From: Myxococcales bacterium
GTDB lineage: Bacteria > Myxococcota_A > Polyangia > Polyangiales > Polyangiaceae
Direction: 5' to 3'
DNA: 64,000 nt
NCBI GenBank assembly: GCA_947473045.1
Contig: CANJCO010000008.1
Coordinates: 1 to 64,000, forward strand
The notes beneath the pieces were generated by a model. That model saw only the letters and a program-made list of their open reading frames with translations, was not told the DNA's origin and made no database searches. Shown piece by piece: positions 1 to 64,000 of the stretch (position 1 is the first letter of the stretch; every line of letters begins with the position of its first letter). The position numbers were made by a program, and so were the translations under genes.

Positions 1-196
1 CAGGCCGTTGAAGCAGCGGCCTGCTAGCCTTTCATCTCGGGGAGGTATGCACGTCCCCGCCCAGAAAAACGCGGTTCTTCGGGGTCCCCACCCCACGCAA
101 TTGGCTTCGCCAATTCCTGGCAGGGTGTTCTTCGACCGCCCTGCTGGAGCGCAGCGCGGTTTGACCTTGGCGGCGCTTTTGTGGGAAGTGGAGGCC
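1..196 (+). other. Hairpin-rich leader upstream of hisZ
   Basis: This stretch carries several inverted repeats: positions 1-7 with 17-23 (7 bp, CAGGCCG/CGGCCTG), 40-44 with 55-59 (GGGGA/TCCCC), 99-105 with 109-115 (AATTGGC/GCCAATT, 7 bp around a TTC loop), and CAGGG/CCCTG near 120-145. An open frame runs through it from position 8, but its product does not resemble the N-terminus of the HisZ family, so I treat it as non-coding. It could be the 3' part of a small RNA or an mRNA leader. I compared it by eye with SRP RNA, tmRNA, RNase P RNA and 6S RNA and could not match it. Confidence 0.3.
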
Positions 197-1456
197 GTGC
201 ACAAGGCGACCTCCAATCACGAGGATTTCGGCGCGCCTCCCGAGCGGGCGCCGAGCCGCCTGGAGCACGCGCTGCCGGCGGGAATGCGCGACTTTTTGCC
301 TGAAGAGGCGGAGCGGCGGCGTACGCTCGCGCGATCGCTCACCGGCGCGCTCGAACTGCACGGGTACGGCCTCGTCGTGCCGCCGGTGTTCGAGTTTGCC
401 TCGGTGCTCGAGCGCGGCCTCGGGACGCTGCCGTCTGCGGACGTTCTTCGCTTCATCGAGCCGGAATCCGGCGAGGTCGCGGCGCTCAGGCCCGACATGA
501 CCCCGCAGATCGCGCGCATCATCGCCACGAGGCTGCAAGACCGCCCCCCGCCGTTCAGGCTCGCGTACGAAGGTACTGTCGTTCGCCGGCGTTCCGGGCG
601 CGCCCGCAAGCACCGGCAGCTGCCGCAGGTAGGGGTTGAGCTCGTGGGGGTTGCCGGCCTGCCCGGCGATATCGAAGTTCTCGAGGCCGCGAAGGCTGCG
701 CTCGAAGCTGCAGGCCTGCGCGAATTTGTCTTCGATCTCGGCGATGCGGGCGTTGCGCGACCGCTCATTGAGGCGCTGCCGCCTTCGCTGCGCGCAGACG
801 CCACCGCGGCGTTGATGGCGCGGGATGCGGCTCGTCTTGACGCGCTCGCCCAGGGCCTCTCTCCGATGCTGTCGCGGCTCGCGCGTACCGGCGGGACGCG
901 CGCCGACCTCGATGAAGTCATCGCGGCGGCCGAGCCTGGCTCCTCGCGCGACTCCCTCCTCAGGCTCGCCGCGCTGCACGACGCCGCCTGCGCCCGCGGC
1001 TTTTCGCGCCATATTTCGCTCGATGTCGCCGAGGTTCGAGGATTTGCATACTACACGGGTCTGATCTTTCGAATCTACGCGCCCGGGCCCGGCGAGGCGC
1101 TGGGCGGGGGCGGTCGCTACGATGAGCTCATGGGGCGATTCGGCGCGCCGATGCCCGCGGTCGGTTTCGGTCTCGACCTCGACGCGCTGTCGGTCGCGCT
1201 CGAGTCGGCTGGTGGGGCGTCGCGCGCGCCGGTGCCGCGCGTGCTGGTGGTCGCCGACGCGACCGGGGCGAGGGCGGCCGAGCTGCGGGCTGCCGGGATC
1301 GTCGCCGCATCCCACAGCGATCCCGCGACGGCGCGCGCGCACGCCCGCTCGTGGGGCTACACGCACGTTGTCGAGGGCGATGCATTGATGGTGCTGGCTA
1401 CGGGGGCGCGGGTCGCCTACTCCGTAGAGCCTCTAAAAAAGCGTGAAGGAGCGTAG
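197..1456 (+). CDS. hisZ: ATP phosphoribosyltransferase regulatory subunit HisZ
   Basis: This is a class II histidyl-tRNA synthetase paralogue of about 419 residues, the usual size of HisZ. HisZ activates the short form of ATP phosphoribosyltransferase (HisG) in the first step of histidine synthesis. The family opening GMRDFLPEEAERRR, the motif 2 region LRPDMTPQIARI and FRLAYEGTVVRR, and the late motif FAYYTGLIFRIYAPGPGE followed by GGGGRYDELM are all visible. The wording YYTGL and the short C-terminus favour HisZ over a true HisRS, which has an anticodon-binding domain. The start is uncertain: I chose the GTG at 197, but TTG 179 and GTG 188 are alternatives. The end lies 4 bases before purA and overlaps its ribosome-binding site, so the two are probably cotranscribed. 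Confidence 0.85.
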   Translation: MHKATSNHEDFGAPPERAPSRLEHALPAGMRDFLPEEAERRRTLARSLTGALELHGYGLVVPPVFEFASVLERGLGTLPSADVLRFIEPESGEVAALRPDMTPQIARIIATRLQDRPPPFRLAYEGTVVRRRSGRARKHRQLPQVGVELVGVAGLPGDIEVLEAAKAALEAAGLREFVFDLGDAGVARPLIEALPPSLRADATAALMARDAARLDALAQGLSPMLSRLARTGGTRADLDEVIAAAEPGSSRDSLLRLAALHDAACARGFSRHISLDVAEVRGFAYYTGLIFRIYAPGPGEALGGGGRYDELMGRFGAPMPAVGFGLDLDALSVALESAGGASRAPVPRVLVVADATGARAAELRAAGIVAASHSDPATARAHARSWGYTHVVEGDALMVLATGARVAYSVEPLKKREGA

Positions 1457-1460
1457 GACC

Positions 1461-2738
1461 ATGGCTGGCGTCGTGATTGTGGGAGCCCAGTGGGGTGACG
1501 AGGGCAAGGGCAAGGTCGTCGACATCCTTACGGAGCACGCCGATATGGTGGTGCGTTACGCCGGCGGCCCGAACGCGGGCCATACGCTTGTGGTCGGCAA
1601 CGACAAAATTGTCGTCCGGCTCGTGCCGAGCGGCATTTTGCGTGAGGGCAAAGAGTGCGTCCTCGCCCAGGGAATGGTCGTCGATGTCAGCCGGCTTGTG
1701 GCCGAAATGGACGAGCTGAAATCGCGCGGCCATGCTCACGTCGAGCGCCTTCGCGTCTCCGATCGCGCGCACGTAATTTTGCCGTATCACATCCTTATCG
1801 ATGGCCTGCGTGAGCAGAAAAGCGGCGGAGAAATCGGCACCACGAAGCGCGGCGTCGGACCGTGTTACGAAGACAAAGCCGCCCGCACCGGCATTACGCT
1901 CGGCATGCTGCGCGACCTGCGCATGGCCGAAGATCGAATCGCGAAGGCCATCGAGCGTTGGGCGCCGACGATTCGCGCGCTCGGCGGTGACGTGCCCAGC
2001 GCGCGCGAGATCGCGACCGCCCTCGAGCCGCTCGCGGCCCGCGTGGTGCCGCTTCTCGCCGAGACCTCCAAGCTCGTCGACGACGCGCTGCGGGCGGGCA
2101 AGCGCGTGGTCTTCGAAGGCGCACAGGGAACGCTCCTTGACGTCGACCACGGCACCTATCCTTTCGTGACCTCTTCGAGCGCGGCCGCGGGCGGAGCGTG
2201 CACCGGAACCGGCATCGGACCGACCCGAATCCAGCGCGTGGTTGGGCTCGTGAAAGCGTACTGCACGCGCGTCGGCGGGGGGCCGTTTCCCACGGAACTG
2301 CACGATGCGGCAGGTGACCGCCTGCGCAAGGTCGGCGATGAGTTCGGCGCCGTCACCGGACGCCCGCGGCGCACCGGATGGCTCGACTTGCCGGCGCTTC
2401 GTTACGCCGCGCGCGTCAACGGACTGTCGTCGCTCGCGGTCACGAAGCTCGACGTGCTCACCGGATTCGACGAGATCAAGGTCTGCGTCGCCTACAAGAC
2501 CCCCTTCGGCGAAACCGACGATTTTCCCATCGATCAGCTCGATAAGGCTGAGCCCATCTACCGATCGATGACCGGCTGGACCGAGGACCTCCGCGCCACG
2601 AGGCTCATCGAAGACCTGCCGCGCGCGGCGCGTGAATACGTGCGTCTCATCGAAGACGCAGCCGGTTGCGGCGCTTCGATTGTGAGCGTTGGCTATCGCC
2701 GCGACGAGACCATCGTTCGCGTCGACCCGTTCGTCTGA
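1461..2738 (+). CDS. purA: Adenylosuccinate synthetase
   Basis: This enzyme joins IMP and aspartate using GTP, the first committed step from IMP to AMP. At 425 residues it is full length. Diagnostic motifs are present: GAQWGDEGKGKVVD near the N-terminus, NAGHTLV, TTKRGVGPCYEDKAAR, the SSAAAGG/GTGIGPT segment that binds IMP, and TGRPRRTGWLD. The ATG at 1461 is preceded by GAAGGAG about 9 bases upstream. An upstream in-frame codon at 1443 would add six residues before the conserved start and lies on top of the ribosome-binding site, so I rejected it. The gene follows hisZ directly, probably in one transcript. Confidence 0.97.
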   Translation: MAGVVIVGAQWGDEGKGKVVDILTEHADMVVRYAGGPNAGHTLVVGNDKIVVRLVPSGILREGKECVLAQGMVVDVSRLVAEMDELKSRGHAHVERLRVSDRAHVILPYHILIDGLREQKSGGEIGTTKRGVGPCYEDKAARTGITLGMLRDLRMAEDRIAKAIERWAPTIRALGGDVPSAREIATALEPLAARVVPLLAETSKLVDDALRAGKRVVFEGAQGTLLDVDHGTYPFVTSSSAAAGGACTGTGIGPTRIQRVVGLVKAYCTRVGGGPFPTELHDAAGDRLRKVGDEFGAVTGRPRRTGWLDLPALRYAARVNGLSSLAVTKLDVLTGFDEIKVCVAYKTPFGETDDFPIDQLDKAEPIYRSMTGWTEDLRATRLIEDLPRAAREYVRLIEDAAGCGASIVSVGYRRDETIVRVDPFV

Positions 2739-2775
2739 GGCCGAGTCACGTGAGGTTTCGCGGGGCTTTGCTACG

Positions 2776-3666
2776 ATGCGCGAGCCGATGTTCGCCGTAG
2801 TCCTCATCGCTGCGCAGTTGCTGGGGCCGGCCTCGGGCGTGCGGCCGCCAGAGTGCGGCGCGCAGCTGAAGCCGAACGTTTGGGAGCGCGTGAAGTCTCC
2901 GGAGCTCGCGCGTTACTGTGAGCTGCTCGCGAGCGGGTCGAGCAAGCTCGCATCGACTTCTCCCCAACCCGAGGCCGCCCGCGCGCTCGCCGATCTCGCC
3001 GACAAGCGCGTGCCGGGCAAGGCTGCGCCGTCGGTGCTTCGTGGCCGCGCTCGCGAAAAGCTTGCACAATACATAGAGTCGTTCTCCGAGTTCAGCGCTG
3101 CGCTCGCGATCGATCCGGCCGCATGCGATGAGCCGGTCGCGTTGCACGCGTTTTCCCGCGCTGCGGCGATGTCCGGACACCTCGCCGAGGCCGCAAAGAG
3201 CTATCGCGCGCTGCTCCCGCGCGCCACCGCGCTGCCCGCGGACGAGCGCGGGGCCGCGTACGTCGAAGCCGGGCTTCTGCTCATGGGGGGAGGGAAGGGC
3301 GCGGCGGGTGACGCGGTCGCGGTGCTTCGGCAAGCTCGCCGTGAGTCTCACGATTCCCTCGCCGCGGTGGCAGCCCTTGCGCTCGCGCTGGCCCTCGACC
3401 GCGCCGATCTCGGCGATGAGGCCGAGGCGGTGCTTCGCGAACGTCGCGAAGAGCTTCGAGCGGCGCTGCTCGAGGCTCGGACGCGCGTCGCGATCGCCGT
3501 CGCCCCCGCAGAAGCTGCCGCGCTGGCCGCGCTGTCGCTCGAGATATCGTCTCCGGTCGGGGCCGCGGCAGCGTGGCGCGCCTACGCCGATGCGGGCGGC
3601 GTGTGGTCGGATCATGCGAGGTCGCGCGCCGCGTCGCTGCTTGCGCCAAAAGGTAGGCCGCGGTGA
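2776..3666 (+). CDS. Exported helical-repeat (TPR-like) protein, function unknown
   Basis: The product has about 296 residues. An N-terminal hydrophobic stretch (MFAVVLIAAQLLG) reads as a signal peptide, so it is probably periplasmic. The rest is Ala/Arg/Glu-rich helices in about 34-residue steps with TPR-like spacing, for example residues around FSEFSAALAIDPAACDEP and LAEAAKSYRALLP. There is no catalytic motif. I used the ATG at 2776; the ATG at 2788 is also possible, and longer readings run back into purA. Its stop overlaps the GTG of the next gene by 4 bases, which points to translational coupling of two TPR-type proteins. Confidence 0.6.
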   Translation: MREPMFAVVLIAAQLLGPASGVRPPECGAQLKPNVWERVKSPELARYCELLASGSSKLASTSPQPEAARALADLADKRVPGKAAPSVLRGRAREKLAQYIESFSEFSAALAIDPAACDEPVALHAFSRAAAMSGHLAEAAKSYRALLPRATALPADERGAAYVEAGLLLMGGGKGAAGDAVAVLRQARRESHDSLAAVAALALALALDRADLGDEAEAVLRERREELRAALLEARTRVAIAVAPAEAAALAALSLEISSPVGAAAAWRAYADAGGVWSDHARSRAASLLAPKGRPR

Positions 3667-4676
3667 GATCCAGAGCGACGCGTTGCTTTGTGATCGCTGC
3701 GCTGGCTGCGCTGCTTTCTGTCGGCGGATCGGCTCACGCCGAGACCCCACCGAGCGCATGGCAGGCAGCGGTCGACCCGGCGATCAAGGCGCGTTACGCA
3801 CTTCATCTCGATGTCTCGCGCCGGCTCGCGAGTCAGGGAGCCTTCGATCGCGAAGTCGCATTCGACGCGTTTCGTCGGCAAGGGCTTGAGCGCTTGCGCG
3901 ACGAGCTGCTCGGCGCCGGCGCGGAGGAGAGCCCCGATGTGCGCTTGCGCTTCGATTTGGGCCGTATTTTGGTGCTGCTCGACGACTATCCGCGGGCGGC
4001 GCGCGTGTTCGAAGCGGCCCTGCAGCTCGCGCCGCACCACCCGATGGCCGAGGAGGCCCTGTGGCAGTTGGCCATCAGCTACGCGCACGGTGACGTGGAG
4101 CGCGAGCTTGCGACGTACGAGCGCTATCTCGCGCTCGCTGTGCGGGCGGAGTCGCGGTCGATCGCGTATTCGAACCGCGCCGAAGCGGAGATGCGTCAGG
4201 GACGCCTTGAAGAGGCCATCGAGGACGCTCGCTATGCGGTCTCACTCGCGACCAACATCGACACTGCGGTGCTCGCAGGCTTCGATCTCGGCGTAGCGCT
4301 CGACCGCTACGGGGATGCCGCCGGCGCGGCGCAGGCCGTCAAGGAGGCCGTGAGCGCGGCGCGCAGTGCGCCTCGGGGCCTGCACATGATCCTGAGCGAC
4401 GGGCAGGGCGTGTTCTACGTGCCCGACTACGACAAGTACTGGTACCGCGCGATGGCGCTGGCCGAGCTCGCGCGCGAGGAGACCGACGCCGTCGAAGCGC
4501 TGGGCTTTTGGTTGGCTGCTGCGGCGAGTTGGGAGCACTTCGTCATGCTCGCCGACCCGGCCGACCGCTGGTTGTCGCTCGCCGTGCGCCACCGGGACGA
4601 GGCGCGTGGGCGCAGCGCGGCGGCTCGCAAGGCCGCGGGATCGCGCTCCACGGCCGGGCCGTCGTCGCGCGATTAG
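3663..4676 (+). CDS. Exported TPR-repeat protein, function unknown
   Basis: This is a 337-residue protein with a clear signal peptide (ending GGSAHA before ETPPS). TPR-like helices follow between about residues 90 and 260, including VRLRFDLGRILVLLDDYPRA, FEAALQLAPHHPMAEEALW and YSNRAEAEMRQGRLEEAIED. TPR proteins usually scaffold protein complexes, and no enzymatic motif is present. The start is a GTG within the overlap GTGA with the upstream gene, so the two are probably made as a coupled pair and may interact in the periplasm. The last 4 bases overlap the end of the convergent gene on the other strand. Confidence 0.7.
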   Translation: MRSRATRCFVIAALAALLSVGGSAHAETPPSAWQAAVDPAIKARYALHLDVSRRLASQGAFDREVAFDAFRRQGLERLRDELLGAGAEESPDVRLRFDLGRILVLLDDYPRAARVFEAALQLAPHHPMAEEALWQLAISYAHGDVERELATYERYLALAVRAESRSIAYSNRAEAEMRQGRLEEAIEDARYAVSLATNIDTAVLAGFDLGVALDRYGDAAGAAQAVKEAVSAARSAPRGLHMILSDGQGVFYVPDYDKYWYRAMALAELAREETDAVEALGFWLAAAASWEHFVMLADPADRWLSLAVRHRDEARGRSAAARKAAGSRSTAGPSSRD

Positions 4677-6631
4677 CTGCCAGCCTGGCCCGAGGCTTGG
4701 TCGATACCGAGCCGAGACTTGTATTGTGCAATCTTGTCGTCGACGCTCCCGTCAGGCAGTGAAAGGCGCGCGCACGTGTCTCTGAGCAGCTGCATCTCGC
4801 GCGCGTCGATGCGGCCGTCGGCGAGCGCGGCCGCGACCAGCCCGCCCAGCAGCCAGTCGGCGTGCGCCGCTGACGCCTCGCGTGACGTCGGTCGGTACGT
4901 GCCGGCAAGCGCGCGGGCGACCACCGCTTCGGGGATCGCCCAGCGGGCGCCGCACGCGGTGAGCAGGCGCTTCTCGTCGCGGTCGATGTGACCGTCGATC
5001 GCGACCATCCGGGCCATCTCGGCGAAGAGCGCGGCGCAGGCCCTCGGGTCACTCACGTCCGGGATGAGCGCGGCGGGGCCGGACCCGGTCGGGCCCTCGG
5101 CATGACGCGCGCAGATTTGCGGCGCGCCGACCTCGAACACGCCGTCGAGCGTCCAGGTGTGCGCGCGCGGAGCAACTGGAGATTTGCAGCGATCGCAGGC
5201 GCTCACGGCGGACTCGCTCAGCGGCGCGCCGCACGTCATGCAGACGAGCGCCGTCATCGAGAACGCGGTCGACACGCCGGTCGCCCTCGAAAGTCGCAGC
5301 ACGTTCTGTCGCGGCACAGCCTCGTCGGCCTCGCCGTCGCGGGCGGACCAGAACACTTGAACGAACGCGAGATCGGTCGGCTCCGCGGCGGCGACGTCGA
5401 CAAAGAGGAGCTCGGCGCCCCCGACCGCAACATCCCAAAAAGCAGCCGGGTTCTCGCTCAGGGTCGCGCGCACCCATGTCCAAAACAGGTGGGACGCCCG
5501 GTCCTCGATGCTCTCTCTCGCGGCGCCGAGGTCAACCTCGCGCAGGCGCTCAAGGCCCGGCGGAGGGCTCGCGCTGTCGGTCCGCCATTCCTCGAGTTGG
5601 GTGATCTCCGAAAGTACCCAGTCGTGCTCTCCGGAGCCCAGCAGAGCGCTGCAGTACTTGCACTTTAGCGTCTCTCCGCCCGGATCGAGGGGCGCGCCAC
5701 ACGACGGACACGCGTGACCGATCTGGAAGGCATCGAGAACACTGAGGGCTCCCTGCTTGCGCACGAGGGTCCATATTTCTGTGTAGGGTACAAGTTCCTG
5801 GCTGGCCAGCGCCGCGCTGATCTGCGCTTCGGTGGCGCTCTCCGGCACAGTGGTGTCGCGAGCCTCCGCGGTGAGCCGCACGTGCACGGCGTCGACCGGC
5901 GCGTTCGACGAGACGGCTTCGATGCTGACATAGAGGACCCGCGCGTCGCTCATGACGTTTCTCACGCCCTCGGACGTCATCAGCTCCAGCTGCACCTGGA
6001 ACCGGGACAGAACGCCGTCGGAGACGAACGCCCTCGCCGGGCGCATGTCACGCGCGCACCACGCGTCGCGCACCCGATCGCTCATCACGCGCACGCGCGC
6101 TTCGATGCTCTCCTCAGTCAGCTTCGGATCGCGCAGCTGCAGCACCGCGAGCGATGCGCTCGTGCGGCGCGCGGCGTCGGCGTCAAACTGGGAGGAGAGC
6201 TGGGCGGCCCGCGCCGTCCGGTCGCGCCGGCTCCTCATCGAACGCCAGACAAGCCCGCCTACGAGGATGGTTCCCAATATTCCCATCGCCGTGAGGCCGC
6301 CGCCGAGCGATTGTCCAGCCACTGGCGGCGTCACGTAGTACGGACCATTTCCTCCGCTTCCGCTGTGGGTCGAACCATAGCTGCCGCTGCTGCCGCTCGA
6401 CCGGTACGCACCGCCGGACGACGAGCTGCCGCTGCTGCCGCTTGACCGTGAGGTGCCGCTGCTGCCGCTCGATCGCGAGCTGCCGCTGCTGCCGCTCGAT
6501 CGCGAGCTGCCGCCCGACGAAGCTCCGCCGCCTCGGTAACTGCCGCCGCCGCCAGGACGAGCGTCTGCCCCCCGAGAAGCGGTCAGCCCGACGAGCAGAA
6601 AAGCGGCGAGTGTTCTGTATACTGCACGCAT
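4673..6631 (-). CDS. Tim44-like / zinc-ribbon / TerB-like membrane protein
   Basis: The product has about 652 residues. In order it shows an N-terminal signal or anchor (residues 1-23), a Gly/Ser/Arg low-complexity region (26-95), a membrane segment (about 108-130), a Tim44-like domain (about 160-303), a zinc ribbon (C308/C311 and C324/C327), a second less clear copy of the domain (about 375-460), a second ribbon (C464/C467 and C479/C482), and a TerB-like domain (about 533-628) with acidic turns DGHIDRDE and DGRIDARE. The two domain-plus-ribbon blocks look like an internal duplication. The ATG at 6631 has GGAG 11 bases upstream; an ATG 42 bases further out would overlap the kinase. It lies 17 bases downstream of the kinase gene and is probably its partner or target. 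The exact function is unknown. Confidence 0.75.
   Translation of the reverse strand: MRAVYRTLAAFLLVGLTASRGADARPGGGGSYRGGGASSGGSSRSSGSSGSSRSSGSSGTSRSSGSSGSSSSGGAYRSSGSSGSYGSTHSGSGGNGPYYVTPPVAGQSLGGGLTAMGILGTILVGGLVWRSMRSRRDRTARAAQLSSQFDADAARRTSASLAVLQLRDPKLTEESIEARVRVMSDRVRDAWCARDMRPARAFVSDGVLSRFQVQLELMTSEGVRNVMSDARVLYVSIEAVSSNAPVDAVHVRLTAEARDTTVPESATEAQISAALASQELVPYTEIWTLVRKQGALSVLDAFQIGHACPSCGAPLDPGGETLKCKYCSALLGSGEHDWVLSEITQLEEWRTDSASPPPGLERLREVDLGAARESIEDRASHLFWTWVRATLSENPAAFWDVAVGGAELLFVDVAAAEPTDLAFVQVFWSARDGEADEAVPRQNVLRLSRATGVSTAFSMTALVCMTCGAPLSESAVSACDRCKSPVAPRAHTWTLDGVFEVGAPQICARHAEGPTGSGPAALIPDVSDPRACAALFAEMARMVAIDGHIDRDEKRLLTACGARWAIPEAVVARALAGTYRPTSREASAAHADWLLGGLVAAALADGRIDAREMQLLRDTCARLSLPDGSVDDKIAQYKSRLGIDQASGQAGS
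6370..6510. repeat. 27-bp tandem repeat coding the Ser/Gly/Arg-rich segment
   Basis: Three consecutive 27-bp units occupy 6424-6450, 6451-6477 and 6478-6504, with a related partial unit near 6380-6406 and a truncated start of another at 6505. Units 2 and 3 differ at one base. In the minus-strand gene they encode nine-residue blocks of the type RSSGSSGSS. A multiple of three keeps the frame, so unit number can change without breaking the gene. Confidence 0.85.
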
Positions 6632-6648
6632 TCGTGAGCTCGCTCCGA

Positions 6649-7575
6649 TCAGTAGACCTGACGCGCTCCCCAAGCGGGCAGCAGTCTCAAGTCACCCCAG
6701 ACCTCGTTCGCCGACAAGTAACGATAGGCCTCGCGTCGCCGCAGCATCTTCGCGATGAGCTGGGCGAGAGGGGTGCCGATGGCCTCGGCGCGCCTTCGCG
6801 GCTCGCCGTCCGAGACGAAGCGCATCAAGTCATGGTAGGGCAAATTGGGAGGTACCGCGGGCTCGCCCGCGAGCATCCAGTACATGAGCAGACCCACCTG
6901 ATAGAGGTCGCTTTGCTTGCTCGTGTAGCCGGTGGCCACAATCTCGGGCGCCATGATCTTGTGGTGCACCACGTTGGGGCGCACGGCGGACGCGCCGCCG
7001 AGCTCGTGGCTGATGCCGAAGTCGCTGATTTTGAGCGTGAACCCCGCGCCTCGCGAGATCAGCACGTTGCCCGGGTGCAGATCGTCGTGCACCACGTCGT
7101 GGTCGTGCAGAAATTGAACGGCCGAGAGGATTTGCCTCGCGAGCTCGAGAACGAGGCCTTCGGGGAGGGGCGCTCCCAGCATCGTTGTCAGCGAATGATC
7201 GCAACGCTCGAGCGCCAGGTAAAACAAGCTCTCCTGCTCGAACGCGTCATAAATGTAGACCACGTTCGGGTGGCGGAGCGACATGAGGCGTTCGGCCTCA
7301 CGCGCCCACTCCGCGTGCACCTCGTGATAGGGCCGGTTCGCCGGCCTGATCACCTTGATCGCGTAGCCTTGATCGAACGGGCCCACGCAGTCGTATACGG
7401 CACCGAACTCGCCCGCGCCGATCACCCGCACGACCTGATAGGCGCCACGGGCGCCGGTGAGCACCGAGCCTGGCTGCGGATAGCGCACAGTGATCCGGGC
7501 TGGGCCAGGTGGCGCGCTCCCCGCCAGCGTAAGCGGCGGCAGCGGCCCGGTCGATCTCGGCGGAGGCGCGTTCAT
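6649..7575 (-). CDS. Serine/threonine protein kinase, atypical catalytic loop
   Basis: This is a Hanks-type kinase of 308 residues. It has a Gly-rich loop GAGEFG (53-58), the ATP-binding lysine in YAIKV (Lys74), a catalytic loop HDDLHPGN (163-170), the metal-binding DFG (185-187) and MAPE (208-211). The catalytic Asp165 and Asn170 are kept, but the usual HRDLKPxN is altered: Arg is Asp164 and Lys is His167. A Pro-rich stretch of about 45 residues precedes the kinase fold. There is no transmembrane segment or sensor domain after the C-lobe, so it looks cytosolic. It starts 83 bases from the divergent glycosidase gene and is followed after 17 bases by the Tim44-like membrane protein, a likely substrate or anchor. 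Confidence 0.9.
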   Translation of the reverse strand: MNAPPPRSTGPLPPLTLAGSAPPGPARITVRYPQPGSVLTGARGAYQVVRVIGAGEFGAVYDCVGPFDQGYAIKVIRPANRPYHEVHAEWAREAERLMSLRHPNVVYIYDAFEQESLFYLALERCDHSLTTMLGAPLPEGLVLELARQILSAVQFLHDHDVVHDDLHPGNVLISRGAGFTLKISDFGISHELGGASAVRPNVVHHKIMAPEIVATGYTSKQSDLYQVGLLMYWMLAGEPAVPPNLPYHDLMRFVSDGEPRRRAEAIGTPLAQLIAKMLRRREAYRYLSANEVWGDLRLLPAWGARQVY

Positions 7576-7658
7576 CAGATGCTTGCGCGTAACTTATCAC
7601 GCTTTTTCGGTTCATCGGGTGCGCTGCTGGCGCGGGTGGCAGTAGTCTTCCAAAAACC

Positions 7659-10349
<2,691 letters not shown>

Positions 10350-10356
10350 CCGCACC

Positions 10357-11841
10357 TCAGAATCCTTGTTGGGACATCCCTGCCGCGTTCATGTCGAGGG
10401 CCTTCTTTCGAGCCGCAGGCGCTGCCATCGGCGCCGCGCTGGGCGCGAACGCGGCGCGGCTGCTCTCGATGTTCTGAGCGGCGGCCATGAGTCGTGACCG
10501 CGTCGGCTCGTCCTTCATGGCCTTCGCTTCGGATTCGAGTCGTCGCTGTGCGACCGCGAGCTGATCGTCGGCGCGCGTCATTTGGCCTGCGTTGACGTCT
10601 TGCGCGGCGGCCACCTGGAGTCGTCCAGCCTCCATGACGGCTGCGATGCTTCGCGTGTGCGGACTTACGCTGCTCGCGATCGCTGCCTGGTCGGCGGAGA
10701 AGCTCGCTCGCACGGCGACCTCCTGCACGCGCTCGAGGCCGCTGTCGTCCGGGTCGCGGAAGTGCAGCCTTACGCTCGCGAGCGCCCGCGGAGCGCGCGT
10801 TGGGTTGCTGTCGCGAAGGCGCACCCGCACGAGAGCCTCGCGGTGCTGTCCTGCGAACAGGGCTCCGATCGGGAGTCTCAGCGCGCCCGTCCCGTCCCGC
10901 TCCGCGCGCACGCCGAGCGCTTCGATGACTTCGACGCCGGGAGCGGGGACGACCTCGACGAACGCATCGCTCGCGACGGTGGAGGTCAGCAGGTCGAGCT
11001 CCCGCCGGAGCAACGCCGCCATCTCGCGGGGCTCGGCGATATGATAGAGGCGCCCAGTCGTCTTGACAGCGAGCGCGTCGAGAGTCTTTTCGTCGTAGTC
11101 GGTTCCCACGCCAAGCGAAGTTACCTGTGCCCCGGATCGCAGTCCGCGTTCTGCGAGGGCGCCCAGCGCCTCGGGCGACGACGGGCCAACATTCGCGATG
11201 CCGTCGGAGATCATCACGACGCGGCGGACGGCGTGCGTCGTCGGCGCTTGCGCGACGTGGGTCTCGGCGAGCGCCAGCCCGTCGAACATGTTCGTCGACC
11301 CAGAGGGGCTGAGCGTCGCGATCCGAGCCAGCACGCGCGGCCGCGTCTCCGCGGAGAGGCGCGTCGGCGGCGCGAGCGATCGGGCCTCGTCGCTGAACGT
11401 GTCGATCGAGACGATGTCTCCGTCCGCCAGGTTCTCGACGAGGGCCTTGGCGGCCGCGCGAGCGCTTTCGAGCTTTGCGCCGGCCATCGAGCCCGACGTG
11501 TCGATCACGAGCGCGAGATCGATCGGCACCCGCCTGATGGGGCGAGCCCGCGGAGCGTCGATCCAGACGCCCACATCGGCCTCGCTTAGGCCCGCCTGCA
11601 GCACATCACCGTCAGCCGAAGCTCCAATCCAGCGTGCAGCCTGCGCGTCGGATCGGGGGGCCCGTCGTTCGATTGGGACGTCGAGCGGAGCGTCTACCGC
11701 GAGCGCCGCGTCGGGGGCTGCAGCGGGGACCGCGGCGGCGAACGGAGGGGCGCTCGCGCCCGACGACCGGGCAGGCACGGCCGATGCGGCGCAGGCGGCG
11801 GAGAGGGCGAGTAGCGGAGCGATCGCGATGAGATTTTTCAT
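10357..11841 (-). CDS. VWA-domain lipoprotein
   Basis: The product has 494 residues. A lipobox-like LSAAC puts a lipidated cysteine at about residue 17, followed by an Ala/Pro-rich spacer. The von Willebrand factor A domain begins near residue 107 with the MIDAS motif DTSGS (114-118), continues with the conserved Thr in GSTNMFDGL and the Asp in MISDGIANVG, and binds a divalent metal for protein contacts. The C-terminal 170 residues are helical and end in an Ala/Pro-rich tail. It is probably anchored in the envelope and mediates adhesion or complex assembly. It lies 73 bases downstream of the RlmI-like gene, in the same direction, and faces the glycosidase gene tail to tail. Confidence 0.85.
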   Translation of the reverse strand: MKNLIAIAPLLALSAACAASAVPARSSGASAPPFAAAVPAAAPDAALAVDAPLDVPIERRAPRSDAQAARWIGASADGDVLQAGLSEADVGVWIDAPRARPIRRVPIDLALVIDTSGSMAGAKLESARAAAKALVENLADGDIVSIDTFSDEARSLAPPTRLSAETRPRVLARIATLSPSGSTNMFDGLALAETHVAQAPTTHAVRRVVMISDGIANVGPSSPEALGALAERGLRSGAQVTSLGVGTDYDEKTLDALAVKTTGRLYHIAEPREMAALLRRELDLLTSTVASDAFVEVVPAPGVEVIEALGVRAERDGTGALRLPIGALFAGQHREALVRVRLRDSNPTRAPRALASVRLHFRDPDDSGLERVQEVAVRASFSADQAAIASSVSPHTRSIAAVMEAGRLQVAAAQDVNAGQMTRADDQLAVAQRRLESEAKAMKDEPTRSRLMAAAQNIESSRAAFAPSAAPMAAPAARKKALDMNAAGMSQQGF

Positions 11842-11914
11842 GGTGCTGCGTGAGACGCAGCGGCCGCCGGAAAGATCTACCGATTCGAAGCCGGCGAGCT
11901 CGGCTCGCTGCGAG

Positions 11915-13081
11915 CTACCGAAGCACCGCCATCTTCAAGTACGCACCCTCCGGCCAGGCCGCGAGCGTCGGATGATCTTCAGGATGTCCGTGAAGGGCTG
12001 CCAGCCGCAGTGCGCTCGTGCCCAGCGATGCGTCGTCGAGCGTCGACATGAAGCGCGCCGCGCCGATATGGCTCGAACATGAAGACGCACAGAACGTGCC
12101 CCCCTCGGCGAGCACGCGAACACATGCATAATGCAACTTCTTGTAGGCGGCGAGGGCGCGCGGAACTGCCTTCTCCGCGGGCGCAAAGCTCGGCGGATCG
12201 CTGATCACGAGATCGTACTGCTCGCGCTTTCGCAGCGCGTTGTCGAGGAAGGCGTACGCGTCTGCAGCGATGAACGCGTGCTTGCCAGGGTCGACCCCCG
12301 ACGCGCGAAAACTAGCCTGCGCGGTGGCGTGCGCGGCCGCCGCGATGTCGACGCTCGTGACGCGGGTCGCGCCCCCCAGGGCGGCGTGCAGCGAAAAGCC
12401 GCCGGCGTACGAAAACAGATTGAGCACGCGTTTTCCCCGCGCCATCGCCCCCACGCGCGCGCGATTCTCGCGCTGGTCGAGGAACGCGCCGGTCTTCTGG
12501 CCGCGGAGCACATCGACGACGAAGCGCACCCCGTGCTCGGTCACTTCGATGTGTTCAGGCGCGTTTGGCCCTTCTACGACCGTGGTTTTGTCGCCCTCGG
12601 CGCGATCGGTTCTCCGCAGCAGCAGCGTCTTTGCCCGGTCGCGAATCAGCGGCCAGATGGCGCCGACGATGGGCTCGATGCGCGAAGCGATCGCGGCGCC
12701 GTCAAGCCGCAGCACCGCGACGTCGCCGTAGAGGTCGACGACGACACCCGGCATGCGATCGCCTTCGCCGTGAATGAGTCTGTACGCGGTGGTGCGACCG
12801 TCGGAAAACAGTGCGCTGCGAATCGCGATCGCGCTCGCGGCCCGCTTGGCGAAAAGCGACGGATCGATGGCCTCTCCGCGCGTCCACACGCGCAGGGCGA
12901 GGGGAGAGTCGGCGTCGAAGAGGGCCCGGGCGAGCGGCTTGCCGTCTTCGAGGACCGACAGCTCGTCCCCCGTCGTAGCGCCGCTCACGTCGCCGGTGAT
13001 TTGGTCGCGGTAGACCCACGGATGACCGCGGCGCACGGCGTCCGCAGCGCCGCGCGAGAGAGTGATCGATTGTACGCGCAC
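11915..13081 (-). CDS. RlmI-like class I rRNA (cytosine-C5) methyltransferase
   Basis: The product has about 388 residues with an N-terminal PUA-type domain (GHPWVYRDQI) and a Rossmann methyltransferase domain. SAM motif I is VLNLFSYAGGFSLHAA and motif IV is DLVISDPPSFAPAEKA. QKTGAFLDQRENR is characteristic of the RlmI/YccW family, which makes m5C1962 in E. coli 23S rRNA. The order and motifs match that family, so the gene probably modifies 23S rRNA, though the exact target base is inferred. I used the GTG at 13081; a GTG at 13105 would add eight residues and is not better supported, as neither has a clear ribosome-binding site. It is separated by about 290 bases from the divergent TPR gene. 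Confidence 0.85.
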   Translation of the reverse strand: MRVQSITLSRGAADAVRRGHPWVYRDQITGDVSGATTGDELSVLEDGKPLARALFDADSPLALRVWTRGEAIDPSLFAKRAASAIAIRSALFSDGRTTAYRLIHGEGDRMPGVVVDLYGDVAVLRLDGAAIASRIEPIVGAIWPLIRDRAKTLLLRRTDRAEGDKTTVVEGPNAPEHIEVTEHGVRFVVDVLRGQKTGAFLDQRENRARVGAMARGKRVLNLFSYAGGFSLHAALGGATRVTSVDIAAAAHATAQASFRASGVDPGKHAFIAADAYAFLDNALRKREQYDLVISDPPSFAPAEKAVPRALAAYKKLHYACVRVLAEGGTFCASSCSSHIGAARFMSTLDDASLGTSALRLAALHGHPEDHPTLAAWPEGAYLKMAVLR

Positions 13082-13192
13082 GCGCGCACCGTAACAGGGG
13101 CGCACGGGGCTGGGCTGCCGTTGTCACCGGCGGAAGAAATTGCCGACCAACGGCTGAGCACCCTCGCGCTTCCTCGACGTGCAGACGCCGCA

Positions 13193-13203
13193 CACGTTAC
13201 GTG
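13193..13203. promoter_or_regulatory. Perfect palindrome CACGT-T-ACGTG, candidate operator
   Basis: This 11-base inverted repeat lies about 20 bases upstream of the predicted -35 of the gene at 13372, inside the 290-base divergent intergenic region. Its position would suit an activator or repressor site. No other copy was noticed nearby, so this is only a candidate. Confidence 0.25.
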
Positions 13204-13221
13204 CGTTTGCCCGATACTTCG

Positions 13222-13250
13222 TTGACGCTGCGCGCGAATGCCGACACAAT
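13222..13250 (+). promoter_or_regulatory. Sigma-70 type promoter of the TPR membrane protein gene
   Basis: TTGACG at 13222-13227 and CACAAT at 13245-13250 are separated by 17 bases, a good match to the vegetative consensus. Transcription would start near 13257 and give a leader of about 115 bases before the ATG at 13372. The rest of the 13082-13371 gap holds nothing else that I recognise apart from the palindrome just upstream. Confidence 0.45.
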
Positions 13251-13371
13251 CCTACCCCCTCGCTGCTAGCACGCGCTTTGCTTCACGGCCGCGGGTCGAG
13301 GCCGGGCAATCGCTACCGCCCCCGACCGAGCATTCCAACGCAGCGACAATGGTCCGTGTCCCAGAGGTTCG

Positions 13372-14556
13372 ATGAGCAATCAGAAGCGTAGGTCGAAGAA
13401 GGCTGGCGACGGGTCGGGTCCGCTGAGCGAGGCACCGCCGAGCATGGGCGCCGAGGCGTTCGTGGCGGCCCTGACGGCCGGAGATGCCACGGATGCCCCG
13501 CCGAGCGTCTCGCAAGAAGCGACGGATGCGCCTCCTGCCGTCGCGTCCCCGTCGATCGCGCCCGCGCCCCGTCGTCGCCGTTCAACGATTCCGCCCGCGC
13601 CCGGCCAGGAGCCAGCGCCGCGCAAGCGCCGCTCGACCACGCCGCCGCCGCCTGCCGTCGCAGAGGTAGCGCCGACGCCGCTCTTTGCCCCCGACACGCT
13701 CGAAGCTACTGACAAAAGCGCGATCGAGGTGTCGACTGCGCCGCGTGCCGCTGCGAAAGCGCCAGCCCGCAAGCGGGCGACCAAAGACGCTCCGCCGGTG
13801 GTGCCCGTTGCCGACGTTCCCGTTGTCGACCACGAGCACGAGAGCGAATTCTTCGATGCGGCTCGCGAGGCGCGCGACTCGGTTCGTCCGAGCCACCACG
13901 ACGGCCTCGACGACGTCGACCCGAAACATCAGCACAAGATGTCGCCCGAAGCGCACGCGCGGCGCGCGGAGCTGGCGAAGTACGTCAAAATTGTCGTCGG
14001 CGTGCTTGCCGTGTTGCTCGTCGTCGCGATCGTGCGAAGCCGGTTTGGCGGCACGGAGAACAAGGTCGACATCCCGGCGCCGGTCGCCACGGCAACCGCC
14101 GTATCGCCACCGCCGGAAGTGAAGGCCCCGGAGGTCGTCAGCCCCGCTCCTGTCGCGAGCGACGGGCCGGCGCTCGTCGTCGACGCCGCTTCGACGGCTG
14201 AAATCGTCGACGCGAGCCCTGAAGCCGCCGTCGAGGCCGCCAAAGACTCCGCCGCGCCCGTCAACGTGGTGGGCGTTACGGGCGACGGAACGACAAAGCC
14301 GAAGACGGCGGGTCAAGAAAAGGCCACCTCGCGAGCTGCGCTCGAAGCGGGCAACTACGGGGCCGCGATTGCGTCGGGCGAGCGCTCTGTCGCGCTTGAT
14401 CCGGCCGATGGCGAGGCCTGGCAGCTTCTGGGCGGAGCGTACCAGGCGAAGGGCAACATGGGGCAGGCGCGGCGCTGCTACGACGCGTGCATTCATCAGG
14501 GCAAGCGTGGCCCCATCGCCGAATGCGCCGATCTGCTCAAGCAAGTCGCCCAGTAA
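13372..14556 (+). CDS. Single-span membrane protein with C-terminal TPR, function unknown
   Basis: This is a 394-residue protein. About 200 cytoplasmic residues come first, low complexity and rich in Pro, Ala, Arg and Thr, with basic clusters such as RRRRS and RKRRS. A single transmembrane segment (about 203-222, VVGVLAVLLVVAIV) follows, then an Ala/Pro/Val-rich spacer and a C-terminal TPR-like pair (about 320-390) with LEAGNYGAAIASGERSVALD and LLGGAYQAKGNMGQARRCYD. The topology puts the TPR outside the membrane. Such proteins are frequent in Myxococcota, but the role is unknown. It precedes prs by 100 bases and has its own upstream promoter. Confidence 0.75.
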   Translation: MSNQKRRSKKAGDGSGPLSEAPPSMGAEAFVAALTAGDATDAPPSVSQEATDAPPAVASPSIAPAPRRRRSTIPPAPGQEPAPRKRRSTTPPPPAVAEVAPTPLFAPDTLEATDKSAIEVSTAPRAAAKAPARKRATKDAPPVVPVADVPVVDHEHESEFFDAAREARDSVRPSHHDGLDDVDPKHQHKMSPEAHARRAELAKYVKIVVGVLAVLLVVAIVRSRFGGTENKVDIPAPVATATAVSPPPEVKAPEVVSPAPVASDGPALVVDAASTAEIVDASPEAAVEAAKDSAAPVNVVGVTGDGTTKPKTAGQEKATSRAALEAGNYGAAIASGERSVALDPADGEAWQLLGGAYQAKGNMGQARRCYDACIHQGKRGPIAECADLLKQVAQ

Positions 14557-14578
14557 CGCCTCGCGCGCGCTGGGCGCG

Positions 14579-14607
14579 TTGACACACCAGGGGCCGCCCG
14601 CTACATG
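14579..14607 (+). promoter_or_regulatory. Possible promoter of prs
   Basis: A perfect TTGACA at 14579-14584 is followed 17 bases later by TACATG at 14602-14607. The -35 is strong and the -10 weak. It lies just after the end of the TPR gene and would start transcription about 45 bases upstream of the prs start codon. Confidence 0.35.
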
Positions 14608-14656
14608 ACGCCCTCGCCGCAACGTCCGTTGCGCGTTCACTCGCCAGGAGGCGTGC

Positions 14657-15601
<945 letters not shown>

Positions 15602-15644
15602 TCTTCGCGCCCTCCCACAGTTCCAGCTTCCTGCGAGCGTGTTT

Positions 15645-15674
15645 TTGCTCGCGCAACCGTTGATTGTTTGTTAT
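15645..15674 (+). promoter_or_regulatory. Possible promoter of rplY
   Basis: TTGCTC at 15645-15650 and TGTTAT at 15669-15674 are 18 bases apart, in the 123-base gap between prs and rplY. The local sequence is unusually AT-rich for this genome. The ribosome-binding GGAG precedes the ATG at 15725. Confidence 0.35.
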
Positions 15675-15724
15675 TTGCACGCGCCCCGCGGAGCTTCGCG
15701 CCCCGCGCATTCGGAGAACCTGCC

Positions 15725-16417
15725 ATGTCCACGATGACCACTCTCGACGTCTCCCCCCGCGCCGCCGCCGGAAAGGGCGAAGCTCGCCGTCTCCGCAAGA
15801 CCGGTAAGGTCCCCGCGGTTGCCTATGGCAAAGGCCAGCCGGCCAGCACCATCGCTGTTGCGCCGAAGGACATCATCGCGATCCTCAAGAGCGAGCGTGG
15901 CCAAAACTCGGTCATTCAAATGAAGATCGGCGACAGCGATGTCACCGCGATGATCAAGGACTACAGCTACCACCCCATCAGCCGCGACCTCGAACACGTC
16001 GACTTCGCGATGGTGGCTCTCGACCAGGAAGTCGACGCGGAAGTGCCGCTCTTCGTGACGGGCAAGGCCGCGGGCGTGACCCTCGGTGGCGTTCTCCGTC
16101 AAGTCTACCGCACCCTTCCGGTGCGGTGCGTTCCCGACCGCATCCCCGTCAAGCTCGAGGTCGACGTGACTCACCTCAAGCTGGGCGAGGCCGTTTCGGC
16201 GCAGGAGCTCAAGCTCGACGCCGGCATCTCGATTCGCCTCGCGGCGGAGCAGACGATCGTCTCCGTCGTCGCCCCCGAGCGCGAGAAGGCCGATGAGACC
16301 GCTGTCGCTGCTGCTGGCGCGGCTCCCGCGGCTGCCGCCGGAGCGAAAGACGCAAAGGGCGCTGCGCCGGCCAAGGCCGCTGCTGCTCCCGCGAAAGACG
16401 CAGCCAAGAAGAAGTAG
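15725..16417 (+). CDS. rplY: Large ribosomal subunit protein bL25 (Ctc form)
   Basis: The product binds 5S rRNA in the large ribosomal subunit. It has an N-terminal L25 domain (GKGEARRLRKTGKVPAVAYG to about residue 95) and the C-terminal TL5/Ctc beta domain (VDAEVPLFVTGKAAGV onward), as in the long general-stress forms. After about residue 185 there is a low-complexity tail of Ala, Lys and Pro, ending in lysines, which is common in GC-rich bacteria. The ATG at 15725 has GGAG at a normal distance. The pth gene starts 23 bases after its stop, so the pair is probably one transcript. Confidence 0.95.
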   Translation: MSTMTTLDVSPRAAAGKGEARRLRKTGKVPAVAYGKGQPASTIAVAPKDIIAILKSERGQNSVIQMKIGDSDVTAMIKDYSYHPISRDLEHVDFAMVALDQEVDAEVPLFVTGKAAGVTLGGVLRQVYRTLPVRCVPDRIPVKLEVDVTHLKLGEAVSAQELKLDAGISIRLAAEQTIVSVVAPEREKADETAVAAAGAAPAAAAGAKDAKGAAPAKAAAAPAKDAAKKK

Positions 16418-16440
16418 TCGGCGTTCTCCGCTGACGTTCT

Positions 16441-17016
16441 ATGCTGCTCGTCGTCGGGCTGGGCAATCCCGGAAAGAAATATTCCGGAAATCGCCACAAC
16501 GTGGGCTTCATGGCTGTCGACGCCCTTCGCGACCGCGAGGGGTGGCCCGACTACAAAGAAAAGTTCTCGGGCGTCTTCACGCGCGGTATGGCGTTTGCCT
16601 CCGAGGTCGTCGCGCTCCGCCCCATGACGTTCATGAACGTATCGGGCGACTGCGTGCAGCCAGCGGTCGCGTTCTTCAAGGTCGCGCCCGCGGAGCTTGT
16701 CGTAGTGCACGACGAACTCGACATTCCCTTCGGGGAGGTTCGGCTCAAGTTCGGTGGGGGGCACGCTGGACACAACGGCCTGCGAAGCATCATCGCGCGC
16801 TTGGGCACGGCTGACTTCCTGCGCGTCCGCGTGGGAGTCGGCCGTCCGCCACCCGACTTTCAGGGAGACGTCGCAGACTACGTGCTCAGCGATTTCGACC
16901 CGTCACAGCGCGCCGAGATCCCTGGCGTGCTCAGCCGTGCGCTCGACGCGATCGCGCGCGTCGCCAAAGATGGTCCGGGCGCCGCGATGAACACCGTCAA
17001 CACGAAGAAAAAATAG
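16441..17016 (+). CDS. pth: Peptidyl-tRNA hydrolase
   Basis: This enzyme recycles peptidyl-tRNAs released early from ribosomes by cleaving the ester bond. At 191 residues it is the usual size. The N-terminal VVGLGNPGKKYSGNRHNVGF carries the catalytic His of the HNVGF motif, and LRPMTFMNVSG, VVHDELDIPFGEVRLK and GGHAGHNGLRS are all conserved. The start is the ATG at 16441, right after rplY in the same direction; the usual partner order rplY-pth-rpsF is kept. Confidence 0.97.
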   Translation: MLLVVGLGNPGKKYSGNRHNVGFMAVDALRDREGWPDYKEKFSGVFTRGMAFASEVVALRPMTFMNVSGDCVQPAVAFFKVAPAELVVVHDELDIPFGEVRLKFGGGHAGHNGLRSIIARLGTADFLRVRVGVGRPPPDFQGDVADYVLSDFDPSQRAEIPGVLSRALDAIARVAKDGPGAAMNTVNTKKK

Positions 17017-17044
17017 CGTTTCTGGCGGCCGCGCGTATGGGGGC

Positions 17045-17072
17045 TTGGCAAATTCGTCATTTGTGCTATCCA
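17045..17072 (+). promoter_or_regulatory. Possible promoter of the rpsF-rpsR-rplI operon
   Basis: TTGGCA at 17045-17050 and TATCCA at 17067-17072 are separated by 16 bases, in the gap between pth and rpsF. A transcript from here would have a leader of about 70 bases that includes the hairpin at 17109-17132. Confidence 0.35.
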
Positions 17073-17108
17073 CCCGCTCCCCTTGCTCATGCTCGGTGCA
17101 TGGGCCAC

Positions 17109-17132
17109 CCGGTCGGCAATTTCGCTGACCGG
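17109..17132 (+). promoter_or_regulatory. Leader hairpin before rpsF, candidate S6:S18 autoregulatory site
   Basis: Positions 17109-17117 pair with 17124-17132 to give a 9-bp stem (one G-U pair) with a 6-base loop, ending shortly before the ribosome-binding AAAGGAA at 17139. In many bacteria the rpsF leader is bound by the S6:S18 complex through a conserved hairpin, and the position here fits that. I cannot verify the specific bulge and loop bases of that motif without a covariance model. Confidence 0.4.
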
Positions 17133-17151
17133 CGTCCGAAAGGAATCTGAA

Positions 17152-17703
17152 ATGGCAACGCAAGCATTGCGAACGAAGGAGTACGAGACGATCTACGTTC
17201 TCCGCTCCGACGTCGATCCCGACACCGCCGACAAAGTGCAGGCCCGCGTGGCCGACGTCGTCGAGCGCAGCAACGGCAAGCTCGTCAAAGTCGAGGCCTG
17301 GGGCCGTCGCCGCCTCGCCTACATCGTCGCGAAGCAGCGCAAAGGTGTTTACGTCTACGTGCGCTACCTCGGCGCAGGCGCCCTCGTGCAGGAGCTCGAG
17401 CGCAACCTCAAACTCCAGGACTCCGTCTTGAAGTTCCAGACGGTTTTGCTGAACGACCACGTCGACGCGTCCAGCGTTGCTGTCGACCCCGAAGAAATCA
17501 AATTCCAGCGCCTCGAGCTCCCCGCCGAGGCCGAAGAGGCCGAGACCCGCGAGAAGGCACTCGGACTCGTCGACTTCGGTCTCGATTCTCCGCGCTCGCG
17601 CCACAACTACGAGAGCCCTGAGCGCGTCGAGGAAGAGTTCGACGGCGACGACGGCGAGGCCGCCGGTCGCGACAAGACCACTGTCAAAGAAGGCGAGGCT
17701 TGA
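17152..17703 (+). CDS. rpsF: Small ribosomal subunit protein bS6
   Basis: This is a protein of the 30S platform that pairs with S18. The first about 95 residues are the S6 fold: YETIYVLRSDVD, VEAWGRRRLAYIVAKQRKG and ELERNLKLQDSVLKFQTV are typical. The product has 183 residues, far longer than the usual 95-135. The extra C-terminus is acidic and rich in Glu, Asp and Arg, with no clear domain. The ATG at 17152 is preceded by AAAGGAA; an upstream in-frame codon at 17083 would run through the leader hairpin and is rejected. It begins an operon with rpsR and rplI. Confidence 0.95.
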   Translation: MATQALRTKEYETIYVLRSDVDPDTADKVQARVADVVERSNGKLVKVEAWGRRRLAYIVAKQRKGVYVYVRYLGAGALVQELERNLKLQDSVLKFQTVLLNDHVDASSVAVDPEEIKFQRLELPAEAEEAETREKALGLVDFGLDSPRSRHNYESPERVEEEFDGDDGEAAGRDKTTVKEGEA

Positions 17704-17706
17704 GCC

Positions 17707-18006
17707 ATGTCTAAGAATGTCATGATGGACGACGACAAGGATTTCGGCCGCACGCCGGACCTCAACGCCGACCTGCCCGGCCGCCGACGCACGGGCAAGA
17801 AGCGCATCTGCAAGTTCTGCTCCGACAAGAACGAGACGATCGACTACAAAGACCCGCAATCACTGAAGTATTTCATCAGTGAGCGCGGCAAGGTGGTTCC
17901 GCGTCGAATCAGCGGAAACTGCGCGCTCCACCAGCGCAAGGTGACCGTGGCCATCAAGCGCGCGCGCAACATCGCGCTCTTGCCCTTCACCGTAACCACG
18001 GCCTGA
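17707..18006 (+). CDS. rpsR: Small ribosomal subunit protein bS18
   Basis: At 99 residues this is a zinc-ribbon-like S18: CKFC near residue 38 and CALH near residue 76 give the C+ cysteine set lost in many bacteria. [30 protein letters not shown] and the final [10 protein letters not shown] are family hallmarks. About 30 extra N-terminal residues are acidic. Its ATG lies 3 bases after the rpsF stop, so translation is probably coupled, matching the known S6:S18 partnership. Confidence 0.96.
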
Positions 18007-18020
18007 AAGAGGACGACGCC

Positions 18021-18476
18021 ATGCCCGCCACCATCCAGATCATCCTTCAGAGCGACGTTGCGAACGTCGGCAAGTCCGGCGATCTCGTCAAAGTTCGACC
18101 CGGCTACGCCCGCAACTTCCTGTTGCCGCGTTCGCTGGCCGTTCCCGCCACGGCCGCCCAGGTCAACCGCATTGGCCACGACAAGGTCGTTGCCCTCGCG
18201 AGGGCCGAGAAGGCCCGCAAAGAGGCGCTCGAGCTCGCCACGCGCATCAACGGGATCTCGGTCACCATCTCCCGCCCCGTCGGCGACGGCGATCGCCTCT
18301 TCGGCGCCGTCACGCTCAAGGACATCCACGCAGCCGTGGTTGCCAAGGGGTTCACCATCGATCGCAAGGCGATGCACCTCGCGGATCCCATTAAAACGCT
18401 CGGCGCCTTCGAGGTTCCCGTGAAGCTGATGGCCGACGTCACTGCGACCATCAAGGTCGAAGTCGCCAAGAAGTAA
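18021..18476 (+). CDS. rplI: Large ribosomal subunit protein bL9
   Basis: At 151 residues this is a normal L9. The N-terminal rRNA-binding domain shows VANVGKSGDLVKVRPGYARN followed by FLLPRSLA, a long connecting helix follows, and the C-terminal domain has GDGDRLFGAVTLKDI. It stabilises the L1 stalk region. It is the third gene of the rpsF-rpsR-rplI operon, with 14 bases after rpsR that contain AGAGGA as ribosome-binding site. Confidence 0.97.
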   Translation: MPATIQIILQSDVANVGKSGDLVKVRPGYARNFLLPRSLAVPATAAQVNRIGHDKVVALARAEKARKEALELATRINGISVTISRPVGDGDRLFGAVTLKDIHAAVVAKGFTIDRKAMHLADPIKTLGAFEVPVKLMADVTATIKVEVAKK

Positions 18477-18500
18477 TCGGTCCGCTCGGTTTGTGTTTGG

Positions 18501-18528
18501 CGCCCTCGCTGCAACAGCAGCGGGGGCG
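18501..18528 (+). terminator. Strong hairpin between rplI and dnaB
   Basis: Positions 18501-18511 pair with 18518-18528 in an 11-bp GC-rich stem (one G-U pair) with a 6-base loop, 25 bases after the rplI stop. Only a weak T-rich stretch (CATTTGG) follows, so it may be an inefficient terminator or an attenuator that lowers dnaB expression relative to the ribosomal genes. Confidence 0.4.
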
Positions 18529-18546
18529 TCGTCATTTGGAGGTCCT

Positions 18547-20025
18547 GTGGAAAGAGGTCGGACAAACCGCGCGCATCCTGTGGAGCCCCCTACGGTCGAA
18601 GGGAGAGTCCCGCCCCACGACCTCGACGCCGAGGCAGCGGTGCTGAGCGCGGTGATGCTCGACGGATCATCGCTCGACCGCGTCCTCGAATTTCTCAAGC
18701 CGGAGCACTTTTACTCCGAGGCCCATCGCCGCATTTTTGAGGCGTGCATGGAGCTCCATCGCGTGGGGCAGCCGGTCGACATCGTGCAAGTCGGCACGTG
18801 GCTCAAGACGCGCGATCGCATCGCGCAAATTGGCGGCATGGCCTACCTCACCGAGATTCTCGACGCGGCTCCCGCGGTCGCGAACATCGTTGCCTACGGC
18901 CGAACCATTCACGAAAAATGGCGCGTTCGGCAGGTCATCGCCACCTGTCAGCGCGTGGCTGCGACGGGATACCTCGACTACGGCGAGGCGCAGAAGTTCA
19001 TCGACGAGGCCGAGCAGAGCATCTACCAACTCGCGCGAACGCCCGAGTCGAGCAGCGTCGAAAAGCTGATCAGCGTCATGAAAAAGAGCTTCAAGCAGCT
19101 CAACGACGCGATGGCCCGCGGCGACCGCATCACCGGGGCGCCCACCGGCTTCGATCGCCTTGACCGCATCACCAGTGGCCTCCACGACGGCGACCTGACC
19201 ATCATCGCCGCGCGCCCCGGCATGGGCAAGACGAGCTTCGTGCTCAACATCGCGACGAACGTAGCGAGCCCGCGCAACCGGGTCGCCGCCGACAATCCCA
19301 ACAAGCGCTGGGAGGAGCCTGGGGTCGGTGTGGCGGTCTTTTCGCTCGAAATGCCGCGCGAGCAGATCGCCAACCGCATGGTGTGCGCGGAGGGGAAGGT
19401 CGACGTCGGTAAAGTTCGCCAGGGCCACCTCAGCCCGCAAGACTGGAGCCGCCTCACCGAGAGCGCCGCGTTTCTTGGTGCGCTCCCCATCTGGATCGAC
19501 GATACGTCGGCCATCTCGATTCTCGAACTGCGGGCCAAAGTCCGGCGGCTTCAGGCCGAGCACGACCGTATGAGCGAGGACGGCTCCCGCAAGCTGCAAC
19601 GTCTTGGGCTGGTGATCGTCGACTACTTGCAGCTGATGCGCGGCCGTGACGGGGCGCAATCACGCGAGCAGGAAATCAGTGAGATCTCGCGCGGGCTCAA
19701 GGGGCTCGCCAAGGAGCTGCGGCTACCGGTCATCGCGCTCAGTCAGCTCAATCGCTCGGTCGAGACGCGCAGCGAAAAAAGCAAACGCCCGCAGCTCAGC
19801 GATTTGCGCGAGTCCGGCGCCATCGAGCAGGACGCCGACAACATTTTATTTATCTACCGGGACGACTACTACAACAAGGACACGACGACCGAGCCGAACG
19901 TCGCCGAGATCATCGTTGGCAAGCAGCGAAACGGTCCAACCGGCACCGTGAAAGTGCGCTTTGACAATCAGTACACGCGCTTCGACAACCTCGCCGAGGG
20001 CGAATACGAAGACTCCGACGACTGA
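18547..20025 (+). CDS. dnaB: Replicative DNA helicase DnaB
   Basis: This is the hexameric helicase that unwinds DNA at the replication fork. The product has about 492 residues. The N-terminal domain begins with PPHDLDAEAAVLSAVML, and the RecA-like domain has Walker A ARPGMGKTS, the DnaB signature with FSLEMPREQIANRM, Walker B LVIVDYLQLM, and the arginine-finger region SDLRESGAIEQDADNILF. I chose GTG 18547, which has GGAGG just upstream; a GTG at 18493 would begin before the hairpin and add 18 unconserved residues. A dnaB gene directly after rplI is a widespread arrangement. No intein is present. Confidence 0.96.
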   Translation: MERGRTNRAHPVEPPTVEGRVPPHDLDAEAAVLSAVMLDGSSLDRVLEFLKPEHFYSEAHRRIFEACMELHRVGQPVDIVQVGTWLKTRDRIAQIGGMAYLTEILDAAPAVANIVAYGRTIHEKWRVRQVIATCQRVAATGYLDYGEAQKFIDEAEQSIYQLARTPESSSVEKLISVMKKSFKQLNDAMARGDRITGAPTGFDRLDRITSGLHDGDLTIIAARPGMGKTSFVLNIATNVASPRNRVAADNPNKRWEEPGVGVAVFSLEMPREQIANRMVCAEGKVDVGKVRQGHLSPQDWSRLTESAAFLGALPIWIDDTSAISILELRAKVRRLQAEHDRMSEDGSRKLQRLGLVIVDYLQLMRGRDGAQSREQEISEISRGLKGLAKELRLPVIALSQLNRSVETRSEKSKRPQLSDLRESGAIEQDADNILFIYRDDYYNKDTTTEPNVAEIIVGKQRNGPTGTVKVRFDNQYTRFDNLAEGEYEDSDD

Positions 20026-20076
20026 GGGCGAAGTTTCGCCAACGCGGGGGCTACTTCGACTAACTACGAGACGCTG

Positions 20077-21231
20077 ATGGCCGATCCGGTGCCGCTCTCC
20101 AAGCTCCTCGCGGAGCGTCGCGTGCTGATTACGGTTGGGGCCGGAGGCGTGGGCAAGACCACGACCGCCGCCGCGCTCGCTGTGGCGGCTGCGCGCTCGG
20201 GCCGCCGCGTGCTGTGCCTGACGATCGACCCGGCGAAGCGCCTCGCGGAGAGCCTCGGCCTCGGCGAGATCGGTACGGTTGGCGCGGTCGTCGACGCCGC
20301 GCATTTCGCGCGCGCCGGGGTCGAGCTCACCGGTTCGCTCACGGTCATGATGCTCGACACGAAGACGACGTTCGACGAGCTCGTGCGGAAGTATTCGTCA
20401 ACGCCTGCTCGCGCTGAGCGGCTCCTCGGTAACAAGCTCTACCAGTACGTCTCCACGTCGCTCGCGGGCACGCAGGAGTACATGGCTGTCGAGAAGCTCG
20501 TGGCCGTGAAGGACGACCCCAGGTACGACCTCATCGTGCTCGATACGCCGCCGACCTCGAACGCGCTCGACTTCCTCGATGCCCCCGAGCGGCTCATGGA
20601 CGCGCTCGACAGCGCCACCATGAAGTGGTTCGTCCAGGCGTTCGAGTCGAGTGGAAAGCTGTCGCTCAACTTGCTGGCGCGCAGCGCAGCGCTCGCGCTC
20701 AAGGGAATTGGTAAGCTGACCGGCGGCGGGTTTCTTGAGGAGATGGCCGAGTTTATCAGCGAGCTTAACGACCTGTTCGGCGGGTTCAAGCAGCGCGCGA
20801 CGATGGTTCAGCGCGCCCTGCGCGGACCCGACGTGTCGTTCATCCTCGTCACGAGTCCGGCGCCGATGAGCATTCGCGAGGTGCTCTATTTCGCCGAACG
20901 CCTCGCCGAAAGCGCGATGAGCGCCGGCGCGCTCGTGGTCAATCGCGTGCATTTTGCACCGATCGGCGGGGCGCCCTGCGACGTGAGTGAGGCCGCTGCG
21001 GCGATCGCCGCGCGCGCGCTGCCCCTCGACGATGACGGCGCAGGGCGCGTGGCCGCCGCGCATCGTGATGCGTTCAAATTGGCGCAACTCGACGCGTCGC
21101 ACATGCGCGTGCTGTCGGCCGAGCATGCCGGAGTTCCGGTCATACGAATTGCGGCGCGTCCCGGCGACGTTCACGATGTGACGCAGCTCGCGGGCCTTGG
21201 CGATGCGCTCATGCGCGGCGGAGACCAGTAG
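20077..21231 (+). CDS. ArsA/GET3-family ATPase
   Basis: This is a single-domain ATPase of 384 residues. Its deviant Walker A GAGGVGKTT lies near residue 22, a DPAKRLAESLG segment follows, and there is a switch II-like LDTPPTSNALDFLDAPERL with the DTPP characteristic of ArsA/GET3 proteins. It lacks the second half of arsenite-pump ArsA and is closer in size to the standalone forms common in Myxococcota and Actinobacteria, whose role is mostly unknown. No arsR, arsB or arsC is nearby, so an arsenic role is unlikely. It is 3 bases upstream of a methyltransferase gene. Confidence 0.85.
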   Translation: MADPVPLSKLLAERRVLITVGAGGVGKTTTAAALAVAAARSGRRVLCLTIDPAKRLAESLGLGEIGTVGAVVDAAHFARAGVELTGSLTVMMLDTKTTFDELVRKYSSTPARAERLLGNKLYQYVSTSLAGTQEYMAVEKLVAVKDDPRYDLIVLDTPPTSNALDFLDAPERLMDALDSATMKWFVQAFESSGKLSLNLLARSAALALKGIGKLTGGGFLEEMAEFISELNDLFGGFKQRATMVQRALRGPDVSFILVTSPAPMSIREVLYFAERLAESAMSAGALVVNRVHFAPIGGAPCDVSEAAAAIAARALPLDDDGAGRVAAAHRDAFKLAQLDASHMRVLSAEHAGVPVIRIAARPGDVHDVTQLAGLGDALMRGGDQ

Positions 21232-21233
21232 CG

Positions 21234-21851
21234 ATGTGGGACGAGCGTTATTCTGGCGAGGCCTTTGCGTACGGCACAGCGCCGAACGACTTCCTCGTCG
21301 CCGCCGAACCCGGAATTCGGCGCGGAGGGCGCGTGCTTTGCCTCGGCGAGGGCGAAGGCCGCAACGCCGTGTGGCTGGCGACGCAAGGCTTTGACGTCGT
21401 CGCGCTCGATCAATCCCGAGTGGGCCTTGCGAAGGCCGAGCGGCTCGCTGCCCTGCGCGGGGTGAGCATCATGACGCTCCCGTTCGACCTCGCCGATTAC
21501 CCGTGGACGGGCGCCCCGTGCGGCGCTTGGGAAGCGGGCCCATGGGATGCGATCGTGTCCATCTGGTGCCACTTGCCGGCACAGCTGCGCGCGCGCACGC
21601 ATCGCCTCGCGGCAGAGACACTCCAGCCGGGCGGCGTGTTCATTCTCGAAGCCTACACGCTTGCACAAATCGGCCACGCCACGGGTGGCCCGCGCGATCC
21701 CGCGCTCTGCATGACGCTGGCTGCCCTTCGCGACGACCTTGCGGGGCTCGACTTCGAGGTCGCGGAGGAGCGCACGCGCGACGTTCAGGAAGGCAGCCTG
21801 CACCACGGCCTGAGCGCGGTGGTGCAGGTCGTGGCGCGCAAGCCCGCCTGA
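21234..21851 (+). CDS. Class I SAM-dependent methyltransferase
   Basis: This small methyltransferase of 205 residues has motif I RVLCLGEGEGRNAVWLA (the LCxGEGEGRN pattern), an acidic residue at the end of strand 2 in VVALDQS, and WDAIVSIWCHLP at motif IV. It resembles the small Methyltransf_25/TehB-like group that methylates small molecules; the substrate cannot be read from the sequence. The ATG at 21234 comes 3 bases after the ArsA-like gene, so the two are probably translated from one mRNA. Its stop lies next to the end of the convergent der gene. Confidence 0.8.
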   Translation: MWDERYSGEAFAYGTAPNDFLVAAEPGIRRGGRVLCLGEGEGRNAVWLATQGFDVVALDQSRVGLAKAERLAALRGVSIMTLPFDLADYPWTGAPCGAWEAGPWDAIVSIWCHLPAQLRARTHRLAAETLQPGGVFILEAYTLAQIGHATGGPRDPALCMTLAALRDDLAGLDFEVAEERTRDVQEGSLHHGLSAVVQVVARKPA

Positions 21852-21852
21852 G

Positions 21853-23274
21853 CTACTTCTCGTCGCGGCGCTTCGTCGACGACGGATCACGCACATCGGT
21901 GCGGCGCCGCTTCATCTTGTAAAATACACGCACCGGCGTCGACTCAAAGCCGAAGCGCTTGCGCAGCTGGTTGATGACAAACCGGCGGTAGGAAAAGTGG
22001 AGCGCGTCAGGCGCGTTCGTCATGCAGATGAACGTGGGCGGCGCCACCTCGGCCTGAGTGATGAAGTAGAGGCGGGGGGCCTTGGCTCCGCTCGTTGGCG
22101 GCGGCTTGGCCTCGAGGATCTGCTCGAAGAACCGGTTGAGTTCTCCGGTGGTCACGCGCTTCTTGTATTCTGCACGCGCTTGGTCGATCGACTTCATGAG
22201 CTCGCTGACGCCGCGGCCCGTCTTGGCGCTGATGTGCACCAGCGGGGCGTAGGGCGCGAACGTGAGCTTGTCGCGGGCTGTCTCCTCGGCCTTCGCGTGC
22301 TCATCTTTTTCGAGCAAATCGCTCTTGTTGAGCGCGATGATCATTGCGCGATTGCGGTCCTGCGCGAGGCCCAGAATTTTCGCGTCCTGCTCGGCGACGC
22401 CCTCTTTCGCGTCACACATCACGACGACGACCTCGGCGCGCTCGATGGCGCGGATCGCATGAAGCACGCTGAGCGACTCGACGGCGCTCTCGGTCTTTTT
22501 GACCTGCGCCTTGCGACGGATCCCCGCGGTGTCGATGAAGACGTACTTCTTGCCGTTGCGCTCGACGAAAGCGTCGATCGCATCGCGCGTTGTGCCCGGG
22601 CGGCTGTCAACGAGCTGCCGGTCTTCGCCGAGCAGTCGGTTCATCAGGCTCGATTTGCCTGCGTTCGGCTTGCCGATGATGGCCACGCGCGTGACGTCGT
22701 CGCTCGCGTCAGCGCGCGGCTCGGGCGTGGGCAGCGATGCAACGAGGTCGCCTTCGAGCTCCCCCATGCCGCGGCCGTGCAGCGCGCTCACGGGGTAAAT
22801 CTGCTGGACGCCGAGGCGGTAGAGGTCCATGGCCTCGACGTCTTTGTGCGGTCCGTCGGCTTTGTTCGCAGTAAAAAACACGGGCTTCTTCGAGCGCCGA
22901 AGCAGCTGCACCGCGGCCCGATCTGCGCTCGTCAGCTCGGTGGTGGCGTCAGTCACGAAGATGATCGCGTCCGCTTCGGAAATCGCCGCTTTCACGTGGT
23001 GGGCGATGCCCGCCTTCATCGGGTCTTCGTCGTCGGGGTCGAAGCCGCCCGTGTCGACGAGCGTGTAATCTCGACCGAACGCCGTCGTGTCAGCGTAATG
23101 CCTGTCGCGCGTGACGCCGGGCTCGTCGTGAACGATGGCGAGTTTGCGCCTCGCGAGGCGATTGAAGAGCGTGCTCTTGCCGACGTTCGGCCTGCCTACG
23201 ATTGCGACCAGCGGCAGGCCGCCGGACCCCGCAGGCATCGTGCTCTCGTCGTGTGGTCTAAAGTGCTTAGTCAT
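21853..23274 (-). CDS. der: Ribosome-assembly GTPase Der (EngA)
   Basis: This is an essential double GTPase for 50S assembly, 473 residues. Two G domains are clear: the first with GRPNVGKST, DTGG and NKAD, the second with GKPNAGKSS, DTAG and NKSD. A C-terminal KH-like domain follows, with PPTFICMTNAPDALHFSYRR. The last residues are basic. Its ATG overlaps the era stop by 4 bases, so the two GTPases are translationally coupled. The about 20 residues before PLVAIVGRPN may be partly unneeded, and an internal ATG 12 codons in is an alternative start. Confidence 0.96.
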   Translation of the reverse strand: MTKHFRPHDESTMPAGSGGLPLVAIVGRPNVGKSTLFNRLARRKLAIVHDEPGVTRDRHYADTTAFGRDYTLVDTGGFDPDDEDPMKAGIAHHVKAAISEADAIIFVTDATTELTSADRAAVQLLRRSKKPVFFTANKADGPHKDVEAMDLYRLGVQQIYPVSALHGRGMGELEGDLVASLPTPEPRADASDDVTRVAIIGKPNAGKSSLMNRLLGEDRQLVDSRPGTTRDAIDAFVERNGKKYVFIDTAGIRRKAQVKKTESAVESLSVLHAIRAIERAEVVVVMCDAKEGVAEQDAKILGLAQDRNRAMIIALNKSDLLEKDEHAKAEETARDKLTFAPYAPLVHISAKTGRGVSELMKSIDQARAEYKKRVTTGELNRFFEQILEAKPPPTSGAKAPRLYFITQAEVAPPTFICMTNAPDALHFSYRRFVINQLRKRFGFESTPVRVFYKMKRRRTDVRDPSSTKRRDEK

Positions 23275-24215
23275 GCGTCGACCTCTGATTTTCCGTAGCC
23301 GAGTTCGCGAAGGTCGCGCTCTTTGTCAAACCACTCGGGCGTGACGCGCACGTGCGTTTCGAGGTGCACGGGCTGCCCGAGCAGTTCTTCGATACGCAGG
23401 CGCGCTGCCTGTCCGATTTCCTTGATCATCGCGCCGGCCCGCCCGACCACGATCTTCTTGTGCGATTCGCGCGCGACGTGAATCGCGACCGAAATTTCAG
23501 TCTTCTTCTTGCTCTTGGTGGGCTCTTCGAAGCGCTCGACCACGCAGGCGATTCCGTGCGGAACTTCTTCGCGCATCATTGAAAGCGCCGCTTCGCGCAC
23601 AAGCTCGGCGGCGAAGAAGCGGAGCGGGCGATCGGTGAGGACGTCTTCGTCGTAGAGCCGATCGCCCTCGGGGAGCAACGGCTCGAGCGCGGTAAGCAGT
23701 CGCTCTGCGCCGTCGGCCCTCCTCGCGCTCAGCGGCACGATGGCCGCAAAATCGCGGGCCGCCCCGTACGTCTCCAGAAGAGGGAGCAGCAAGTGCTTCA
23801 CCTTAACGCGGTCGATCTTGTTGACCGCGAGGACGACCTTCGCGTTATCGGGCAGCATCGCGAGAATCGCGGCATCGCGCGGGTCGATCGTGGGTCTCGG
23901 TGTCATGCCTACGTCAATCACGAGCAGGACGATGTCGGCGCTCGCCGCGACGTCGCGGGCCTCGGCGTTCATGCGCGCGCCGAGCCGATTTTTCGCATCG
24001 TGAACGCCGGGAGTGTCGATCATCACGACTTGAGCGTTCGGGCGGTGAACGACTCCGAGAATGCGATCCCGCGTCGTTTGCGGGTGATGGCTCGTAATGG
24101 CGATGCGCTCTCCGAGCAGGGCGTTGAGCAGCGTGCTCTTGCCCACGTTGGGTCGCCCAAAGATCGCAACGGTGCCCGCGCGGAAGGCGTCCTTCTTCGT
24201 CGAGCGCTTCGTCAT
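23271..24215 (-). CDS. era: GTPase Era
   Basis: Era binds the 3' end of 16S rRNA and links 30S maturation to the cell cycle. The product has 314 residues, with G1 GRPNVGKST, G2 around TTRDR, G3 DTPG, G4 NKID and a G5-like SARR. The C-terminal KH domain contains GRAGAMIKEIGQAARLRIEE. The ATG at 24215 gives the usual N-terminal length; the frame stays open for 60 more codons, but that extension overlaps the divergent gene's promoter region and lacks conservation signs. It forms a coupled pair with der. Confidence 0.96.
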   Translation of the reverse strand: MTKRSTKKDAFRAGTVAIFGRPNVGKSTLLNALLGERIAITSHHPQTTRDRILGVVHRPNAQVVMIDTPGVHDAKNRLGARMNAEARDVAASADIVLLVIDVGMTPRPTIDPRDAAILAMLPDNAKVVLAVNKIDRVKVKHLLLPLLETYGAARDFAAIVPLSARRADGAERLLTALEPLLPEGDRLYDEDVLTDRPLRFFAAELVREAALSMMREEVPHGIACVVERFEEPTKSKKKTEISVAIHVARESHKKIVVGRAGAMIKEIGQAARLRIEELLGQPVHLETHVRVTPEWFDKERDLRELGYGKSEVDA

Positions 24216-24321
24216 CGGCGGGCTTTTACCACGACGGCCGCTGCTTTCGTCGCAGAGTTGTCGATATTTTCGGTTGGGCTTTGCGTTCGTGCGGGGTAGC
24301 TTTCGCCCGCCGAAGAGCCCC

Positions 24322-27234
24322 ATGTCCGAGCAAGAATCAGCCCCCGAAGCCCACGCCGCACACGACGACTCCGCGCCTGCTGCGCCGTTTGACAACCCGC
24401 CGGTTTCCGCGGATGCGGAGCTCGCTGGCGACGTCGCCGCTCAGCCAGCCGAGCTGCTCGCGTCTCCTCCATGGCTTGCGTTTGGGCTCGCGGCGCTCGT
24501 GCCAGCGCTCATTCTTTTTGCGTTGCCGCCGCTCACGCGCTCAGGGCTCTGGGACCCCTACGAGCTCAACGTCGCCGACCTCGCGCGCCGCATCGCGAAC
24601 AATCTGTTCCACGTTCAGGCGCTGGCGCTTGAGGGGGCCGACAACTCGATGCCGCACCTCAATGACCTGGCGAGGCCTGAGCTGCCGTTCACCTCGATTG
24701 CTTACGGCTTCAAGCTGTTCGGTCTCCACGAGTGGGCCGGTCGCCTCCCGCTCGCGTTGTGGGGATTTACGGGCGTGCTCGCTACGTTCGCGTGGGTGTC
24801 CCGACTCGTCGACCGACGGGCGGGCGTCTACGCGAGCGTCGCGCTCTCGACGATGCCGCTGTTCTTCGTCCAGGCGCGAACAATGCTTGGCGATATCGTC
24901 ACGATGTCGGCGCTGAGCATGGCGTTCGGCGGGCTCGCCGTGGCTGCGTTCGACCGTCGCGAGGGTGGCGGCGGGGTCGCCACGCGCATCGCGGCGCTCG
25001 CCTGTGGCCTCGTCGGGCTCGTCGCGGGCTACTATTCGCGCGGCGCGATCCTGGGCGTCGCGGTTCCTGCGCTCGGGGTCGGGCTCTCGTGGGGCGTGCT
25101 TTGGGTCTCCGGCAGCGGTCGCAAGTTCGACGCCCTCGGCGAATTCGCGGGCGGCCTCGCGCTGCTGGGCGGAGCCGCGGCGCTGTATGTCGGGCTGAGC
25201 GCGCTCGGTCGCGCGACGGCGAGCGATCTCTCCATGCCCGTGGGTTTCATGCTGAAGGTGCCGTCGAAGTACCCGACGTTCGACTTCGTGATCGGTCAAC
25301 TGGGCGCCGCGCTCGCTCCGTGGAGCGCGTTCATTCCGTTTGCGATGGGTCGACTCGTCCTTGCGCCTGTCGTGAGCGGCGGCGCTCAGCGCGAGCGGGA
25401 ATCATCGGTTCGCGTCGCCTTGCTGGTCGGCGCCACCGTGGCGTTCTCGGTGCACGCGTTCATCGCCGCGAAAAACGACAACGTGCCCTTCGTCGGTTGC
25501 GCCCTGTTTGCGGCCGCGTGCGCCGTAGCCCTTCGAGACTACGAGCGGGGCGCGCGCCCTTCGCTCGCGGTTGGTGTCGGCACGGCGGCGTTTCTCGGGC
25601 TGTTTCACCACGACTTTCACGAGATGCCCGAGCGCGCCTACCAAGCATTTGCTGTTAGTGGAGCGTCGTTTCCGGAGAGCTTCAAAGATCACGCGCTGCA
25701 GCTGTGGACGATCTCCCTCGTCGGCTTCGCGCTGCTCAGCATGCTCACGTGGGCCGAACGCGACGCGGCGCGTAAGCCGTTCGATCCTGCGGCGTATCTC
25801 GGCGTAGTCGAGAGCTTGCGCAAGGCGTGGGATGGCATGCTCGCGCTCGCGTACATGGCGATGGTTGCCGGAGCTTCAATCGCGGGCGCCGTCATCTACG
25901 TCGGCATGAAACTCAAAGCAACGTGGGTGCCGACGATCTCCCTGCAGATTCGCGACGGCGTTCTCAACGCGTGGTGGCTTACCGCCGTGGTGCCGCTCGC
26001 GGTCATATTTGGGACGTACTTTGCGTGTGACGTGTGGCTTTGGGCGTTCAACCGCGCGCAGCCTTTTTCGACGGCGTCGTTCACGCGCGGCTTCGAGCCT
26101 GTTGAGGGCCTGTTCGGGAACCTCAAACGCGAGGGCAGGGAAGGCACAAAAACAGCATTCTACGCCGATCACGAGTGGCGCGTCGCGGCTGCGCTGCTGT
26201 TTCCGCTGATGGTCCTGGCGGCGCCTGTCGCGCTGTTCGTTGCACTCTACACGCATGGAATCCGCATGCCTGTCGCGGCTGCGCTCGCGATCCCGTCCGG
26301 GGTGGCGGTCTTTTTGCTCCTCGGAATTCTTGGCGACCTGCTTCATCGACGCGGCGACCGCGTAGCGGCTTTCGGAGTGTTCGCCGCAGGTCTCGGCGTC
26401 GTTCTGTCGATGCTGTACTACCCGGCGCTCGCCAACCAGCTCTCGCCAAAAGAGGTGTTCGAGAGCTTCGAGCGCGTGCACAAGAGCGGCGAGCCGCTCG
26501 CGTTGTTTGGCGTCGGAGGCCGCACGGCGGCTTATTACGCGGGGGGGCAGCCGACGATGCTCGCCGATACCGGCAAAGCGTTCGACTGGCTGATGGCCGG
26601 CGAGCCGTCGCGACAGCGCCGCTTCCTTGCGGTACGCGCTGACGAGCTCGCGAAGCTCAACCAGATGTACCGCGACAAGGGACCGAAGCCTGCGCGAAAC
26701 CTGCCGATCCTCGACGCGCGATCGAGCCAGATCCTGCTCGTCGCTTCTTCGCTGGCGCCGGGAGAGAAGAGCCAAAACCCCCTCGACAAAATCCTCGTGC
26801 AGTCGATGCCTGAGGTGCAGCACAAACTCGACGTCAACATGGAGGATAAACTCCTGATCGTCGGTTACGACTTCGTGGACGGCAATGGCCGCTACGTCGA
26901 GTCGCTCGCTCCGGGTCGCAAGGTCCACATGCGAACCTATTACAAGGTGCTCGGACCCGTGACGACCGAATGGGAGGCGTTCATCCACATCGACGGGTTC
27001 CGCCGTCGACATAACGGCGACCACAAGCCGCTCGACGGCAAGTATCCGTTCGCGCTCTGGCTTCGGGACGATCTCATCGTCGACGACTACGAGTTCTCTC
27101 TCGAGCCGAACTTCTCGCCCGGTAACTACACGGTCTACTTCGGCCTTTTCGTGGGCGAAACGCGCATGAAGGTCACCACCGGAGCGAGCGACGGTGAGCA
27201 CCGCGTCAACGGCGGCGCGATTCGCGTTCAGTAG
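24322..27234 (+). CDS. ArnT-like (GT39-type) membrane glycosyltransferase
   Basis: The 970-residue polytopic protein has a cytoplasmic Ala/Glu-rich N-terminus of about 50 residues and about 12 or more hydrophobic spans. The first periplasmic loop carries SGLWDPYELNVADLARR, where Asp/Glu residues sit as in the catalytic loop of GT-C enzymes such as ArnT and PMT, and EWAGRLPLALWGF fits the same family. These enzymes move sugars from polyprenyl phosphate to lipid A or proteins. The C-terminal about 200 residues form a soluble beta-rich domain ending in NFSPGNYTVYFGLFVGETRM. The acceptor is unknown. It diverges from era with a 106-base gap. Confidence 0.75.
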   Translation: MSEQESAPEAHAAHDDSAPAAPFDNPPVSADAELAGDVAAQPAELLASPPWLAFGLAALVPALILFALPPLTRSGLWDPYELNVADLARRIANNLFHVQALALEGADNSMPHLNDLARPELPFTSIAYGFKLFGLHEWAGRLPLALWGFTGVLATFAWVSRLVDRRAGVYASVALSTMPLFFVQARTMLGDIVTMSALSMAFGGLAVAAFDRREGGGGVATRIAALACGLVGLVAGYYSRGAILGVAVPALGVGLSWGVLWVSGSGRKFDALGEFAGGLALLGGAAALYVGLSALGRATASDLSMPVGFMLKVPSKYPTFDFVIGQLGAALAPWSAFIPFAMGRLVLAPVVSGGAQRERESSVRVALLVGATVAFSVHAFIAAKNDNVPFVGCALFAAACAVALRDYERGARPSLAVGVGTAAFLGLFHHDFHEMPERAYQAFAVSGASFPESFKDHALQLWTISLVGFALLSMLTWAERDAARKPFDPAAYLGVVESLRKAWDGMLALAYMAMVAGASIAGAVIYVGMKLKATWVPTISLQIRDGVLNAWWLTAVVPLAVIFGTYFACDVWLWAFNRAQPFSTASFTRGFEPVEGLFGNLKREGREGTKTAFYADHEWRVAAALLFPLMVLAAPVALFVALYTHGIRMPVAAALAIPSGVAVFLLLGILGDLLHRRGDRVAAFGVFAAGLGVVLSMLYYPALANQLSPKEVFESFERVHKSGEPLALFGVGGRTAAYYAGGQPTMLADTGKAFDWLMAGEPSRQRRFLAVRADELAKLNQMYRDKGPKPARNLPILDARSSQILLVASSLAPGEKSQNPLDKILVQSMPEVQHKLDVNMEDKLLIVGYDFVDGNGRYVESLAPGRKVHMRTYYKVLGPVTTEWEAFIHIDGFRRRHNGDHKPLDGKYPFALWLRDDLIVDDYEFSLEPNFSPGNYTVYFGLFVGETRMKVTTGASDGEHRVNGGAIRVQ

Positions 27235-27286
27235 CGGCTAGCCCCGGCAACAGTGCGGCCCGGCGAGCCGGACTGCGCGGCCGCGG

Positions 27287-29014
27287 CTACTGCGCCGGGA
27301 CCGGGAAGCGGCGCGCCCAGATGCCCGCGAAGTTCGGATCGGCCAGGCCGGTCGTATCGTCCTGCCATGCGATCGCGACGAACGGCGAAGCACCGCCCAC
27401 GGCGATGGCGGGGTTGGAGCGCTGTCGTCCGTCAGTCTGCGAGACCTGGAAGCCATCGTCCTGCCCGCTGACGTTGTTGAACAAGAAGCCCGAAGTGCCG
27501 CCGAGGAGCCGCGCGTAGACGTGGCCGCTGGCCTGATCGACCCAGGCCGTCACGAAAAAGCCCCCTGCGGCAGCGCCGGCACCCATCGCGGTGCTCGCTT
27601 GCGCACCTGCGTTGGTGTTGATGCGCACAGCCTGATCGCCCTTGGCAGCGGTGCCATCAGCCCCGAAGCGCTGAACGAACACGCCTGCGCCGTTCTGTGC
27701 ACCACTGTCAATCCACGACACCGCGAACCGGCCGTCGCCGAGGGCCGCGACGCCGGGATGCACCTGCTGCCCGGAATGGCTCCCGTCGTTGACGGGGGTC
27801 TCGCCTTTTCCGGCGCCAGCGCCGTCGACCAGCTGCATGTTGACGTTTGCGCCGCTCTCGTAGGCGACGACCCAGCCATCCTGGCGACCTGCGACAACAA
27901 CGTTCTGCCCGTTGCCCAGCGTTTGCTGCGAGCCCAGCGCGAACGTTGCCGGATCGACGGTGCGGCCGAGAATCAGGCCGCCTGCCTGCCAGGTCACGTA
28001 AAGCTTTCCGTTGGCGCTGGCGGCCATCGACGGTTGCGTCATCGCCGCCGTGCCCTCGCTAATCTTGATGGCCGCGTTAGACCCCTGGTCGCTCTTGTTG
28101 AGGGTCTTGTTGACCGAGCGAAGCGAGATCACCGACGGCGGCAACACGTTATTGTCGAAAGCGACGTAGTACTTGTCGTTGAGCTGAACTCCCGACGGGT
28201 TGTTTTGCGACCCGGGGTCGCCGGGGGGCGGGAACGAGCCTGAGCTGCTGGTCGGAATGAAAAACGAATACGATTCAATGCCGGCGCCGAGCTCAGTGAC
28301 GGGGTGTAGGTCGTCGCTGAGCACGCGCAGGGCCACCTGTGTTCGCGTGCCGGGCGATTTGTCGCCAAAAAACGCTACGAATCTGCCCGCGTCCGCGGCG
28401 CCTGACGGCCACACCAGACTGGGTCGAAATTTGGCTTTCGAGCTGCTCGTCGTTCCGCTGTCGCCGATCGAAAGAAAGATTTCTTTCGAAATGCAGTTCG
28501 GATCGCAGACGCTGTCGCCGGTGTCTCCGGGCGCGTCGCAAGAGACAGCGGGCAGGGCGGACGGCTTGCCCCCGCAGGTGGCCGCTGGCGCGAAGCGGAG
28601 CATCTTGATCTGCACCTGCGCAGTGGCCTGGCTGACGACGGCTTTCGTGCATCCCGAGGCGATCGGCGTAGCGTTGCCGGTCGCGAAGCCCTGCGCGAGA
28701 AATACGCGAGCGTCGTTGCTCGTGTCGACCTGCACGTCGCCGCAGAATTTCGCGTTCGCGGGGCAGCCTGCGCTCGCCAGGTCTTTGGTCGCGATAGCTG
28801 CTGCCGAGCCCTTGGTCGTTCCCTTTGCCGCGTCGCAATCGACGCCGTCGCCGGCGTTGTAGACTTGCAGCGTGAGTTTCGTGACCGAACCAAGGACGCC
28901 GTGCGGAAAGACAATCGTCGGCGCGATCGCAACGCGAACTGAGCTGTCCGACGAAGAGCACGCGGCGGCGGCGGCGAGCCAAAGCGGGGCCACGAAGAAA
29001 CGACCTGTCCTCAT
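27287..29014 (-). CDS. Large exported lipoprotein with beta-repeat domain, function unknown
   Basis: The 575-residue product starts at the ATG at 29014. It has a lipobox-like LAAAAAC (Cys19), then a Cys-containing N-terminal domain (several Cys between about 60 and 190, probably disulfide-bonded), then repeated beta segments of the kind WVVAYESGANVNMQLVDGAG, GRFAVSWIDSGAQNGAGVFV and FFVTAWVDQASGHVYARLLG, which suggest a beta-propeller. It is probably surface or periplasmic and binds rather than catalyses. It is the last gene of the minus-strand set headed by the ECF sigma factor and may be its target. A longer in-frame extension lacks a signal peptide and is rejected. Confidence 0.7.
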   Translation of the reverse strand: MRTGRFFVAPLWLAAAAACSSSDSSVRVAIAPTIVFPHGVLGSVTKLTLQVYNAGDGVDCDAAKGTTKGSAAAIATKDLASAGCPANAKFCGDVQVDTSNDARVFLAQGFATGNATPIASGCTKAVVSQATAQVQIKMLRFAPAATCGGKPSALPAVSCDAPGDTGDSVCDPNCISKEIFLSIGDSGTTSSSKAKFRPSLVWPSGAADAGRFVAFFGDKSPGTRTQVALRVLSDDLHPVTELGAGIESYSFFIPTSSSGSFPPPGDPGSQNNPSGVQLNDKYYVAFDNNVLPPSVISLRSVNKTLNKSDQGSNAAIKISEGTAAMTQPSMAASANGKLYVTWQAGGLILGRTVDPATFALGSQQTLGNGQNVVVAGRQDGWVVAYESGANVNMQLVDGAGAGKGETPVNDGSHSGQQVHPGVAALGDGRFAVSWIDSGAQNGAGVFVQRFGADGTAAKGDQAVRINTNAGAQASTAMGAGAAAGGFFVTAWVDQASGHVYARLLGGTSGFLFNNVSGQDDGFQVSQTDGRQRSNPAIAVGGASPFVAIAWQDDTTGLADPNFAGIWARRFPVPAQ

Positions 29015-29067
29015 GGTGCGAGAATGTACACGACCTCTGCAGCGCTTCGCACGGTTTTCCGGCTGGG

Positions 29068-29628
29068 CTAGCGGGCTTCGAAGTGGATCCCGACGAGGGC
29101 GAGCGCGTCGCACAGCACTGCCAGTGCGGCCGGCCCTCCCGCGATCGAGACGCGCCGAACGCGCGCACGAACGAGGCACAGCGCAACTCGGTCTGCCCAG
29201 GCGGTGAGAACCTCCTGGTCGGCCGAGGGATGGCCTGCTGCGACCGCCGCGAACGAATCACCCAGCACAACGACGCAAGCTGGCGGGTCCCACGAAGCGT
29301 TGCCCTGGCGCTCGCCACTCTCGAGCAGCGCATTGACGTAGCCTTCCATGAGCGCTGCCCGCGCCGCCGTCTGATCAAAGCCCGAGGCGATCGGTGCCAG
29401 AGCGTCGACTTCAGTCAATGCGAAGCTCGTGGACCCTGATTGTAGCGCAATTTCGCGTCCCAGCAGCGACAGCGCCGAGAAGTAGTCCCGCGGGGCAGCT
29501 TCGAGGTTGCCGAGGACGCAGGACCGCAAATTCGACAGCGCGGGTCCGATGTGGCGATCGGCATCGGTCACGGCGCGCGCGCCGTCGGTCGAGGCCCAGG
29601 TTTCCAGCCCGCGTAGCGCTTCGGTCAT
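29068..29628 (-). CDS. Protein of unknown function, coupled to the anti-sigma gene
   Basis: The 186-residue product is mostly helical and Ala/Leu-rich, with no signal peptide and no motif that I recognise. Three cysteines are present, one in NLRSCVLGNLEAAP. Its ATG at 29628 comes one base after the anti-sigma factor stop, so it is almost certainly translated from the same mRNA. A longer open frame upstream is a shadow of the anti-sigma gene. It might be a cytoplasmic third component of the sigma switch, but that is only inferred from position. Confidence 0.6.
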   Translation of the reverse strand: MTEALRGLETWASTDGARAVTDADRHIGPALSNLRSCVLGNLEAAPRDYFSALSLLGREIALQSGSTSFALTEVDALAPIASGFDQTAARAALMEGYVNALLESGERQGNASWDPPACVVVLGDSFAAVAAGHPSADQEVLTAWADRVALCLVRARVRRVSIAGGPAALAVLCDALALVGIHFEAR

Positions 29629-29629
29629 A

Positions 29630-30802
29630 TCAATAGCCGTCTGCGGCGGGGGCGGCCACGCGGGGCGCCGGGGCAGCTTTCTTTGCGGCAGATTGGGGTG
29701 TCGCCGCGTCGAGCTCAGTCTGCGCGCGATCGGCGTAAGCGGGTACGGACAGCAGCTTCGACAGGCGCGCACGCGCCAGCGTTGAGTTCCCGATTTCACG
29801 GTAGCAGCGGCCTGCATCGAGGGTCGCTTCGTATCCGGCCGTTGACCCGCCCGCTCGGCCTGACACCTGATCAAAGCGGGACACCGCCGCTTCGCAGCCC
29901 CGCCCTTCGCGCACCGACCGTGCCGCCCAAAGCGCTGCATTCGCATCCGCAGACGAAAGCGCGTCGAAAATGCGGGTCGCCTCGTCGAATCGTCTGGAGC
30001 GGTATGCGCTCATCCCGCTCGAAAAGTCTGCCTGCGGGTCGGCCGGTGCGGCGGTCTTGCCGACGCTGTCCGGCGCGGCGAAGGCGCTGCCCGAAGCGCC
30101 TTGGGCTCGCATCGCGCGCGCCTCCGCTGCTGCCTGCGATTGCGGCGCAGCGGCGGGAGCTGAGTTGGCGGCGGACTTCGCCTCTTCGGATCGGTCGAGC
30201 TGTTGGGGCGCGAGGTCTCCGGTTGCCATCTCCGCCTTCCGCGTCGCCGCGGAAGCGGACGTGGCGGCCGGGCTGGCTGCGGACGGCGGAGAAGGCGCGA
30301 GCGCCGCCCCGCCGCGTGCAGACTCGAGGGTCCCGTGGGCCGCAGCGCCCGTTGACTCGTCGAGTCTCGCCTCCGCAGCGCCGGGAGCGACTGCTGCCGC
30401 CGCGGGAGCGCCTTCGGCTCGCACGCGGACCGACACCGGCGAGCTTGCGTCGCGCCGCAAGAAGATGAAGCTTGAGCCGATCGCGAGCATGAAAAGCGCC
30501 GCCATCGCGGTCTGCGGTCGCATGGCCCAGTCTGCGGCCCACGAAACGACGCGTCCTGCCCGGGAGCGGATCGGGACAACCTTTTCGGCCTCCCTCGCAG
30601 CGGCAAATATCTTCTCTTCGAGATCTGGTGGCGGAGCGACCATCTGCAGTACGGCCGCCTCGCGCGTCGCCTGAAGCCCGCTCAGCATGGCCGCACACCG
30701 CTCGCAGCCGGACGCATGGCGCCGGGCGCCCGCGCTGGTCAGTTCGTCGAGCTCGCCGTACAGCAAGTCGAGGAGGTTGGCTTCGAACTTCTCGCAGTCC
30801 AT
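29630..30802 (-). CDS. zf-HC2 anti-sigma factor with periplasmic TPR-like domain
   Basis: The 390-residue product has an N-terminal zinc-binding anti-sigma domain with H29-x3-C33-x2-C36 and Cys3. A single membrane span lies at about 97-115, followed by a long Ala/Pro-rich spacer. The C-terminal domain (about 255-390) has TPR-like helices: FSSGMSAYRSRRFDEATRIF and DAGRCYREIGNSTLARARL. ZAS domains bind and silence the partner ECF factor until the outer part senses a signal. A TPR output domain outside the membrane suggests that the signal is a protein interaction. It follows the sigma gene by 58 bases. Confidence 0.88.
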   Translation of the reverse strand: MDCEKFEANLLDLLYGELDELTSAGARRHASGCERCAAMLSGLQATREAAVLQMVAPPPDLEEKIFAAAREAEKVVPIRSRAGRVVSWAADWAMRPQTAMAALFMLAIGSSFIFLRRDASSPVSVRVRAEGAPAAAAVAPGAAEARLDESTGAAAHGTLESARGGAALAPSPPSAASPAATSASAATRKAEMATGDLAPQQLDRSEEAKSAANSAPAAAPQSQAAAEARAMRAQGASGSAFAAPDSVGKTAAPADPQADFSSGMSAYRSRRFDEATRIFDALSSADANAALWAARSVREGRGCEAAVSRFDQVSGRAGGSTAGYEATLDAGRCYREIGNSTLARARLSKLLSVPAYADRAQTELDAATPQSAAKKAAPAPRVAAPAADGY

Positions 30803-30860
30803 AAAAGTCAGGCTTCGTTGGGGTCGGTGAATCTTACCGCGAAGGCGCGCGGCTGGCCGT

Positions 30861-31469
30861 CTACTTGAGCGCGCGGGAATACTCCTCGTATTCCGCCAGC
30901 GCGGCTTGAAGTCGCTCGAGCGCGTAGCGCATGCGACTTTTTACGGTATTTTCGGGCACGCCGGTCACCTCCGCGATTTCCTTGAACGGCAAGTTCGCCA
31001 CCTCGCGCAGCAAGAAGACCTCTCTCTGGTCGTCGGGGAGCGCCTCGACCGCGCGCTCGATCTGCGCTCGCATCTCGTTCGTCCCGGCCTCGCGCTCCAC
31101 GTTCGCCCGCGCGTCCGCAGTCACTTCGCCGAGCGTCGGTCCGTCGCTGCTGTCGCGGGAGCGCGCCTGGTCGAGCGACGGGTGCTTGCGCAGCGCGCTC
31201 CGTCGCATCTGGTCGATACAGAGGTTGCGCGCGATGCTGTAGAGCCAGGTCGAAAAGCGGGCCTCGTGCTTGAAGTCCTGGGCCTTCTGCACGACTCGCA
31301 GAAACGCCTCCTGGACGACGTCTTGAGCGACCGACGGGACGCGCAGCTGCCGCAGCGCGAAGTTGTAGAGCGGCCCCTGATGCCGCCTCACGATCGCGAC
31401 GAACGCGGTCCGATCTCCGCGCTGATACCGGAGCATGAGCGCTTCGTCGGTGCTCGGCTGCTCGGTCAC
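30861..31469 (-). CDS. ECF-type RNA polymerase sigma factor
   Basis: The product has 202 residues. Region 2 runs from about residue 19 to 92 (QGPLYNFALRQL, DVVQEAFLRVVQK, FSTWLYSIARNLCIDQMRR) and region 4 from about 135 to 192 (ALPDDQREVFLLREV, FKEIAEVTGVPENTVKSRM). There is no region 1.1 or 3, as in group 4 factors. The start is a GTG at 31469. The next gene is its anti-sigma factor. It faces away from the Glt-like operon across a 488-base gap, so it could regulate itself and possibly that operon. Confidence 0.93.
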   Translation of the reverse strand: MTEQPSTDEALMLRYQRGDRTAFVAIVRRHQGPLYNFALRQLRVPSVAQDVVQEAFLRVVQKAQDFKHEARFSTWLYSIARNLCIDQMRRSALRKHPSLDQARSRDSSDGPTLGEVTADARANVEREAGTNEMRAQIERAVEALPDDQREVFLLREVANLPFKEIAEVTGVPENTVKSRMRYALERLQAALAEYEEYSRALK

Positions 31470-31796
31470 GACGCACCCTTTTGACGGCCGGTGGGGGACT
31501 CCCGAGCGGTCGTTGCGGCGAATGATGTCGATCGGCGCCGCGATTCATTTTGCTTCGCGTCCAGACGCACGACCGCCTCGGAGGATCTTACCGCGAGGTG
31601 CAAAATCAACAAATTTCCCCGCGGCGGGCACATGGTTTCTGTAAAAAATCGGGGGGTGGCCGGCTCGCAGCGGCAGGTTTTCGGGCTCGATCGCCGGCTG
31701 CGTCTGCGCCTCGAAAGGTACATTCTACGAGAGTCGCTTCTCGAGCGACTGAAATTCTCGCGCGGCCGATCCGTCGGCGCATCGTGCAAGGCGTGG

Positions 31797-31826
31797 TTGC
31801 AAGGTGGGGCACCGGCAAACTAGACT
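31797..31826 (+). promoter_or_regulatory. Promoter of the Glt-like operon
   Basis: TTGCAA at 31797-31802 and TAGACT at 31821-31826 are 18 bases apart. Transcription would begin near 31833, giving a leader of about 125 bases before the ATG at 31958. The leader ends in the hairpin next to the ribosome-binding site. Confidence 0.4.
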
Positions 31827-31928
31827 GAGCCACTCTCGGCTTGCATCAGCCAGGCTTGGTCACCCATCTTCTCGCAGAGCGTCGCTCGCTCAAACCCTTT
31901 GCCGAACCCTCGGCCGTAGCTCGTAAGA

Positions 31929-31947
31929 GACCCCCCTGGCGGGGGTC
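31929..31947 (+). promoter_or_regulatory. Hairpin directly upstream of the first ribosome-binding site
   Basis: GACCCCC at 31929-31935 pairs with GGGGGTC at 31941-31947 around a 5-base loop. The GGAG ribosome-binding site begins at the next base (31948) and the ATG is at 31958. A stable stem touching the ribosome-binding site can affect translation or block upstream RNA decay. Confidence 0.35.
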
Positions 31948-31957
31948 GGAGTCTAGA

Positions 31958-32857
31958 ATGAAAGGTCACTCGATGCGTCACGCCGCCCGTCTTTCGCGCA
32001 CGTCCCGCTTCTTTGCCGCCGGCACTGCTGCGCTGGCCATACCGCTCGCCGTGTCGCTGTCGGGCGTCGCGCTGGGGCAGGCGAAGGCCGATGGAGGGGC
32101 GGTCGAGGTTGCAGCGACAACGACGGCTCCGGCGAGCGGGCCCGATGCCGCCGTGCCCGCCGCCAGCGCAAGCGACGCAGGCGCGCCTTCCGCCAGCGCA
32201 TCCGCCGCCGAGGCTGGAGCGCCGGTCGTTGCGCCGCCAGCGGTCGCGTCACCCGATTCCGGCATGGATGGCGCGACCTATACTGTGCGGCTGCGCGATC
32301 TCGAGGCGCGCGTCGACGAGCTCAAAGACCAGATCCGGCGCAGCCACAATCGCCTCTCAATGCTGAGCGACACGATCCTCAGCGGCGGGTTGGCCGGCTC
32401 TCGCGCTGAAATCGAGTTCGCGAACGAAATGTCGAGCGCGTTCAGGCTCATCAAGGGGATCTTCATCGTGGACGGGGCGCCGCAATACAGCCGCTCGGAC
32501 GAAACCGGCACACTCGCCGACCAGAAACAGATCCCGGTATACTCGGGCTCCGTACCGCCGGGGGACCACACGATTCAGGCGCTGCTCACGTTCCAGGGCA
32601 ACGGATACGGCGTGTTCACGTATCTGCGTGGCTACAAGTTCGAGGTCAAGTCGACGCACTCGTTTACCGCGGTCGAAGGCAAGACGCTCACGCTGACCGC
32701 CGTCGCCTACGAGCAGGGCGGCGTCACCACCGCGCTGCAGGATCGCCCCAAGGTCGAGTGGCGCGAGAAGGTTCAGCCCATCACGGTCGGCGCATCCGCA
32801 GCGCAACCCGCTGCACCGGCGGGGGCGCCTGAGCAGGGCGGCGGGGGCGGCAAGTGA
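31958..32857 (+). CDS. Exported coiled-coil protein, first gene of the Glt-like operon
   Basis: The product has about 299 residues with a signal peptide ending near GVALGQA, a long Ala/Ser/Asp/Pro-rich linker to about residue 95, a short coiled coil (YTVRLRDLEARVDELKDQIR, about 103-140), a beta-rich domain with VPPGDHTIQALLTFQGNGYG and FTYLRGYKFEVKS, and a Gly-rich end. It is probably periplasmic. No enzyme motif is present. I used the ATG at 31958 with GGAG upstream; the ATG at 31973 is an alternative. Its stop overlaps the GTG of the next gene by 4 bases. Confidence 0.7.
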   Translation: MKGHSMRHAARLSRTSRFFAAGTAALAIPLAVSLSGVALGQAKADGGAVEVAATTTAPASGPDAAVPAASASDAGAPSASASAAEAGAPVVAPPAVASPDSGMDGATYTVRLRDLEARVDELKDQIRRSHNRLSMLSDTILSGGLAGSRAEIEFANEMSSAFRLIKGIFIVDGAPQYSRSDETGTLADQKQIPVYSGSVPPGDHTIQALLTFQGNGYGVFTYLRGYKFEVKSTHSFTAVEGKTLTLTAVAYEQGGVTTALQDRPKVEWREKVQPITVGASAAQPAAPAGAPEQGGGGGK

Positions 32858-35271
32858 GACTTCCCCGAGCGCGCAGCGCTTCGGCGCTGCTGCTCGTGAT
32901 GCTCGCGGCGGGGCAGGCCAACGCGGGAGTCGACGAGCATATCAACTCGGCGCAGAGTGAGGTCGCAAACGTTGCGCGGGAAGCGAGCGGCGTACAAGCC
33001 GTGATCGAAAAGACCCGCAGCGAACGGACGACCGTCGAGCAACGCCTCGCCAACGGCGAGTTGCTCTACCGCACGAAAGACTACGATCGGGCTGAAGTCG
33101 TTCTCTCTGAAGTCATCGAGGCCTATCCCGATACTCCCAATTACGTAGACGCGCTCTGGCTTCGAGGCGAGGTGTTCTACGCTTCGAAGCAGTTCCTGTC
33201 GGCGCGCCGTGATTATCGCGAGATCGTTACCCACGGCGCCGAGCGCCGATTCCAGCCCTACGTCGGCAAGGCGCTGGCCCGCCTCGTCGACGTGAGCGTG
33301 CGCCTCGACGACGTCGCGCTTCTCGACGACGTCTTCAAAAATCTCGGACTCGTGCCGCCCTCGCTCGTCGATGCAGCGCTCACGTACGCAGAGGGCAAAG
33401 CGAACTATCTTCGTCGCGATTACGCCTTGGCGAATACCAAGTTCGCGGCAGTCGCGGCCGGTGGCTCCTATACGCACCAGGCACGCTATTATCAGGGCCT
33501 CGTCTCGATGAAGCAGGCGCGATCGGCCCCCGTTTCATCCGCAGCGTCAGCACCTGCGACGGCAGCGGCCGATTATAAGCTCGCCATCGAAGCGTTTCGG
33601 CAAGTCACCGTGCTTCCGCCCGACAGCGACGAGCACAAACACGTCATCGACCTGGCCTGGATGGCCATCGGTCGCCTCGCCTACGAAATGGAGCAATACG
33701 ACCTCGCGAAGGACTCCTACGCGAAGGTCAGCCGTGATTCGCCTGAGTTCGACACCATGCTCTACGAGTTGGCATGGGTCTACGTGCGTATGGGAGACGT
33801 TCAACACGCCGAGCGCACGCTCGAAGTACTCGCGGTCGCCGACCCGGACTCGGAATTTATCGCTGACGGGACCCTGCTGCGCGCGGACTTGCTCCTGCGA
33901 ACGGGCGCCTTCGACAAAGCGCTGCAGCTCTATCAGTCGATTCGCGATCAGTACGACCCGCTCAAGGTGAAGGTCGAGACGTTTCTCGATTCCAACAAGG
34001 ACGTCGCTGTCTATTACGACAAGCTCTCCAAGCAGGAACTCGACGCGCTCGACCAGACGCAAGCGCTGCCGCCGCTGGCCTTGCGATGGGCGCGCGACGC
34101 CGAAGACGGTCCGCTTGCCTTCACCATCATCGATGACATCGGACGATGTAAGAAATTCATCAAAGAATCCGAAATTCTCATCGAGAAGCTCAACGCGCTA
34201 TCGCAGGCATCGAACCGCGTTCGGGCGTTCCCTGAGCTCCTCGTCGGCGAGCAGCTCGCGCTCGGCTTGATCAATCGCCTGTCGCTGGCTCGCGTCGAGA
34301 TCGCCAAAGGCCTCGATGGCGAGGAGCCCGCTGAGCTCGGCGGCGAGATCGGCAACTGGCGCCAGCAGCGACGTTCGCTCATGTCGGCGGTCGGTGCGCT
34401 CCCGTCGAACTCCGCGGAATTCAGCGAGCGCGACGACGTCGGCACCAAGCAGTGGAACACGCTGTCACAGAATCTTACGCGCTCGAATCTCGAAGTCGAT
34501 CAGCTGCAGGCCGTGGTCAACGGGCTGCGGCGCATGCTGCGGGAAGACGCCCAGCGCGGGGTCGCGCGATCGCCGCAGGATTTGAAGCGTTTCAACGACG
34601 AAATCGACGACAACGAGCGAACGCTCCGCGACTTTCGCGAGCAGGTCGTCGTACTCCGGCGACACATCGATGTAGGGCGCGCCCAGATCGGTCTCGGCGA
34701 CAAGCGCTATCAGGACGATGCTCAATACCGCGCTTCATTTCGCGATGTGCTCGACCACGAAGTCGCAGCGGCTGCTGCCGGGCAGGGGGGCCCCGACGCA
34801 CAGTCGTACGCAAAGCGCGTGCAGGGCATCCTCACGCAGGCGCGTGCCCAGGAAGACGCTCTCTCGGAACAGTTTATGGCCCTTGAGCGACAGGTCGACG
34901 GAAAGACAGTGGAGCTGCAACGAAAAATCGACGCTGAGTCCGCCAACATCGCTCGCTTCAAGTCCACGCTCGGCGCCTATGACGACGAGGCGCGTGACCT
35001 GGTGGGCCACGTCGCCCAGCGCAACATCACCATCGTTCGCGACAAGCTGCGAAGCATCGTGCTTCGCGCGGACGTGGGAGTGACCGAGCAGGCCTGGGAA
35101 GTTCGCGAGGAAGAGCTCGATCGGGTGCGGAACCTCCAGACCGAGCGGTCTCGCGAGGAGCAGCTGCTCGACGAGGAATTGAAAGAGGTCCTGGACGACT
35201 CCGCCGACCCCGGCGCAGCAAGGTCGGGCGGAAACCAGTCGAACACGGGCGCCGGCGCCCCGTCGAAGTGA
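32854..35271 (+). CDS. Exported TPR and coiled-coil protein of the Glt-like operon
   Basis: The 805-residue product has a signal peptide ending in AGQANA. TPR-like repeats cover about residues 60-370 (ANGELLYRTKDYDRAEVVL, VDALWLRGEVFYASKQFL, MLYELAWVYVRMGDVQHAER), and long coiled coils cover about 505-770, such as FNDEIDDNERTLRDFREQVV and ALERQVDGKTVELQRKIDAE. It is probably a periplasmic scaffold. In Myxococcus the gliding and sporulation clusters contain comparable TPR proteins ahead of GltD/NfsD; equating it with one of them is inference. It starts within a GTGA overlap with the upstream gene. Confidence 0.75.
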   Translation: MRLPRARSASALLLVMLAAGQANAGVDEHINSAQSEVANVAREASGVQAVIEKTRSERTTVEQRLANGELLYRTKDYDRAEVVLSEVIEAYPDTPNYVDALWLRGEVFYASKQFLSARRDYREIVTHGAERRFQPYVGKALARLVDVSVRLDDVALLDDVFKNLGLVPPSLVDAALTYAEGKANYLRRDYALANTKFAAVAAGGSYTHQARYYQGLVSMKQARSAPVSSAASAPATAAADYKLAIEAFRQVTVLPPDSDEHKHVIDLAWMAIGRLAYEMEQYDLAKDSYAKVSRDSPEFDTMLYELAWVYVRMGDVQHAERTLEVLAVADPDSEFIADGTLLRADLLLRTGAFDKALQLYQSIRDQYDPLKVKVETFLDSNKDVAVYYDKLSKQELDALDQTQALPPLALRWARDAEDGPLAFTIIDDIGRCKKFIKESEILIEKLNALSQASNRVRAFPELLVGEQLALGLINRLSLARVEIAKGLDGEEPAELGGEIGNWRQQRRSLMSAVGALPSNSAEFSERDDVGTKQWNTLSQNLTRSNLEVDQLQAVVNGLRRMLREDAQRGVARSPQDLKRFNDEIDDNERTLRDFREQVVVLRRHIDVGRAQIGLGDKRYQDDAQYRASFRDVLDHEVAAAAAGQGGPDAQSYAKRVQGILTQARAQEDALSEQFMALERQVDGKTVELQRKIDAESANIARFKSTLGAYDDEARDLVGHVAQRNITIVRDKLRSIVLRADVGVTEQAWEVREEELDRVRNLQTERSREEQLLDEELKEVLDDSADPGAARSGGNQSNTGAGAPSK

Positions 35272-35293
35272 AGTTGAGGAGCGGACGGATTCG

Positions 35294-38200
35294 ATGAGAG
35301 AACGCACCTCAAAGTGGCTGGTTGTGCTTGGCGCGACCGCGATCGGGCTGGGCGTATCGGCCAATGGCGCGGCTCAGCCACGCGCAGCCGACGCTGGCGC
35401 TCCGTCGCCCGACGGCGGCAGCGTGACCCCGGCGGTGACCGCGGACGCGGGCGCGCCGCCAGCGCCCTCGGCTGCCGCAGCTTCGCCCGCCGCCGTCGCG
35501 GATGGTGGTTCTGGCGCCGCTGCCGACCCCGATGCCGGCCCGTCGTTGGCTCCCCCCCCGACCTTCAAAAAGAACCCTCCGCCGCCGGCGCCGACTCCAG
35601 AGCAGGTTGCTGCCCTGGCCACGCTGCAGGGCGCAGCAGACGCTTACGAGCGCAGCGCGCGCGACTACCGCGACACCGTGACTGCCATTATCAAGCTTCA
35701 CTACGAGGCGAAGAAGCAGGATATTCTCTCGGGGCTCGACAAGGAGATTGTTACCGAGAAAGTCGAACTTCGCAAAGCGCGCGACGTGGCGATCGCCCGA
35801 CTCGAAGAGTTCGTGACCAATTACTCGGGTAAGGTCGACTCGCCCGACCCGGAAACTCCCGACGCGATGTACCGTCTCGCGGCGCTCTACGAGGAGCGCG
35901 CGCGCTCCGACGAAGCGTCAGACGACCTCTCTCTGGGACTGAAGCCCGCGATCGCCCTTTACAAACGCGTCATCAACGAGTTTCCCAGGTACCGGGAGCT
36001 CGCGGGCATATTTTACTATCTTGGCCACGCCTACAACGACTCGGCGCGCACTGAAGAAGCGCAGCAGGTCTGGCGATCGCTCGTCTGCCATAATAAATAC
36101 CCATATCCAACCCCGGCCGATCCGAAGAACCCTCTGGTCGACAGCATCATGCCGATGCCCCAGGACGGCACGAAAGAGACGTGGCGGGCTTGGCGTGACC
36201 GTTGGTCGCGACCGGGAATGGACCCGAAGAAACTCCCGCGCAACGAGGAGACGACCTTCGTTGACCCGTTCACAGATGAATGCCAGATGGTCGCGCAGCC
36301 TTCGCTCAGGCCCGGCGAAGACCCGAAGTTCGTCCCCGAAATCTGGTGGCAAATCGGCAACTGGGAGTTCGACCAGCTCGACGCGCGCGCAGGCGTGACC
36401 GATGACGAGCCCTACGGAGTCTGGAATCTCAACCGCGCATCGAGCGCCTACAGCCGGGCGCTAAAGTTCAAAAAGCCGCCGCTTTACTCGGTCGCGCTCT
36501 ACAAATTCGCGTGGACGCTCTTCAAGCAGCAGCGCTACGACGCCTCGACCCGCGAGTGGGTCAAGCTCCTGCTCCACACCGACGACCTCGAGAAGTTGCA
36601 GGGAAGCGCGAATGTCGCGGACTTCCGCGCGGAGGCTTACACGTACATCGCCGGGTCGCTGACCAACGTGGACTTCCTCGGCCCGGCCCCGGAAGAGCCG
36701 TACATTCAGCGCCCGGACATCGTCGACGCTGAGCCCGACCCCCAGAAGGCAGAGCGGGCGCTGCACGTGGCGATTGATCGCGTGAAAGACCCTTCGCTTG
36801 TTCCGCAGGACAAGCCTTGGACTATCGAGATTTACAAGTCGCTGGCCGGAGAGTTTCGGAGCCTCAATCAGTTCCAGAACGCGATTGAGGTCTACGAGAT
36901 GATCCTCGCCAAGTGGCCGATGGACCCAACCGCGCCCGAAGTTCAAAATGAGGTCGCGCTCACCTACGACCAGATGAACGTCACCGGCAAGCGGTCCCAG
37001 CAGGATCGCGACGCCCTGGCCGCAAAGGCGCTCCAGGCGCGCACCGCCCTTGCCAGCTACATCGGCAACACGCCGTGGGTTGACGCAAACAAGGAGAACC
37101 CCGCGGCGATTCAGGCCGCTGAGCGTCTCGTACGCGGCGGATTGCGCCAGGCCGCGAGCGCTCACACGAACAACGGCAAGCAGCTGCTCGTGCTCGCGAC
37201 GCAGGCCGCCAATGAGCGCGAACGCGACGACGACCTCACGCGCTCTTTGTCTGAATACAAGCTCGCCGCGCTCGGCTGGTACGGCTACCTGCGCCAGGAC
37301 GAAAACGCCTCCGACGCCTACGAGAGCCGGTTTTGGTTGGCCGACGCGCGCAACAAGCAACTTCGCATTCAAGTGCTGATGCACTCGCGGAAAAAGGATC
37401 AGTTTCCCGAGCCCACCTCGAAGGAAATCGATGACGCGAAGTCCGCAGCGATCGACGTGCGCGACTCGAATGAAGACGACAAGTATCTTGATGTCGTGGC
37501 GCAGTTTGTCGTCGAGGAGTCTGATATTGCGGTCGACCTTGACTACGATCGATACCAGGAGAGCAAGGGCTCGCAGGGCTACCCCAGGCGCGTTGAGCTC
37601 GAGTCCACGGGCGAGGGCGACAACATGCGGGTCAAGCAGGTGCCGGTTCCGCCGCATCTCCTCGCCGCGATGAAGTCGCGTGATGAGTACGTTCAGCGTG
37701 TGCCTCCGGAAAAAGACGCCGCCACCGACAAGGGAGTAAAGAACGCTACCGTTTTTCAGTACGACGTCGCCGACACGTACTTCGTTTACGGCGATTTCGC
37801 GAACGCGCGGGCCCGGTTTGAGCCGCTCTACAAAGACCACTGCGGCAAGGATGAATACGGATACCGCGCGTGGGAAAAGCTGATCTCGATGGCCGCGAAG
37901 TCGCGCGATGCAGAGCGGGCGCGCCAGCTCGCGGAGGCCGAAAAGGCCCACTCTTGCGCAGTCAGCGATTCGCAGCGCTCCGGCGCGAGCGGACTCACGG
38001 GCCCGATCTTCACGGAGGCCTCGTTCGTCGACGCCGACCGGAAATTCATCGAGGCCTGCGGTCGCGACATCAAGGCCGACGCAGACCGATGCGATCCGGT
38101 AACGCCCGACCGCATCCCGAAGTGGAAGGACGCAGCCAAGCTCTACAACGACGCTCTCGAGAAGGCGCCATCCTACCGATATGCGCCGAAGGCGGCGATG

Positions 38201-39724
38201 CGCGCCGCGTATTCGTACAAGCAGCTGGGCGACTACAATAGCGCGATCAAAGCGTATGACCGCTTCATCTCTGAATACGGCAAAGAAGAGCTGCTGCGGA
38301 ATCTCGACAAAGGCGACAGCAAGAAGGGCACGCCGCCTGACCCGAAGCAGTACGCCGAGCGCCTTCAGTATCTGAACGTCGCCTACGACGAATTGGGCAC
38401 GACGTATTACTCGTTCTTCAACTACCCAAAGGCGGCCGACACTTTTGAGAAGGTCGCCCAGATCGCCAGGTTCGCTGAGGACAAGCGGAAGACGAGCGCC
38501 AAGAACGCGATGGTGCTTTTCAACGCCATCGGTCAGCGCGAGCGCATGAAGGGCATGTACAACATCGTCGTTGGCCTGCGTCCTTCTGCCGAAGAGAAGG
38601 CGAACTACGACTACCTCGTGGCCAGCTTTGACTTCAAACAATGGAGTCCGACCGGGGGCGATGGCGGCGGTAACCGTCAGTCGCGCGTCGACGCGGAACA
38701 GGCCATGGCGCAGTACTACGGCGCGAACAAGGGCAACACTGCGGCCGCCAAATATGCCCTCGAGGCAGCGTGGCGCGTGGCAAAGATGAAGCAGAGTGCA
38801 GGTGATCCGGCCTACCACTCGTGGTTTTCGAACACGATCGAGGCCTGGCGCTTTCTCGACGCCCACGCGTCGACGGGCAAGGACGGCAAAGAGAGCGAAA
38901 TGCCGCCGTTTACCGATTACGGCGCAGAGGCTGAGTTCACGCTTCTCGACGAGGAAATTCGCGAGAAGTTCGACTACGAGACTGGCCACTCCCGCTACGT
39001 GACGTTCTCGGCAGCCGATATCTTTGGCCTCGATACGAAGACCGGCAAGAAGGTAAAAGACGGCAAATATGACGTCGACGCCAAGCTCGCCGATGCCTAC
39101 GACGTCAAGCTCAAGCACGTGGTTGACACCTATCGATCGCTTGAATTCGTTCCCGCCGCGCTCGCTCGTCGAGGTTCGCTCTATGACACGCTGCGAACGG
39201 GGCTGTATGCCTGCGCAGGTTCGACGTTCCACCTCTTCTCGACCGAGCAGGAAAATATCCTGAAGGCGATGGTGAACAGCGGGCGCGATGATCTCATCGA
39301 CAAGGCCGACCTCATCAAGGGCGCCGTCAAGGATGGCTGGAAATACAAGCGCGGGCACGAGATGCAGGCCGCTGACGTCGTGATGGCGCGTTACTACGCG
39401 CAGGCCGTGCATCTGGCCCGCACCTACAACGTTCGGAATCCGGCGGTCACTCGCGCCATTGCGCGACTGGCGTTTTTCACGGATTCCGGAACGGAGCTCG
39501 GCGAGGGTCCCAAGCCCTGCTACTCCGACGATATCGCCAACCCGATCGACAAGGTCAAGCAGTGCGGCATTGGGCCTTTCGTGAGCGGAACGACCGACCC
39601 GACCGACAAAACCGGGATTCGTAAGTTGCAGTACAGTTCTGGCATGTACGTTCAGATGCGCCCCGGTTTGCCGGCGGCGCTTCCCGAGAATGGCGCGGCG
39701 GCTCCGCTCCCGGTGGCACCATGA
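35294..39724 (+). CDS. Giant exported TPR protein, GltD/NfsD-like
   Basis: The product has 1476 residues. A signal peptide (about 1-27) is followed by an Ala/Pro/Asp/Gly-rich linker to about residue 100. Helical TPR-like repeats then run over most of the length, e.g. DAMYRLAALYEERARSDEAS, IFYYLGHAYNDSARTEEAQQ, AVALYKFAWTLFKQQRYD-type units and YAPKAAMRAAYSYKQLGDYN. Its size, repeats and place directly before a TPR lipoprotein, a small periplasmic protein and a GltG-like protein match GltD/NfsD of the Myxococcus gliding (Agl-Glt) and spore-coat (Nfs) machines. That assignment rests on order and architecture, not on a computed alignment. It overlaps the next gene by 4 bases (ATGA). Confidence 0.75.
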   Translation: MRERTSKWLVVLGATAIGLGVSANGAAQPRAADAGAPSPDGGSVTPAVTADAGAPPAPSAAAASPAAVADGGSGAAADPDAGPSLAPPPTFKKNPPPPAPTPEQVAALATLQGAADAYERSARDYRDTVTAIIKLHYEAKKQDILSGLDKEIVTEKVELRKARDVAIARLEEFVTNYSGKVDSPDPETPDAMYRLAALYEERARSDEASDDLSLGLKPAIALYKRVINEFPRYRELAGIFYYLGHAYNDSARTEEAQQVWRSLVCHNKYPYPTPADPKNPLVDSIMPMPQDGTKETWRAWRDRWSRPGMDPKKLPRNEETTFVDPFTDECQMVAQPSLRPGEDPKFVPEIWWQIGNWEFDQLDARAGVTDDEPYGVWNLNRASSAYSRALKFKKPPLYSVALYKFAWTLFKQQRYDASTREWVKLLLHTDDLEKLQGSANVADFRAEAYTYIAGSLTNVDFLGPAPEEPYIQRPDIVDAEPDPQKAERALHVAIDRVKDPSLVPQDKPWTIEIYKSLAGEFRSLNQFQNAIEVYEMILAKWPMDPTAPEVQNEVALTYDQMNVTGKRSQQDRDALAAKALQARTALASYIGNTPWVDANKENPAAIQAAERLVRGGLRQAASAHTNNGKQLLVLATQAANERERDDDLTRSLSEYKLAALGWYGYLRQDENASDAYESRFWLADARNKQLRIQVLMHSRKKDQFPEPTSKEIDDAKSAAIDVRDSNEDDKYLDVVAQFVVEESDIAVDLDYDRYQESKGSQGYPRRVELESTGEGDNMRVKQVPVPPHLLAAMKSRDEYVQRVPPEKDAATDKGVKNATVFQYDVADTYFVYGDFANARARFEPLYKDHCGKDEYGYRAWEKLISMAAKSRDAERARQLAEAEKAHSCAVSDSQRSGASGLTGPIFTEASFVDADRKFIEACGRDIKADADRCDPVTPDRIPKWKDAAKLYNDALEKAPSYRYAPKAAMRAAYSYKQLGDYNSAIKAYDRFISEYGKEELLRNLDKGDSKKGTPPDPKQYAERLQYLNVAYDELGTTYYSFFNYPKAADTFEKVAQIARFAEDKRKTSAKNAMVLFNAIGQRERMKGMYNIVVGLRPSAEEKANYDYLVASFDFKQWSPTGGDGGGNRQSRVDAEQAMAQYYGANKGNTAAAKYALEAAWRVAKMKQSAGDPAYHSWFSNTIEAWRFLDAHASTGKDGKESEMPPFTDYGAEAEFTLLDEEIREKFDYETGHSRYVTFSAADIFGLDTKTGKKVKDGKYDVDAKLADAYDVKLKHVVDTYRSLEFVPAALARRGSLYDTLRTGLYACAGSTFHLFSTEQENILKAMVNSGRDDLIDKADLIKGAVKDGWKYKRGHEMQAADVVMARYYAQAVHLARTYNVRNPAVTRAIARLAFFTDSGTELGEGPKPCYSDDIANPIDKVKQCGIGPFVSGTTDPTDKTGIRKLQYSSGMYVQMRPGLPAALPENGAAAPLPVAP

Positions 39725-41022
39725 GAAAATCTCTCATCCGCACGTCCGCCTTGGCCGGCATGGCTGCCGTGGCGATTGCCTGTGGCGGCGACGACAGCAA
39801 GGCGCCCAATTCGCCCGTGGACGTCATTGACTCGGGCGTCCCCGCGGATCCCGTCGCGGTCCCCGCCGCGAGTGACACGGCGCCGGAGCCTGCCGCTCCC
39901 GCCCCTGAGCAGCACGCTGAGCTGTCGGCAGATGCGAAGTCGGCGTACGCGGACGGCTTCAAGTCGTGGACGGCGGGCGACCTCGCGACGGCCAAAGCCA
40001 AATTCCTCGAGGCGACCAAGAAAGACCCGAAGTCGGCCACGGCGTTTTATTCGCTGGGCTGCGTGCTCGAGCGAATGGGCGATAACGCCGGTGCTCAGGC
40101 CGCCTACAAGAGCGCTGTTGGAGCGAAATCCGATTACGTTTTGGCTATGGGCGCCTACGCCATCAGCCTCGCGCGCACGGGCAATACGGGCGAGGCCACG
40201 TCGTTTCTCACTGACAAGCGTGCGAAGACCCCGAACTCGGCGCCTCTCGCAAACTATCTGGCGGAGGTTCGCTCGCTCGCGAAAGACAGCGCGGGCGCTC
40301 AACAGGCTGCGCAAGATGCTCTGCGGATCGACTCGAATTTCAAGGATGCAATGGTGACGATCGCACGCGATCATCACCGCAGCGGTCGCGAGGACCTCGC
40401 GAAGTATGCGCTCACGGCTGTGCTCGACGGCTTTGGGCAGTCGAACCCTGCCCGGGACCCCGACAACGCTGAGGCTCACCTGCTGCGCGGCTTGATCGAG
40501 CGATCGGCGGGTCAGCGAATCGCTGCGATGAAGGACTTCGAATTTGCGCGCGCGAAGCGCCCCGACCTTATCGAGGCGCTCATCCAGATTGGCGCGATGA
40601 AGCTCGAGTCGGGGGACGCCACCGGCGCGCAACCGCTCCTCGAGGCTGCCGTCCGGTATGCTCCCAACCAAGCGCTCGGTCACTCGAATCTGGGCGACTG
40701 CTACCGGCTTCAGGGACGGCTCGCGGAGGCGAAGAAGGAGTTCGACACCGCTCTCGCTCAGGACGCCACGCTGTCGGCCGCGCACTATGCCATGGGGCTC
40801 ATGTATCTGAACGCGGCGTCGTATCCGGGCATGTCCGCGACCGACCAGGTCGGAGCCGCGATTCGCGAGCTCAATACGTACAAGCAGATGCGGGGCCCCA
40901 AGGCGGCACCGGGCGTCAGCGACGACATTGACGACTTGATCACGCGGGCGAACAAGAAGAAGGAAGACCTGAATCCCGCTCCTGCGGCACCCGCGGCGTC
41001 CGCGCCCCCGAAGAAAAAGTAG
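39721..41022 (+). CDS. TPR lipoprotein, GltE/NfsE-like
   Basis: The 433-residue product has a lipobox AVAIAC with Cys21, so it should be anchored in the outer or inner membrane. TPR units run from about residue 75 to 370, for example YADGFKSWTAGDLATAKAKF, FYSLGCVLERMGDNAGAQAA, and HSNLGDCYRLQGRLAEAKKE. The end is Pro/Lys-rich. In Myxococcus GltE is a TPR lipoprotein encoded right after GltD, and the arrangement here is the same. It overlaps the upstream gene by 4 bases, and 47 bases separate it from the next start. Confidence 0.78.
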   Translation: MRKSLIRTSALAGMAAVAIACGGDDSKAPNSPVDVIDSGVPADPVAVPAASDTAPEPAAPAPEQHAELSADAKSAYADGFKSWTAGDLATAKAKFLEATKKDPKSATAFYSLGCVLERMGDNAGAQAAYKSAVGAKSDYVLAMGAYAISLARTGNTGEATSFLTDKRAKTPNSAPLANYLAEVRSLAKDSAGAQQAAQDALRIDSNFKDAMVTIARDHHRSGREDLAKYALTAVLDGFGQSNPARDPDNAEAHLLRGLIERSAGQRIAAMKDFEFARAKRPDLIEALIQIGAMKLESGDATGAQPLLEAAVRYAPNQALGHSNLGDCYRLQGRLAEAKKEFDTALAQDATLSAAHYAMGLMYLNAASYPGMSATDQVGAAIRELNTYKQMRGPKAAPGVSDDIDDLITRANKKKEDLNPAPAAPAASAPPKKK

Positions 41023-41069
41023 CGTCGACTTTGCCGACGCGGCAACGTGTTTACAAGAGGGTTCCCATC

Positions 41070-41309
41070 ATGCGCTTAGCCACAGCATTCCTCGCCGCCA
41101 GCGCCATCACGTTCGGCGGTTCTGCGTTTGCCCAGGAAAAGGGCGGCGGGCGCGTGATCACGATTAGCGAGGTCACGATCGTTGGTCGGGTTCAGAAGCC
41201 GATCGCTTCCGTCGACGTGAACAAGATTCAGCCGAAGCTAACGCTCGCGGAATTGAAGCAACCCTTTCTCGATCGCATCGAGGCCGCGACGCGCAACGAG
41301 CCGTTCTGA
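41070..41309 (+). CDS. Small periplasmic protein in the GltF/NfsF position
   Basis: The product has 79 residues with a signal peptide cut after about GSAFAQ, leaving a mature part of about 57 residues. The mature part carries a beta-like ITISEVTIVGRVQKPIA segment and a helical LKQPFLDRIEAATR end. No known motif is visible. Small exported proteins lie between the E and G genes of the Myxococcus glt and nfs clusters, so this is the likely counterpart. The ATG at 41070 has AAGAGGG upstream; the in-frame codon at 41031 lacks a signal-peptide-like start. Confidence 0.65.
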   Translation: MRLATAFLAASAITFGGSAFAQEKGGGRVITISEVTIVGRVQKPIASVDVNKIQPKLTLAELKQPFLDRIEAATRNEPF

Positions 41310-41337
41310 GCGTTGCTGCACTTCCGGGCGGGGCAAC

Positions 41338-41964
41338 GTGATTCTGGCGTTCGTAGCTGTCGGCGTGACCGGCGTGTGCGTGTGGGCAAGCTCTCGGCGT
41401 CTCGCGTTTGCCGTCGCTCCGACAGCGTTTGATCCTGTTGTGCTGCTGCGCACACTTCGCGGCGCCGATGGGCGCGGCGCGATCGATCTCGCAATCGGCG
41501 CGCTCGACGAGCAAGCCTGGGAGCGCTCGTTGCTCATCGCCCTGGCGGCGCCGATCGGGCAGCGAGCGGCCTTGTTGAACGAAGCACTCGGAGAACTCGA
41601 TCTGCTCGTTCATCGCTGGGCGCGTGTCCCGCGGGTCTGCGCGAGCGTGGCCTCGACGAGCTCATTCATGCTGGCAAGCATGGCGCTCAGAGCGGGGCTC
41701 ACCGCCTCGGGGGATGTGGCCGATGCGGGCTTCGCCAGCTACTTGAACGCCACAATGCTCGACGCGGTCAACGTCGCCGCGGTCGGAGTTGCGGGCGCCG
41801 CCTTTTGCATCGCCGCTCAGTACAGGGCGCGGCGTGCAGCGAAGACCCACCTTGAGGCCGCCGACAAATTCGTCGCGGCGCTCGAAGCGGCGCCTGAGGT
41901 CTCGCTCGAATCCGGCAGCGCTTCACCTCACGCGGAAGAAATGTCAGCGGAGTCGCGTCCGTGA
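41338..41964 (+). CDS. Divergent MotA/TolQ/ExbB-like membrane protein
   Basis: The 208-residue product shows three membrane segments: about 1-17, 98-119 and 141-163. A cytoplasmic loop of about 75 residues lies between the first two, and a charged helix follows the third, the layout of TolQ/ExbB proton-channel subunits. The last segment, MLDAVNVAAVGVAGAAFCIA followed by a basic helix, has the rhythm of the family's terminal EALxxTAxGLxxAIPA span. The usual Pro and Gly of the second span are not kept, so it is a distant relative or a degenerate copy. No TolR/ExbD partner is in the window. It lies between the GltF-like and GltG-like genes; the start is a GTG. Confidence 0.6.
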   Translation: MILAFVAVGVTGVCVWASSRRLAFAVAPTAFDPVVLLRTLRGADGRGAIDLAIGALDEQAWERSLLIALAAPIGQRAALLNEALGELDLLVHRWARVPRVCASVASTSSFMLASMALRAGLTASGDVADAGFASYLNATMLDAVNVAAVGVAGAAFCIAAQYRARRAAKTHLEAADKFVAALEAAPEVSLESGSASPHAEEMSAESRP

Positions 41965-41983
41965 CTTCCGCTCGCGGAATTCT

Positions 41984-42101
41984 TGCTGTACTGTTCTTGG
42001 GTACAGCAGTGTCTCCTCGGGAACAATCTCCCGTCGGGGCAGTCTCATCTGGCTGACGGCCGCTTTGCGCGGCCCGAAGATCTTCCAGAAAGGCAGTCTC
42101 A
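41984..42101 (+). other. Two hairpins and a direct repeat before the GltG-like gene
   Basis: In the 140-base gap, TGCTGTAC (41984-41991) pairs perfectly with GTACAGCA (42001-42008), and GGCCGC (42058-42063) pairs with GCGGCC (42069-42074). GGCAGTCTCA occurs at 42038-42047 and 42092-42101. Neither hairpin is followed by a T-run, so they look more like mRNA processing or control elements than terminators. Confidence 0.4.
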
Positions 42102-42104
42102 CTC

Positions 42105-43499
42105 ATGTCGCAGATGCAAACGGGGCCGGGCGCACAGCAGGGTGGACGTCCCGGCCAGATGACCTCGGTCATGCGCGCAGTAGCGCAGCAGGCTGGTCCC
42201 AAGGTGCTCCGCATTGGCTTGGTGCAGTCGGGCAGGGTCATCGAAGAGCGCATCATCAAGCAGCGCACGAGCGTGACGATCGGCCAGAGCGAGAAGGCGA
42301 TGTTCGTCGTTCCGACGCCGAACGTGCCCGCCCAGTTCAAGCTGTTTGAGCTCATCGGGAGCGACTACTACCTCAATTTCATCGACGGCATGTCGGGGCG
42401 CGTCGCGCTCCAGACGGGCATCAGCGAGCTGTCGGCGCTGAAAGGTCAGGCTCGCCGGGTCGGGCCGGCGTACCAGGTTCGCCTGACAGAAGATGCGCGC
42501 GGCAAGGTGGTCGTTGGCGACACCACGTTCCTGTTCCAGTTCGTTTCTCCGCCGCCGCCTGCGCCCCGGCCGCAGCTCCCGCTGTCGGTAAAGGGCGGGC
42601 TCGCGAGCCAAATCGACTGGACCCTCACGATCATCGCGGCGTTCAGCTTCATGATGCACTTCGGATTCATCGGGGCGATGTATTCCGACTGGATGGATCA
42701 GGTGGTCAACGACGACATATCGGCGCAGGGCCTGACCGATATGCTCAACAAGATCCCGCCGCCGGTCATCGAGCAGAAGCCTGAAGTCGCCGCGACATCC
42801 ACGGCGACATCCACGGCGGCGGCGCCCACGGCCACCGGGCCGAGCACGCCTGCTCCCACGAAGGCGGGTCCCATAAGCGAGAAGCAGGCCGCGGCGCTTA
42901 CGCAGCAGGCCGAAAACATGCAGATGCAGATGCTCGCAGCTTTCGGCGGAACGACGTCGGTGGCGGGGGCTCTGACCCGCGGGGACGTGCCCGTCACCGA
43001 CCTTTCTGGCGTCGCGCAATCGAGCGCCGGCGTCAGCAGCACGGGCGGCGATCTCAAACTCGCGTCCGGCGGTGGCGGACTTGCCAACGTGGGTCATGGT
43101 GGTGGCGGCCTCGGTGCGCTCGGAGCGACGGGCGGCGGCGGCAGCGGCACAACAGTGGCCGCTCGCGAGGTCAAAGGCCCGACAGGCGACGCTCAAATGG
43201 GCCCGATTGCGGGCGGCGGCGCCGTTAGCGATGCCGATCGCGTCATTGCCGGTCTGCGGCCGAGCTTCAAGAGCTGCTACAACAAGGGCTTGGCGAACGA
43301 CCCGAGCATGAGCGGGAAAATCGTCCTCGCGATCAAGGTTCAGCCGAACGGCGACGTCGAAAGCGTCAGCAAGGCCGGCGGGTCGGGTTTGTCAGCAGAA
43401 GTCGAGCAGTGCATCATCGGTCGCGCCAAGCGAGCGAGCTTCAGCGCCGGCGGCGGCGCGACGCTTCAGGTTCCGGTGACGTTCGTTCAGCAGAAGTAG
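42105..43499 (+). CDS. GltG/NfsG-like trans-envelope protein
   Basis: The 464-residue product has an N-terminal cytoplasmic FHA-like region (about 33-148, with RTSVTIGQSEKAMFVVP), a membrane span at about 172-194, a Pro/Ala/Thr linker, a Gly-rich segment (about 320-350), and a C-terminal AgmX/PglI domain (about 374-462) with the paired cysteines C391 and C436 in SCYNKGL and EQCIIG. This TonB-like domain reaches across the periplasm. The same order FHA-span-AgmX/PglI is found in GltG and NfsG of Myxococcus, which link the inner-membrane motor to outer parts. Its own SD is AGAAAGG before the ATG at 42105. A 140-base gap with two hairpins precedes it. Confidence 0.85.
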   Translation: MSQMQTGPGAQQGGRPGQMTSVMRAVAQQAGPKVLRIGLVQSGRVIEERIIKQRTSVTIGQSEKAMFVVPTPNVPAQFKLFELIGSDYYLNFIDGMSGRVALQTGISELSALKGQARRVGPAYQVRLTEDARGKVVVGDTTFLFQFVSPPPPAPRPQLPLSVKGGLASQIDWTLTIIAAFSFMMHFGFIGAMYSDWMDQVVNDDISAQGLTDMLNKIPPPVIEQKPEVAATSTATSTAAAPTATGPSTPAPTKAGPISEKQAAALTQQAENMQMQMLAAFGGTTSVAGALTRGDVPVTDLSGVAQSSAGVSSTGGDLKLASGGGGLANVGHGGGGLGALGATGGGGSGTTVAAREVKGPTGDAQMGPIAGGGAVSDADRVIAGLRPSFKSCYNKGLANDPSMSGKIVLAIKVQPNGDVESVSKAGGSGLSAEVEQCIIGRAKRASFSAGGGATLQVPVTFVQQK

Positions 43500-43603
43500 C
43501 TGCGGCGGTGAATGCAGGCCTTGGCCCAGGCATCACAACTATCGTCACAGGTAACAAGGACGCCGTTCGCGACAATCTGCTCCCTCGCAGCCTCTGCTGC
43601 GCG

Positions 43604-43632
43604 TTGACAGTGCGCGAGTGGGCGGGTAGGGT
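43604..43632 (+). promoter_or_regulatory. Sigma-70 type promoter after the GltG-like gene
   Basis: A perfect TTGACA (43604-43609) and TAGGGT (43627-43632) are separated by 17 bases. The transcript would begin near 43640, about 30 bases before the next start codon. It marks a new transcription unit for the coiled-coil, beta-barrel and Wza-like genes. Confidence 0.5.
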
Positions 43633-43670
43633 GCAATGATGCAGCGGTGTAATCTGGCTCGGGGGCACGC

Positions 43671-44261
43671 GTGATGCGCGTCAGCACCAAAGTAAGGTGG
43701 TTCGCAGTGCTCGGCGTCGTGATCGCCGCCAGCGTTCCCGCCATCGCACAAACCGCGGCGTCTACGCCTGCTGCGGCCTCAGACGCGCAGGTCGGTTTTC
43801 AGCGGAAAGCGCAGCTCTCGCCGCAGCAGCAAGTGGCCGAGGGGCTCAACCAGCTGTCGAGCATGGAGCAGGCAGCCGGTTCGATCCGGCGCCAGCTCAG
43901 CGACGCCCGCGCCCAGCGCGATGTCGTCAAGACGCTGTGTTTGAACGACAAGCTTTCTCAGGTAGACGTTGCCATTCGTTCGGCGAAAGATCGCCAGCAG
44001 TCGCTACAGCTGGCTGCCGGGCGCAATGACTCCGAGCTTAGCACCCATGAGTTCACGATTATGACGGTGCTGCGCCAGCGCGGCGAGCAGCTCACCGCCG
44101 AGGCGAATCAATGCATCGGCGAGGAGGGCACCGTCATCGGCGAGACCTCGAGCAAGGTGACGGTTGACCCGAGTCTTCCGCCCGACCCCGAGACCGTCAC
44201 GGCCCCGATCGACCCCGGTCTATTTAGCCAACCTCCCGTTTGCACGTCGTGCTCGCGGTAG
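43671..44261 (+). CDS. Small exported coiled-coil protein, function unknown
   Basis: The product has 196 residues. A signal peptide ends near VPAIAQ, a helical coiled-coil part covers about residues 45-150 (ALSxMEQAAGSIRRQLSDAR-type heptads, one Cys in KTLCLNDK), and the C-terminus is Pro/Thr-rich with the ending CTSCSR. The ATG at 43674, one codon later, is an equally good start. It lies directly downstream of a good promoter and 74 bases before the outer-membrane barrel gene, so it may serve the same exporter as a periplasmic partner. Confidence 0.65.
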   Translation: MMRVSTKVRWFAVLGVVIAASVPAIAQTAASTPAAASDAQVGFQRKAQLSPQQQVAEGLNQLSSMEQAAGSIRRQLSDARAQRDVVKTLCLNDKLSQVDVAIRSAKDRQQSLQLAAGRNDSELSTHEFTIMTVLRQRGEQLTAEANQCIGEEGTVIGETSSKVTVDPSLPPDPETVTAPIDPGLFSQPPVCTSCSR

Positions 44262-44335
44262 TGTATTGACCCGCGTCATTGTCGTCCGAGCAGTTGACCA
44301 AGCGGCGTTCGGTGCCGCCTCTTACCTACGTGCTC

Positions 44336-45745
44336 ATGTCCAATCGTAATCGTGTTTTCACTGTCTCGCTGCTGGTTGCCGCGGGGTTATTCGCGCTTCC
44401 CGCCCCCGCAAGGGCGCAGGGTTGGCTCGGTGACCGCAGGTTCGCGGAGGGCATGGGCTATCGCGTCGGCGATTTTGAGTTGCATCCCGGCCTTGGCGCG
44501 GAAGCCGGCTACGACAGCAACTGGTTTCAGCGCTCCCAGGGGACCGGCTTCGTAAACTCCTCGCCGGGCGCTCCCGTCGCTTCTGCTGGCATTTTGCGGC
44601 TGACGCCTTCGCTGACGATCTCGACGCTGACCGCTCAGCGAAAAGAAGGCGACGTCAACGCGACTCCACCAAAGATGACGTTTCGCGCTGGCCTGTCGGG
44701 CACGTATCGCGCGTTCCTCGGGTCGACTGAGATATCGAACCAGAACGGCATCGACGGCCTGTCGGGCGACCTCTTCGCCAAGGCCGATATTAACCCGCAA
44801 CGTCCCGTCACGGTCAGCCTTCACGGTCAGTACACGCGCGTCGTCTCCCCGAACTCTTCGGGAAACCCCGACGCTTCGTTCAACCGAAATGATCTCGGCG
44901 CGGGCGCCGACCTGCTGCTCACGCCGAATAGCGGAACGCTCTCGTGGAAGCTTGGTTACGCGCTCCGCGCCTCTGTGCTCGATAACTCGGCAGCGGCGCC
45001 CTTCAACAATATCAGCAACAATCTCGCGACGCGCGGCGAGTGGCGTTTTCGACCGAAGACGTCGATTTTTTACGAGGCCGGAACTTCGTTTCTGACCTTC
45101 ACGCAGCGCACGCAGGCGTTCAACCAACTGAACAACGCCACGCCGTTCCGCACCAAGCTCGGGCTGAACGGCCTCGTCACCTCCCGGTTTGCGTTTCTCG
45201 CGTCTGCGGGGTGGGGAGCGAGCTTCGTCGATACCAGCTCAAACGCGCTGGTGCAGCAATACGACAGCGTCATCGGTCAGGCTGAAGCCAAGTTCTTCTT
45301 GACGGCCAATCCCGGGATGGACGCGCCCAATTCGGTTGGACTTTCGATCTCGTCGCTGGCGCTGGGCTTCACGCGCGATTTTCAGACCAGCTATCTGACG
45401 ACCTATTACGGCACCGACCGCGGCTACGCCAAGCTGTCGTATTTTTTCGCGGGCAGGGCGCTCGTGTCGCTTGAGGGCGGCGTCGGTGCGGTCGAATATC
45501 CGAAGGTTTTCTTCAACGGCGGCGTCGGCGCGATCAACCCTTTCACCGATATCCGCGCGGATGCCACGCTGTTCGGAGAATACCGCTTTACCAATTCGCT
45601 CGCTCTGAACACGACCCTGAAGTTCATCAGCGAGTCGGGGAGCCAGCAGTTGCCCGTGGCGGGAGCCAACGGCACGGTTGGCGGGCAGTACGACCTCAGC
45701 TACCTCCGCTTCGAGGGGTATCTGGGTCTCCGCTGGTTTATGTGA
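44336..45745 (+). CDS. Outer-membrane beta-barrel protein, Wzp-like candidate
   Basis: The 469-residue product has a signal peptide ending PAPARAQ. The rest alternates short amphipathic beta strands and Gly/Asn turns, e.g. FELHPGLGAEAGYDSNWFQR, FRAGLSGTYRAFLGSTEISN and TVSLHGQYTRVVSP, and it ends in a strand with terminal aromatic, LRFEGYLGLRWFM, typical for barrels inserted by the Bam complex. About 16-18 strands are plausible. In Myxococcus, WzpX/WzpS/WzpB barrels pair with short Wza lipoproteins for polysaccharide export. The next gene here is such a Wza-like lipoprotein, so this is the likely Wzp partner. The ATG at 44336 was chosen because it begins the signal peptide. Confidence 0.72.
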   Translation: MSNRNRVFTVSLLVAAGLFALPAPARAQGWLGDRRFAEGMGYRVGDFELHPGLGAEAGYDSNWFQRSQGTGFVNSSPGAPVASAGILRLTPSLTISTLTAQRKEGDVNATPPKMTFRAGLSGTYRAFLGSTEISNQNGIDGLSGDLFAKADINPQRPVTVSLHGQYTRVVSPNSSGNPDASFNRNDLGAGADLLLTPNSGTLSWKLGYALRASVLDNSAAAPFNNISNNLATRGEWRFRPKTSIFYEAGTSFLTFTQRTQAFNQLNNATPFRTKLGLNGLVTSRFAFLASAGWGASFVDTSSNALVQQYDSVIGQAEAKFFLTANPGMDAPNSVGLSISSLALGFTRDFQTSYLTTYYGTDRGYAKLSYFFAGRALVSLEGGVGAVEYPKVFFNGGVGAINPFTDIRADATLFGEYRFTNSLALNTTLKFISESGSQQLPVAGANGTVGGQYDLSYLRFEGYLGLRWFM

Positions 45746-45754
45746 GCCCGAACA

Positions 45755-45800
45755 GCGCGACGAGAGCGCGACAAGAGCGCGAGAAAACAGCGCGAATGGT
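45755..45800. repeat. Short direct repeats after the barrel gene
   Basis: The motif AGCGCGA occurs four times at about 11-13 base spacing in the 83-base gap between the barrel gene and the Wza-like gene. No hairpin with a T-run is formed. Function unknown. Confidence 0.5.
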
Positions 45801-45828
45801 GAGGGCACCGTCCGCTACTAACTCCCCG

Positions 45829-46422
45829 ATGCGTAGTGATTTTTGGCTGAAGGCCGCCTGTCTGGTTGCGTTGGTTGGCTGTGCAGGAGGGCGTCCTCCT
45901 TCGCCTGTGCTCGCGCCCCCGATTCTCAGCACGACCATCGGTCCCGGCGACACGCTCGAAATTGCTGTGGTCGGCGAGAAGGATTTGCCTCACGATTTTC
46001 GGGTAAATCCGGACGGGACCATCGATTTCCCCTATCTTGACCGCGTCGAGATCGCAGGTCTCGAGCCGCAACAGGTCGTCGATCGGATCAAGGGCAAGCT
46101 CGTCGATGCGAAAATACTGAAGTCGCCGCAGGTTTCACTGCTCGTCAAACAGTACGCGTCGAAAAAGGTGAGCATCATCGGTCAGGTTTCCAAGCCGGGC
46201 AGCTTGTCGTGGAACGATGGCATGAAGCTGTTCGAGGCGGTTGCGCAGAGCGGAGGATTCACCTCGATTGCCGACTCGAATCACGTGATTTTGACGCGGC
46301 AAACAGCCCCCGGAAAGAGCGTGACGGTGACGGTCAGCGTCGACGCGATCGCGGAGGGCTCGCAGCCCGACATCGCGCTTCAGGCTGGCGATTCGATCAA
46401 GGTCGATGCTCGCGTTTTCTAG
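45829..46422 (+). CDS. Short Wza-like polysaccharide export lipoprotein
   Basis: The 197-residue product has a lipobox LVGC (Cys18), a polysaccharide export (Poly_export) domain at about 34-110 (IGPGDTLEIAVVGEKDLPHD, RVNPDGTIDFPYLDRVEIAG) and one SLBB domain at about 113-163 (SIIGQVSKPGSLSWNDGMKL). The chain stops soon after (DSIKVDARVF) and lacks the second SLBB domain and the C-terminal helix that lets E. coli Wza cross the outer membrane. Short forms of this kind (WzaX/S/B) use a separate barrel in Myxococcus, and a barrel gene lies just upstream here. No glycosyltransferases or Wzx/Wzy/Wzc are nearby. I chose the ATG at 45829 because it gives the lipoprotein signal. Confidence 0.88.
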   Translation: MRSDFWLKAACLVALVGCAGGRPPSPVLAPPILSTTIGPGDTLEIAVVGEKDLPHDFRVNPDGTIDFPYLDRVEIAGLEPQQVVDRIKGKLVDAKILKSPQVSLLVKQYASKKVSIIGQVSKPGSLSWNDGMKLFEAVAQSGGFTSIADSNHVILTRQTAPGKSVTVTVSVDAIAEGSQPDIALQAGDSIKVDARVF

Positions 46423-46483
46423 GCGCTAAGGGGCAACCGCGAACGGTGACGCGCGCACGCGGGCGTGCGAAAAGACCAAGTCG

Positions 46484-47500
46484 ATGGCGAAGCTTCTGAT
46501 TCTGCTCACCGGCGGCACGCTCATGATGCGGCCTTTGCCCGCGGCGGGGGTCGGCAGTGCGGCTCTCGGCCTGGACGAGTCGGCGCCGAACCTGCTCGGC
46601 GAGCTGCCTATGTTGGCGCGGATCGCCGACATCGAGACGCGGCAGCTTTTTTCGATGGATTCGGGCGACATGCGTCCGCGTGACTGGCTCCGGCTCGCGC
46701 GTGAAATTCACGCGGCGGTCGATGCCCGAGCCTACGATGGCGTGGTGGTCGTTCACGGCACCGACACGATGGCGTACACCGCCAGCGCGCTCGCGTTGCT
46801 GCTCGGGCCATTGCCGATTCCGGTCGTGCTGACGGGGGCGCAGCGCCCGCTCGCGGAAGTGCGGACCGATGCCCGCGAGAACTTGATCGACGCGGCCCTC
46901 GTGGCCACCATGGCCGTGCCCGAGGTATCCGTCGTCTTCGCCTCGCGAGCGCTTCGCGGCGCGCGTTGCACGAAGCGCGACGCATGGGGCTTTGACGCGT
47001 TCGATGCGCCGAACTGCCCGCCGCTCGTGACGCTCGGCGTGGGCGCCACGGTGGCCTCGCATGTTCTGGAGGCGGGGCCGCTGGCGGCCTTCGACGAGAG
47101 AATGGAAGAGCGCGTACTGGCGCTGAGGATATTTCCGGGACTCGACCCGGAGCTCATTCGCGGCGCGCTCAAGACAGGCGTGCGTGGGCTTGTTCTTGAG
47201 GCTTACGGCACGGGGAACCTTCCGTTGCTCGGGACCTCCCTGATTACTGCGCTCGAAGAAGCCCGCGACAGTGGGGTCCCCGTGCTGGTCGTGTCCCAGT
47301 GTTTGCGGGGCTTCGTCGAGTTGGGTCGTTACGCCGGCGGAGCGGCCGCTGAGGCGGCAGGAGCGCTGTCGGGCGGCGACATGACGGCCGAGGCAGCCAT
47401 CGCGAAGCTCATGATTGGGCTCGGCCGTTATGGGTCGACCGAGGCCCTGCGCGATTACCTCGAGCGCAGCGCCCGAGGCGAGCGGTCTACTTTCCAGTAA
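46484..47500 (+). CDS. L-asparaginase family protein
   Basis: The 338-residue product has the two threonine motifs of the family: LTGGTLMM near residues 8-15 and VVHGTDTMAYTA near residue 87, plus VVLTGAQRPLAE. The enzyme hydrolyses asparagine to aspartate and ammonia through two catalytic threonines. There is no signal peptide, so it is probably the cytoplasmic (type I-like) form. The C-terminal domain contains LVLEAYGTGNLP. The start is the ATG at 46484. Its 3' end overlaps the end of the enoyl-CoA hydratase gene on the other strand by 14 bases. Confidence 0.9.
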   Translation: MAKLLILLTGGTLMMRPLPAAGVGSAALGLDESAPNLLGELPMLARIADIETRQLFSMDSGDMRPRDWLRLAREIHAAVDARAYDGVVVVHGTDTMAYTASALALLLGPLPIPVVLTGAQRPLAEVRTDARENLIDAALVATMAVPEVSVVFASRALRGARCTKRDAWGFDAFDAPNCPPLVTLGVGATVASHVLEAGPLAAFDERMEERVLALRIFPGLDPELIRGALKTGVRGLVLEAYGTGNLPLLGTSLITALEEARDSGVPVLVVSQCLRGFVELGRYAGGAAAEAAGALSGGDMTAEAAIAKLMIGLGRYGSTEALRDYLERSARGERSTFQ

Positions 47501-48263
47501 AGTTCGGTTCGCGCTTCTGCATCCATGCGAGCACGCCCTCCATGACATCCTGGGAGTGCAGCAGCTTGAGTTGCTCCGCGCGCTCCCGCGCGAGCGCGTC
47601 GACGTACGAGCCCCAGCTCGCGTACACGGAGCGCTTGATCGCCGCGTAGGCCATCGGCGGTCCCGATTCAAGCCGCTTCGCCAAGGCCAGCGTTGCGTCG
47701 CGCAACGACTCGGGCGCGACGACGCTGGTTACGACGCCGTGCGCCGCCAGCGCCTGCGCGTCGATCTTCTCTGCGAGCAGTATCCACTGCATCGCGCGCG
47801 CTGTGCCCACGAGGCGCGGCAGCCAAAACGAGCCTCCGCCGTCGGGCATGAGGCCGATGCTCACGAACTTTTCCTGCACGTACGCAGACGTAGATGCGAT
47901 TCTCAGGTCGCACGCGAGCGCCATGTCCGCGCCGAACCCGACCGCGGCGCCGTCCATCATCGCGATCACCGGTTTGGGGCATTCGACGATGGCCTTGATG
48001 ACCGAATGGAACTCGTCCATGTAGTCGTCGGTTCGCTCCATGAGCCGCGGATCTTCCATATTTTTGCGGAGATCGGCGCCTGCGCAGAAGTGCCCTCCCG
48101 CGCCCGAAAGCACGACGACGCGTGCCTCTGGATCGACGCTCGCTGCGGCGAAGGCCTCCCGAAGCGACGCGAGCACTGTGAGCGTCAGCGAGTTGCGCGC
48201 TTCAGGGCGGTTGATGGTGATGAGGCGGGTGCGCCCCGCGTTTTCGGTCGTTACTTCGCTCAT
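47487..48263 (-). CDS. Enoyl-CoA hydratase/isomerase family protein
   Basis: The 258-residue product is a crotonase-fold protein. INRPEARNSLT, the oxyanion-hole segments FCAGADLRK and MMDGAAVGFGADMALACDLR, and the later FVSIGLMPDGGGSFWLPRLV are clear. One catalytic Glu of hydratases in the second segment (usually GGG-x2-E or similar) is replaced here by D in GADM, while Asp in LMPDGG suits an isomerase-like site, so the exact reaction is open. It lies 8 bases from the end of the AI-2E-type permease gene in the same direction and could be its downstream gene. Confidence 0.85.
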   Translation of the reverse strand: MSEVTTENAGRTRLITINRPEARNSLTLTVLASLREAFAAASVDPEARVVVLSGAGGHFCAGADLRKNMEDPRLMERTDDYMDEFHSVIKAIVECPKPVIAMMDGAAVGFGADMALACDLRIASTSAYVQEKFVSIGLMPDGGGSFWLPRLVGTARAMQWILLAEKIDAQALAAHGVVTSVVAPESLRDATLALAKRLESGPPMAYAAIKRSVYASWGSYVDALARERAEQLKLLHSQDVMEGVLAWMQKREPNFTGK

Positions 48264-48271
48264 CGGATCGC

Positions 48272-49435
48272 TCAGTGGCCTTTCGAAGTGACAGCGGGGG
48301 GCGCCTGCGTAGGGGCGTCATCGGAATCATAGCCGGACTCGCGTCGCGGCGCTTCCGGTGTGGCGCGCCGCAGCGGCGGAGTGAGGTAAAATTCGGACGT
48401 TAGGTAGACCTTCACAAGCCGTTGTACGAGAATTTTTACGACCGCGCCGAGCGGAACCGCGAGGAGCACGCCGAGAAAGCCGAAGAGGCTTCCGGCGCCC
48501 ATCAGGGTGAGGAGCACTTCGATCGGCGCGAGTCCGACGCTGCGCCCGACGATGCGCGGCGTCACGATCATGGCGTCGGCGAGCTGCACTGTAGTCATCA
48601 CCAGCGCGACCCCGATAACCGGGCCGATGCCATGCCAGTCGAGCGTCGCCATCGCGATCGCGAGCAAAAAACCCGTCGAAAAGCCGATATAAGGCACGAA
48701 CGCGAGCATCCCGGTCAGCACTCCGATCGGAACGGCGAGGCGAATGTCAACGAGGCGAAGGCCCGCCGCGTAGAGCGCTGCCAAAACGATGCAGGCCGTG
48801 ACTTGACCGCGCACGTAGCCCCCGAGCGTGCGATGAATTTGGCTCGCGATGTCGGTGGCCGGCGTAGCCCAGCGCTTGGGAACGAGCTGGCGCCCGCGAC
48901 GGACGATGCGGTCGAAATCAATGAGCAGGTAGAGCGCGAATACCGGGACGACGAGCGAACTGAGGGCTAAGCCCACGAATGAGAGTGTCCCAAAGAAGGC
49001 GGTCGATGCCGTCCCGAGCATACCGCCCGCCTGCGCGCCGCTGTCGGCCATCAGATCGCTCAGCGTATGCGGCAGCTTCACGCGGAAATTGGAAAGCAAC
49101 CATGGCTCGGCCCGGGTCTGAAGTGCCTTGAGTTGTTCGGGCAGATCTGCTGCGGCGGCGCGGATCTCGTCGTAAAACATGGGCACGACGTACATGACCG
49201 CGAGCGTGAGACCGCCGGCGATGGTGAGCATGACCGCGACGGCGCCGATCGCGCGCGGGACTTTCATCGCCTCGAGTCGGTCAACGAGCGGCGCGAGGGC
49301 GTAGGCGAGCAGAAATGCGAAAAACAAGGGCAACAGCACGCCGCGAAGCAGGTAGGCGAGGCTGGCCGCCGCGACAAAACTGCCGAGCACGACGAGGCGC
49401 CTGAAGGTCGAAGTCGACGACGGGAACCCTTGCAT
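48272..49435 (-). CDS. AI-2E family transporter
   Basis: The 387-residue membrane protein has about 7-8 spans. The family pattern is visible: an N-terminal pair with LLRGVLLPLFFAFLLAYALA and PLVDRLEAMKVPR, a large central loop (DLPEQLKALQTRAEPW), and the C-terminal AFVPYIGFSTGFLLAIA and PRIVGRSVGLAPIEVLLTLM segments, including the conserved PxIVG. Members export small molecules such as autoinducer-2 or act as Na+/H+ antiporters; the substrate here is unknown. The last 40 residues are hydrophilic. It precedes the enoyl-CoA hydratase gene by 8 bases. Confidence 0.9.
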   Translation of the reverse strand: MQGFPSSTSTFRRLVVLGSFVAAASLAYLLRGVLLPLFFAFLLAYALAPLVDRLEAMKVPRAIGAVAVMLTIAGGLTLAVMYVVPMFYDEIRAAAADLPEQLKALQTRAEPWLLSNFRVKLPHTLSDLMADSGAQAGGMLGTASTAFFGTLSFVGLALSSLVVPVFALYLLIDFDRIVRRGRQLVPKRWATPATDIASQIHRTLGGYVRGQVTACIVLAALYAAGLRLVDIRLAVPIGVLTGMLAFVPYIGFSTGFLLAIAMATLDWHGIGPVIGVALVMTTVQLADAMIVTPRIVGRSVGLAPIEVLLTLMGAGSLFGFLGVLLAVPLGAVVKILVQRLVKVYLTSEFYLTPPLRRATPEAPRRESGYDSDDAPTQAPPAVTSKGH

Positions 49436-49517
49436 GCGGCCGCGAGCCTAGCACCTTCGGAGACGCCGGACCTCGCCCTTGGCGCAGCGCGGCGGCAGGA
49501 CTACTGCTGGACGTCGC

Positions 49518-50123
49518 ATGACGACAGCGGCGTTCGATCGGGCCTACTTCGACAGGTTTTATGAAGAGCGCGCCTCTCGCGTGCACGGCAAGCGCGAGAT
49601 CGCGAGGCTCGCGCGGGGCGTGACCGGCATGATCGCATGGCTCGGCGCAGAGGTTCGCAGCGTGCTCGACGTGGGCGCGGGGCCCGGGCTGCTTCGCGAC
49701 TGGTTTCGAAGGCACCGCCCCGGCGTGCGCTACACATCGACCGACGTGAGCGCGTATGCCTGCGAGCGCTACGGTCACGCTCTGCGCGATATCGCCAGCT
49801 GGCGTCCGACGGAGCAGTTCGATCTCGTGGTGTGCCAGGGGGTGCTCCCGTATCTCGCCGACGATGCCTGCGCCGCCGCGATCGACCACCTCGGATCTGC
49901 GGCGCGCGGGTTCCTCTACCTGGAGGCCATCACCGCCCGCGACCTGCGCGAGGTGTGCGACCTCGACTTGACCGACGTTGCCGTCCATCCACGGGACGGC
50001 GCCTGGTACCGCGATCGCCTCGGCGCGAGCTTCCGGCCGGTCGGCTGCGGATTGTATTATGCACGCAATGGGGGCCTTCGCTTTTACGAACTCGAAGCGC
50101 CCCCCGAGGAGCCCACGCGATGA
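49518..50123 (+). CDS. Class I SAM-dependent methyltransferase
   Basis: The 201-residue product has SAM motif I SVLDVGAGPGLLRDWF, motif II TSTDVSAYACERYG and motif IV FDLVVCQGVLPYL. It resembles small Methyltransf_25-type enzymes; the substrate cannot be read. The ATG at 49518 was chosen over an earlier in-frame start at 49479 that adds an Arg/Gly-rich stretch. Its stop overlaps the mazG start by 4 bases, so the pair is translationally coupled. Confidence 0.8.
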   Translation: MTTAAFDRAYFDRFYEERASRVHGKREIARLARGVTGMIAWLGAEVRSVLDVGAGPGLLRDWFRRHRPGVRYTSTDVSAYACERYGHALRDIASWRPTEQFDLVVCQGVLPYLADDACAAAIDHLGSAARGFLYLEAITARDLREVCDLDLTDVAVHPRDGAWYRDRLGASFRPVGCGLYYARNGGLRFYELEAPPEEPTR

Positions 50124-50974
50124 ACGACATGCTGCCGCATTTTGACGACAAAGCTCCGCGTCCGGTGCCGCCCACGAGCCAGCAGGACGGCGCCACGCTG
50201 TCGCGCCTCGTCGGCGTCATGCGCCGCCTTCTCGCGCCCGATGGCTGTCCGTGGGATCGCGAACAGACCCTCGCGAGTCTTCGAAAATATGTGCTCGAAG
50301 AGGCGTCCGAGGTCATCGATGCGATCGATGGGGGCAGCCGCGACGCGCTCCGCGAGGAGCTCGGCGATCTTCTGCTTCAAATCGTATTTCAGGCTGAAAT
50401 TACGAGGCGGGAGGGAGCTTTCGCGATCGATGACGTCATCGAAGGGATCGTGAACAAGCTCGTCACGCGGCATCCGCACGTCTTCGGCGACGTCGAGGCG
50501 AGCGACGCCCGCGAGGTGCTGTCGAACTGGGAAAAGCAGAAGGCCAAAGAGAAGCAGGGACGGGGCCTGCTCGCAGGTGTGCCCCGGAGCATGCCTGCGC
50601 TGGTGCGATCGCAGCGCATCGGCGAGAAAGTCTCGCGCGTCGGGTTCGACTGGGAGGACAAAGACGGCTCCCGCGCGAAGGTCACCGAGGAGCTCGCGGA
50701 GCTCGACGCGGCTGTCGCCTCGGGCGAAACCGACGCCATCGAGGACGAGCTCGGCGATGTTCTCTTCGCCCTCGTGAACTACTCAAGGCACCTTGAGATC
50801 GACGCCGAGGCGGCGCTGCGTCGCACGATCGACAAGTTTACGAACCGCTTTTCACACGTCGAGCGGCGCGTGGCCGAGGTGCACGGTGGTTGGGGCGACC
50901 CCGGATCGCGCGAGACTCTGCCGCTCGCCGTGCTCGACGAGTATTGGGAAGAGGCGAAGAAGCTGCCGCGCTGA
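50120..50974 (+). CDS. mazG: Nucleoside triphosphate pyrophosphohydrolase MazG
   Basis: MazG hydrolyses (d)NTPs to monophosphates and lowers aberrant nucleotides and ppGpp-related stress. The 284-residue product contains two MazG domains: CPWDREQTLASLRKYVLEEA with EVIDAI and LREELGDLLLQIVFQ, and later FDWEDKDGSRAKVTEELAEL and EDELGDVLFALVNYSRHL. The duplicated EExxE/ExxD-type metal sites are kept in both. It overlaps the methyltransferase gene by 4 bases and lies 31 bases upstream of a transporter-like gene. Confidence 0.95.
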   Translation: MNDMLPHFDDKAPRPVPPTSQQDGATLSRLVGVMRRLLAPDGCPWDREQTLASLRKYVLEEASEVIDAIDGGSRDALREELGDLLLQIVFQAEITRREGAFAIDDVIEGIVNKLVTRHPHVFGDVEASDAREVLSNWEKQKAKEKQGRGLLAGVPRSMPALVRSQRIGEKVSRVGFDWEDKDGSRAKVTEELAELDAAVASGETDAIEDELGDVLFALVNYSRHLEIDAEAALRRTIDKFTNRFSHVERRVAEVHGGWGDPGSRETLPLAVLDEYWEEAKKLPR

Positions 50975-51005
50975 CGCCCGCGATCGTTGCAGGATGCGAG
51001 CAAAT

Positions 51006-54000
51006 ATGTCGGCTGCGTGGAAAGGTCGCCTTGAGGGCGCGCTCGCGCTCGCTGAAGGCGAGGGGAGCAAAGCCGCGCGCCTCGTGTCGCTCGTATTTTT
51101 GGTGTCGTCGGCCCTCGTCGTCCTGAAGTCGGCTCAAAACAGCATTTTTCTCACGGCCTACGCGCGCGAGATGATTCCCCTCGCGTTCATCGCTTCGGCG
51201 CTGACGCTCTCGGTCGTGTCGCTCTCGCTCGTGCCGCTCGCCGCGAAGCTCGGCACTACGCGCCTCGCGATCACGATGCTCGCCTCGTGCTGCGCCGCGA
51301 TGGTCGGCTTGCGTGGCCTGCTCGCGACCGGGCTGCCCGCTGCGCCTTTTGTGAGCTACGTCGTTATCGAGGCCGCCAGCGGTGTGCTGTTGATGCAGAC
51401 GTGGGGCATTGTCTCGCAGGCGACACATGCCCGATCGGCCAAGCGCCTGCTGCCCGCGGCGGGGGCGGGCGCGACGCTGGCATGGGCGCTCGTGGGCTTT
51501 CTCGTTGCGCCGATGGCGAAGGCGCTCGGAACGCCTGCGCTGCTGCTCGTGGGCGCAGCCATTCTGGTGGTCGCGAGCCTTCTGATGCAGGCGGTTCGAA
51601 CGATCGACCTCCCGCTATCGGTGCCGCGCAAGGGTAGGGTCGAGGTCGCGCGGGAATGGAAGAGGGCCCTCGCGTTCATCGTCGCCCTGCCCCTCCTGCG
51701 CGTGATGACGGCCCTGTCGATTCTGGCGCTCTTGAGTGAGCAGCTGATGGACTACTTGCTGATGAGCGCCGCCCATGAGCGCTACTTGAGCGACGCCGCG
51801 TGTACCGCTTTTTTTGGTCGATATTACGGCGTGACCAGCGCGATCACGCTCGTCGTTGTGCTCGGCCTGTCGTCGCGCGTGTTGTTCGGATTGGGCACCG
51901 CAAGGACGCTGCTGCTCACGCCGGTGGTGACCTTCGCAGCGGCGCTCGCAGCGGTCGCGCTGCCCGGATTTGGGGCGATCGTCGTGCTTCGCGGCTTCGA
52001 CCGCGTGCTGAAGCAGTCGATTTGGAGCTCGGCGAGCGAGCAAACGCAGACGCCGATTCCTCCGCTTGAGCGGGCGCAGTCCCGCGCGCTCGTGCGCGGC
52101 GTGCTGGCGCCGCTGGCCTACGCCCTTGCCGCGACAGGGCTCGCGCTCCTGCCTCATAAAAATGACGTTCGCTGGCTGGCGCTTGTGACCGCGGTGCTCG
52201 TCGCGGCGATGGCGTGGCTGTGCGCGCGACTCGTTCGTCCGGCTTACGAGCACGCGCTGCGCCGGGCGATCGATGAGCGGACATTCGAGCTGAGCGACGA
52301 CGCGCCGGTCTCGTTCGACGCCGAAGCCCGTCGGACGCTCACCCTTGAGCTTTCGAGCCACGACGAGCGCCGAGCGTTGCTCGCCGCAGAGCTCCTCTGT
52401 GAGGTCGATCCGGCTCCGTCGGCAGCGGTCGTGCGCGCTGCGATGATGAGCTCGTTGCCAGCGGTCCGCGCATCGGTGTTGGAGTCCGCGACGCGGCATC
52501 GCGTCGGGGGGCTCGACGACCTGCTCGCATCAGCGCTGACGCAGGATCCGAACGCCGACTGCCGCCTCGCGGCCGCGAGAGCGATCGCAGTCCTCGGGGC
52601 GAGGAGCGACGCGGTTCGTGGCGCGATCGCCGTGTCGATTACGGTCGAGCCTGTCGCTGCGGTCAAAGCAGCCTCGCGGGTGGCCAGCGCTGCTGTGCGG
52701 GACTACCGGAGCGTGGCCAACGGCGACGCGCTTGCGCCGCTCATCGCAGGAGGCGACGACTGCCTGGCCGAGGCCGCCCTCGACGCTCTTGGCGAAAAGT
52801 GCGCATCGAATGATGCCGTGATTCGGGCCATTCGCGGGGTGCTCATCGGCGACTGTGGCGGGGCGGCGAAGTTGGCGGCCATCGACGCGAGCGCGCGTCT
52901 GCACCTTGAAGAGCTGCTGCCATGCATCGCCGCACTGCTAGAGGCGCCGCAGATCGGGCCTGACGTCGCGACGCGCCTCGTGGCATGGGGCGGCGAGGCG
53001 ATGACGTTCGTAGAACGCGCGGCTTTGAGCGCGAGTGCCGAGAGCGCGCGCATCGTCGCGTCCGCGCTGACAGGAGCCGCAGAGACGTCACCGCTGCTCG
53101 TGCGGCTGCTTTCGCATCCAGCTCCCGAGGTTCGTGAACGAGCGGTTCGCACCCTTTCCTATTCGGTCTCGACGCGTGCGTTGCCCATGCCGCCCGGCGT
53201 CGAAATCGAGCCGCTGCTCGAACGCGAAATCGCGCTCGCGCGCCGCATGACCGTGATCGTTGCGGGCTTGGCGCAAGACGACGGCGTCGCCGACTGGAAG
53301 ATCGATCCCCCCTACGACCGACTCGGTCATGAGATCGAGCTCGAGATTCGCGCGGCGACAGTGCGCGTGCTGCACCTGCTCACGCTCGTGGGCAACCGTG
53401 CGCTGGCCAGCGCGGTCGAGGCGGGGCTCCGGCGCGCGAGCCCTGACGTCGACGCCAAAATAGCCGAATTGGTGGATGTTTCGCTCCCTCGATTGCTCGC
53501 GCGCAAGGTCGTGCCGCTCTTCGAACGCTCGTCGCTTCGCGAGCGCGCCGCTGTCGCCGGGCGCGTGCCCGAACTCACCGACCCGCTCTCCGCGATCGTC
53601 GACCTCGGCGATCGCGTGATCGTCGGCTTCGCGATGCTTGCGTATGGCGTCAGGTTCCGGCAGCGTTTCGCCGATGTCTACGAACGCGACGCGCACTTGA
53701 TCCCGCTGTTCGAGCGCATGGCGTTTTTGCGCGCGGTGCCGCTTTTTGAGCAGATACCCGGACACGAGCTGCGCGCCGTCGCCGAAATGCTTGGAATCGT
53801 CGAAATCGGTGCCGGTGAAACGATCTTCCACAAAGGAGACCCGGGGAGCGATCTGTTCATCGTCCGCACGGGCAGCGTCTCGATCCGCGACGGCGCGCAC
53901 GAGCTGTCCGTCGCGCGCGAGCACGATTTCTTCGGCGAGCTGGCCCTGCTCGACAACGAGCCGCGGATGGCCTCCGCGGTTGCGGCCGAACCGTCTTCGC

Positions 54001-54128
54001 TCCTGCGCCTGCGCGGCGCCGATTTTCGTGAGCTGATGGCGCGCCGCCCGCAGATTCAGGAGCGCGTACTGCAGGTCGTCGTGCGGCGATTGCGCGCAGC
54101 GACCGGGCGCATCCCGAGGAGTCCGTAG
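51006..54128 (+). CDS. Membrane transporter-like protein fused to HEAT repeats and a cyclic-nucleotide-binding domain
   Basis: The product has about 1040 residues. The first about 420 form a polytopic transporter-like domain with about 11-12 spans, resembling the MFS or ATP/ADP-carrier type (FLVSSALVVLKSAQNSIFLT, MIPLAFIASALTLSVVSLSL). A long helical region follows with HEAT-like units (about 440-760, such as DPNADCRLAAARAIAVLGAR), then further helices, then a cyclic-nucleotide-binding domain at about 905-1040. Its phosphate cassette FGELALLDNEPRMAS keeps the Glu and Arg that bind cAMP in CRP. The ATG at 51006 has AGGA upstream. Transport could be gated by cAMP, and with mazG upstream a nucleotide link is possible; both are inference. 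Confidence 0.82.
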   Translation: MSAAWKGRLEGALALAEGEGSKAARLVSLVFLVSSALVVLKSAQNSIFLTAYAREMIPLAFIASALTLSVVSLSLVPLAAKLGTTRLAITMLASCCAAMVGLRGLLATGLPAAPFVSYVVIEAASGVLLMQTWGIVSQATHARSAKRLLPAAGAGATLAWALVGFLVAPMAKALGTPALLLVGAAILVVASLLMQAVRTIDLPLSVPRKGRVEVAREWKRALAFIVALPLLRVMTALSILALLSEQLMDYLLMSAAHERYLSDAACTAFFGRYYGVTSAITLVVVLGLSSRVLFGLGTARTLLLTPVVTFAAALAAVALPGFGAIVVLRGFDRVLKQSIWSSASEQTQTPIPPLERAQSRALVRGVLAPLAYALAATGLALLPHKNDVRWLALVTAVLVAAMAWLCARLVRPAYEHALRRAIDERTFELSDDAPVSFDAEARRTLTLELSSHDERRALLAAELLCEVDPAPSAAVVRAAMMSSLPAVRASVLESATRHRVGGLDDLLASALTQDPNADCRLAAARAIAVLGARSDAVRGAIAVSITVEPVAAVKAASRVASAAVRDYRSVANGDALAPLIAGGDDCLAEAALDALGEKCASNDAVIRAIRGVLIGDCGGAAKLAAIDASARLHLEELLPCIAALLEAPQIGPDVATRLVAWGGEAMTFVERAALSASAESARIVASALTGAAETSPLLVRLLSHPAPEVRERAVRTLSYSVSTRALPMPPGVEIEPLLEREIALARRMTVIVAGLAQDDGVADWKIDPPYDRLGHEIELEIRAATVRVLHLLTLVGNRALASAVEAGLRRASPDVDAKIAELVDVSLPRLLARKVVPLFERSSLRERAAVAGRVPELTDPLSAIVDLGDRVIVGFAMLAYGVRFRQRFADVYERDAHLIPLFERMAFLRAVPLFEQIPGHELRAVAEMLGIVEIGAGETIFHKGDPGSDLFIVRTGSVSIRDGAHELSVAREHDFFGELALLDNEPRMASAVAAEPSSLLRLRGADFRELMARRPQIQERVLQVVVRRLRAATGRIPRSP

Positions 54129-54143
54129 CGCGGCCGTGCTACC

Positions 54144-55313
54144 ATGGGGTCCCAGATGATGGCCCCGCTCGCGCGCACTCCGGAAGATTGGGCGTCCCTC
54201 GCTCCCGAGCTGGGCGGACGCTCGTTCCACGGCAAGCAAATCTTCCGCTGGCTGCACGCGCGAGGGGTGCTCGATGCGTCGCGCATGACCGACTTGCCGG
54301 GCTCGATGCGCGAGGCGCTGGGCAAAATGGGCATAGCCCCTGAGGCCGAAATTCTCACGGTGCGCCGCAGCTCCGACGACACCCGAAAAATGCTTCTCCG
54401 CGTGGCCGGAGGCTTCACGATCGAGACCGTTCTGATCCCCGGCGTCGTGCGCGGAAAAATCGGCCATCCTTCACCGGTCGAGCAGGACGCCGACGCCTCC
54501 GCGGCCGCCGAAGACGACGATGACGACGCCACCGCGCAGCCCGATGTCGTGCGCGTGACCCAGTGTGTCTCGACGCAGGTCGGCTGCGCGATGGGTTGCG
54601 TTTTCTGCGCGAGCGGCGTCGCGGGCTGGAAGCGTAACCTGGGGCCCGATGAAATTGCCCTGCAGGTCATTCTGGGGCGCGCGCAGCTCGATCCGCACGA
54701 GCAGTTGCGAAACGTCGTTTACATGGGGATGGGCGAGCCGCTGCACAACTACGAAGCGACGGCGCAGTCGCTCCGCCTGCTCACGCACCCCGACGGCATC
54801 GGGCTGTCGTCGCGCCGCGTCACCGTCTCGACGAGCGGTCTCATCCCCGAGATCGAACGCCTCGGAAAAGACTTCGATGGTCACATCGGGCTCGCCATTT
54901 CGCTCCACGCGGCCGACGACGAGACGCGCTCGCGCCTCATGCCGATCAACAAGAAGTATCCGCTCGCAAAACTGATGGACGCACTGCGCGCCTACCCGCT
55001 GCCGAAGCGTCGGCGCATCACCATCGAATACACGCTGGTTGCCGGCAAGAACGACACCGTCGACGAAGCTCGCAAGCTCGTGCGGCTTCTGCGGGGCCTG
55101 CCTGTGAAGGTCAACCTCATCCCGATGAACCCCATCGAAGCGAGCTCGCTCGGGCCCACCAGCAGCGGCGGCGTTTTGTCTTTTCAAAAGATATTGTGTG
55201 ACGCCGGCTACTCCTGCTTCATTCGGCGCCGGCGCGGCGACGACGTGAGCGCCGCCTGCGGGCAGCTCGCTCTACTCGGTGAAAAACCCAAGGTTCGCGT
55301 GAACCGGACGTGA
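54144..55313 (+). CDS. rlmN: Dual-specificity 23S rRNA/tRNA adenine-C2 methyltransferase RlmN
   Basis: This is a radical SAM enzyme that makes m2A in 23S rRNA and some tRNAs. The 389-residue product has the radical SAM cluster CAMGCVFC, the conserved YMGMGEPLHNY, the VTVSTSGLIPEI strand and the C-terminal cysteine in VSAACGQLA that forms the methyl-transfer relay. The N-terminal domain with FHGKQIFRWLHARG is present. An acidic insertion (about residues 113-130, runs of Asp/Glu/Ala) lies between the N-domain and the radical SAM barrel and is unusual. It starts a run of genes that overlap by 4 bases. Confidence 0.95.
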   Translation: MGSQMMAPLARTPEDWASLAPELGGRSFHGKQIFRWLHARGVLDASRMTDLPGSMREALGKMGIAPEAEILTVRRSSDDTRKMLLRVAGGFTIETVLIPGVVRGKIGHPSPVEQDADASAAAEDDDDDATAQPDVVRVTQCVSTQVGCAMGCVFCASGVAGWKRNLGPDEIALQVILGRAQLDPHEQLRNVVYMGMGEPLHNYEATAQSLRLLTHPDGIGLSSRRVTVSTSGLIPEIERLGKDFDGHIGLAISLHAADDETRSRLMPINKKYPLAKLMDALRAYPLPKRRRITIEYTLVAGKNDTVDEARKLVRLLRGLPVKVNLIPMNPIEASSLGPTSSGGVLSFQKILCDAGYSCFIRRRRGDDVSAACGQLALLGEKPKVRVNRT

Positions 55314-55885
55314 TAAAATCAGCAGCGGCGGCCATGCTGTCGGTGCTTTGGTCGGCGCGGGCCTACGCGGCTCCCCCCGCCGAGCGCCCGGAGCCATTTC
55401 AGTTGATGCTCACCGCCGCAGGGGGCGACGGTCTTCGTTTCAATAACCCGTTTCGGCTGGCCACACCTCTGGGAGCATCGGCCGAGAGCGTGTCGCGAAC
55501 GGCGAGCTTTGTCGACCTCGGCGCGGCCGTCACCTTCGGCGCGCCGGGCGGTCTGGAACATGGTGCCGCGCTGCGGATCACGATCGCCGCTGAGGGCGTG
55601 CCGCAGTCCGTGGTCGCTCCGAGCTATCTCGCGTGGTGGCGCGCCCGTCCGGGCGTCGCGCTCTACGGAAGGCTCGCGGTGCCGCTGGTCGTGACCCCCA
55701 GCGTCACGTGGGGTCTGGAGGCCGGCGCCGGCACCGTCTGGTTTGCGCGCGCGGGTCTCGGGCTCTCGTTTGAGGTCGTCGGGGATGTTTTCTACGGGGC
55801 TGCGACGCAGGAAGTGAGAGCCGCTGCCTATCCCGTCGTCAGCGGCCAGCTCGGCGTCGTGATCGCGTACGAGGTGCTCCGATGA
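55310..55885 (+). CDS. Small exported protein, possibly a beta-barrel, unknown function
   Basis: The 191-residue product begins at GTG within a GTGA overlap with rlmN. A signal peptide ends near ARAYA. The rest is rich in Gly, Ala and Val in alternating strands such as ALRITIAAEGVPQSVV, LYGRLAVPLVVTPSVTWGLE and LGLSFEVVGDVFYGAA, and ends with a strand-like VVIAYEVLR. This suggests a small outer-membrane barrel or beta-rich periplasmic protein. I do not recognise a family. It overlaps the next gene by 4 bases. Confidence 0.6.
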   Translation: MIKSAAAAMLSVLWSARAYAAPPAERPEPFQLMLTAAGGDGLRFNNPFRLATPLGASAESVSRTASFVDLGAAVTFGAPGGLEHGAALRITIAAEGVPQSVVAPSYLAWWRARPGVALYGRLAVPLVVTPSVTWGLEAGAGTVWFARAGLGLSFEVVGDVFYGAATQEVRAAAYPVVSGQLGVVIAYEVLR

Positions 55886-56292
55886 GGCAGCGAAACCTCC
55901 TCGCCGTCGCGCTCTTCGCGCTCGCGCTGGGCACCGGTCCAACGGTGGGCGACGTCGGCGGCTGCGGCGCGACGGCCGAGCCGCTCAGCGTCGCGAGCTT
56001 CGCCAAAGCGCGCAAACAGGTCGACTGCCAACGCTGCCAGTCTTGCGGCCTCACGAACCTGCGCTGCCGGGCGGCGTGCGATCCCCGCGCCGGCAGCGAT
56101 GTCGCGTTCGCGAGCTCCTGTCGCCCGCTCGTCACCGACGGCGAGGTCTGCCTCCACGCGCTTCAAGCGGCATCGTGCGACGACTATGCAATTTACATCG
56201 ATGACGCTGTGGCCGCTGTGCCCACGGAGTGCCAGTTCTGCCGCGGAGACGCCTCGCAAGCGGCGCCCGTGCTCGTAGAGGGCGGCCCATGA
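55882..56292 (+). CDS. Cysteine-rich exported protein, unknown function
   Basis: The 136-residue product has a hydrophobic N-terminus (LLAVALFALALG) and 11 cysteines, many paired as CQRCQSC, CRAACD and CQFC. A VGGC near residue 28 could be a lipobox, making it a lipoprotein. The cysteines suggest disulfides or a metal site after export. It sits in a chain of 4-base overlaps between the beta-rich protein and the next lipoprotein, so the three are probably made together. Confidence 0.6.
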   Translation: MRQRNLLAVALFALALGTGPTVGDVGGCGATAEPLSVASFAKARKQVDCQRCQSCGLTNLRCRAACDPRAGSDVAFASSCRPLVTDGEVCLHALQAASCDDYAIYIDDAVAAVPTECQFCRGDASQAAPVLVEGGP

Positions 56293-57209
56293 TTCGTGTA
56301 CTGTGCATCTTTATTTTGTCGGGTACATTTGCGTGCGCTGCGCTCAGGCCGATCACGGCCTCGCCGGACGATTTCGCCGACTATCAGCGCTACGCGCGCA
56401 TCGCCGAAGGCGATCTCGGAAGGCGGCTTGCAGCCGCGACAGGCTACCTCTCGCGCCAGCCCAATGGCGCCTTCGCCGCCGATCTGCGCGCTGCGTTCGA
56501 GCGCGACGAGCTCGCCTACTTCGAGGCGGCGAAGGGCGACCGTGACGTCGCGATCGACTACCTCGCCTGGCTGCCGGCAGGCCCCCACGCGGCGCAGGTC
56601 GTTGCGATCGTTGGCGCCTTCGACACGCGCATCGAAGACACCGACGAGCGCGGGACGCGCCTCACCGAAGAAGCCCTCGTGCACGAGAAAAATGGTCGCG
56701 ACGCTGCGCTCTCCGAACTCGGCGACGCGCTGGCCGCGGTCGTCGGCAGTGGAGGCACGGCGGCCGAATCGACGTCTCCCATCGCCGTGCTGGTCTCCGG
56801 TGCGACTTCAACGTGGGGCGCGACGCGTACGCAGTTTGAACGCGAGCTGCCGTACGTGATCCCCGCGCACCTGTCGCGTGAGCCTCGCGCGCTCGAGCTC
56901 AGCGTCGCCTACGAAGTCACCGACGGCGTCATTTCGTGGGCGAGGGTCAGCGGCCCGGACTTGTTTCTCCGCTGGGCCGAGCTCGACATGACGCGCGCCT
57001 TCGATGCGCGCTCCGACCGCGATCGCGCCGTCTCCCGCGAGCACGCGATCGAAGCGCTCACCGGCCTGCTCGAAGCCAGGTTCCCCGCGTCGTCGTGCGC
57101 GACCTCGATCGCCGGAGCCTCACTCGCGCGCGCATGCAACGGCGTCGTCGCCCGCGTGACGCTCGGCGGCGAGGCGGATGAGGTCCTCGTTCAGCGTCGC
57201 GAAAAATAG
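56289..57209 (+). CDS. Lipoprotein of unknown function
   Basis: The 306-residue product has a signal peptide with a lipobox GTFAC (Cys16), then a helical domain (about 25-130) with an acidic DFADYQRYARIAEGDLGRR stretch, then a beta/alpha domain in the second half. Paired cysteines (Cys277 and Cys289 or nearby, in SSCATSI and RACNGV) may form a disulfide. No catalytic motif is recognised. It overlaps the Cys-rich gene by 4 bases and precedes lgt, whose product would lipidate it. Confidence 0.65.
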   Translation: MIRVLCIFILSGTFACAALRPITASPDDFADYQRYARIAEGDLGRRLAAATGYLSRQPNGAFAADLRAAFERDELAYFEAAKGDRDVAIDYLAWLPAGPHAAQVVAIVGAFDTRIEDTDERGTRLTEEALVHEKNGRDAALSELGDALAAVVGSGGTAAESTSPIAVLVSGATSTWGATRTQFERELPYVIPAHLSREPRALELSVAYEVTDGVISWARVSGPDLFLRWAELDMTRAFDARSDRDRAVSREHAIEALTGLLEARFPASSCATSIAGASLARACNGVVARVTLGGEADEVLVQRREK

Positions 57210-57226
57210 GCTAAGACCAGCGGCCG

Positions 57227-58366
57227 ATGCTCCCGTACGTGCACATCTCCGCAGGCTCGTTTCTGCAACCCTTTGGCCTGCTCGTCGCGACCGGGGTCAT
57301 CATAGGCACCATGCTCGCCGTCCGCCGGGCCCGCAAGCTCGGCTACGACGTCGATGAGCTCAACTCGTTCATCACGTGGATGCTCGTGGTCGGGTTTATC
57401 TGCGGGCACGTGCTCGACGACATTTTCTACCATCCGAGCGAGGTGCTCAAAAAGCCCTGGAAGCTACTGATGCTTTGGGACGGGCTGTCGTCGTTTGGTG
57501 GGTTCACCGGCGCGCTTATCGGCGTTTTGATGTGGCGCTATTTCAAACTCAAGGAAATCGCCCGCATCCCGCAGCTGCCCGCGCGCATCGTGTCTGCGCT
57601 CGGCGCCGCCGGCGTCGTTCACCTGGTGCTCCAAAACGCGCCGCAGTTTGCTCAGCTGAGCGACACCGTGCACTACGCAGTTCCTGCCGTGGCGGGGCTC
57701 TTCGGCGCAACGAGCGTGGGGCCCGGGGGCATCGGCCTCTACCGGTTCGAGCGCCGTAAGACGCTCGGGGCGATCTTCGCGTATGTCGATTTGATTCTCT
57801 CCGTATTTCCAGTCGCCTGGATCTTCGGCCGCTCGGGCTGCTCGTCGGTGCATGACCATCCGGGCGCTTTGGCCCACAAAGGTGCGCTTTTCGCAGTCGA
57901 ATATCCGCGCGGCTTTCCGCCCGGCATGAGCCCGGAGGTCGTCGCCCGCAGCTTCACCGGCCCGCGCGACAGCTACGGCATCATCGAGTTTCTCCACGGC
58001 GACGCCTACCGTTACGATCTCGGCCTGCTCGAGCTGATGTTCACCATCGTGCTCGCCGGACTGCTCGCCCTCACGTGGCACAAGAAAGTGCCTACCGGCA
58101 GCTACATCGCGGCGGCCTCGCTCACGTACGCCCCCGTCCGGTTCGCGATGGACTTCCTGCGCATCACCGACGGCGACGTCGCCGATCCGCGATACGGCGG
58201 GCTCACCCCCGCTCAGTGGGAATGCACTGCGCTCTTTGTCTGGGGCGTTTACGTAGTGATTCGCATGGCGGGCAATCGACGTCGGGGCTTCGATCCCGCT
58301 TCGCTCGTGATGGACGCACGCGCTTCGAAATTATCGCTTGAGACGAACGCGACCGCCGCCGCGTGA
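57227..58366 (+). CDS. lgt: Prolipoprotein diacylglyceryl transferase-like protein
   Basis: Lgt moves a diacylglyceryl group from phosphatidylglycerol to the lipobox cysteine of prolipoproteins in the inner membrane. The 379-residue product has about 7 spans and the family layout: FGLLVATGVIIGTMLAVRRA at the N-terminus, DGLSSFGGFTGALIGVLMWR with the usual GG pair, the arginine-containing IFGRSGCSSVHDHPG in the signature position (usually GRxGNFxNxE), and YAPVRFAMDFLR with the conserved Arg near the end. The signature differs from classic Lgt and the protein is about 100 residues longer. It is the last gene of the run that starts with rlmN, 17 bases after a lipoprotein gene. Confidence 0.85.
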   Translation: MLPYVHISAGSFLQPFGLLVATGVIIGTMLAVRRARKLGYDVDELNSFITWMLVVGFICGHVLDDIFYHPSEVLKKPWKLLMLWDGLSSFGGFTGALIGVLMWRYFKLKEIARIPQLPARIVSALGAAGVVHLVLQNAPQFAQLSDTVHYAVPAVAGLFGATSVGPGGIGLYRFERRKTLGAIFAYVDLILSVFPVAWIFGRSGCSSVHDHPGALAHKGALFAVEYPRGFPPGMSPEVVARSFTGPRDSYGIIEFLHGDAYRYDLGLLELMFTIVLAGLLALTWHKKVPTGSYIAAASLTYAPVRFAMDFLRITDGDVADPRYGGLTPAQWECTALFVWGVYVVIRMAGNRRRGFDPASLVMDARASKLSLETNATAAA

Positions 58367-58380
58367 CGCAGTGGTTGTCG

Positions 58381-58788
58381 TTAAACGCGGTGCAATTCCA
58401 GCAACGCGCGGACATCATCGGGAATCTCAATTCCCTTCAAACGAACAAGATCGCTGACCACGCAGGTGTGCGTCATTTCGGCGAGTAGCGTGTCGTCCGC
58501 GACCTTTTTCACGCGATAGCGATACACGCAGCTCTTGCTGCCGACGTGCGGCACGTCGACCTCGATGCGCAGGGCGTCACCGAATCGGGCAGGGGCCTTG
58601 TAGTCGATATCGACATGCACCGCAGGCATGCCGACCTTTCGCTCCGACACGAGGCGCACATAGCCGCCCTCAAGGGCGCCCAGCAGCGACTCCATCGCCT
58701 CGTGTGCGTAGCTCAGATAGCGCGCGAAAAACACGATCTGCGCCGCGTCGACCTCTTCGAAGCGGACCGTTCGCTCGTAGACATGCAC
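58381..58788 (-). CDS. Hotdog-fold acyl-CoA thioesterase
   Basis: The 135-residue product is a 4HBT-type thioesterase. The family opening VRFEEVDAAQIVFFARYLSY is present with the catalytic Asp in EEVDAAQIV, then YVRLVSERKVGMPAVHVDID and a VGSKSCVYRYRV strand. It is similar to YbgC-type or 4-hydroxybenzoyl-CoA-like enzymes that cleave acyl-CoA. It lies 30 bases downstream of the DUF3501-like gene and may belong to the same transcript. It faces lgt tail to tail. Confidence 0.85.
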   Translation of the reverse strand: MHVYERTVRFEEVDAAQIVFFARYLSYAHEAMESLLGALEGGYVRLVSERKVGMPAVHVDIDYKAPARFGDALRIEVDVPHVGSKSCVYRYRVKKVADDTLLAEMTHTCVVSDLVRLKGIEIPDDVRALLELHRV

Positions 58789-58818
58789 GGCCGCAGCCTA
58801 CCACGCAGGCGCTTTCGG

Positions 58819-59394
58819 TCAGGCAGCGAGATCTTCGGCGAGCGAGCGCGTGACCTGCGCACCCAGCGCGATCTGCGCGCGATAGGCGGCGTGGTCGACC
58901 CCAAGTGTGGCCGGGCCGCCTGACGACAGGGCCGCAGCAGCGGCTGCGCTGAGCGCGAATTTTAGGTAAATCACGGCCGACGCGCGATCTTCGAGCGTGC
59001 GGTCCTCCGCGGCCTGTCCCGCGCAACGCTCGCCTGCCACTTCGATGAAGAAGCATTTTTCGATGCCCTTCGCGGCGACCAGAAACGCGTCCCGCGCGAC
59101 TTCGTCGACGACCTCGAGCATCACCGTGCACGACAGCTCGTTGGTCCCGCCCAGCAGCTCGTTGTAGGTCTCGATCTCGTGCGCGATCGCGGCCTCGCGG
59201 GTGATGCGTTCGGTCCGAAGCATTTCCTGGATCTGCAGCAGCACGGTGTCGTGATTTTCGAATACGCACGTCGCCTTGTCGCCGAGATGCACGCGCCGGT
59301 CCTTCTTCTCGACGATCACGCGCGCGCGAAATCGGTCTCGGACCAACTCGTAGTCGCCAATGGGCAGAATCTCACTTCGATGTACGGTCTTCAT
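58819..59394 (-). CDS. DUF3501-like protein
   Basis: The 191-residue product resembles the DUF3501 family. The N-terminal RSEILPIGDYELVRDRFRAR, VHLGDKATCVFENHDTVLLQ and the block around MLRTERITREAAIAHEIETY are typical. Its biochemical role is not known. The family is often encoded with rubrerythrin and an HdrD/GlpC-like Fe-S protein, as here, so it probably acts in the same oxygen or peroxide defence. It lies 15 bases downstream of the Fe-S gene. Confidence 0.75.
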   Translation of the reverse strand: MKTVHRSEILPIGDYELVRDRFRARVIVEKKDRRVHLGDKATCVFENHDTVLLQIQEMLRTERITREAAIAHEIETYNELLGGTNELSCTVMLEVVDEVARDAFLVAAKGIEKCFFIEVAGERCAGQAAEDRTLEDRASAVIYLKFALSAAAAAALSSGGPATLGVDHAAYRAQIALGAQVTRSLAEDLAA

Positions 59395-59409
59395 GAAAGC
59401 CTCCTCAGA

Positions 59410-60735
59410 TTACTTGAGCGCCACGGCGATCCCGTAGGCCTCAGCGAGTGCCTCGACGGGGTGGCGAACGATGACGTTGTTCTCTTTTGCGATTCGCTGA
59501 CCTGAGAGCGGACAGTCCGTCACGACCACCTGCGGCGCGACGTTCTCGATGCCGCGCACCAGTTTCTGGGCGTATTTTCGGCCGCTTTCGTAGTGCTGCG
59601 CCTTCATGCCCCAGGTGCCGTCGACAGCCGAGCACTCTTGAATCACCTCGACTTCGGTGTCGGGAATCGCGCCGAGCACGCGGGCGCCGGGGAAGCCGAT
59701 CTTCTGGGCGCGCAGGTGACAAGCTGCGTGATAGGCGATCTTGCCGAGTCCCTGTTTGAAGTCGCGATTGAGCTTTTTCTCTTTGCGAAGCTGCTCGAGA
59801 AACTGCATCAAATCGAACGTGTTTTCGGCGACCTTGCGGGCCGCGGCGGTGCCGAGCAGCTCGGGATATTCTTTCTTGATGGTGTAGGAGCACGACGGTC
59901 CGGGCACCACGATCTTGCGGCCTGACTCGATTTGCTCGAGCAGCGACGCCACGTTGGTCCGCGCCTTTTCGAGCGCGCCGTTCATATCGCCGCCGTCGAG
60001 GTTGGGAATGCCGCAACATACCTGCTTCGGTCGCACCACACGGAAGCCGTTCTTTTCGAGCACGCGCACAGCGTTGGCCGGTCCGGCGGGCAGGTTGAAG
60101 TCGCCCGTGCATGTCGCGAAAATCGCGACTTCGCCGTTCGTGCCCGCTTCTTCCAGCGCCTCGTGGTTGTCGAGCCAGCGCTCGAACGAGGTCGTCGCGA
60201 AGGGTGGAAGGGGGAACTCGGCGCTGATGCCAGCGGTCTTTTCGATGACCTTGCGGACCAGACGGTTTGCGTTGACGAAGTTCGCCACCGGCCCCTGCCG
60301 GAACATCGTCGTCACCTGTCCGAGGATGCCGGGCTCGCCGAGCGCCTGATCCTGCAGCGAGACGCCGTTTCGCGTCGCCCGCTGCGTCTTCTCGCGGGTG
60401 AGAAGCCGCGGAAAATCGAGGGCCCACTCGTGACCTTCGTCAGGCGTGTACGGACACTTGATGTAGCAGAGCTTGCACTGCCAGCAGAGCTCTGTGACCG
60501 ACGCAAAGTCAGCTGCATCGAGAAGCTCGGCGCCGTCTGCGCCACGCGTCTCGATGTCGCGATCGACGCGCGCGAACAGGTCGGGAAACGAGCCGCAGTA
60601 GTTCACGCACATGCGGCAGCCGTGACAAATTTCGAAGACGCGCCGCAGCTCACCTTCGAGGTCTCGCGGGTCGAGGTAGCGCGGGTCGTCAGGCTTGAAC
60701 GCGGGGGGATTGTGCGGCTTCGGATCGATTTTCAT
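59410..60735 (-). CDS. HdrD/GlpC-like Fe-S oxidoreductase subunit
   Basis: The product has about 441 residues. Two ferredoxin-type cluster motifs lie in the N-terminal half (CHGCRMCVNYC near residue 40 and CWQCKLCYIKCPYTP near residue 82). The C-terminal part has two CCG-type cysteine-rich domains, with QVCCGIPNLDGGD and AACHLRAQKIG. Such proteins pass electrons between a donor and a partner, as in heterodisulfide reductase or GlpC. Next to rubrerythrin, it probably supplies its electrons, which is inference. The ATG at 60735 is the likely start; an upstream in-frame extension is not conserved-looking. Confidence 0.88.
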   Translation of the reverse strand: MKIDPKPHNPPAFKPDDPRYLDPRDLEGELRRVFEICHGCRMCVNYCGSFPDLFARVDRDIETRGADGAELLDAADFASVTELCWQCKLCYIKCPYTPDEGHEWALDFPRLLTREKTQRATRNGVSLQDQALGEPGILGQVTTMFRQGPVANFVNANRLVRKVIEKTAGISAEFPLPPFATTSFERWLDNHEALEEAGTNGEVAIFATCTGDFNLPAGPANAVRVLEKNGFRVVRPKQVCCGIPNLDGGDMNGALEKARTNVASLLEQIESGRKIVVPGPSCSYTIKKEYPELLGTAAARKVAENTFDLMQFLEQLRKEKKLNRDFKQGLGKIAYHAACHLRAQKIGFPGARVLGAIPDTEVEVIQECSAVDGTWGMKAQHYESGRKYAQKLVRGIENVAPQVVVTDCPLSGQRIAKENNVIVRHPVEALAEAYGIAVALK

Positions 60736-60808
60736 GCGTCCTCGTTTCAAAAGAAAACGCCCTGACCCAGGCACCCGTGCGCCATGAGGTCAGGGCGGGG
60801 TAGCGGCT

Positions 60809-61231
60809 CTACTTCAGCGACTCGAGCATCTTCGCGAAGCGACCCGCGTGGCTCTTTTCGGCCTTCGCGAGGGTCTCGAACCACTCGGCGATGTCGTCGA
60901 AGCCCTCTTCGCGCGCGCTCTTCGCCATGCCCGGGTACATGGTCTCGTACTCGTGCGTCTCGCCGTGAATGGCCGCGGCGAGGTTCTTCTCGGTCGAGCC
61001 GATCGGGAGGCCCGTGGCGGGATCACCGACCTGCTTCAAGTAGTCGAGGTGGCCGTGCGCGTGCCCGGTCTCGCCGTCTGCGGTCTCTTTGAAGTTGCCG
61101 GCGATCTCGGGGAGACCCTCGACATCGGCGACCTTTGCAAAATACAAGTATCGACGGTTTGCCTGGGACTCGCCTGCGAAGGCGTCCTTGAGGTTCTGGT
61201 GCGTCTTGGTTCCTGACAGAGACTTCGCCAT
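60809..61231 (-). CDS. Rubrerythrin, short form
   Basis: The product has about 140 residues and the ferritin-like di-iron fold: [20 protein letters not shown], the [17 protein letters not shown] helix, [19 protein letters not shown] and the last [15 protein letters not shown], giving the two ExxH-type iron ligands. The usual C-terminal rubredoxin domain is absent, so an external electron donor is needed; the adjacent Fe-S protein is a candidate. It reduces hydrogen peroxide in the cytoplasm. The ATG at 61231 has GAGGAATT upstream and lies 22 bases after the Fur-family gene. Confidence 0.93.
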
Positions 61232-61253
61232 CAATTCCTCCGATTGGGTTTCG

Positions 61254-61715
61254 TTACGATGCGTCGGCTGCGCGCCCGGAGGCGCGAGACGTTTTTTTTG
61301 CCGCGGCGAGCGCGCACGAGGCGCACTGGCCCCGGTAGATGCGCTCGACGCGCGCGACGGCAAATCCCGGGGCGGCCTTGCGCACCCGCACGATGCTGGC
61401 TTCGGCGGGGCTGAGCGACGAGGCCGGCACGTCGACGATGCGGCCGCACGCGTCGCACACCGCGTGATGGTGCGGCGTCGTGTTCGGATCGAAGCGGGCC
61501 GCGTTGCCCAGTCGCAGGGTCGACGAGAGCCCGGCCGTCGCGAGCGCGTCGAGCGTGTTGTACACAGTCGCGAAGCTCATCGTGGGAAAGTCGGGCCCGA
61601 GGTGCTCGAAGAGCTCTTGCGCAGTGGGATGGCTGTCAGCGGCCGCAAACAGCCGCACGATCGCCACGCGCTGAGGCGTCATGCGCAGGCCGCGCGCCTT
61701 GAGCGTCGCCAGCAT
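61254..61715 (-). CDS. Fur-family regulator, PerR type
   Basis: The 153-residue product has a winged-helix N-terminus (LRMTPQRVAIVRLFAAADSH, FATVYNTLDALATAGL) and a C-terminal metal-binding domain with HHHAVCDACG and QCASCALA, giving two CxxC structural zinc pairs. The AsnAlaArgPheAsp-type segment NAARFDPNTTPHHH contains Asp and His residues placed as in the regulatory site of PerR. With rubrerythrin directly downstream, a peroxide-sensing role is likely. The ATG at 61715 has GAGG upstream. A GTG at 61766 and an ATG at 61802 were rejected because the latter lies in the promoter. Confidence 0.88.
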   Translation of the reverse strand: MLATLKARGLRMTPQRVAIVRLFAAADSHPTAQELFEHLGPDFPTMSFATVYNTLDALATAGLSSTLRLGNAARFDPNTTPHHHAVCDACGRIVDVPASSLSPAEASIVRVRKAAPGFAVARVERIYRGQCASCALAAAKKTSRASGRAADAS

Positions 61716-61773
61716 GGCAGCGGACCTCGTCTCGAGGTCGGGCAGTCGAGCGTTCCGGGCAGGCACGAACGAT

Positions 61774-61802
61774 ACTCTAAGAATAACTTTTCTAAACTGC
61801 AA
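61774..61802 (-). promoter_or_regulatory. Promoter of the PerR-rubrerythrin operon with PerR-type operator
   Basis: On the minus strand, TTGCAG (61802-61797) and TAGAGT (61779-61774) are 17 bases apart. Between and touching them, 61795-61778 reads TTAGAAAAGTTATTCTTA, an imperfect dyad with AGAA/TTCT arms as in many PerR and Fur boxes. A bound repressor would cover the whole promoter, which fits autorepression relieved by peroxide. Confidence 0.6.
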
Positions 61803-61832
61803 GCCCTCGCGCAGAGGTTCGCGACGATCGCG

Positions 61833-63677
61833 TCAGCTGCGCGGTTTGCGCCCGCCGAGGACCGCGAGCTTGAAGTACGAAAGCTGGCTGAGGGCGGCCT
61901 CGCGGGCGGTGTCGAGGCGGGTATCGCTCCGCGCACGGTCGGACGACGAGAGCTGGCCCGTCTCGTAAAGCTCTCGGGCGTGTGCGCGCTGCAGCTTGCC
62001 GCTCGAAGTTTTCGGAAGGAGCCCCGGACCAAGGGCGACCACGTCGTCGAGCGTCAGGCCGATGCCTTCCTGCACCGACTTGCGCACGGCCTGCGCGATG
62101 GCGGCGAGCTGCGCGGGCGCGTTCGCTCCCATCGCGTCGGCGGTCTCGAAGGCGACGACGATGCGCTCACGATCAGGCTCAATTCCAGACGGATCGCGCG
62201 CCCCGAACGCGACGACGTTTCCGCGACGCACGCCCGCAACCTTGCTGGCCTCCCACTCGAGATCTTGCGGGTAGTAGTTGCGCCCGCTCACGATCACGAC
62301 CTCTTTGGAGCGGCCGCAGATGAAGACTTCGCCGTCGTGAATGAAGCCGAGATCGCCCGTTTTCAGGTAGGTACCCGCGAACGCAGCCCGGGTCTTTTCT
62401 GAATCTTCCCAGTAACCCGGCATCACGCTCGGGCCTGAGATGCGAACTTCGCCGACGTGGCGATCGGGCAGCTCGAGGTCGCTGCTCGCATCGTCGGGCG
62501 CGAAAATCGCGACGCGGTGCTCGGGAAACGGCTTTCCGCACGACACGATGCGCACGGCTCCGAGCGCGTCTTCGCTGGTGAGCTTCGCCACGGCGTCACG
62601 CCACAGCGTCTCGCCGTCGACAGCGAGCGTCGTCACGCCCTTACCGAGCGCGCTGAACGAGACCGCGAGGGAGGACTCGGCCATTCCATAAGAAGGCAGC
62701 AGGGCCTCGGATTTGAAGCCGGCGCCCGCAAACGCGCTCGCGAATCCCTCGAGGGTCTCGGGGCGAATCGGCTCGGCGCCGCACCCGGCTACGCGCCAGT
62801 GCGAAAGGTCGACGCCCTCGAGCTCGCGCGCCTTGATGCGTTTGACGGCGAGCGCGTAGCCGAAGTTGGGCGCAAAGCTCACGGTGCCCTTGTGCCTCGA
62901 CATCGCCTGGAGCCAGGCCGCGGGTCGCTTCAAAAACAGCAGCGGCGGCAAAAATACGCTCTGAATCCGTTGGAAGAGCGGCGCCAGGACGAAGCCGATG
63001 AGGCCCATGTCGTGGTACAGCGGAAGCCACGAGACGCCGACGTCTCCCGCCGCGATTCCGAGGCCCCGCGTGAAGCCGGCGATGTTTGCGGTGAGGTTCG
63101 CGTGCGTGAGCGTCACGCCCTTGGGGCGAGATGTCGAGCCGCTGGTAAACTGGAGAAAAGCCACATCGTCGGCGCCAATCTTCTCGCTTCGCAGCGGCTC
63201 ACGCGACTCGCGGATGCTCTCGACGGCGACGACCTGCTCGAGCGCCGTGCAGGCGCCCTGCACGGTGCCGAGCATCCGCTTGATGCGCGCATCGGTGAGC
63301 ACCGCGCGCGCACCCGACTTTTGAATAATGTGCCGCGTGTTGTCGAGGTAGCCCTGGAGTGGACCAATGCCTAGCGGGGGATAGATCGGCACCGGGATGA
63401 TGCCCGCGCGAATCGCGCCGAAAAAACACAGCACGAAGTCTTCGTTCGTGGGCAAAATCAGCGCGACGCGATCACCCCGTTTGAGGCCAAGAGCCTGCAT
63501 CGCGCCGCCGTAGCGCGCGCTGGCACGCTCGATCGCAGCGTATGAAAACGAGGCCTCGCTCGCGTCGCCCGCTCCGCCCCCGTGGGCCGGAACCCCTGAC
63601 TCGGGCACGAATCGGAAGCCTACGGTGGGGCCGCTTCTGGCCGCGTCTTCGATGGCTTGCGCGATGGTCGCCGGCAT
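61833..63677 (-). CDS. Fatty-acyl-AMP ligase (FAAL-type)
   Basis: The 614-residue product is an adenylate-forming enzyme with LQFTSGSTSRPKGVTLTHAN (ATP-binding A3), LPLYHDMGLIGFV, LPSYGMAESSLAVSF (A5), YLKTGDLGF and GRNYYPQDLEWEAS, and a final KTSSGKLQRA lysine motif. The LPLYHDMGLIG wording is that of FAALs, which activate long fatty acids as acyl-AMP and pass them to an acyl-carrier protein. No carrier protein, polyketide synthase or NRPS gene is visible in the window. The start ATG at 63677 follows a -10-like TAATGT by 8 bases. Confidence 0.88.
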   Translation of the reverse strand: MPATIAQAIEDAARSGPTVGFRFVPESGVPAHGGGAGDASEASFSYAAIERASARYGGAMQALGLKRGDRVALILPTNEDFVLCFFGAIRAGIIPVPIYPPLGIGPLQGYLDNTRHIIQKSGARAVLTDARIKRMLGTVQGACTALEQVVAVESIRESREPLRSEKIGADDVAFLQFTSGSTSRPKGVTLTHANLTANIAGFTRGLGIAAGDVGVSWLPLYHDMGLIGFVLAPLFQRIQSVFLPPLLFLKRPAAWLQAMSRHKGTVSFAPNFGYALAVKRIKARELEGVDLSHWRVAGCGAEPIRPETLEGFASAFAGAGFKSEALLPSYGMAESSLAVSFSALGKGVTTLAVDGETLWRDAVAKLTSEDALGAVRIVSCGKPFPEHRVAIFAPDDASSDLELPDRHVGEVRISGPSVMPGYWEDSEKTRAAFAGTYLKTGDLGFIHDGEVFICGRSKEVVIVSGRNYYPQDLEWEASKVAGVRRGNVVAFGARDPSGIEPDRERIVVAFETADAMGANAPAQLAAIAQAVRKSVQEGIGLTLDDVVALGPGLLPKTSSGKLQRAHARELYETGQLSSSDRARSDTRLDTAREAALSQLSYFKLAVLGGRKPRS

Positions 63678-63685
63678 CTTTTTTT

Positions 63686-63714
63686 ACATTAGCAGACGGC
63701 GCAAGAGCCGGTAA
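63686..63714 (-). promoter_or_regulatory. Candidate near-leaderless promoter of the FAAL gene
   Basis: On the minus strand, TTACCG (63714-63709) and TAATGT (63691-63686) are 17 bases apart. Only 8 bases, nearly all A, lie between the -10 and the ATG at 63677, so the mRNA would have almost no leader. No ribosome-binding site is visible. Confidence 0.35.
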
Positions 63715-63740
63715 CCCCCAGACGCGGCGCATGCGCGGCT

Positions 63741-63769
63741 TTGACACAACTGCGCGTTGCCGCGATAAT
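63741..63769 (+). promoter_or_regulatory. Near-leaderless promoter of the last gene
   Basis: A perfect TTGACA (63741-63746) and GATAAT (63764-63769) are separated by 17 bases, close to consensus. The ATG at 63777 begins 8 bases after the -10, so transcription would start at or next to the start codon. No ribosome-binding site precedes the ATG. Confidence 0.55.
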
Positions 63770-63776
63770 CGCAGCC

Positions 63777-64000
63777 ATGGCCCTCATCGAGACCGAAGAA
63801 GCCGCGCGTCGCCTTGCGCGCGCGATCGCCAGCGATTTGTCGCTCTACAATGAGGACAAGATCGTCCAGGGCATCACCCACGACAACCTGTTCGACACGC
63901 TGACCGAAGAGATCGAAGAGGGGCGCGCGCTCTACAAGCGCCGGGTATCGCCGGAGCTCTACCCGCGCAACTTCTACGACCGCGCCCTCGTCGATATTCT
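63777..64000 (+). CDS. Protein of unknown function, cut by the window end
   Basis: Only the first 74 codons are in the window. The visible part is charged and helical (IETEEAARRLARAIASDLSL, NLFDTLTEEIEEGRALYKRR, LYPRNFYDRALVDI) with no signal peptide. I do not recognise the family. It starts 8 bases after a strong -10 element, so it is probably translated from a leaderless transcript. Confidence 0.6.
   Translation, partial: MALIETEEAARRLARAIASDLSLYNEDKIVQGITHDNLFDTLTEEIEEGRALYKRRVSPELYPRNFYDRALVDI

Follow-up and report, generated by a model that had tools for sequence, protein, structure and literature searches.

The genome of a Myxococcales bacterium encodes a ten-gene operon that combines homologs of the Glt gliding and Nfs spore-coat machineries with a polysaccharide translocon and is orthologous to cluster G4 of Myxococcus xanthus. 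We consider it moderately probable that this operon encodes a third trans-envelope machine of the Glt/Nfs class, genetically joined to an n1-Wzp-OPX export module, driven by a motor and acting on polysaccharide. These observations suggest that the gene cluster is a powered machine handling surface polysaccharide, which would give a job to Myxococcus genes without one: the G4 and M2 motor clusters were reported in 2011–2013 without known function. G4, M2 and WzaB/WzpB are each already known; a search of the text of open-access papers found no statement joining the three.

Operon organization

The window, that is, the entire 64,000-nucleotide stretch analyzed here, comes from contig 8 of a 5.15-Mb, 138-contig genome. 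The operon comprises ten plus-strand genes, 31958 to 46422, in the order cc, GltC, GltD, GltE, GltF, Q, GltG, n1, Wzp, OPX (Table 1). A preliminary description of this DNA recognized the first seven ORFs, which indeed all lie on the plus strand between 31958 and 43499 in an order kept across the bacterial order, but placed the end of the cluster too early: the operon continues past GltG with n1, a WzpB-type barrel of the outer membrane and a short OPX of the WzaB type. The Glt-type gene order that it proposed (D-E-F-G) is real, except that the second gene is a GltC homolog, so that the order becomes C-D-E-F-(Q)-G. Likewise, of the start/stop overlaps that it described as joining the first three genes and the D/E pair, only those of cc with GltC (32854/32857) and of GltD with GltE (39721/39724) exist; GltC and GltD are 22 bp apart, with no overlap. 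The OPX start (ATG at 45829) was picked by homology within an ORF open from 45742.

Upstream of the operon, a divergent gene for an ECF sigma factor is followed by one for a zinc-finger anti-sigma-like protein with no Pfam match. The sigma factor is kept beside the operon in the window's bacterial order, with mglBA in this place in Myxococcus and relatives, and it is the probable regulator of the operon. Searches against Rfam gave no match in the window, promoter and terminator scans were uninformative or no better than chance, PHROGs held no match for cc, n1 or Q, and n1 belonged to no Pfam or PHROG family. Farther downstream, at 50793-54128 (+), the window contains an ORF of 1111 aa that encodes HEAT repeats and, at the C-terminus, a cyclic-nucleotide-binding domain.

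Table 1 Genes of the operon and the divergent upstream pair
Gene product	Coordinates	Strand	Evidence and remarks
cc: secreted coiled-coil plus beta protein, 299 aa	31958..32857	+	operon-type marker; 41% identical to M. eversor cc; MXAN_1924 by gene order
GltC-like TPR periplasmic protein, 805 aa	32854..35271	+	NCBIfam gliding_GltC 4.4e-18 (best hit, below cut-off); blastp 3e-55 against Myxococcus ortholog
GltD-like TPR periplasmic protein, 1476 aa	35294..39724	+	MXAN_1922 ortholog; blastp 8.5e-38 against same-position Myxococcus gene; 15-member family alignment
GltE-like TPR lipoprotein, 433 aa	39721..41022	+	NCBIfam gliding_GltE 2.4e-20; Myxococcus ortholog 1e-25; Cys after signal peptide
GltF-like small secreted protein, 79 aa	41070..41309	+	aligns with the genome's own canonical GltF, C-terminal motif in common; up to 82% identity to relatives
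Q: degenerate AglR (TolQ/ExbB/MotA family) without ExbD partners, 208 aa	41338..41964	+	AglR profile match
GltG-like: FHA fold, TM helix, TonB/TolA-fold (AgmX/PglI) domain, 464 aa	42105..43499	+	NCBIfam, AlphaFold model plus Foldseek, tree
n1: secreted protein, 195 aa	43674..44261	+	Myxococcus ortholog 1e-18; MXAN_1917 by gene order
Wzp: outer-membrane beta-barrel porin, OPX-partner type (WzpB ortholog), 469 aa	44336..45745	+	weak Pfam BBP2_2; blastp 2.6e-15 against the Myxococcus barrel assigned as WzpB
OPX: short polysaccharide export lipoprotein (WzaB ortholog), Poly_export plus SLBB, 197 aa	45829..46422	+	Pfam Poly_export 7.7e-20
ECF sigma factor, divergent	30861..31469	-	Pfam Sigma70_r2 2e-18; adjoins the operon in the window's bacterial order
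Zinc-finger anti-sigma-like protein, downstream of the ECF factor	29630..30802	-	H-x3-C-x2-C motif; synteny with the ECF factor

A third paralogous type within the Glt/Nfs class

The assignment to a Glt/Nfs-like trans-envelope operon in the preliminary description is supported, and the homology to these machineries goes beyond generic TPR and TonB similarity: the top profile for GltC is that of GltC, the operon matches a Myxococcus operon one to one, and GltG is matched over its full length by NCBIfam gliding_GltG (2.5e-23; 82.5 bits against an equivalog cut-off of 650), as well as by the myxo_SS_tail profile above its cut-off. The NCBIfam matches of GltC, GltE and GltG all fall below the curated equivalog cut-offs, and GltE alone is not decisive for Glt homology because its best profile, outscoring gliding_GltE, is that of the generic TPR lipoprotein PrsT; nevertheless, homologs of GltC, GltD, GltE and GltG are present in one cluster. 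The AlphaFold model of GltG, searched with Foldseek, bears out the FHA-like/single-span/AgmX-PglI architecture noted earlier: a cytoplasmic FHA fold (FHA domains are the best PDB hits), a single TM helix at about 172-197, and a periplasmic C-terminus with the TonB/TolA fold. The TonB/TolA-like arm and the TM helix are strongly conserved and presumably are the force-receiving parts of the protein.

In the GltG tree, the window and M. xanthus G4 are separated from GltG, NfsG and a third paralog with 100% support. NfsG, which was identified by inference as the second M. xanthus paralog in this tree, groups with GltG rather than with the GltG of the window, which thus lies outside the GltG clade. 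Elsewhere in the same genome, on contig 14 (L009 8210-19364), lies a canonical GltC-D-E-F-G operon, with a gene for a TPR lipoprotein after it; the GltG of this operon sits in the true GltG clade. No GltA/B/H barrels and no GltI/J/K were seen among the genes of the operon, in agreement with the preliminary description, which also noted the absence of AglRQS; motors of the AglRQS type are encoded on contig 2. Judging by the sequence comparisons, the operon is a third paralogous type of the Glt/Nfs class, neither glt nor nfs; orthology with either is rejected on the basis of the GltG tree.

Orthology with M. xanthus cluster G4 and spread of the operon

Apart from Q, each gene of the operon has one counterpart in an operon of Myxococcus eversor, and the order is the same; the Myxococcus block is mglB-mglA-cc-C-D-E-F-G-CNBD-n1-wzpB-wzaB. 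The assembly of M. xanthus AM003 is fragmented, with the operon on three contigs, and contiguity was taken from M. eversor and relatives; in AM003, mglB-mglA-cc-C-D-E share one contig, and another contig encodes a 421-aa barrel with an OPX starting 23 bp on, which matches the published geometry and 23 bp spacing of WzpB (MXAN_1916) and WzaB (MXAN_1915) (PMC9603273). The MXAN numbers were set by gene counts, with mglA as MXAN_1925 (PMC3441718), and by the WzpB/WzaB geometry: the genes of M. eversor, counted from mglA through wzaB, correspond exactly to MXAN_1925 to 1915 and make GltD MXAN_1922. MXAN_1922 is the gltD homolog of cluster G4, the function of which was reported as unknown in 2011, and a polar mutation in this gene leaves motility intact (PMC3169522). 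With an orthologous GltG and the same gene order up to wzpB-wzaB, the operon belongs to the G4 type. It can therefore no longer be placed outside the classic Myxococcus setting, as had been proposed, because M. xanthus itself carries the ortholog, G4, adjoining mglBA. The Myxococcus copies encode a cyclic-nucleotide-binding protein between GltG and n1 (L160 16353-16799).

Relatives belonging to the window's bacterial order carry the entire block, cc through OPX, with its gene order unchanged, and cc was detected in 204 of 284 sampled genomes of the phylum. When named genomes were scanned, the operon was recovered from Myxococcus, Archangium, Citreicoccus and an Anaeromyxobacter assembly, and also from loci titled UBP6 or rumen bacterium. 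A locus titled Comamonas sp. KCTC 72670 (L196) contains a Myxococcus-like operon with an MglA identical to that of M. xanthus; this record probably is mislabelled or contaminated. Core complexes from outside Myxococcus that do not serve gliding have already been described by Luciano et al. 2011 (PMC3169522).

Linkage to a polysaccharide translocon

The OPX family profile matches PDB 9n9a at 3e-68; the sequence of this structure is identical to residues 20-204 of M. xanthus WzaB, and the OPX of AM003, identical to it in turn, ranks first among the OPX matches of that genome, which number only three. The window's OPX has the features of the D1D2OPX/class 3 proteins, with PES and SLBB domains only, no C-terminal membrane helix and an adjoining barrel. 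A PDB sequence search with the Wzp barrel itself yielded only marginal matches to OmpA. We compared 77 non-redundant loci that include both GltD and GltG and extend at least 3 kb farther downstream. Wzp or OPX is encoded within 9 kb downstream of GltG on the same strand in 63 of them (both in 58); the export genes are missing downstream in the remaining 14, which counts against our main reading. In genome G192 (L236 9834-12613), n1-Wzp-OPX have been relocated as a group to a site apart from the Glt-like genes, and accordingly behave like a separable module. In M. xanthus, wzaB is needed for BPS, and wzaB mutants have swarm defects (PMC7310880); the gene has been treated as orphan-like (PMC9603273, PMC9601211, PMC7310880), and the main text of PMC9603273 makes no mention of glt or nfs. 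With a Wzp/OPX polysaccharide translocon at the end of the operon, the earlier suggestion that the machine may have a different job, such as one involving polysaccharide, gains weight.

Q and the ancestral in-operon motor

A complete AglR-AglQ-AglS motor is encoded between F and G in 28 of the 77 loci, 23 of which also have the export genes. The motor occupies this position in many other lineages, including loci titled UBP6 and rumen bacterium, some of them apparently outside Myxococcota; the motor genes are also absent from it in many other loci, and in the window's bacterial order, Q alone remains in the gap. Several observations tie Q to AglR. The two are collinear when Q is compared with the profile of the operon AglRs (hhalign 93%, E 3.4e-7), and the top Foldseek/PDB folds for the Q model are TolQ, MotA and ExbB, at weak E-values, the best being 0.05. 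Membership in the MotA/TolQ/ExbB family is therefore indicated by sequence-profile homology and fold, with Pfam MotA_ExbB matching 2 of 14 Q family members. As a motor component Q is deficient: it retains 11 of 58 AglR-invariant residues, does not show the conserved polar channel residues and ExbD/TolR partners expected of such a motor, and lies in an operon that encodes no ExbD. Q is detectable by tblastn only in near relatives, and elsewhere by position and profile; the nearest relatives are only about 43% identical in Q. Codon-position GC and the lower rate of change at codon position 2 fit a coding gene, and a random open frame is rejected on these grounds.

By profile and position, Q is a decayed AglR, the remnant of an ancestral three-gene motor from which the two ExbD genes have gone. 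The preliminary description took the TolQ-like gene for a new insertion; this is ruled out, the F-G gap holding the full motor in other lineages. Five loci (L199, L204, L205, L206 and L209), titled UBP6, rumen bacterium or Spirochaetales, contain within their first 6 kb an additional D-E-F-G set, which immediately precedes the full operon with its motor genes.

A relocated motor

Contig 2 of the same genome (L132 5275-9770) encodes two complete, adjoining triads of the AglRQS type, arranged head to head or back to back, as in other genomes of the window's bacterial order. In the trees, one triad groups with the M. xanthus gliding motor (M1 type), which was recognized by its 245/162/194-aa proteins (lengths from PMC3169522). 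The other groups with the second M. xanthus motor, taken to be M2 by elimination, and is nested inside the operon AglRs (98-99% at key nodes); hence the relocated motor appears, by its phylogeny, to be of the M2 type.

The relocated motor is present in 13 of the 16 genomes with motor-less operons and in 1 of the 11 with motor-bearing operons (p 0.0003; about 0.04 after the window's bacterial order is collapsed to one lineage), and it is retained in nearly all examined genomes of this order. Two genomes of one sister genus of the same family (G005 and G108) yield no cc match and lack the relocated motor but keep the AglRQS type (M1). There are exceptions in both directions: the relocated motor was not found in three genomes with motor-less operons (G129, G057 and G028), the first two having an M1-type motor only, and conversely, G062 and G170 have a relocated motor without a cc match, and G130 has both motors. 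In M. xanthus, AglRQS serves both Glt and Nfs (PMC3858216). A third machine fits two published negatives, namely that the M2 AglR (MXAN_3003) does not bind GltG or NfsG (PMC3858216) and that gliding and sporulation do not require M2 (PMC3858216, PMC3169522). Most likely, the relocated motor on contig 2 drives the operon machine, a pairing that we infer from these distributions and trees.

Proposed mechanism and alternatives

Homology, orthology, operon structure, the link to the export genes, the ancestral in-operon motor and the phylogeny of the relocated motor are all seen in the sequences; force, cargo and motor pairing are inferred. In the proposed mechanism, the inner-membrane protein GltG, which combines an FHA domain with a TonB-like arm in the periplasm, would take force from an AglRQS-type proton motor, and the periplasmic TPR proteins C, D and E, along with F and cc, would pass it on to the outer membrane. 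At this site, the machine may act on polysaccharide exiting the Wzp barrel and the OPX ring, to extrude, detach or move the polymer. The motor was ancestrally encoded between F and G, and a relocated motor of the same clade would have taken over in the window's lineage, where Q may or may not still play a part. Motility is intact in the MXAN_1922 mutant although wzaB mutants are swarm-defective, so either the MXAN_1922 insertion has no polar effect on wzaB or BPS export does not need the machine.

A motor-less scaffold, in which a static structure bridging the envelope would keep polysaccharide export aligned across the periplasm, with the motor lost and Q being a leftover or a plain GltG anchor, is an unlikely alternative. 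It would accommodate the absence or degeneration of the in-operon motor in the window's bacterial order and the absence of motor genes between F and G in many loci, and it has a precedent in the PgaA/BcsC synthase-dependent systems, where TPR proteins are scaffolds; yet, it is at odds with the strong conservation of the force-receiving elements in GltG and with the retention of the M2-type motor in nearly all examined genomes of the order but not in the genus that lacks the operon. That the shared, M1-type AglRQS motor drives the machine, as it does Nfs, with the M2 type serving something else, we regard as unlikely: the double use of AglRQS in M. xanthus and the two genomes that combine a motor-less operon with an M1-type motor speak for such sharing, but in the trees it is the M2 type rather than M1 that belongs with the in-operon motors, and G005 and G108 keep M1 in the absence of both the operon marker and M2.

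Two further explanations concern the job of the machine rather than its power source. Wzp, OPX and n1 could be unrelated passengers of a Glt-like part that does other work, such as envelope maintenance or transport of surface proteins or lipids. The loci without nearby export genes, the separability of the modules in G192 and the lack of a motility phenotype in the MXAN_1922 mutant are compatible with this, but the linkage seen in 63 of 77 loci, both in Myxococcota and in records bearing the names of other groups, with strand and order unchanged, together with the scarcity of OPX matches in the M. xanthus genome, make it quite improbable. That the operon is the organism's true gliding (Glt) or spore-coat (Nfs) machine is extremely improbable: the common core order C-D-E-F-G is outweighed by the separate canonical operon on contig 14, which groups with GltG, by the missing GltA/B/H/I/J/K and unreached equivalog cut-offs, and by the normal gliding of the G4 mutant (PMC3169522).

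Extending the motor-driven, polysaccharide-handling machine to the whole phylum is a more tentative proposal. An AglRQS-type motor, a Glt-type transducer and Wzp/OPX might form one unit; M. xanthus G4, M2 and wzpB-wzaB would then be united beside mglBA, BPS would be exported or moved by motor force, and Glt and Nfs would be specialized relatives. Conserved gene order and phylogeny would place G4, M2 and wzaB in one machine adjoining the cell-polarity switch mglBA. If this is true, motor-driven handling of secreted polysaccharide is an old, widespread trait, to which gliding and spore-coat assembly are specialized relatives.

Comparison with known systems

The closest counterpart is M. xanthus G4, cc-C-D-E-F-G-n1-wzp-opx, with the same order as the window; the differences are that the window has Q between F and G, lacks the cyclic-nucleotide-binding gene after G and has a divergent ECF sigma/anti-sigma pair upstream in place of mglBA. 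The Glt gliding machinery (GltA-K with AglRQS) shares with the window GltC-, D-, E-, F- and G-type proteins of matching domain layout, whereas the window's GltG lies in a separate clade, and its operon lacks GltA/B/H/I/J/K, ends in a polysaccharide translocon and probably is served by a motor of another clade. The Nfs spore-coat machinery (NfsA-H with AglRQS), a Glt-class transducer acting on exported Exo polysaccharide, offers a comparison in the way of working; the M. xanthus nfs locus is, by locus tag, apart from the exo export genes, whereas the machine and the translocon of the window form one operon. The WzaB-WzpB translocon of the BPS pathway, a short OPX with an adjacent barrel, is orthologous to the window's pair (PMC9603273, PMC9601211, PMC7310880). 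Finally, the AglRQS-type core complexes of other bacteria (Luciano 2011) have the Group B genes C, D, E and G plus R, Q and S in one region, as does this operon type; relative to these complexes, with the gammaproteobacterial and Geobacter loci outside the comparison, the operon adds GltF, cc and the export module.
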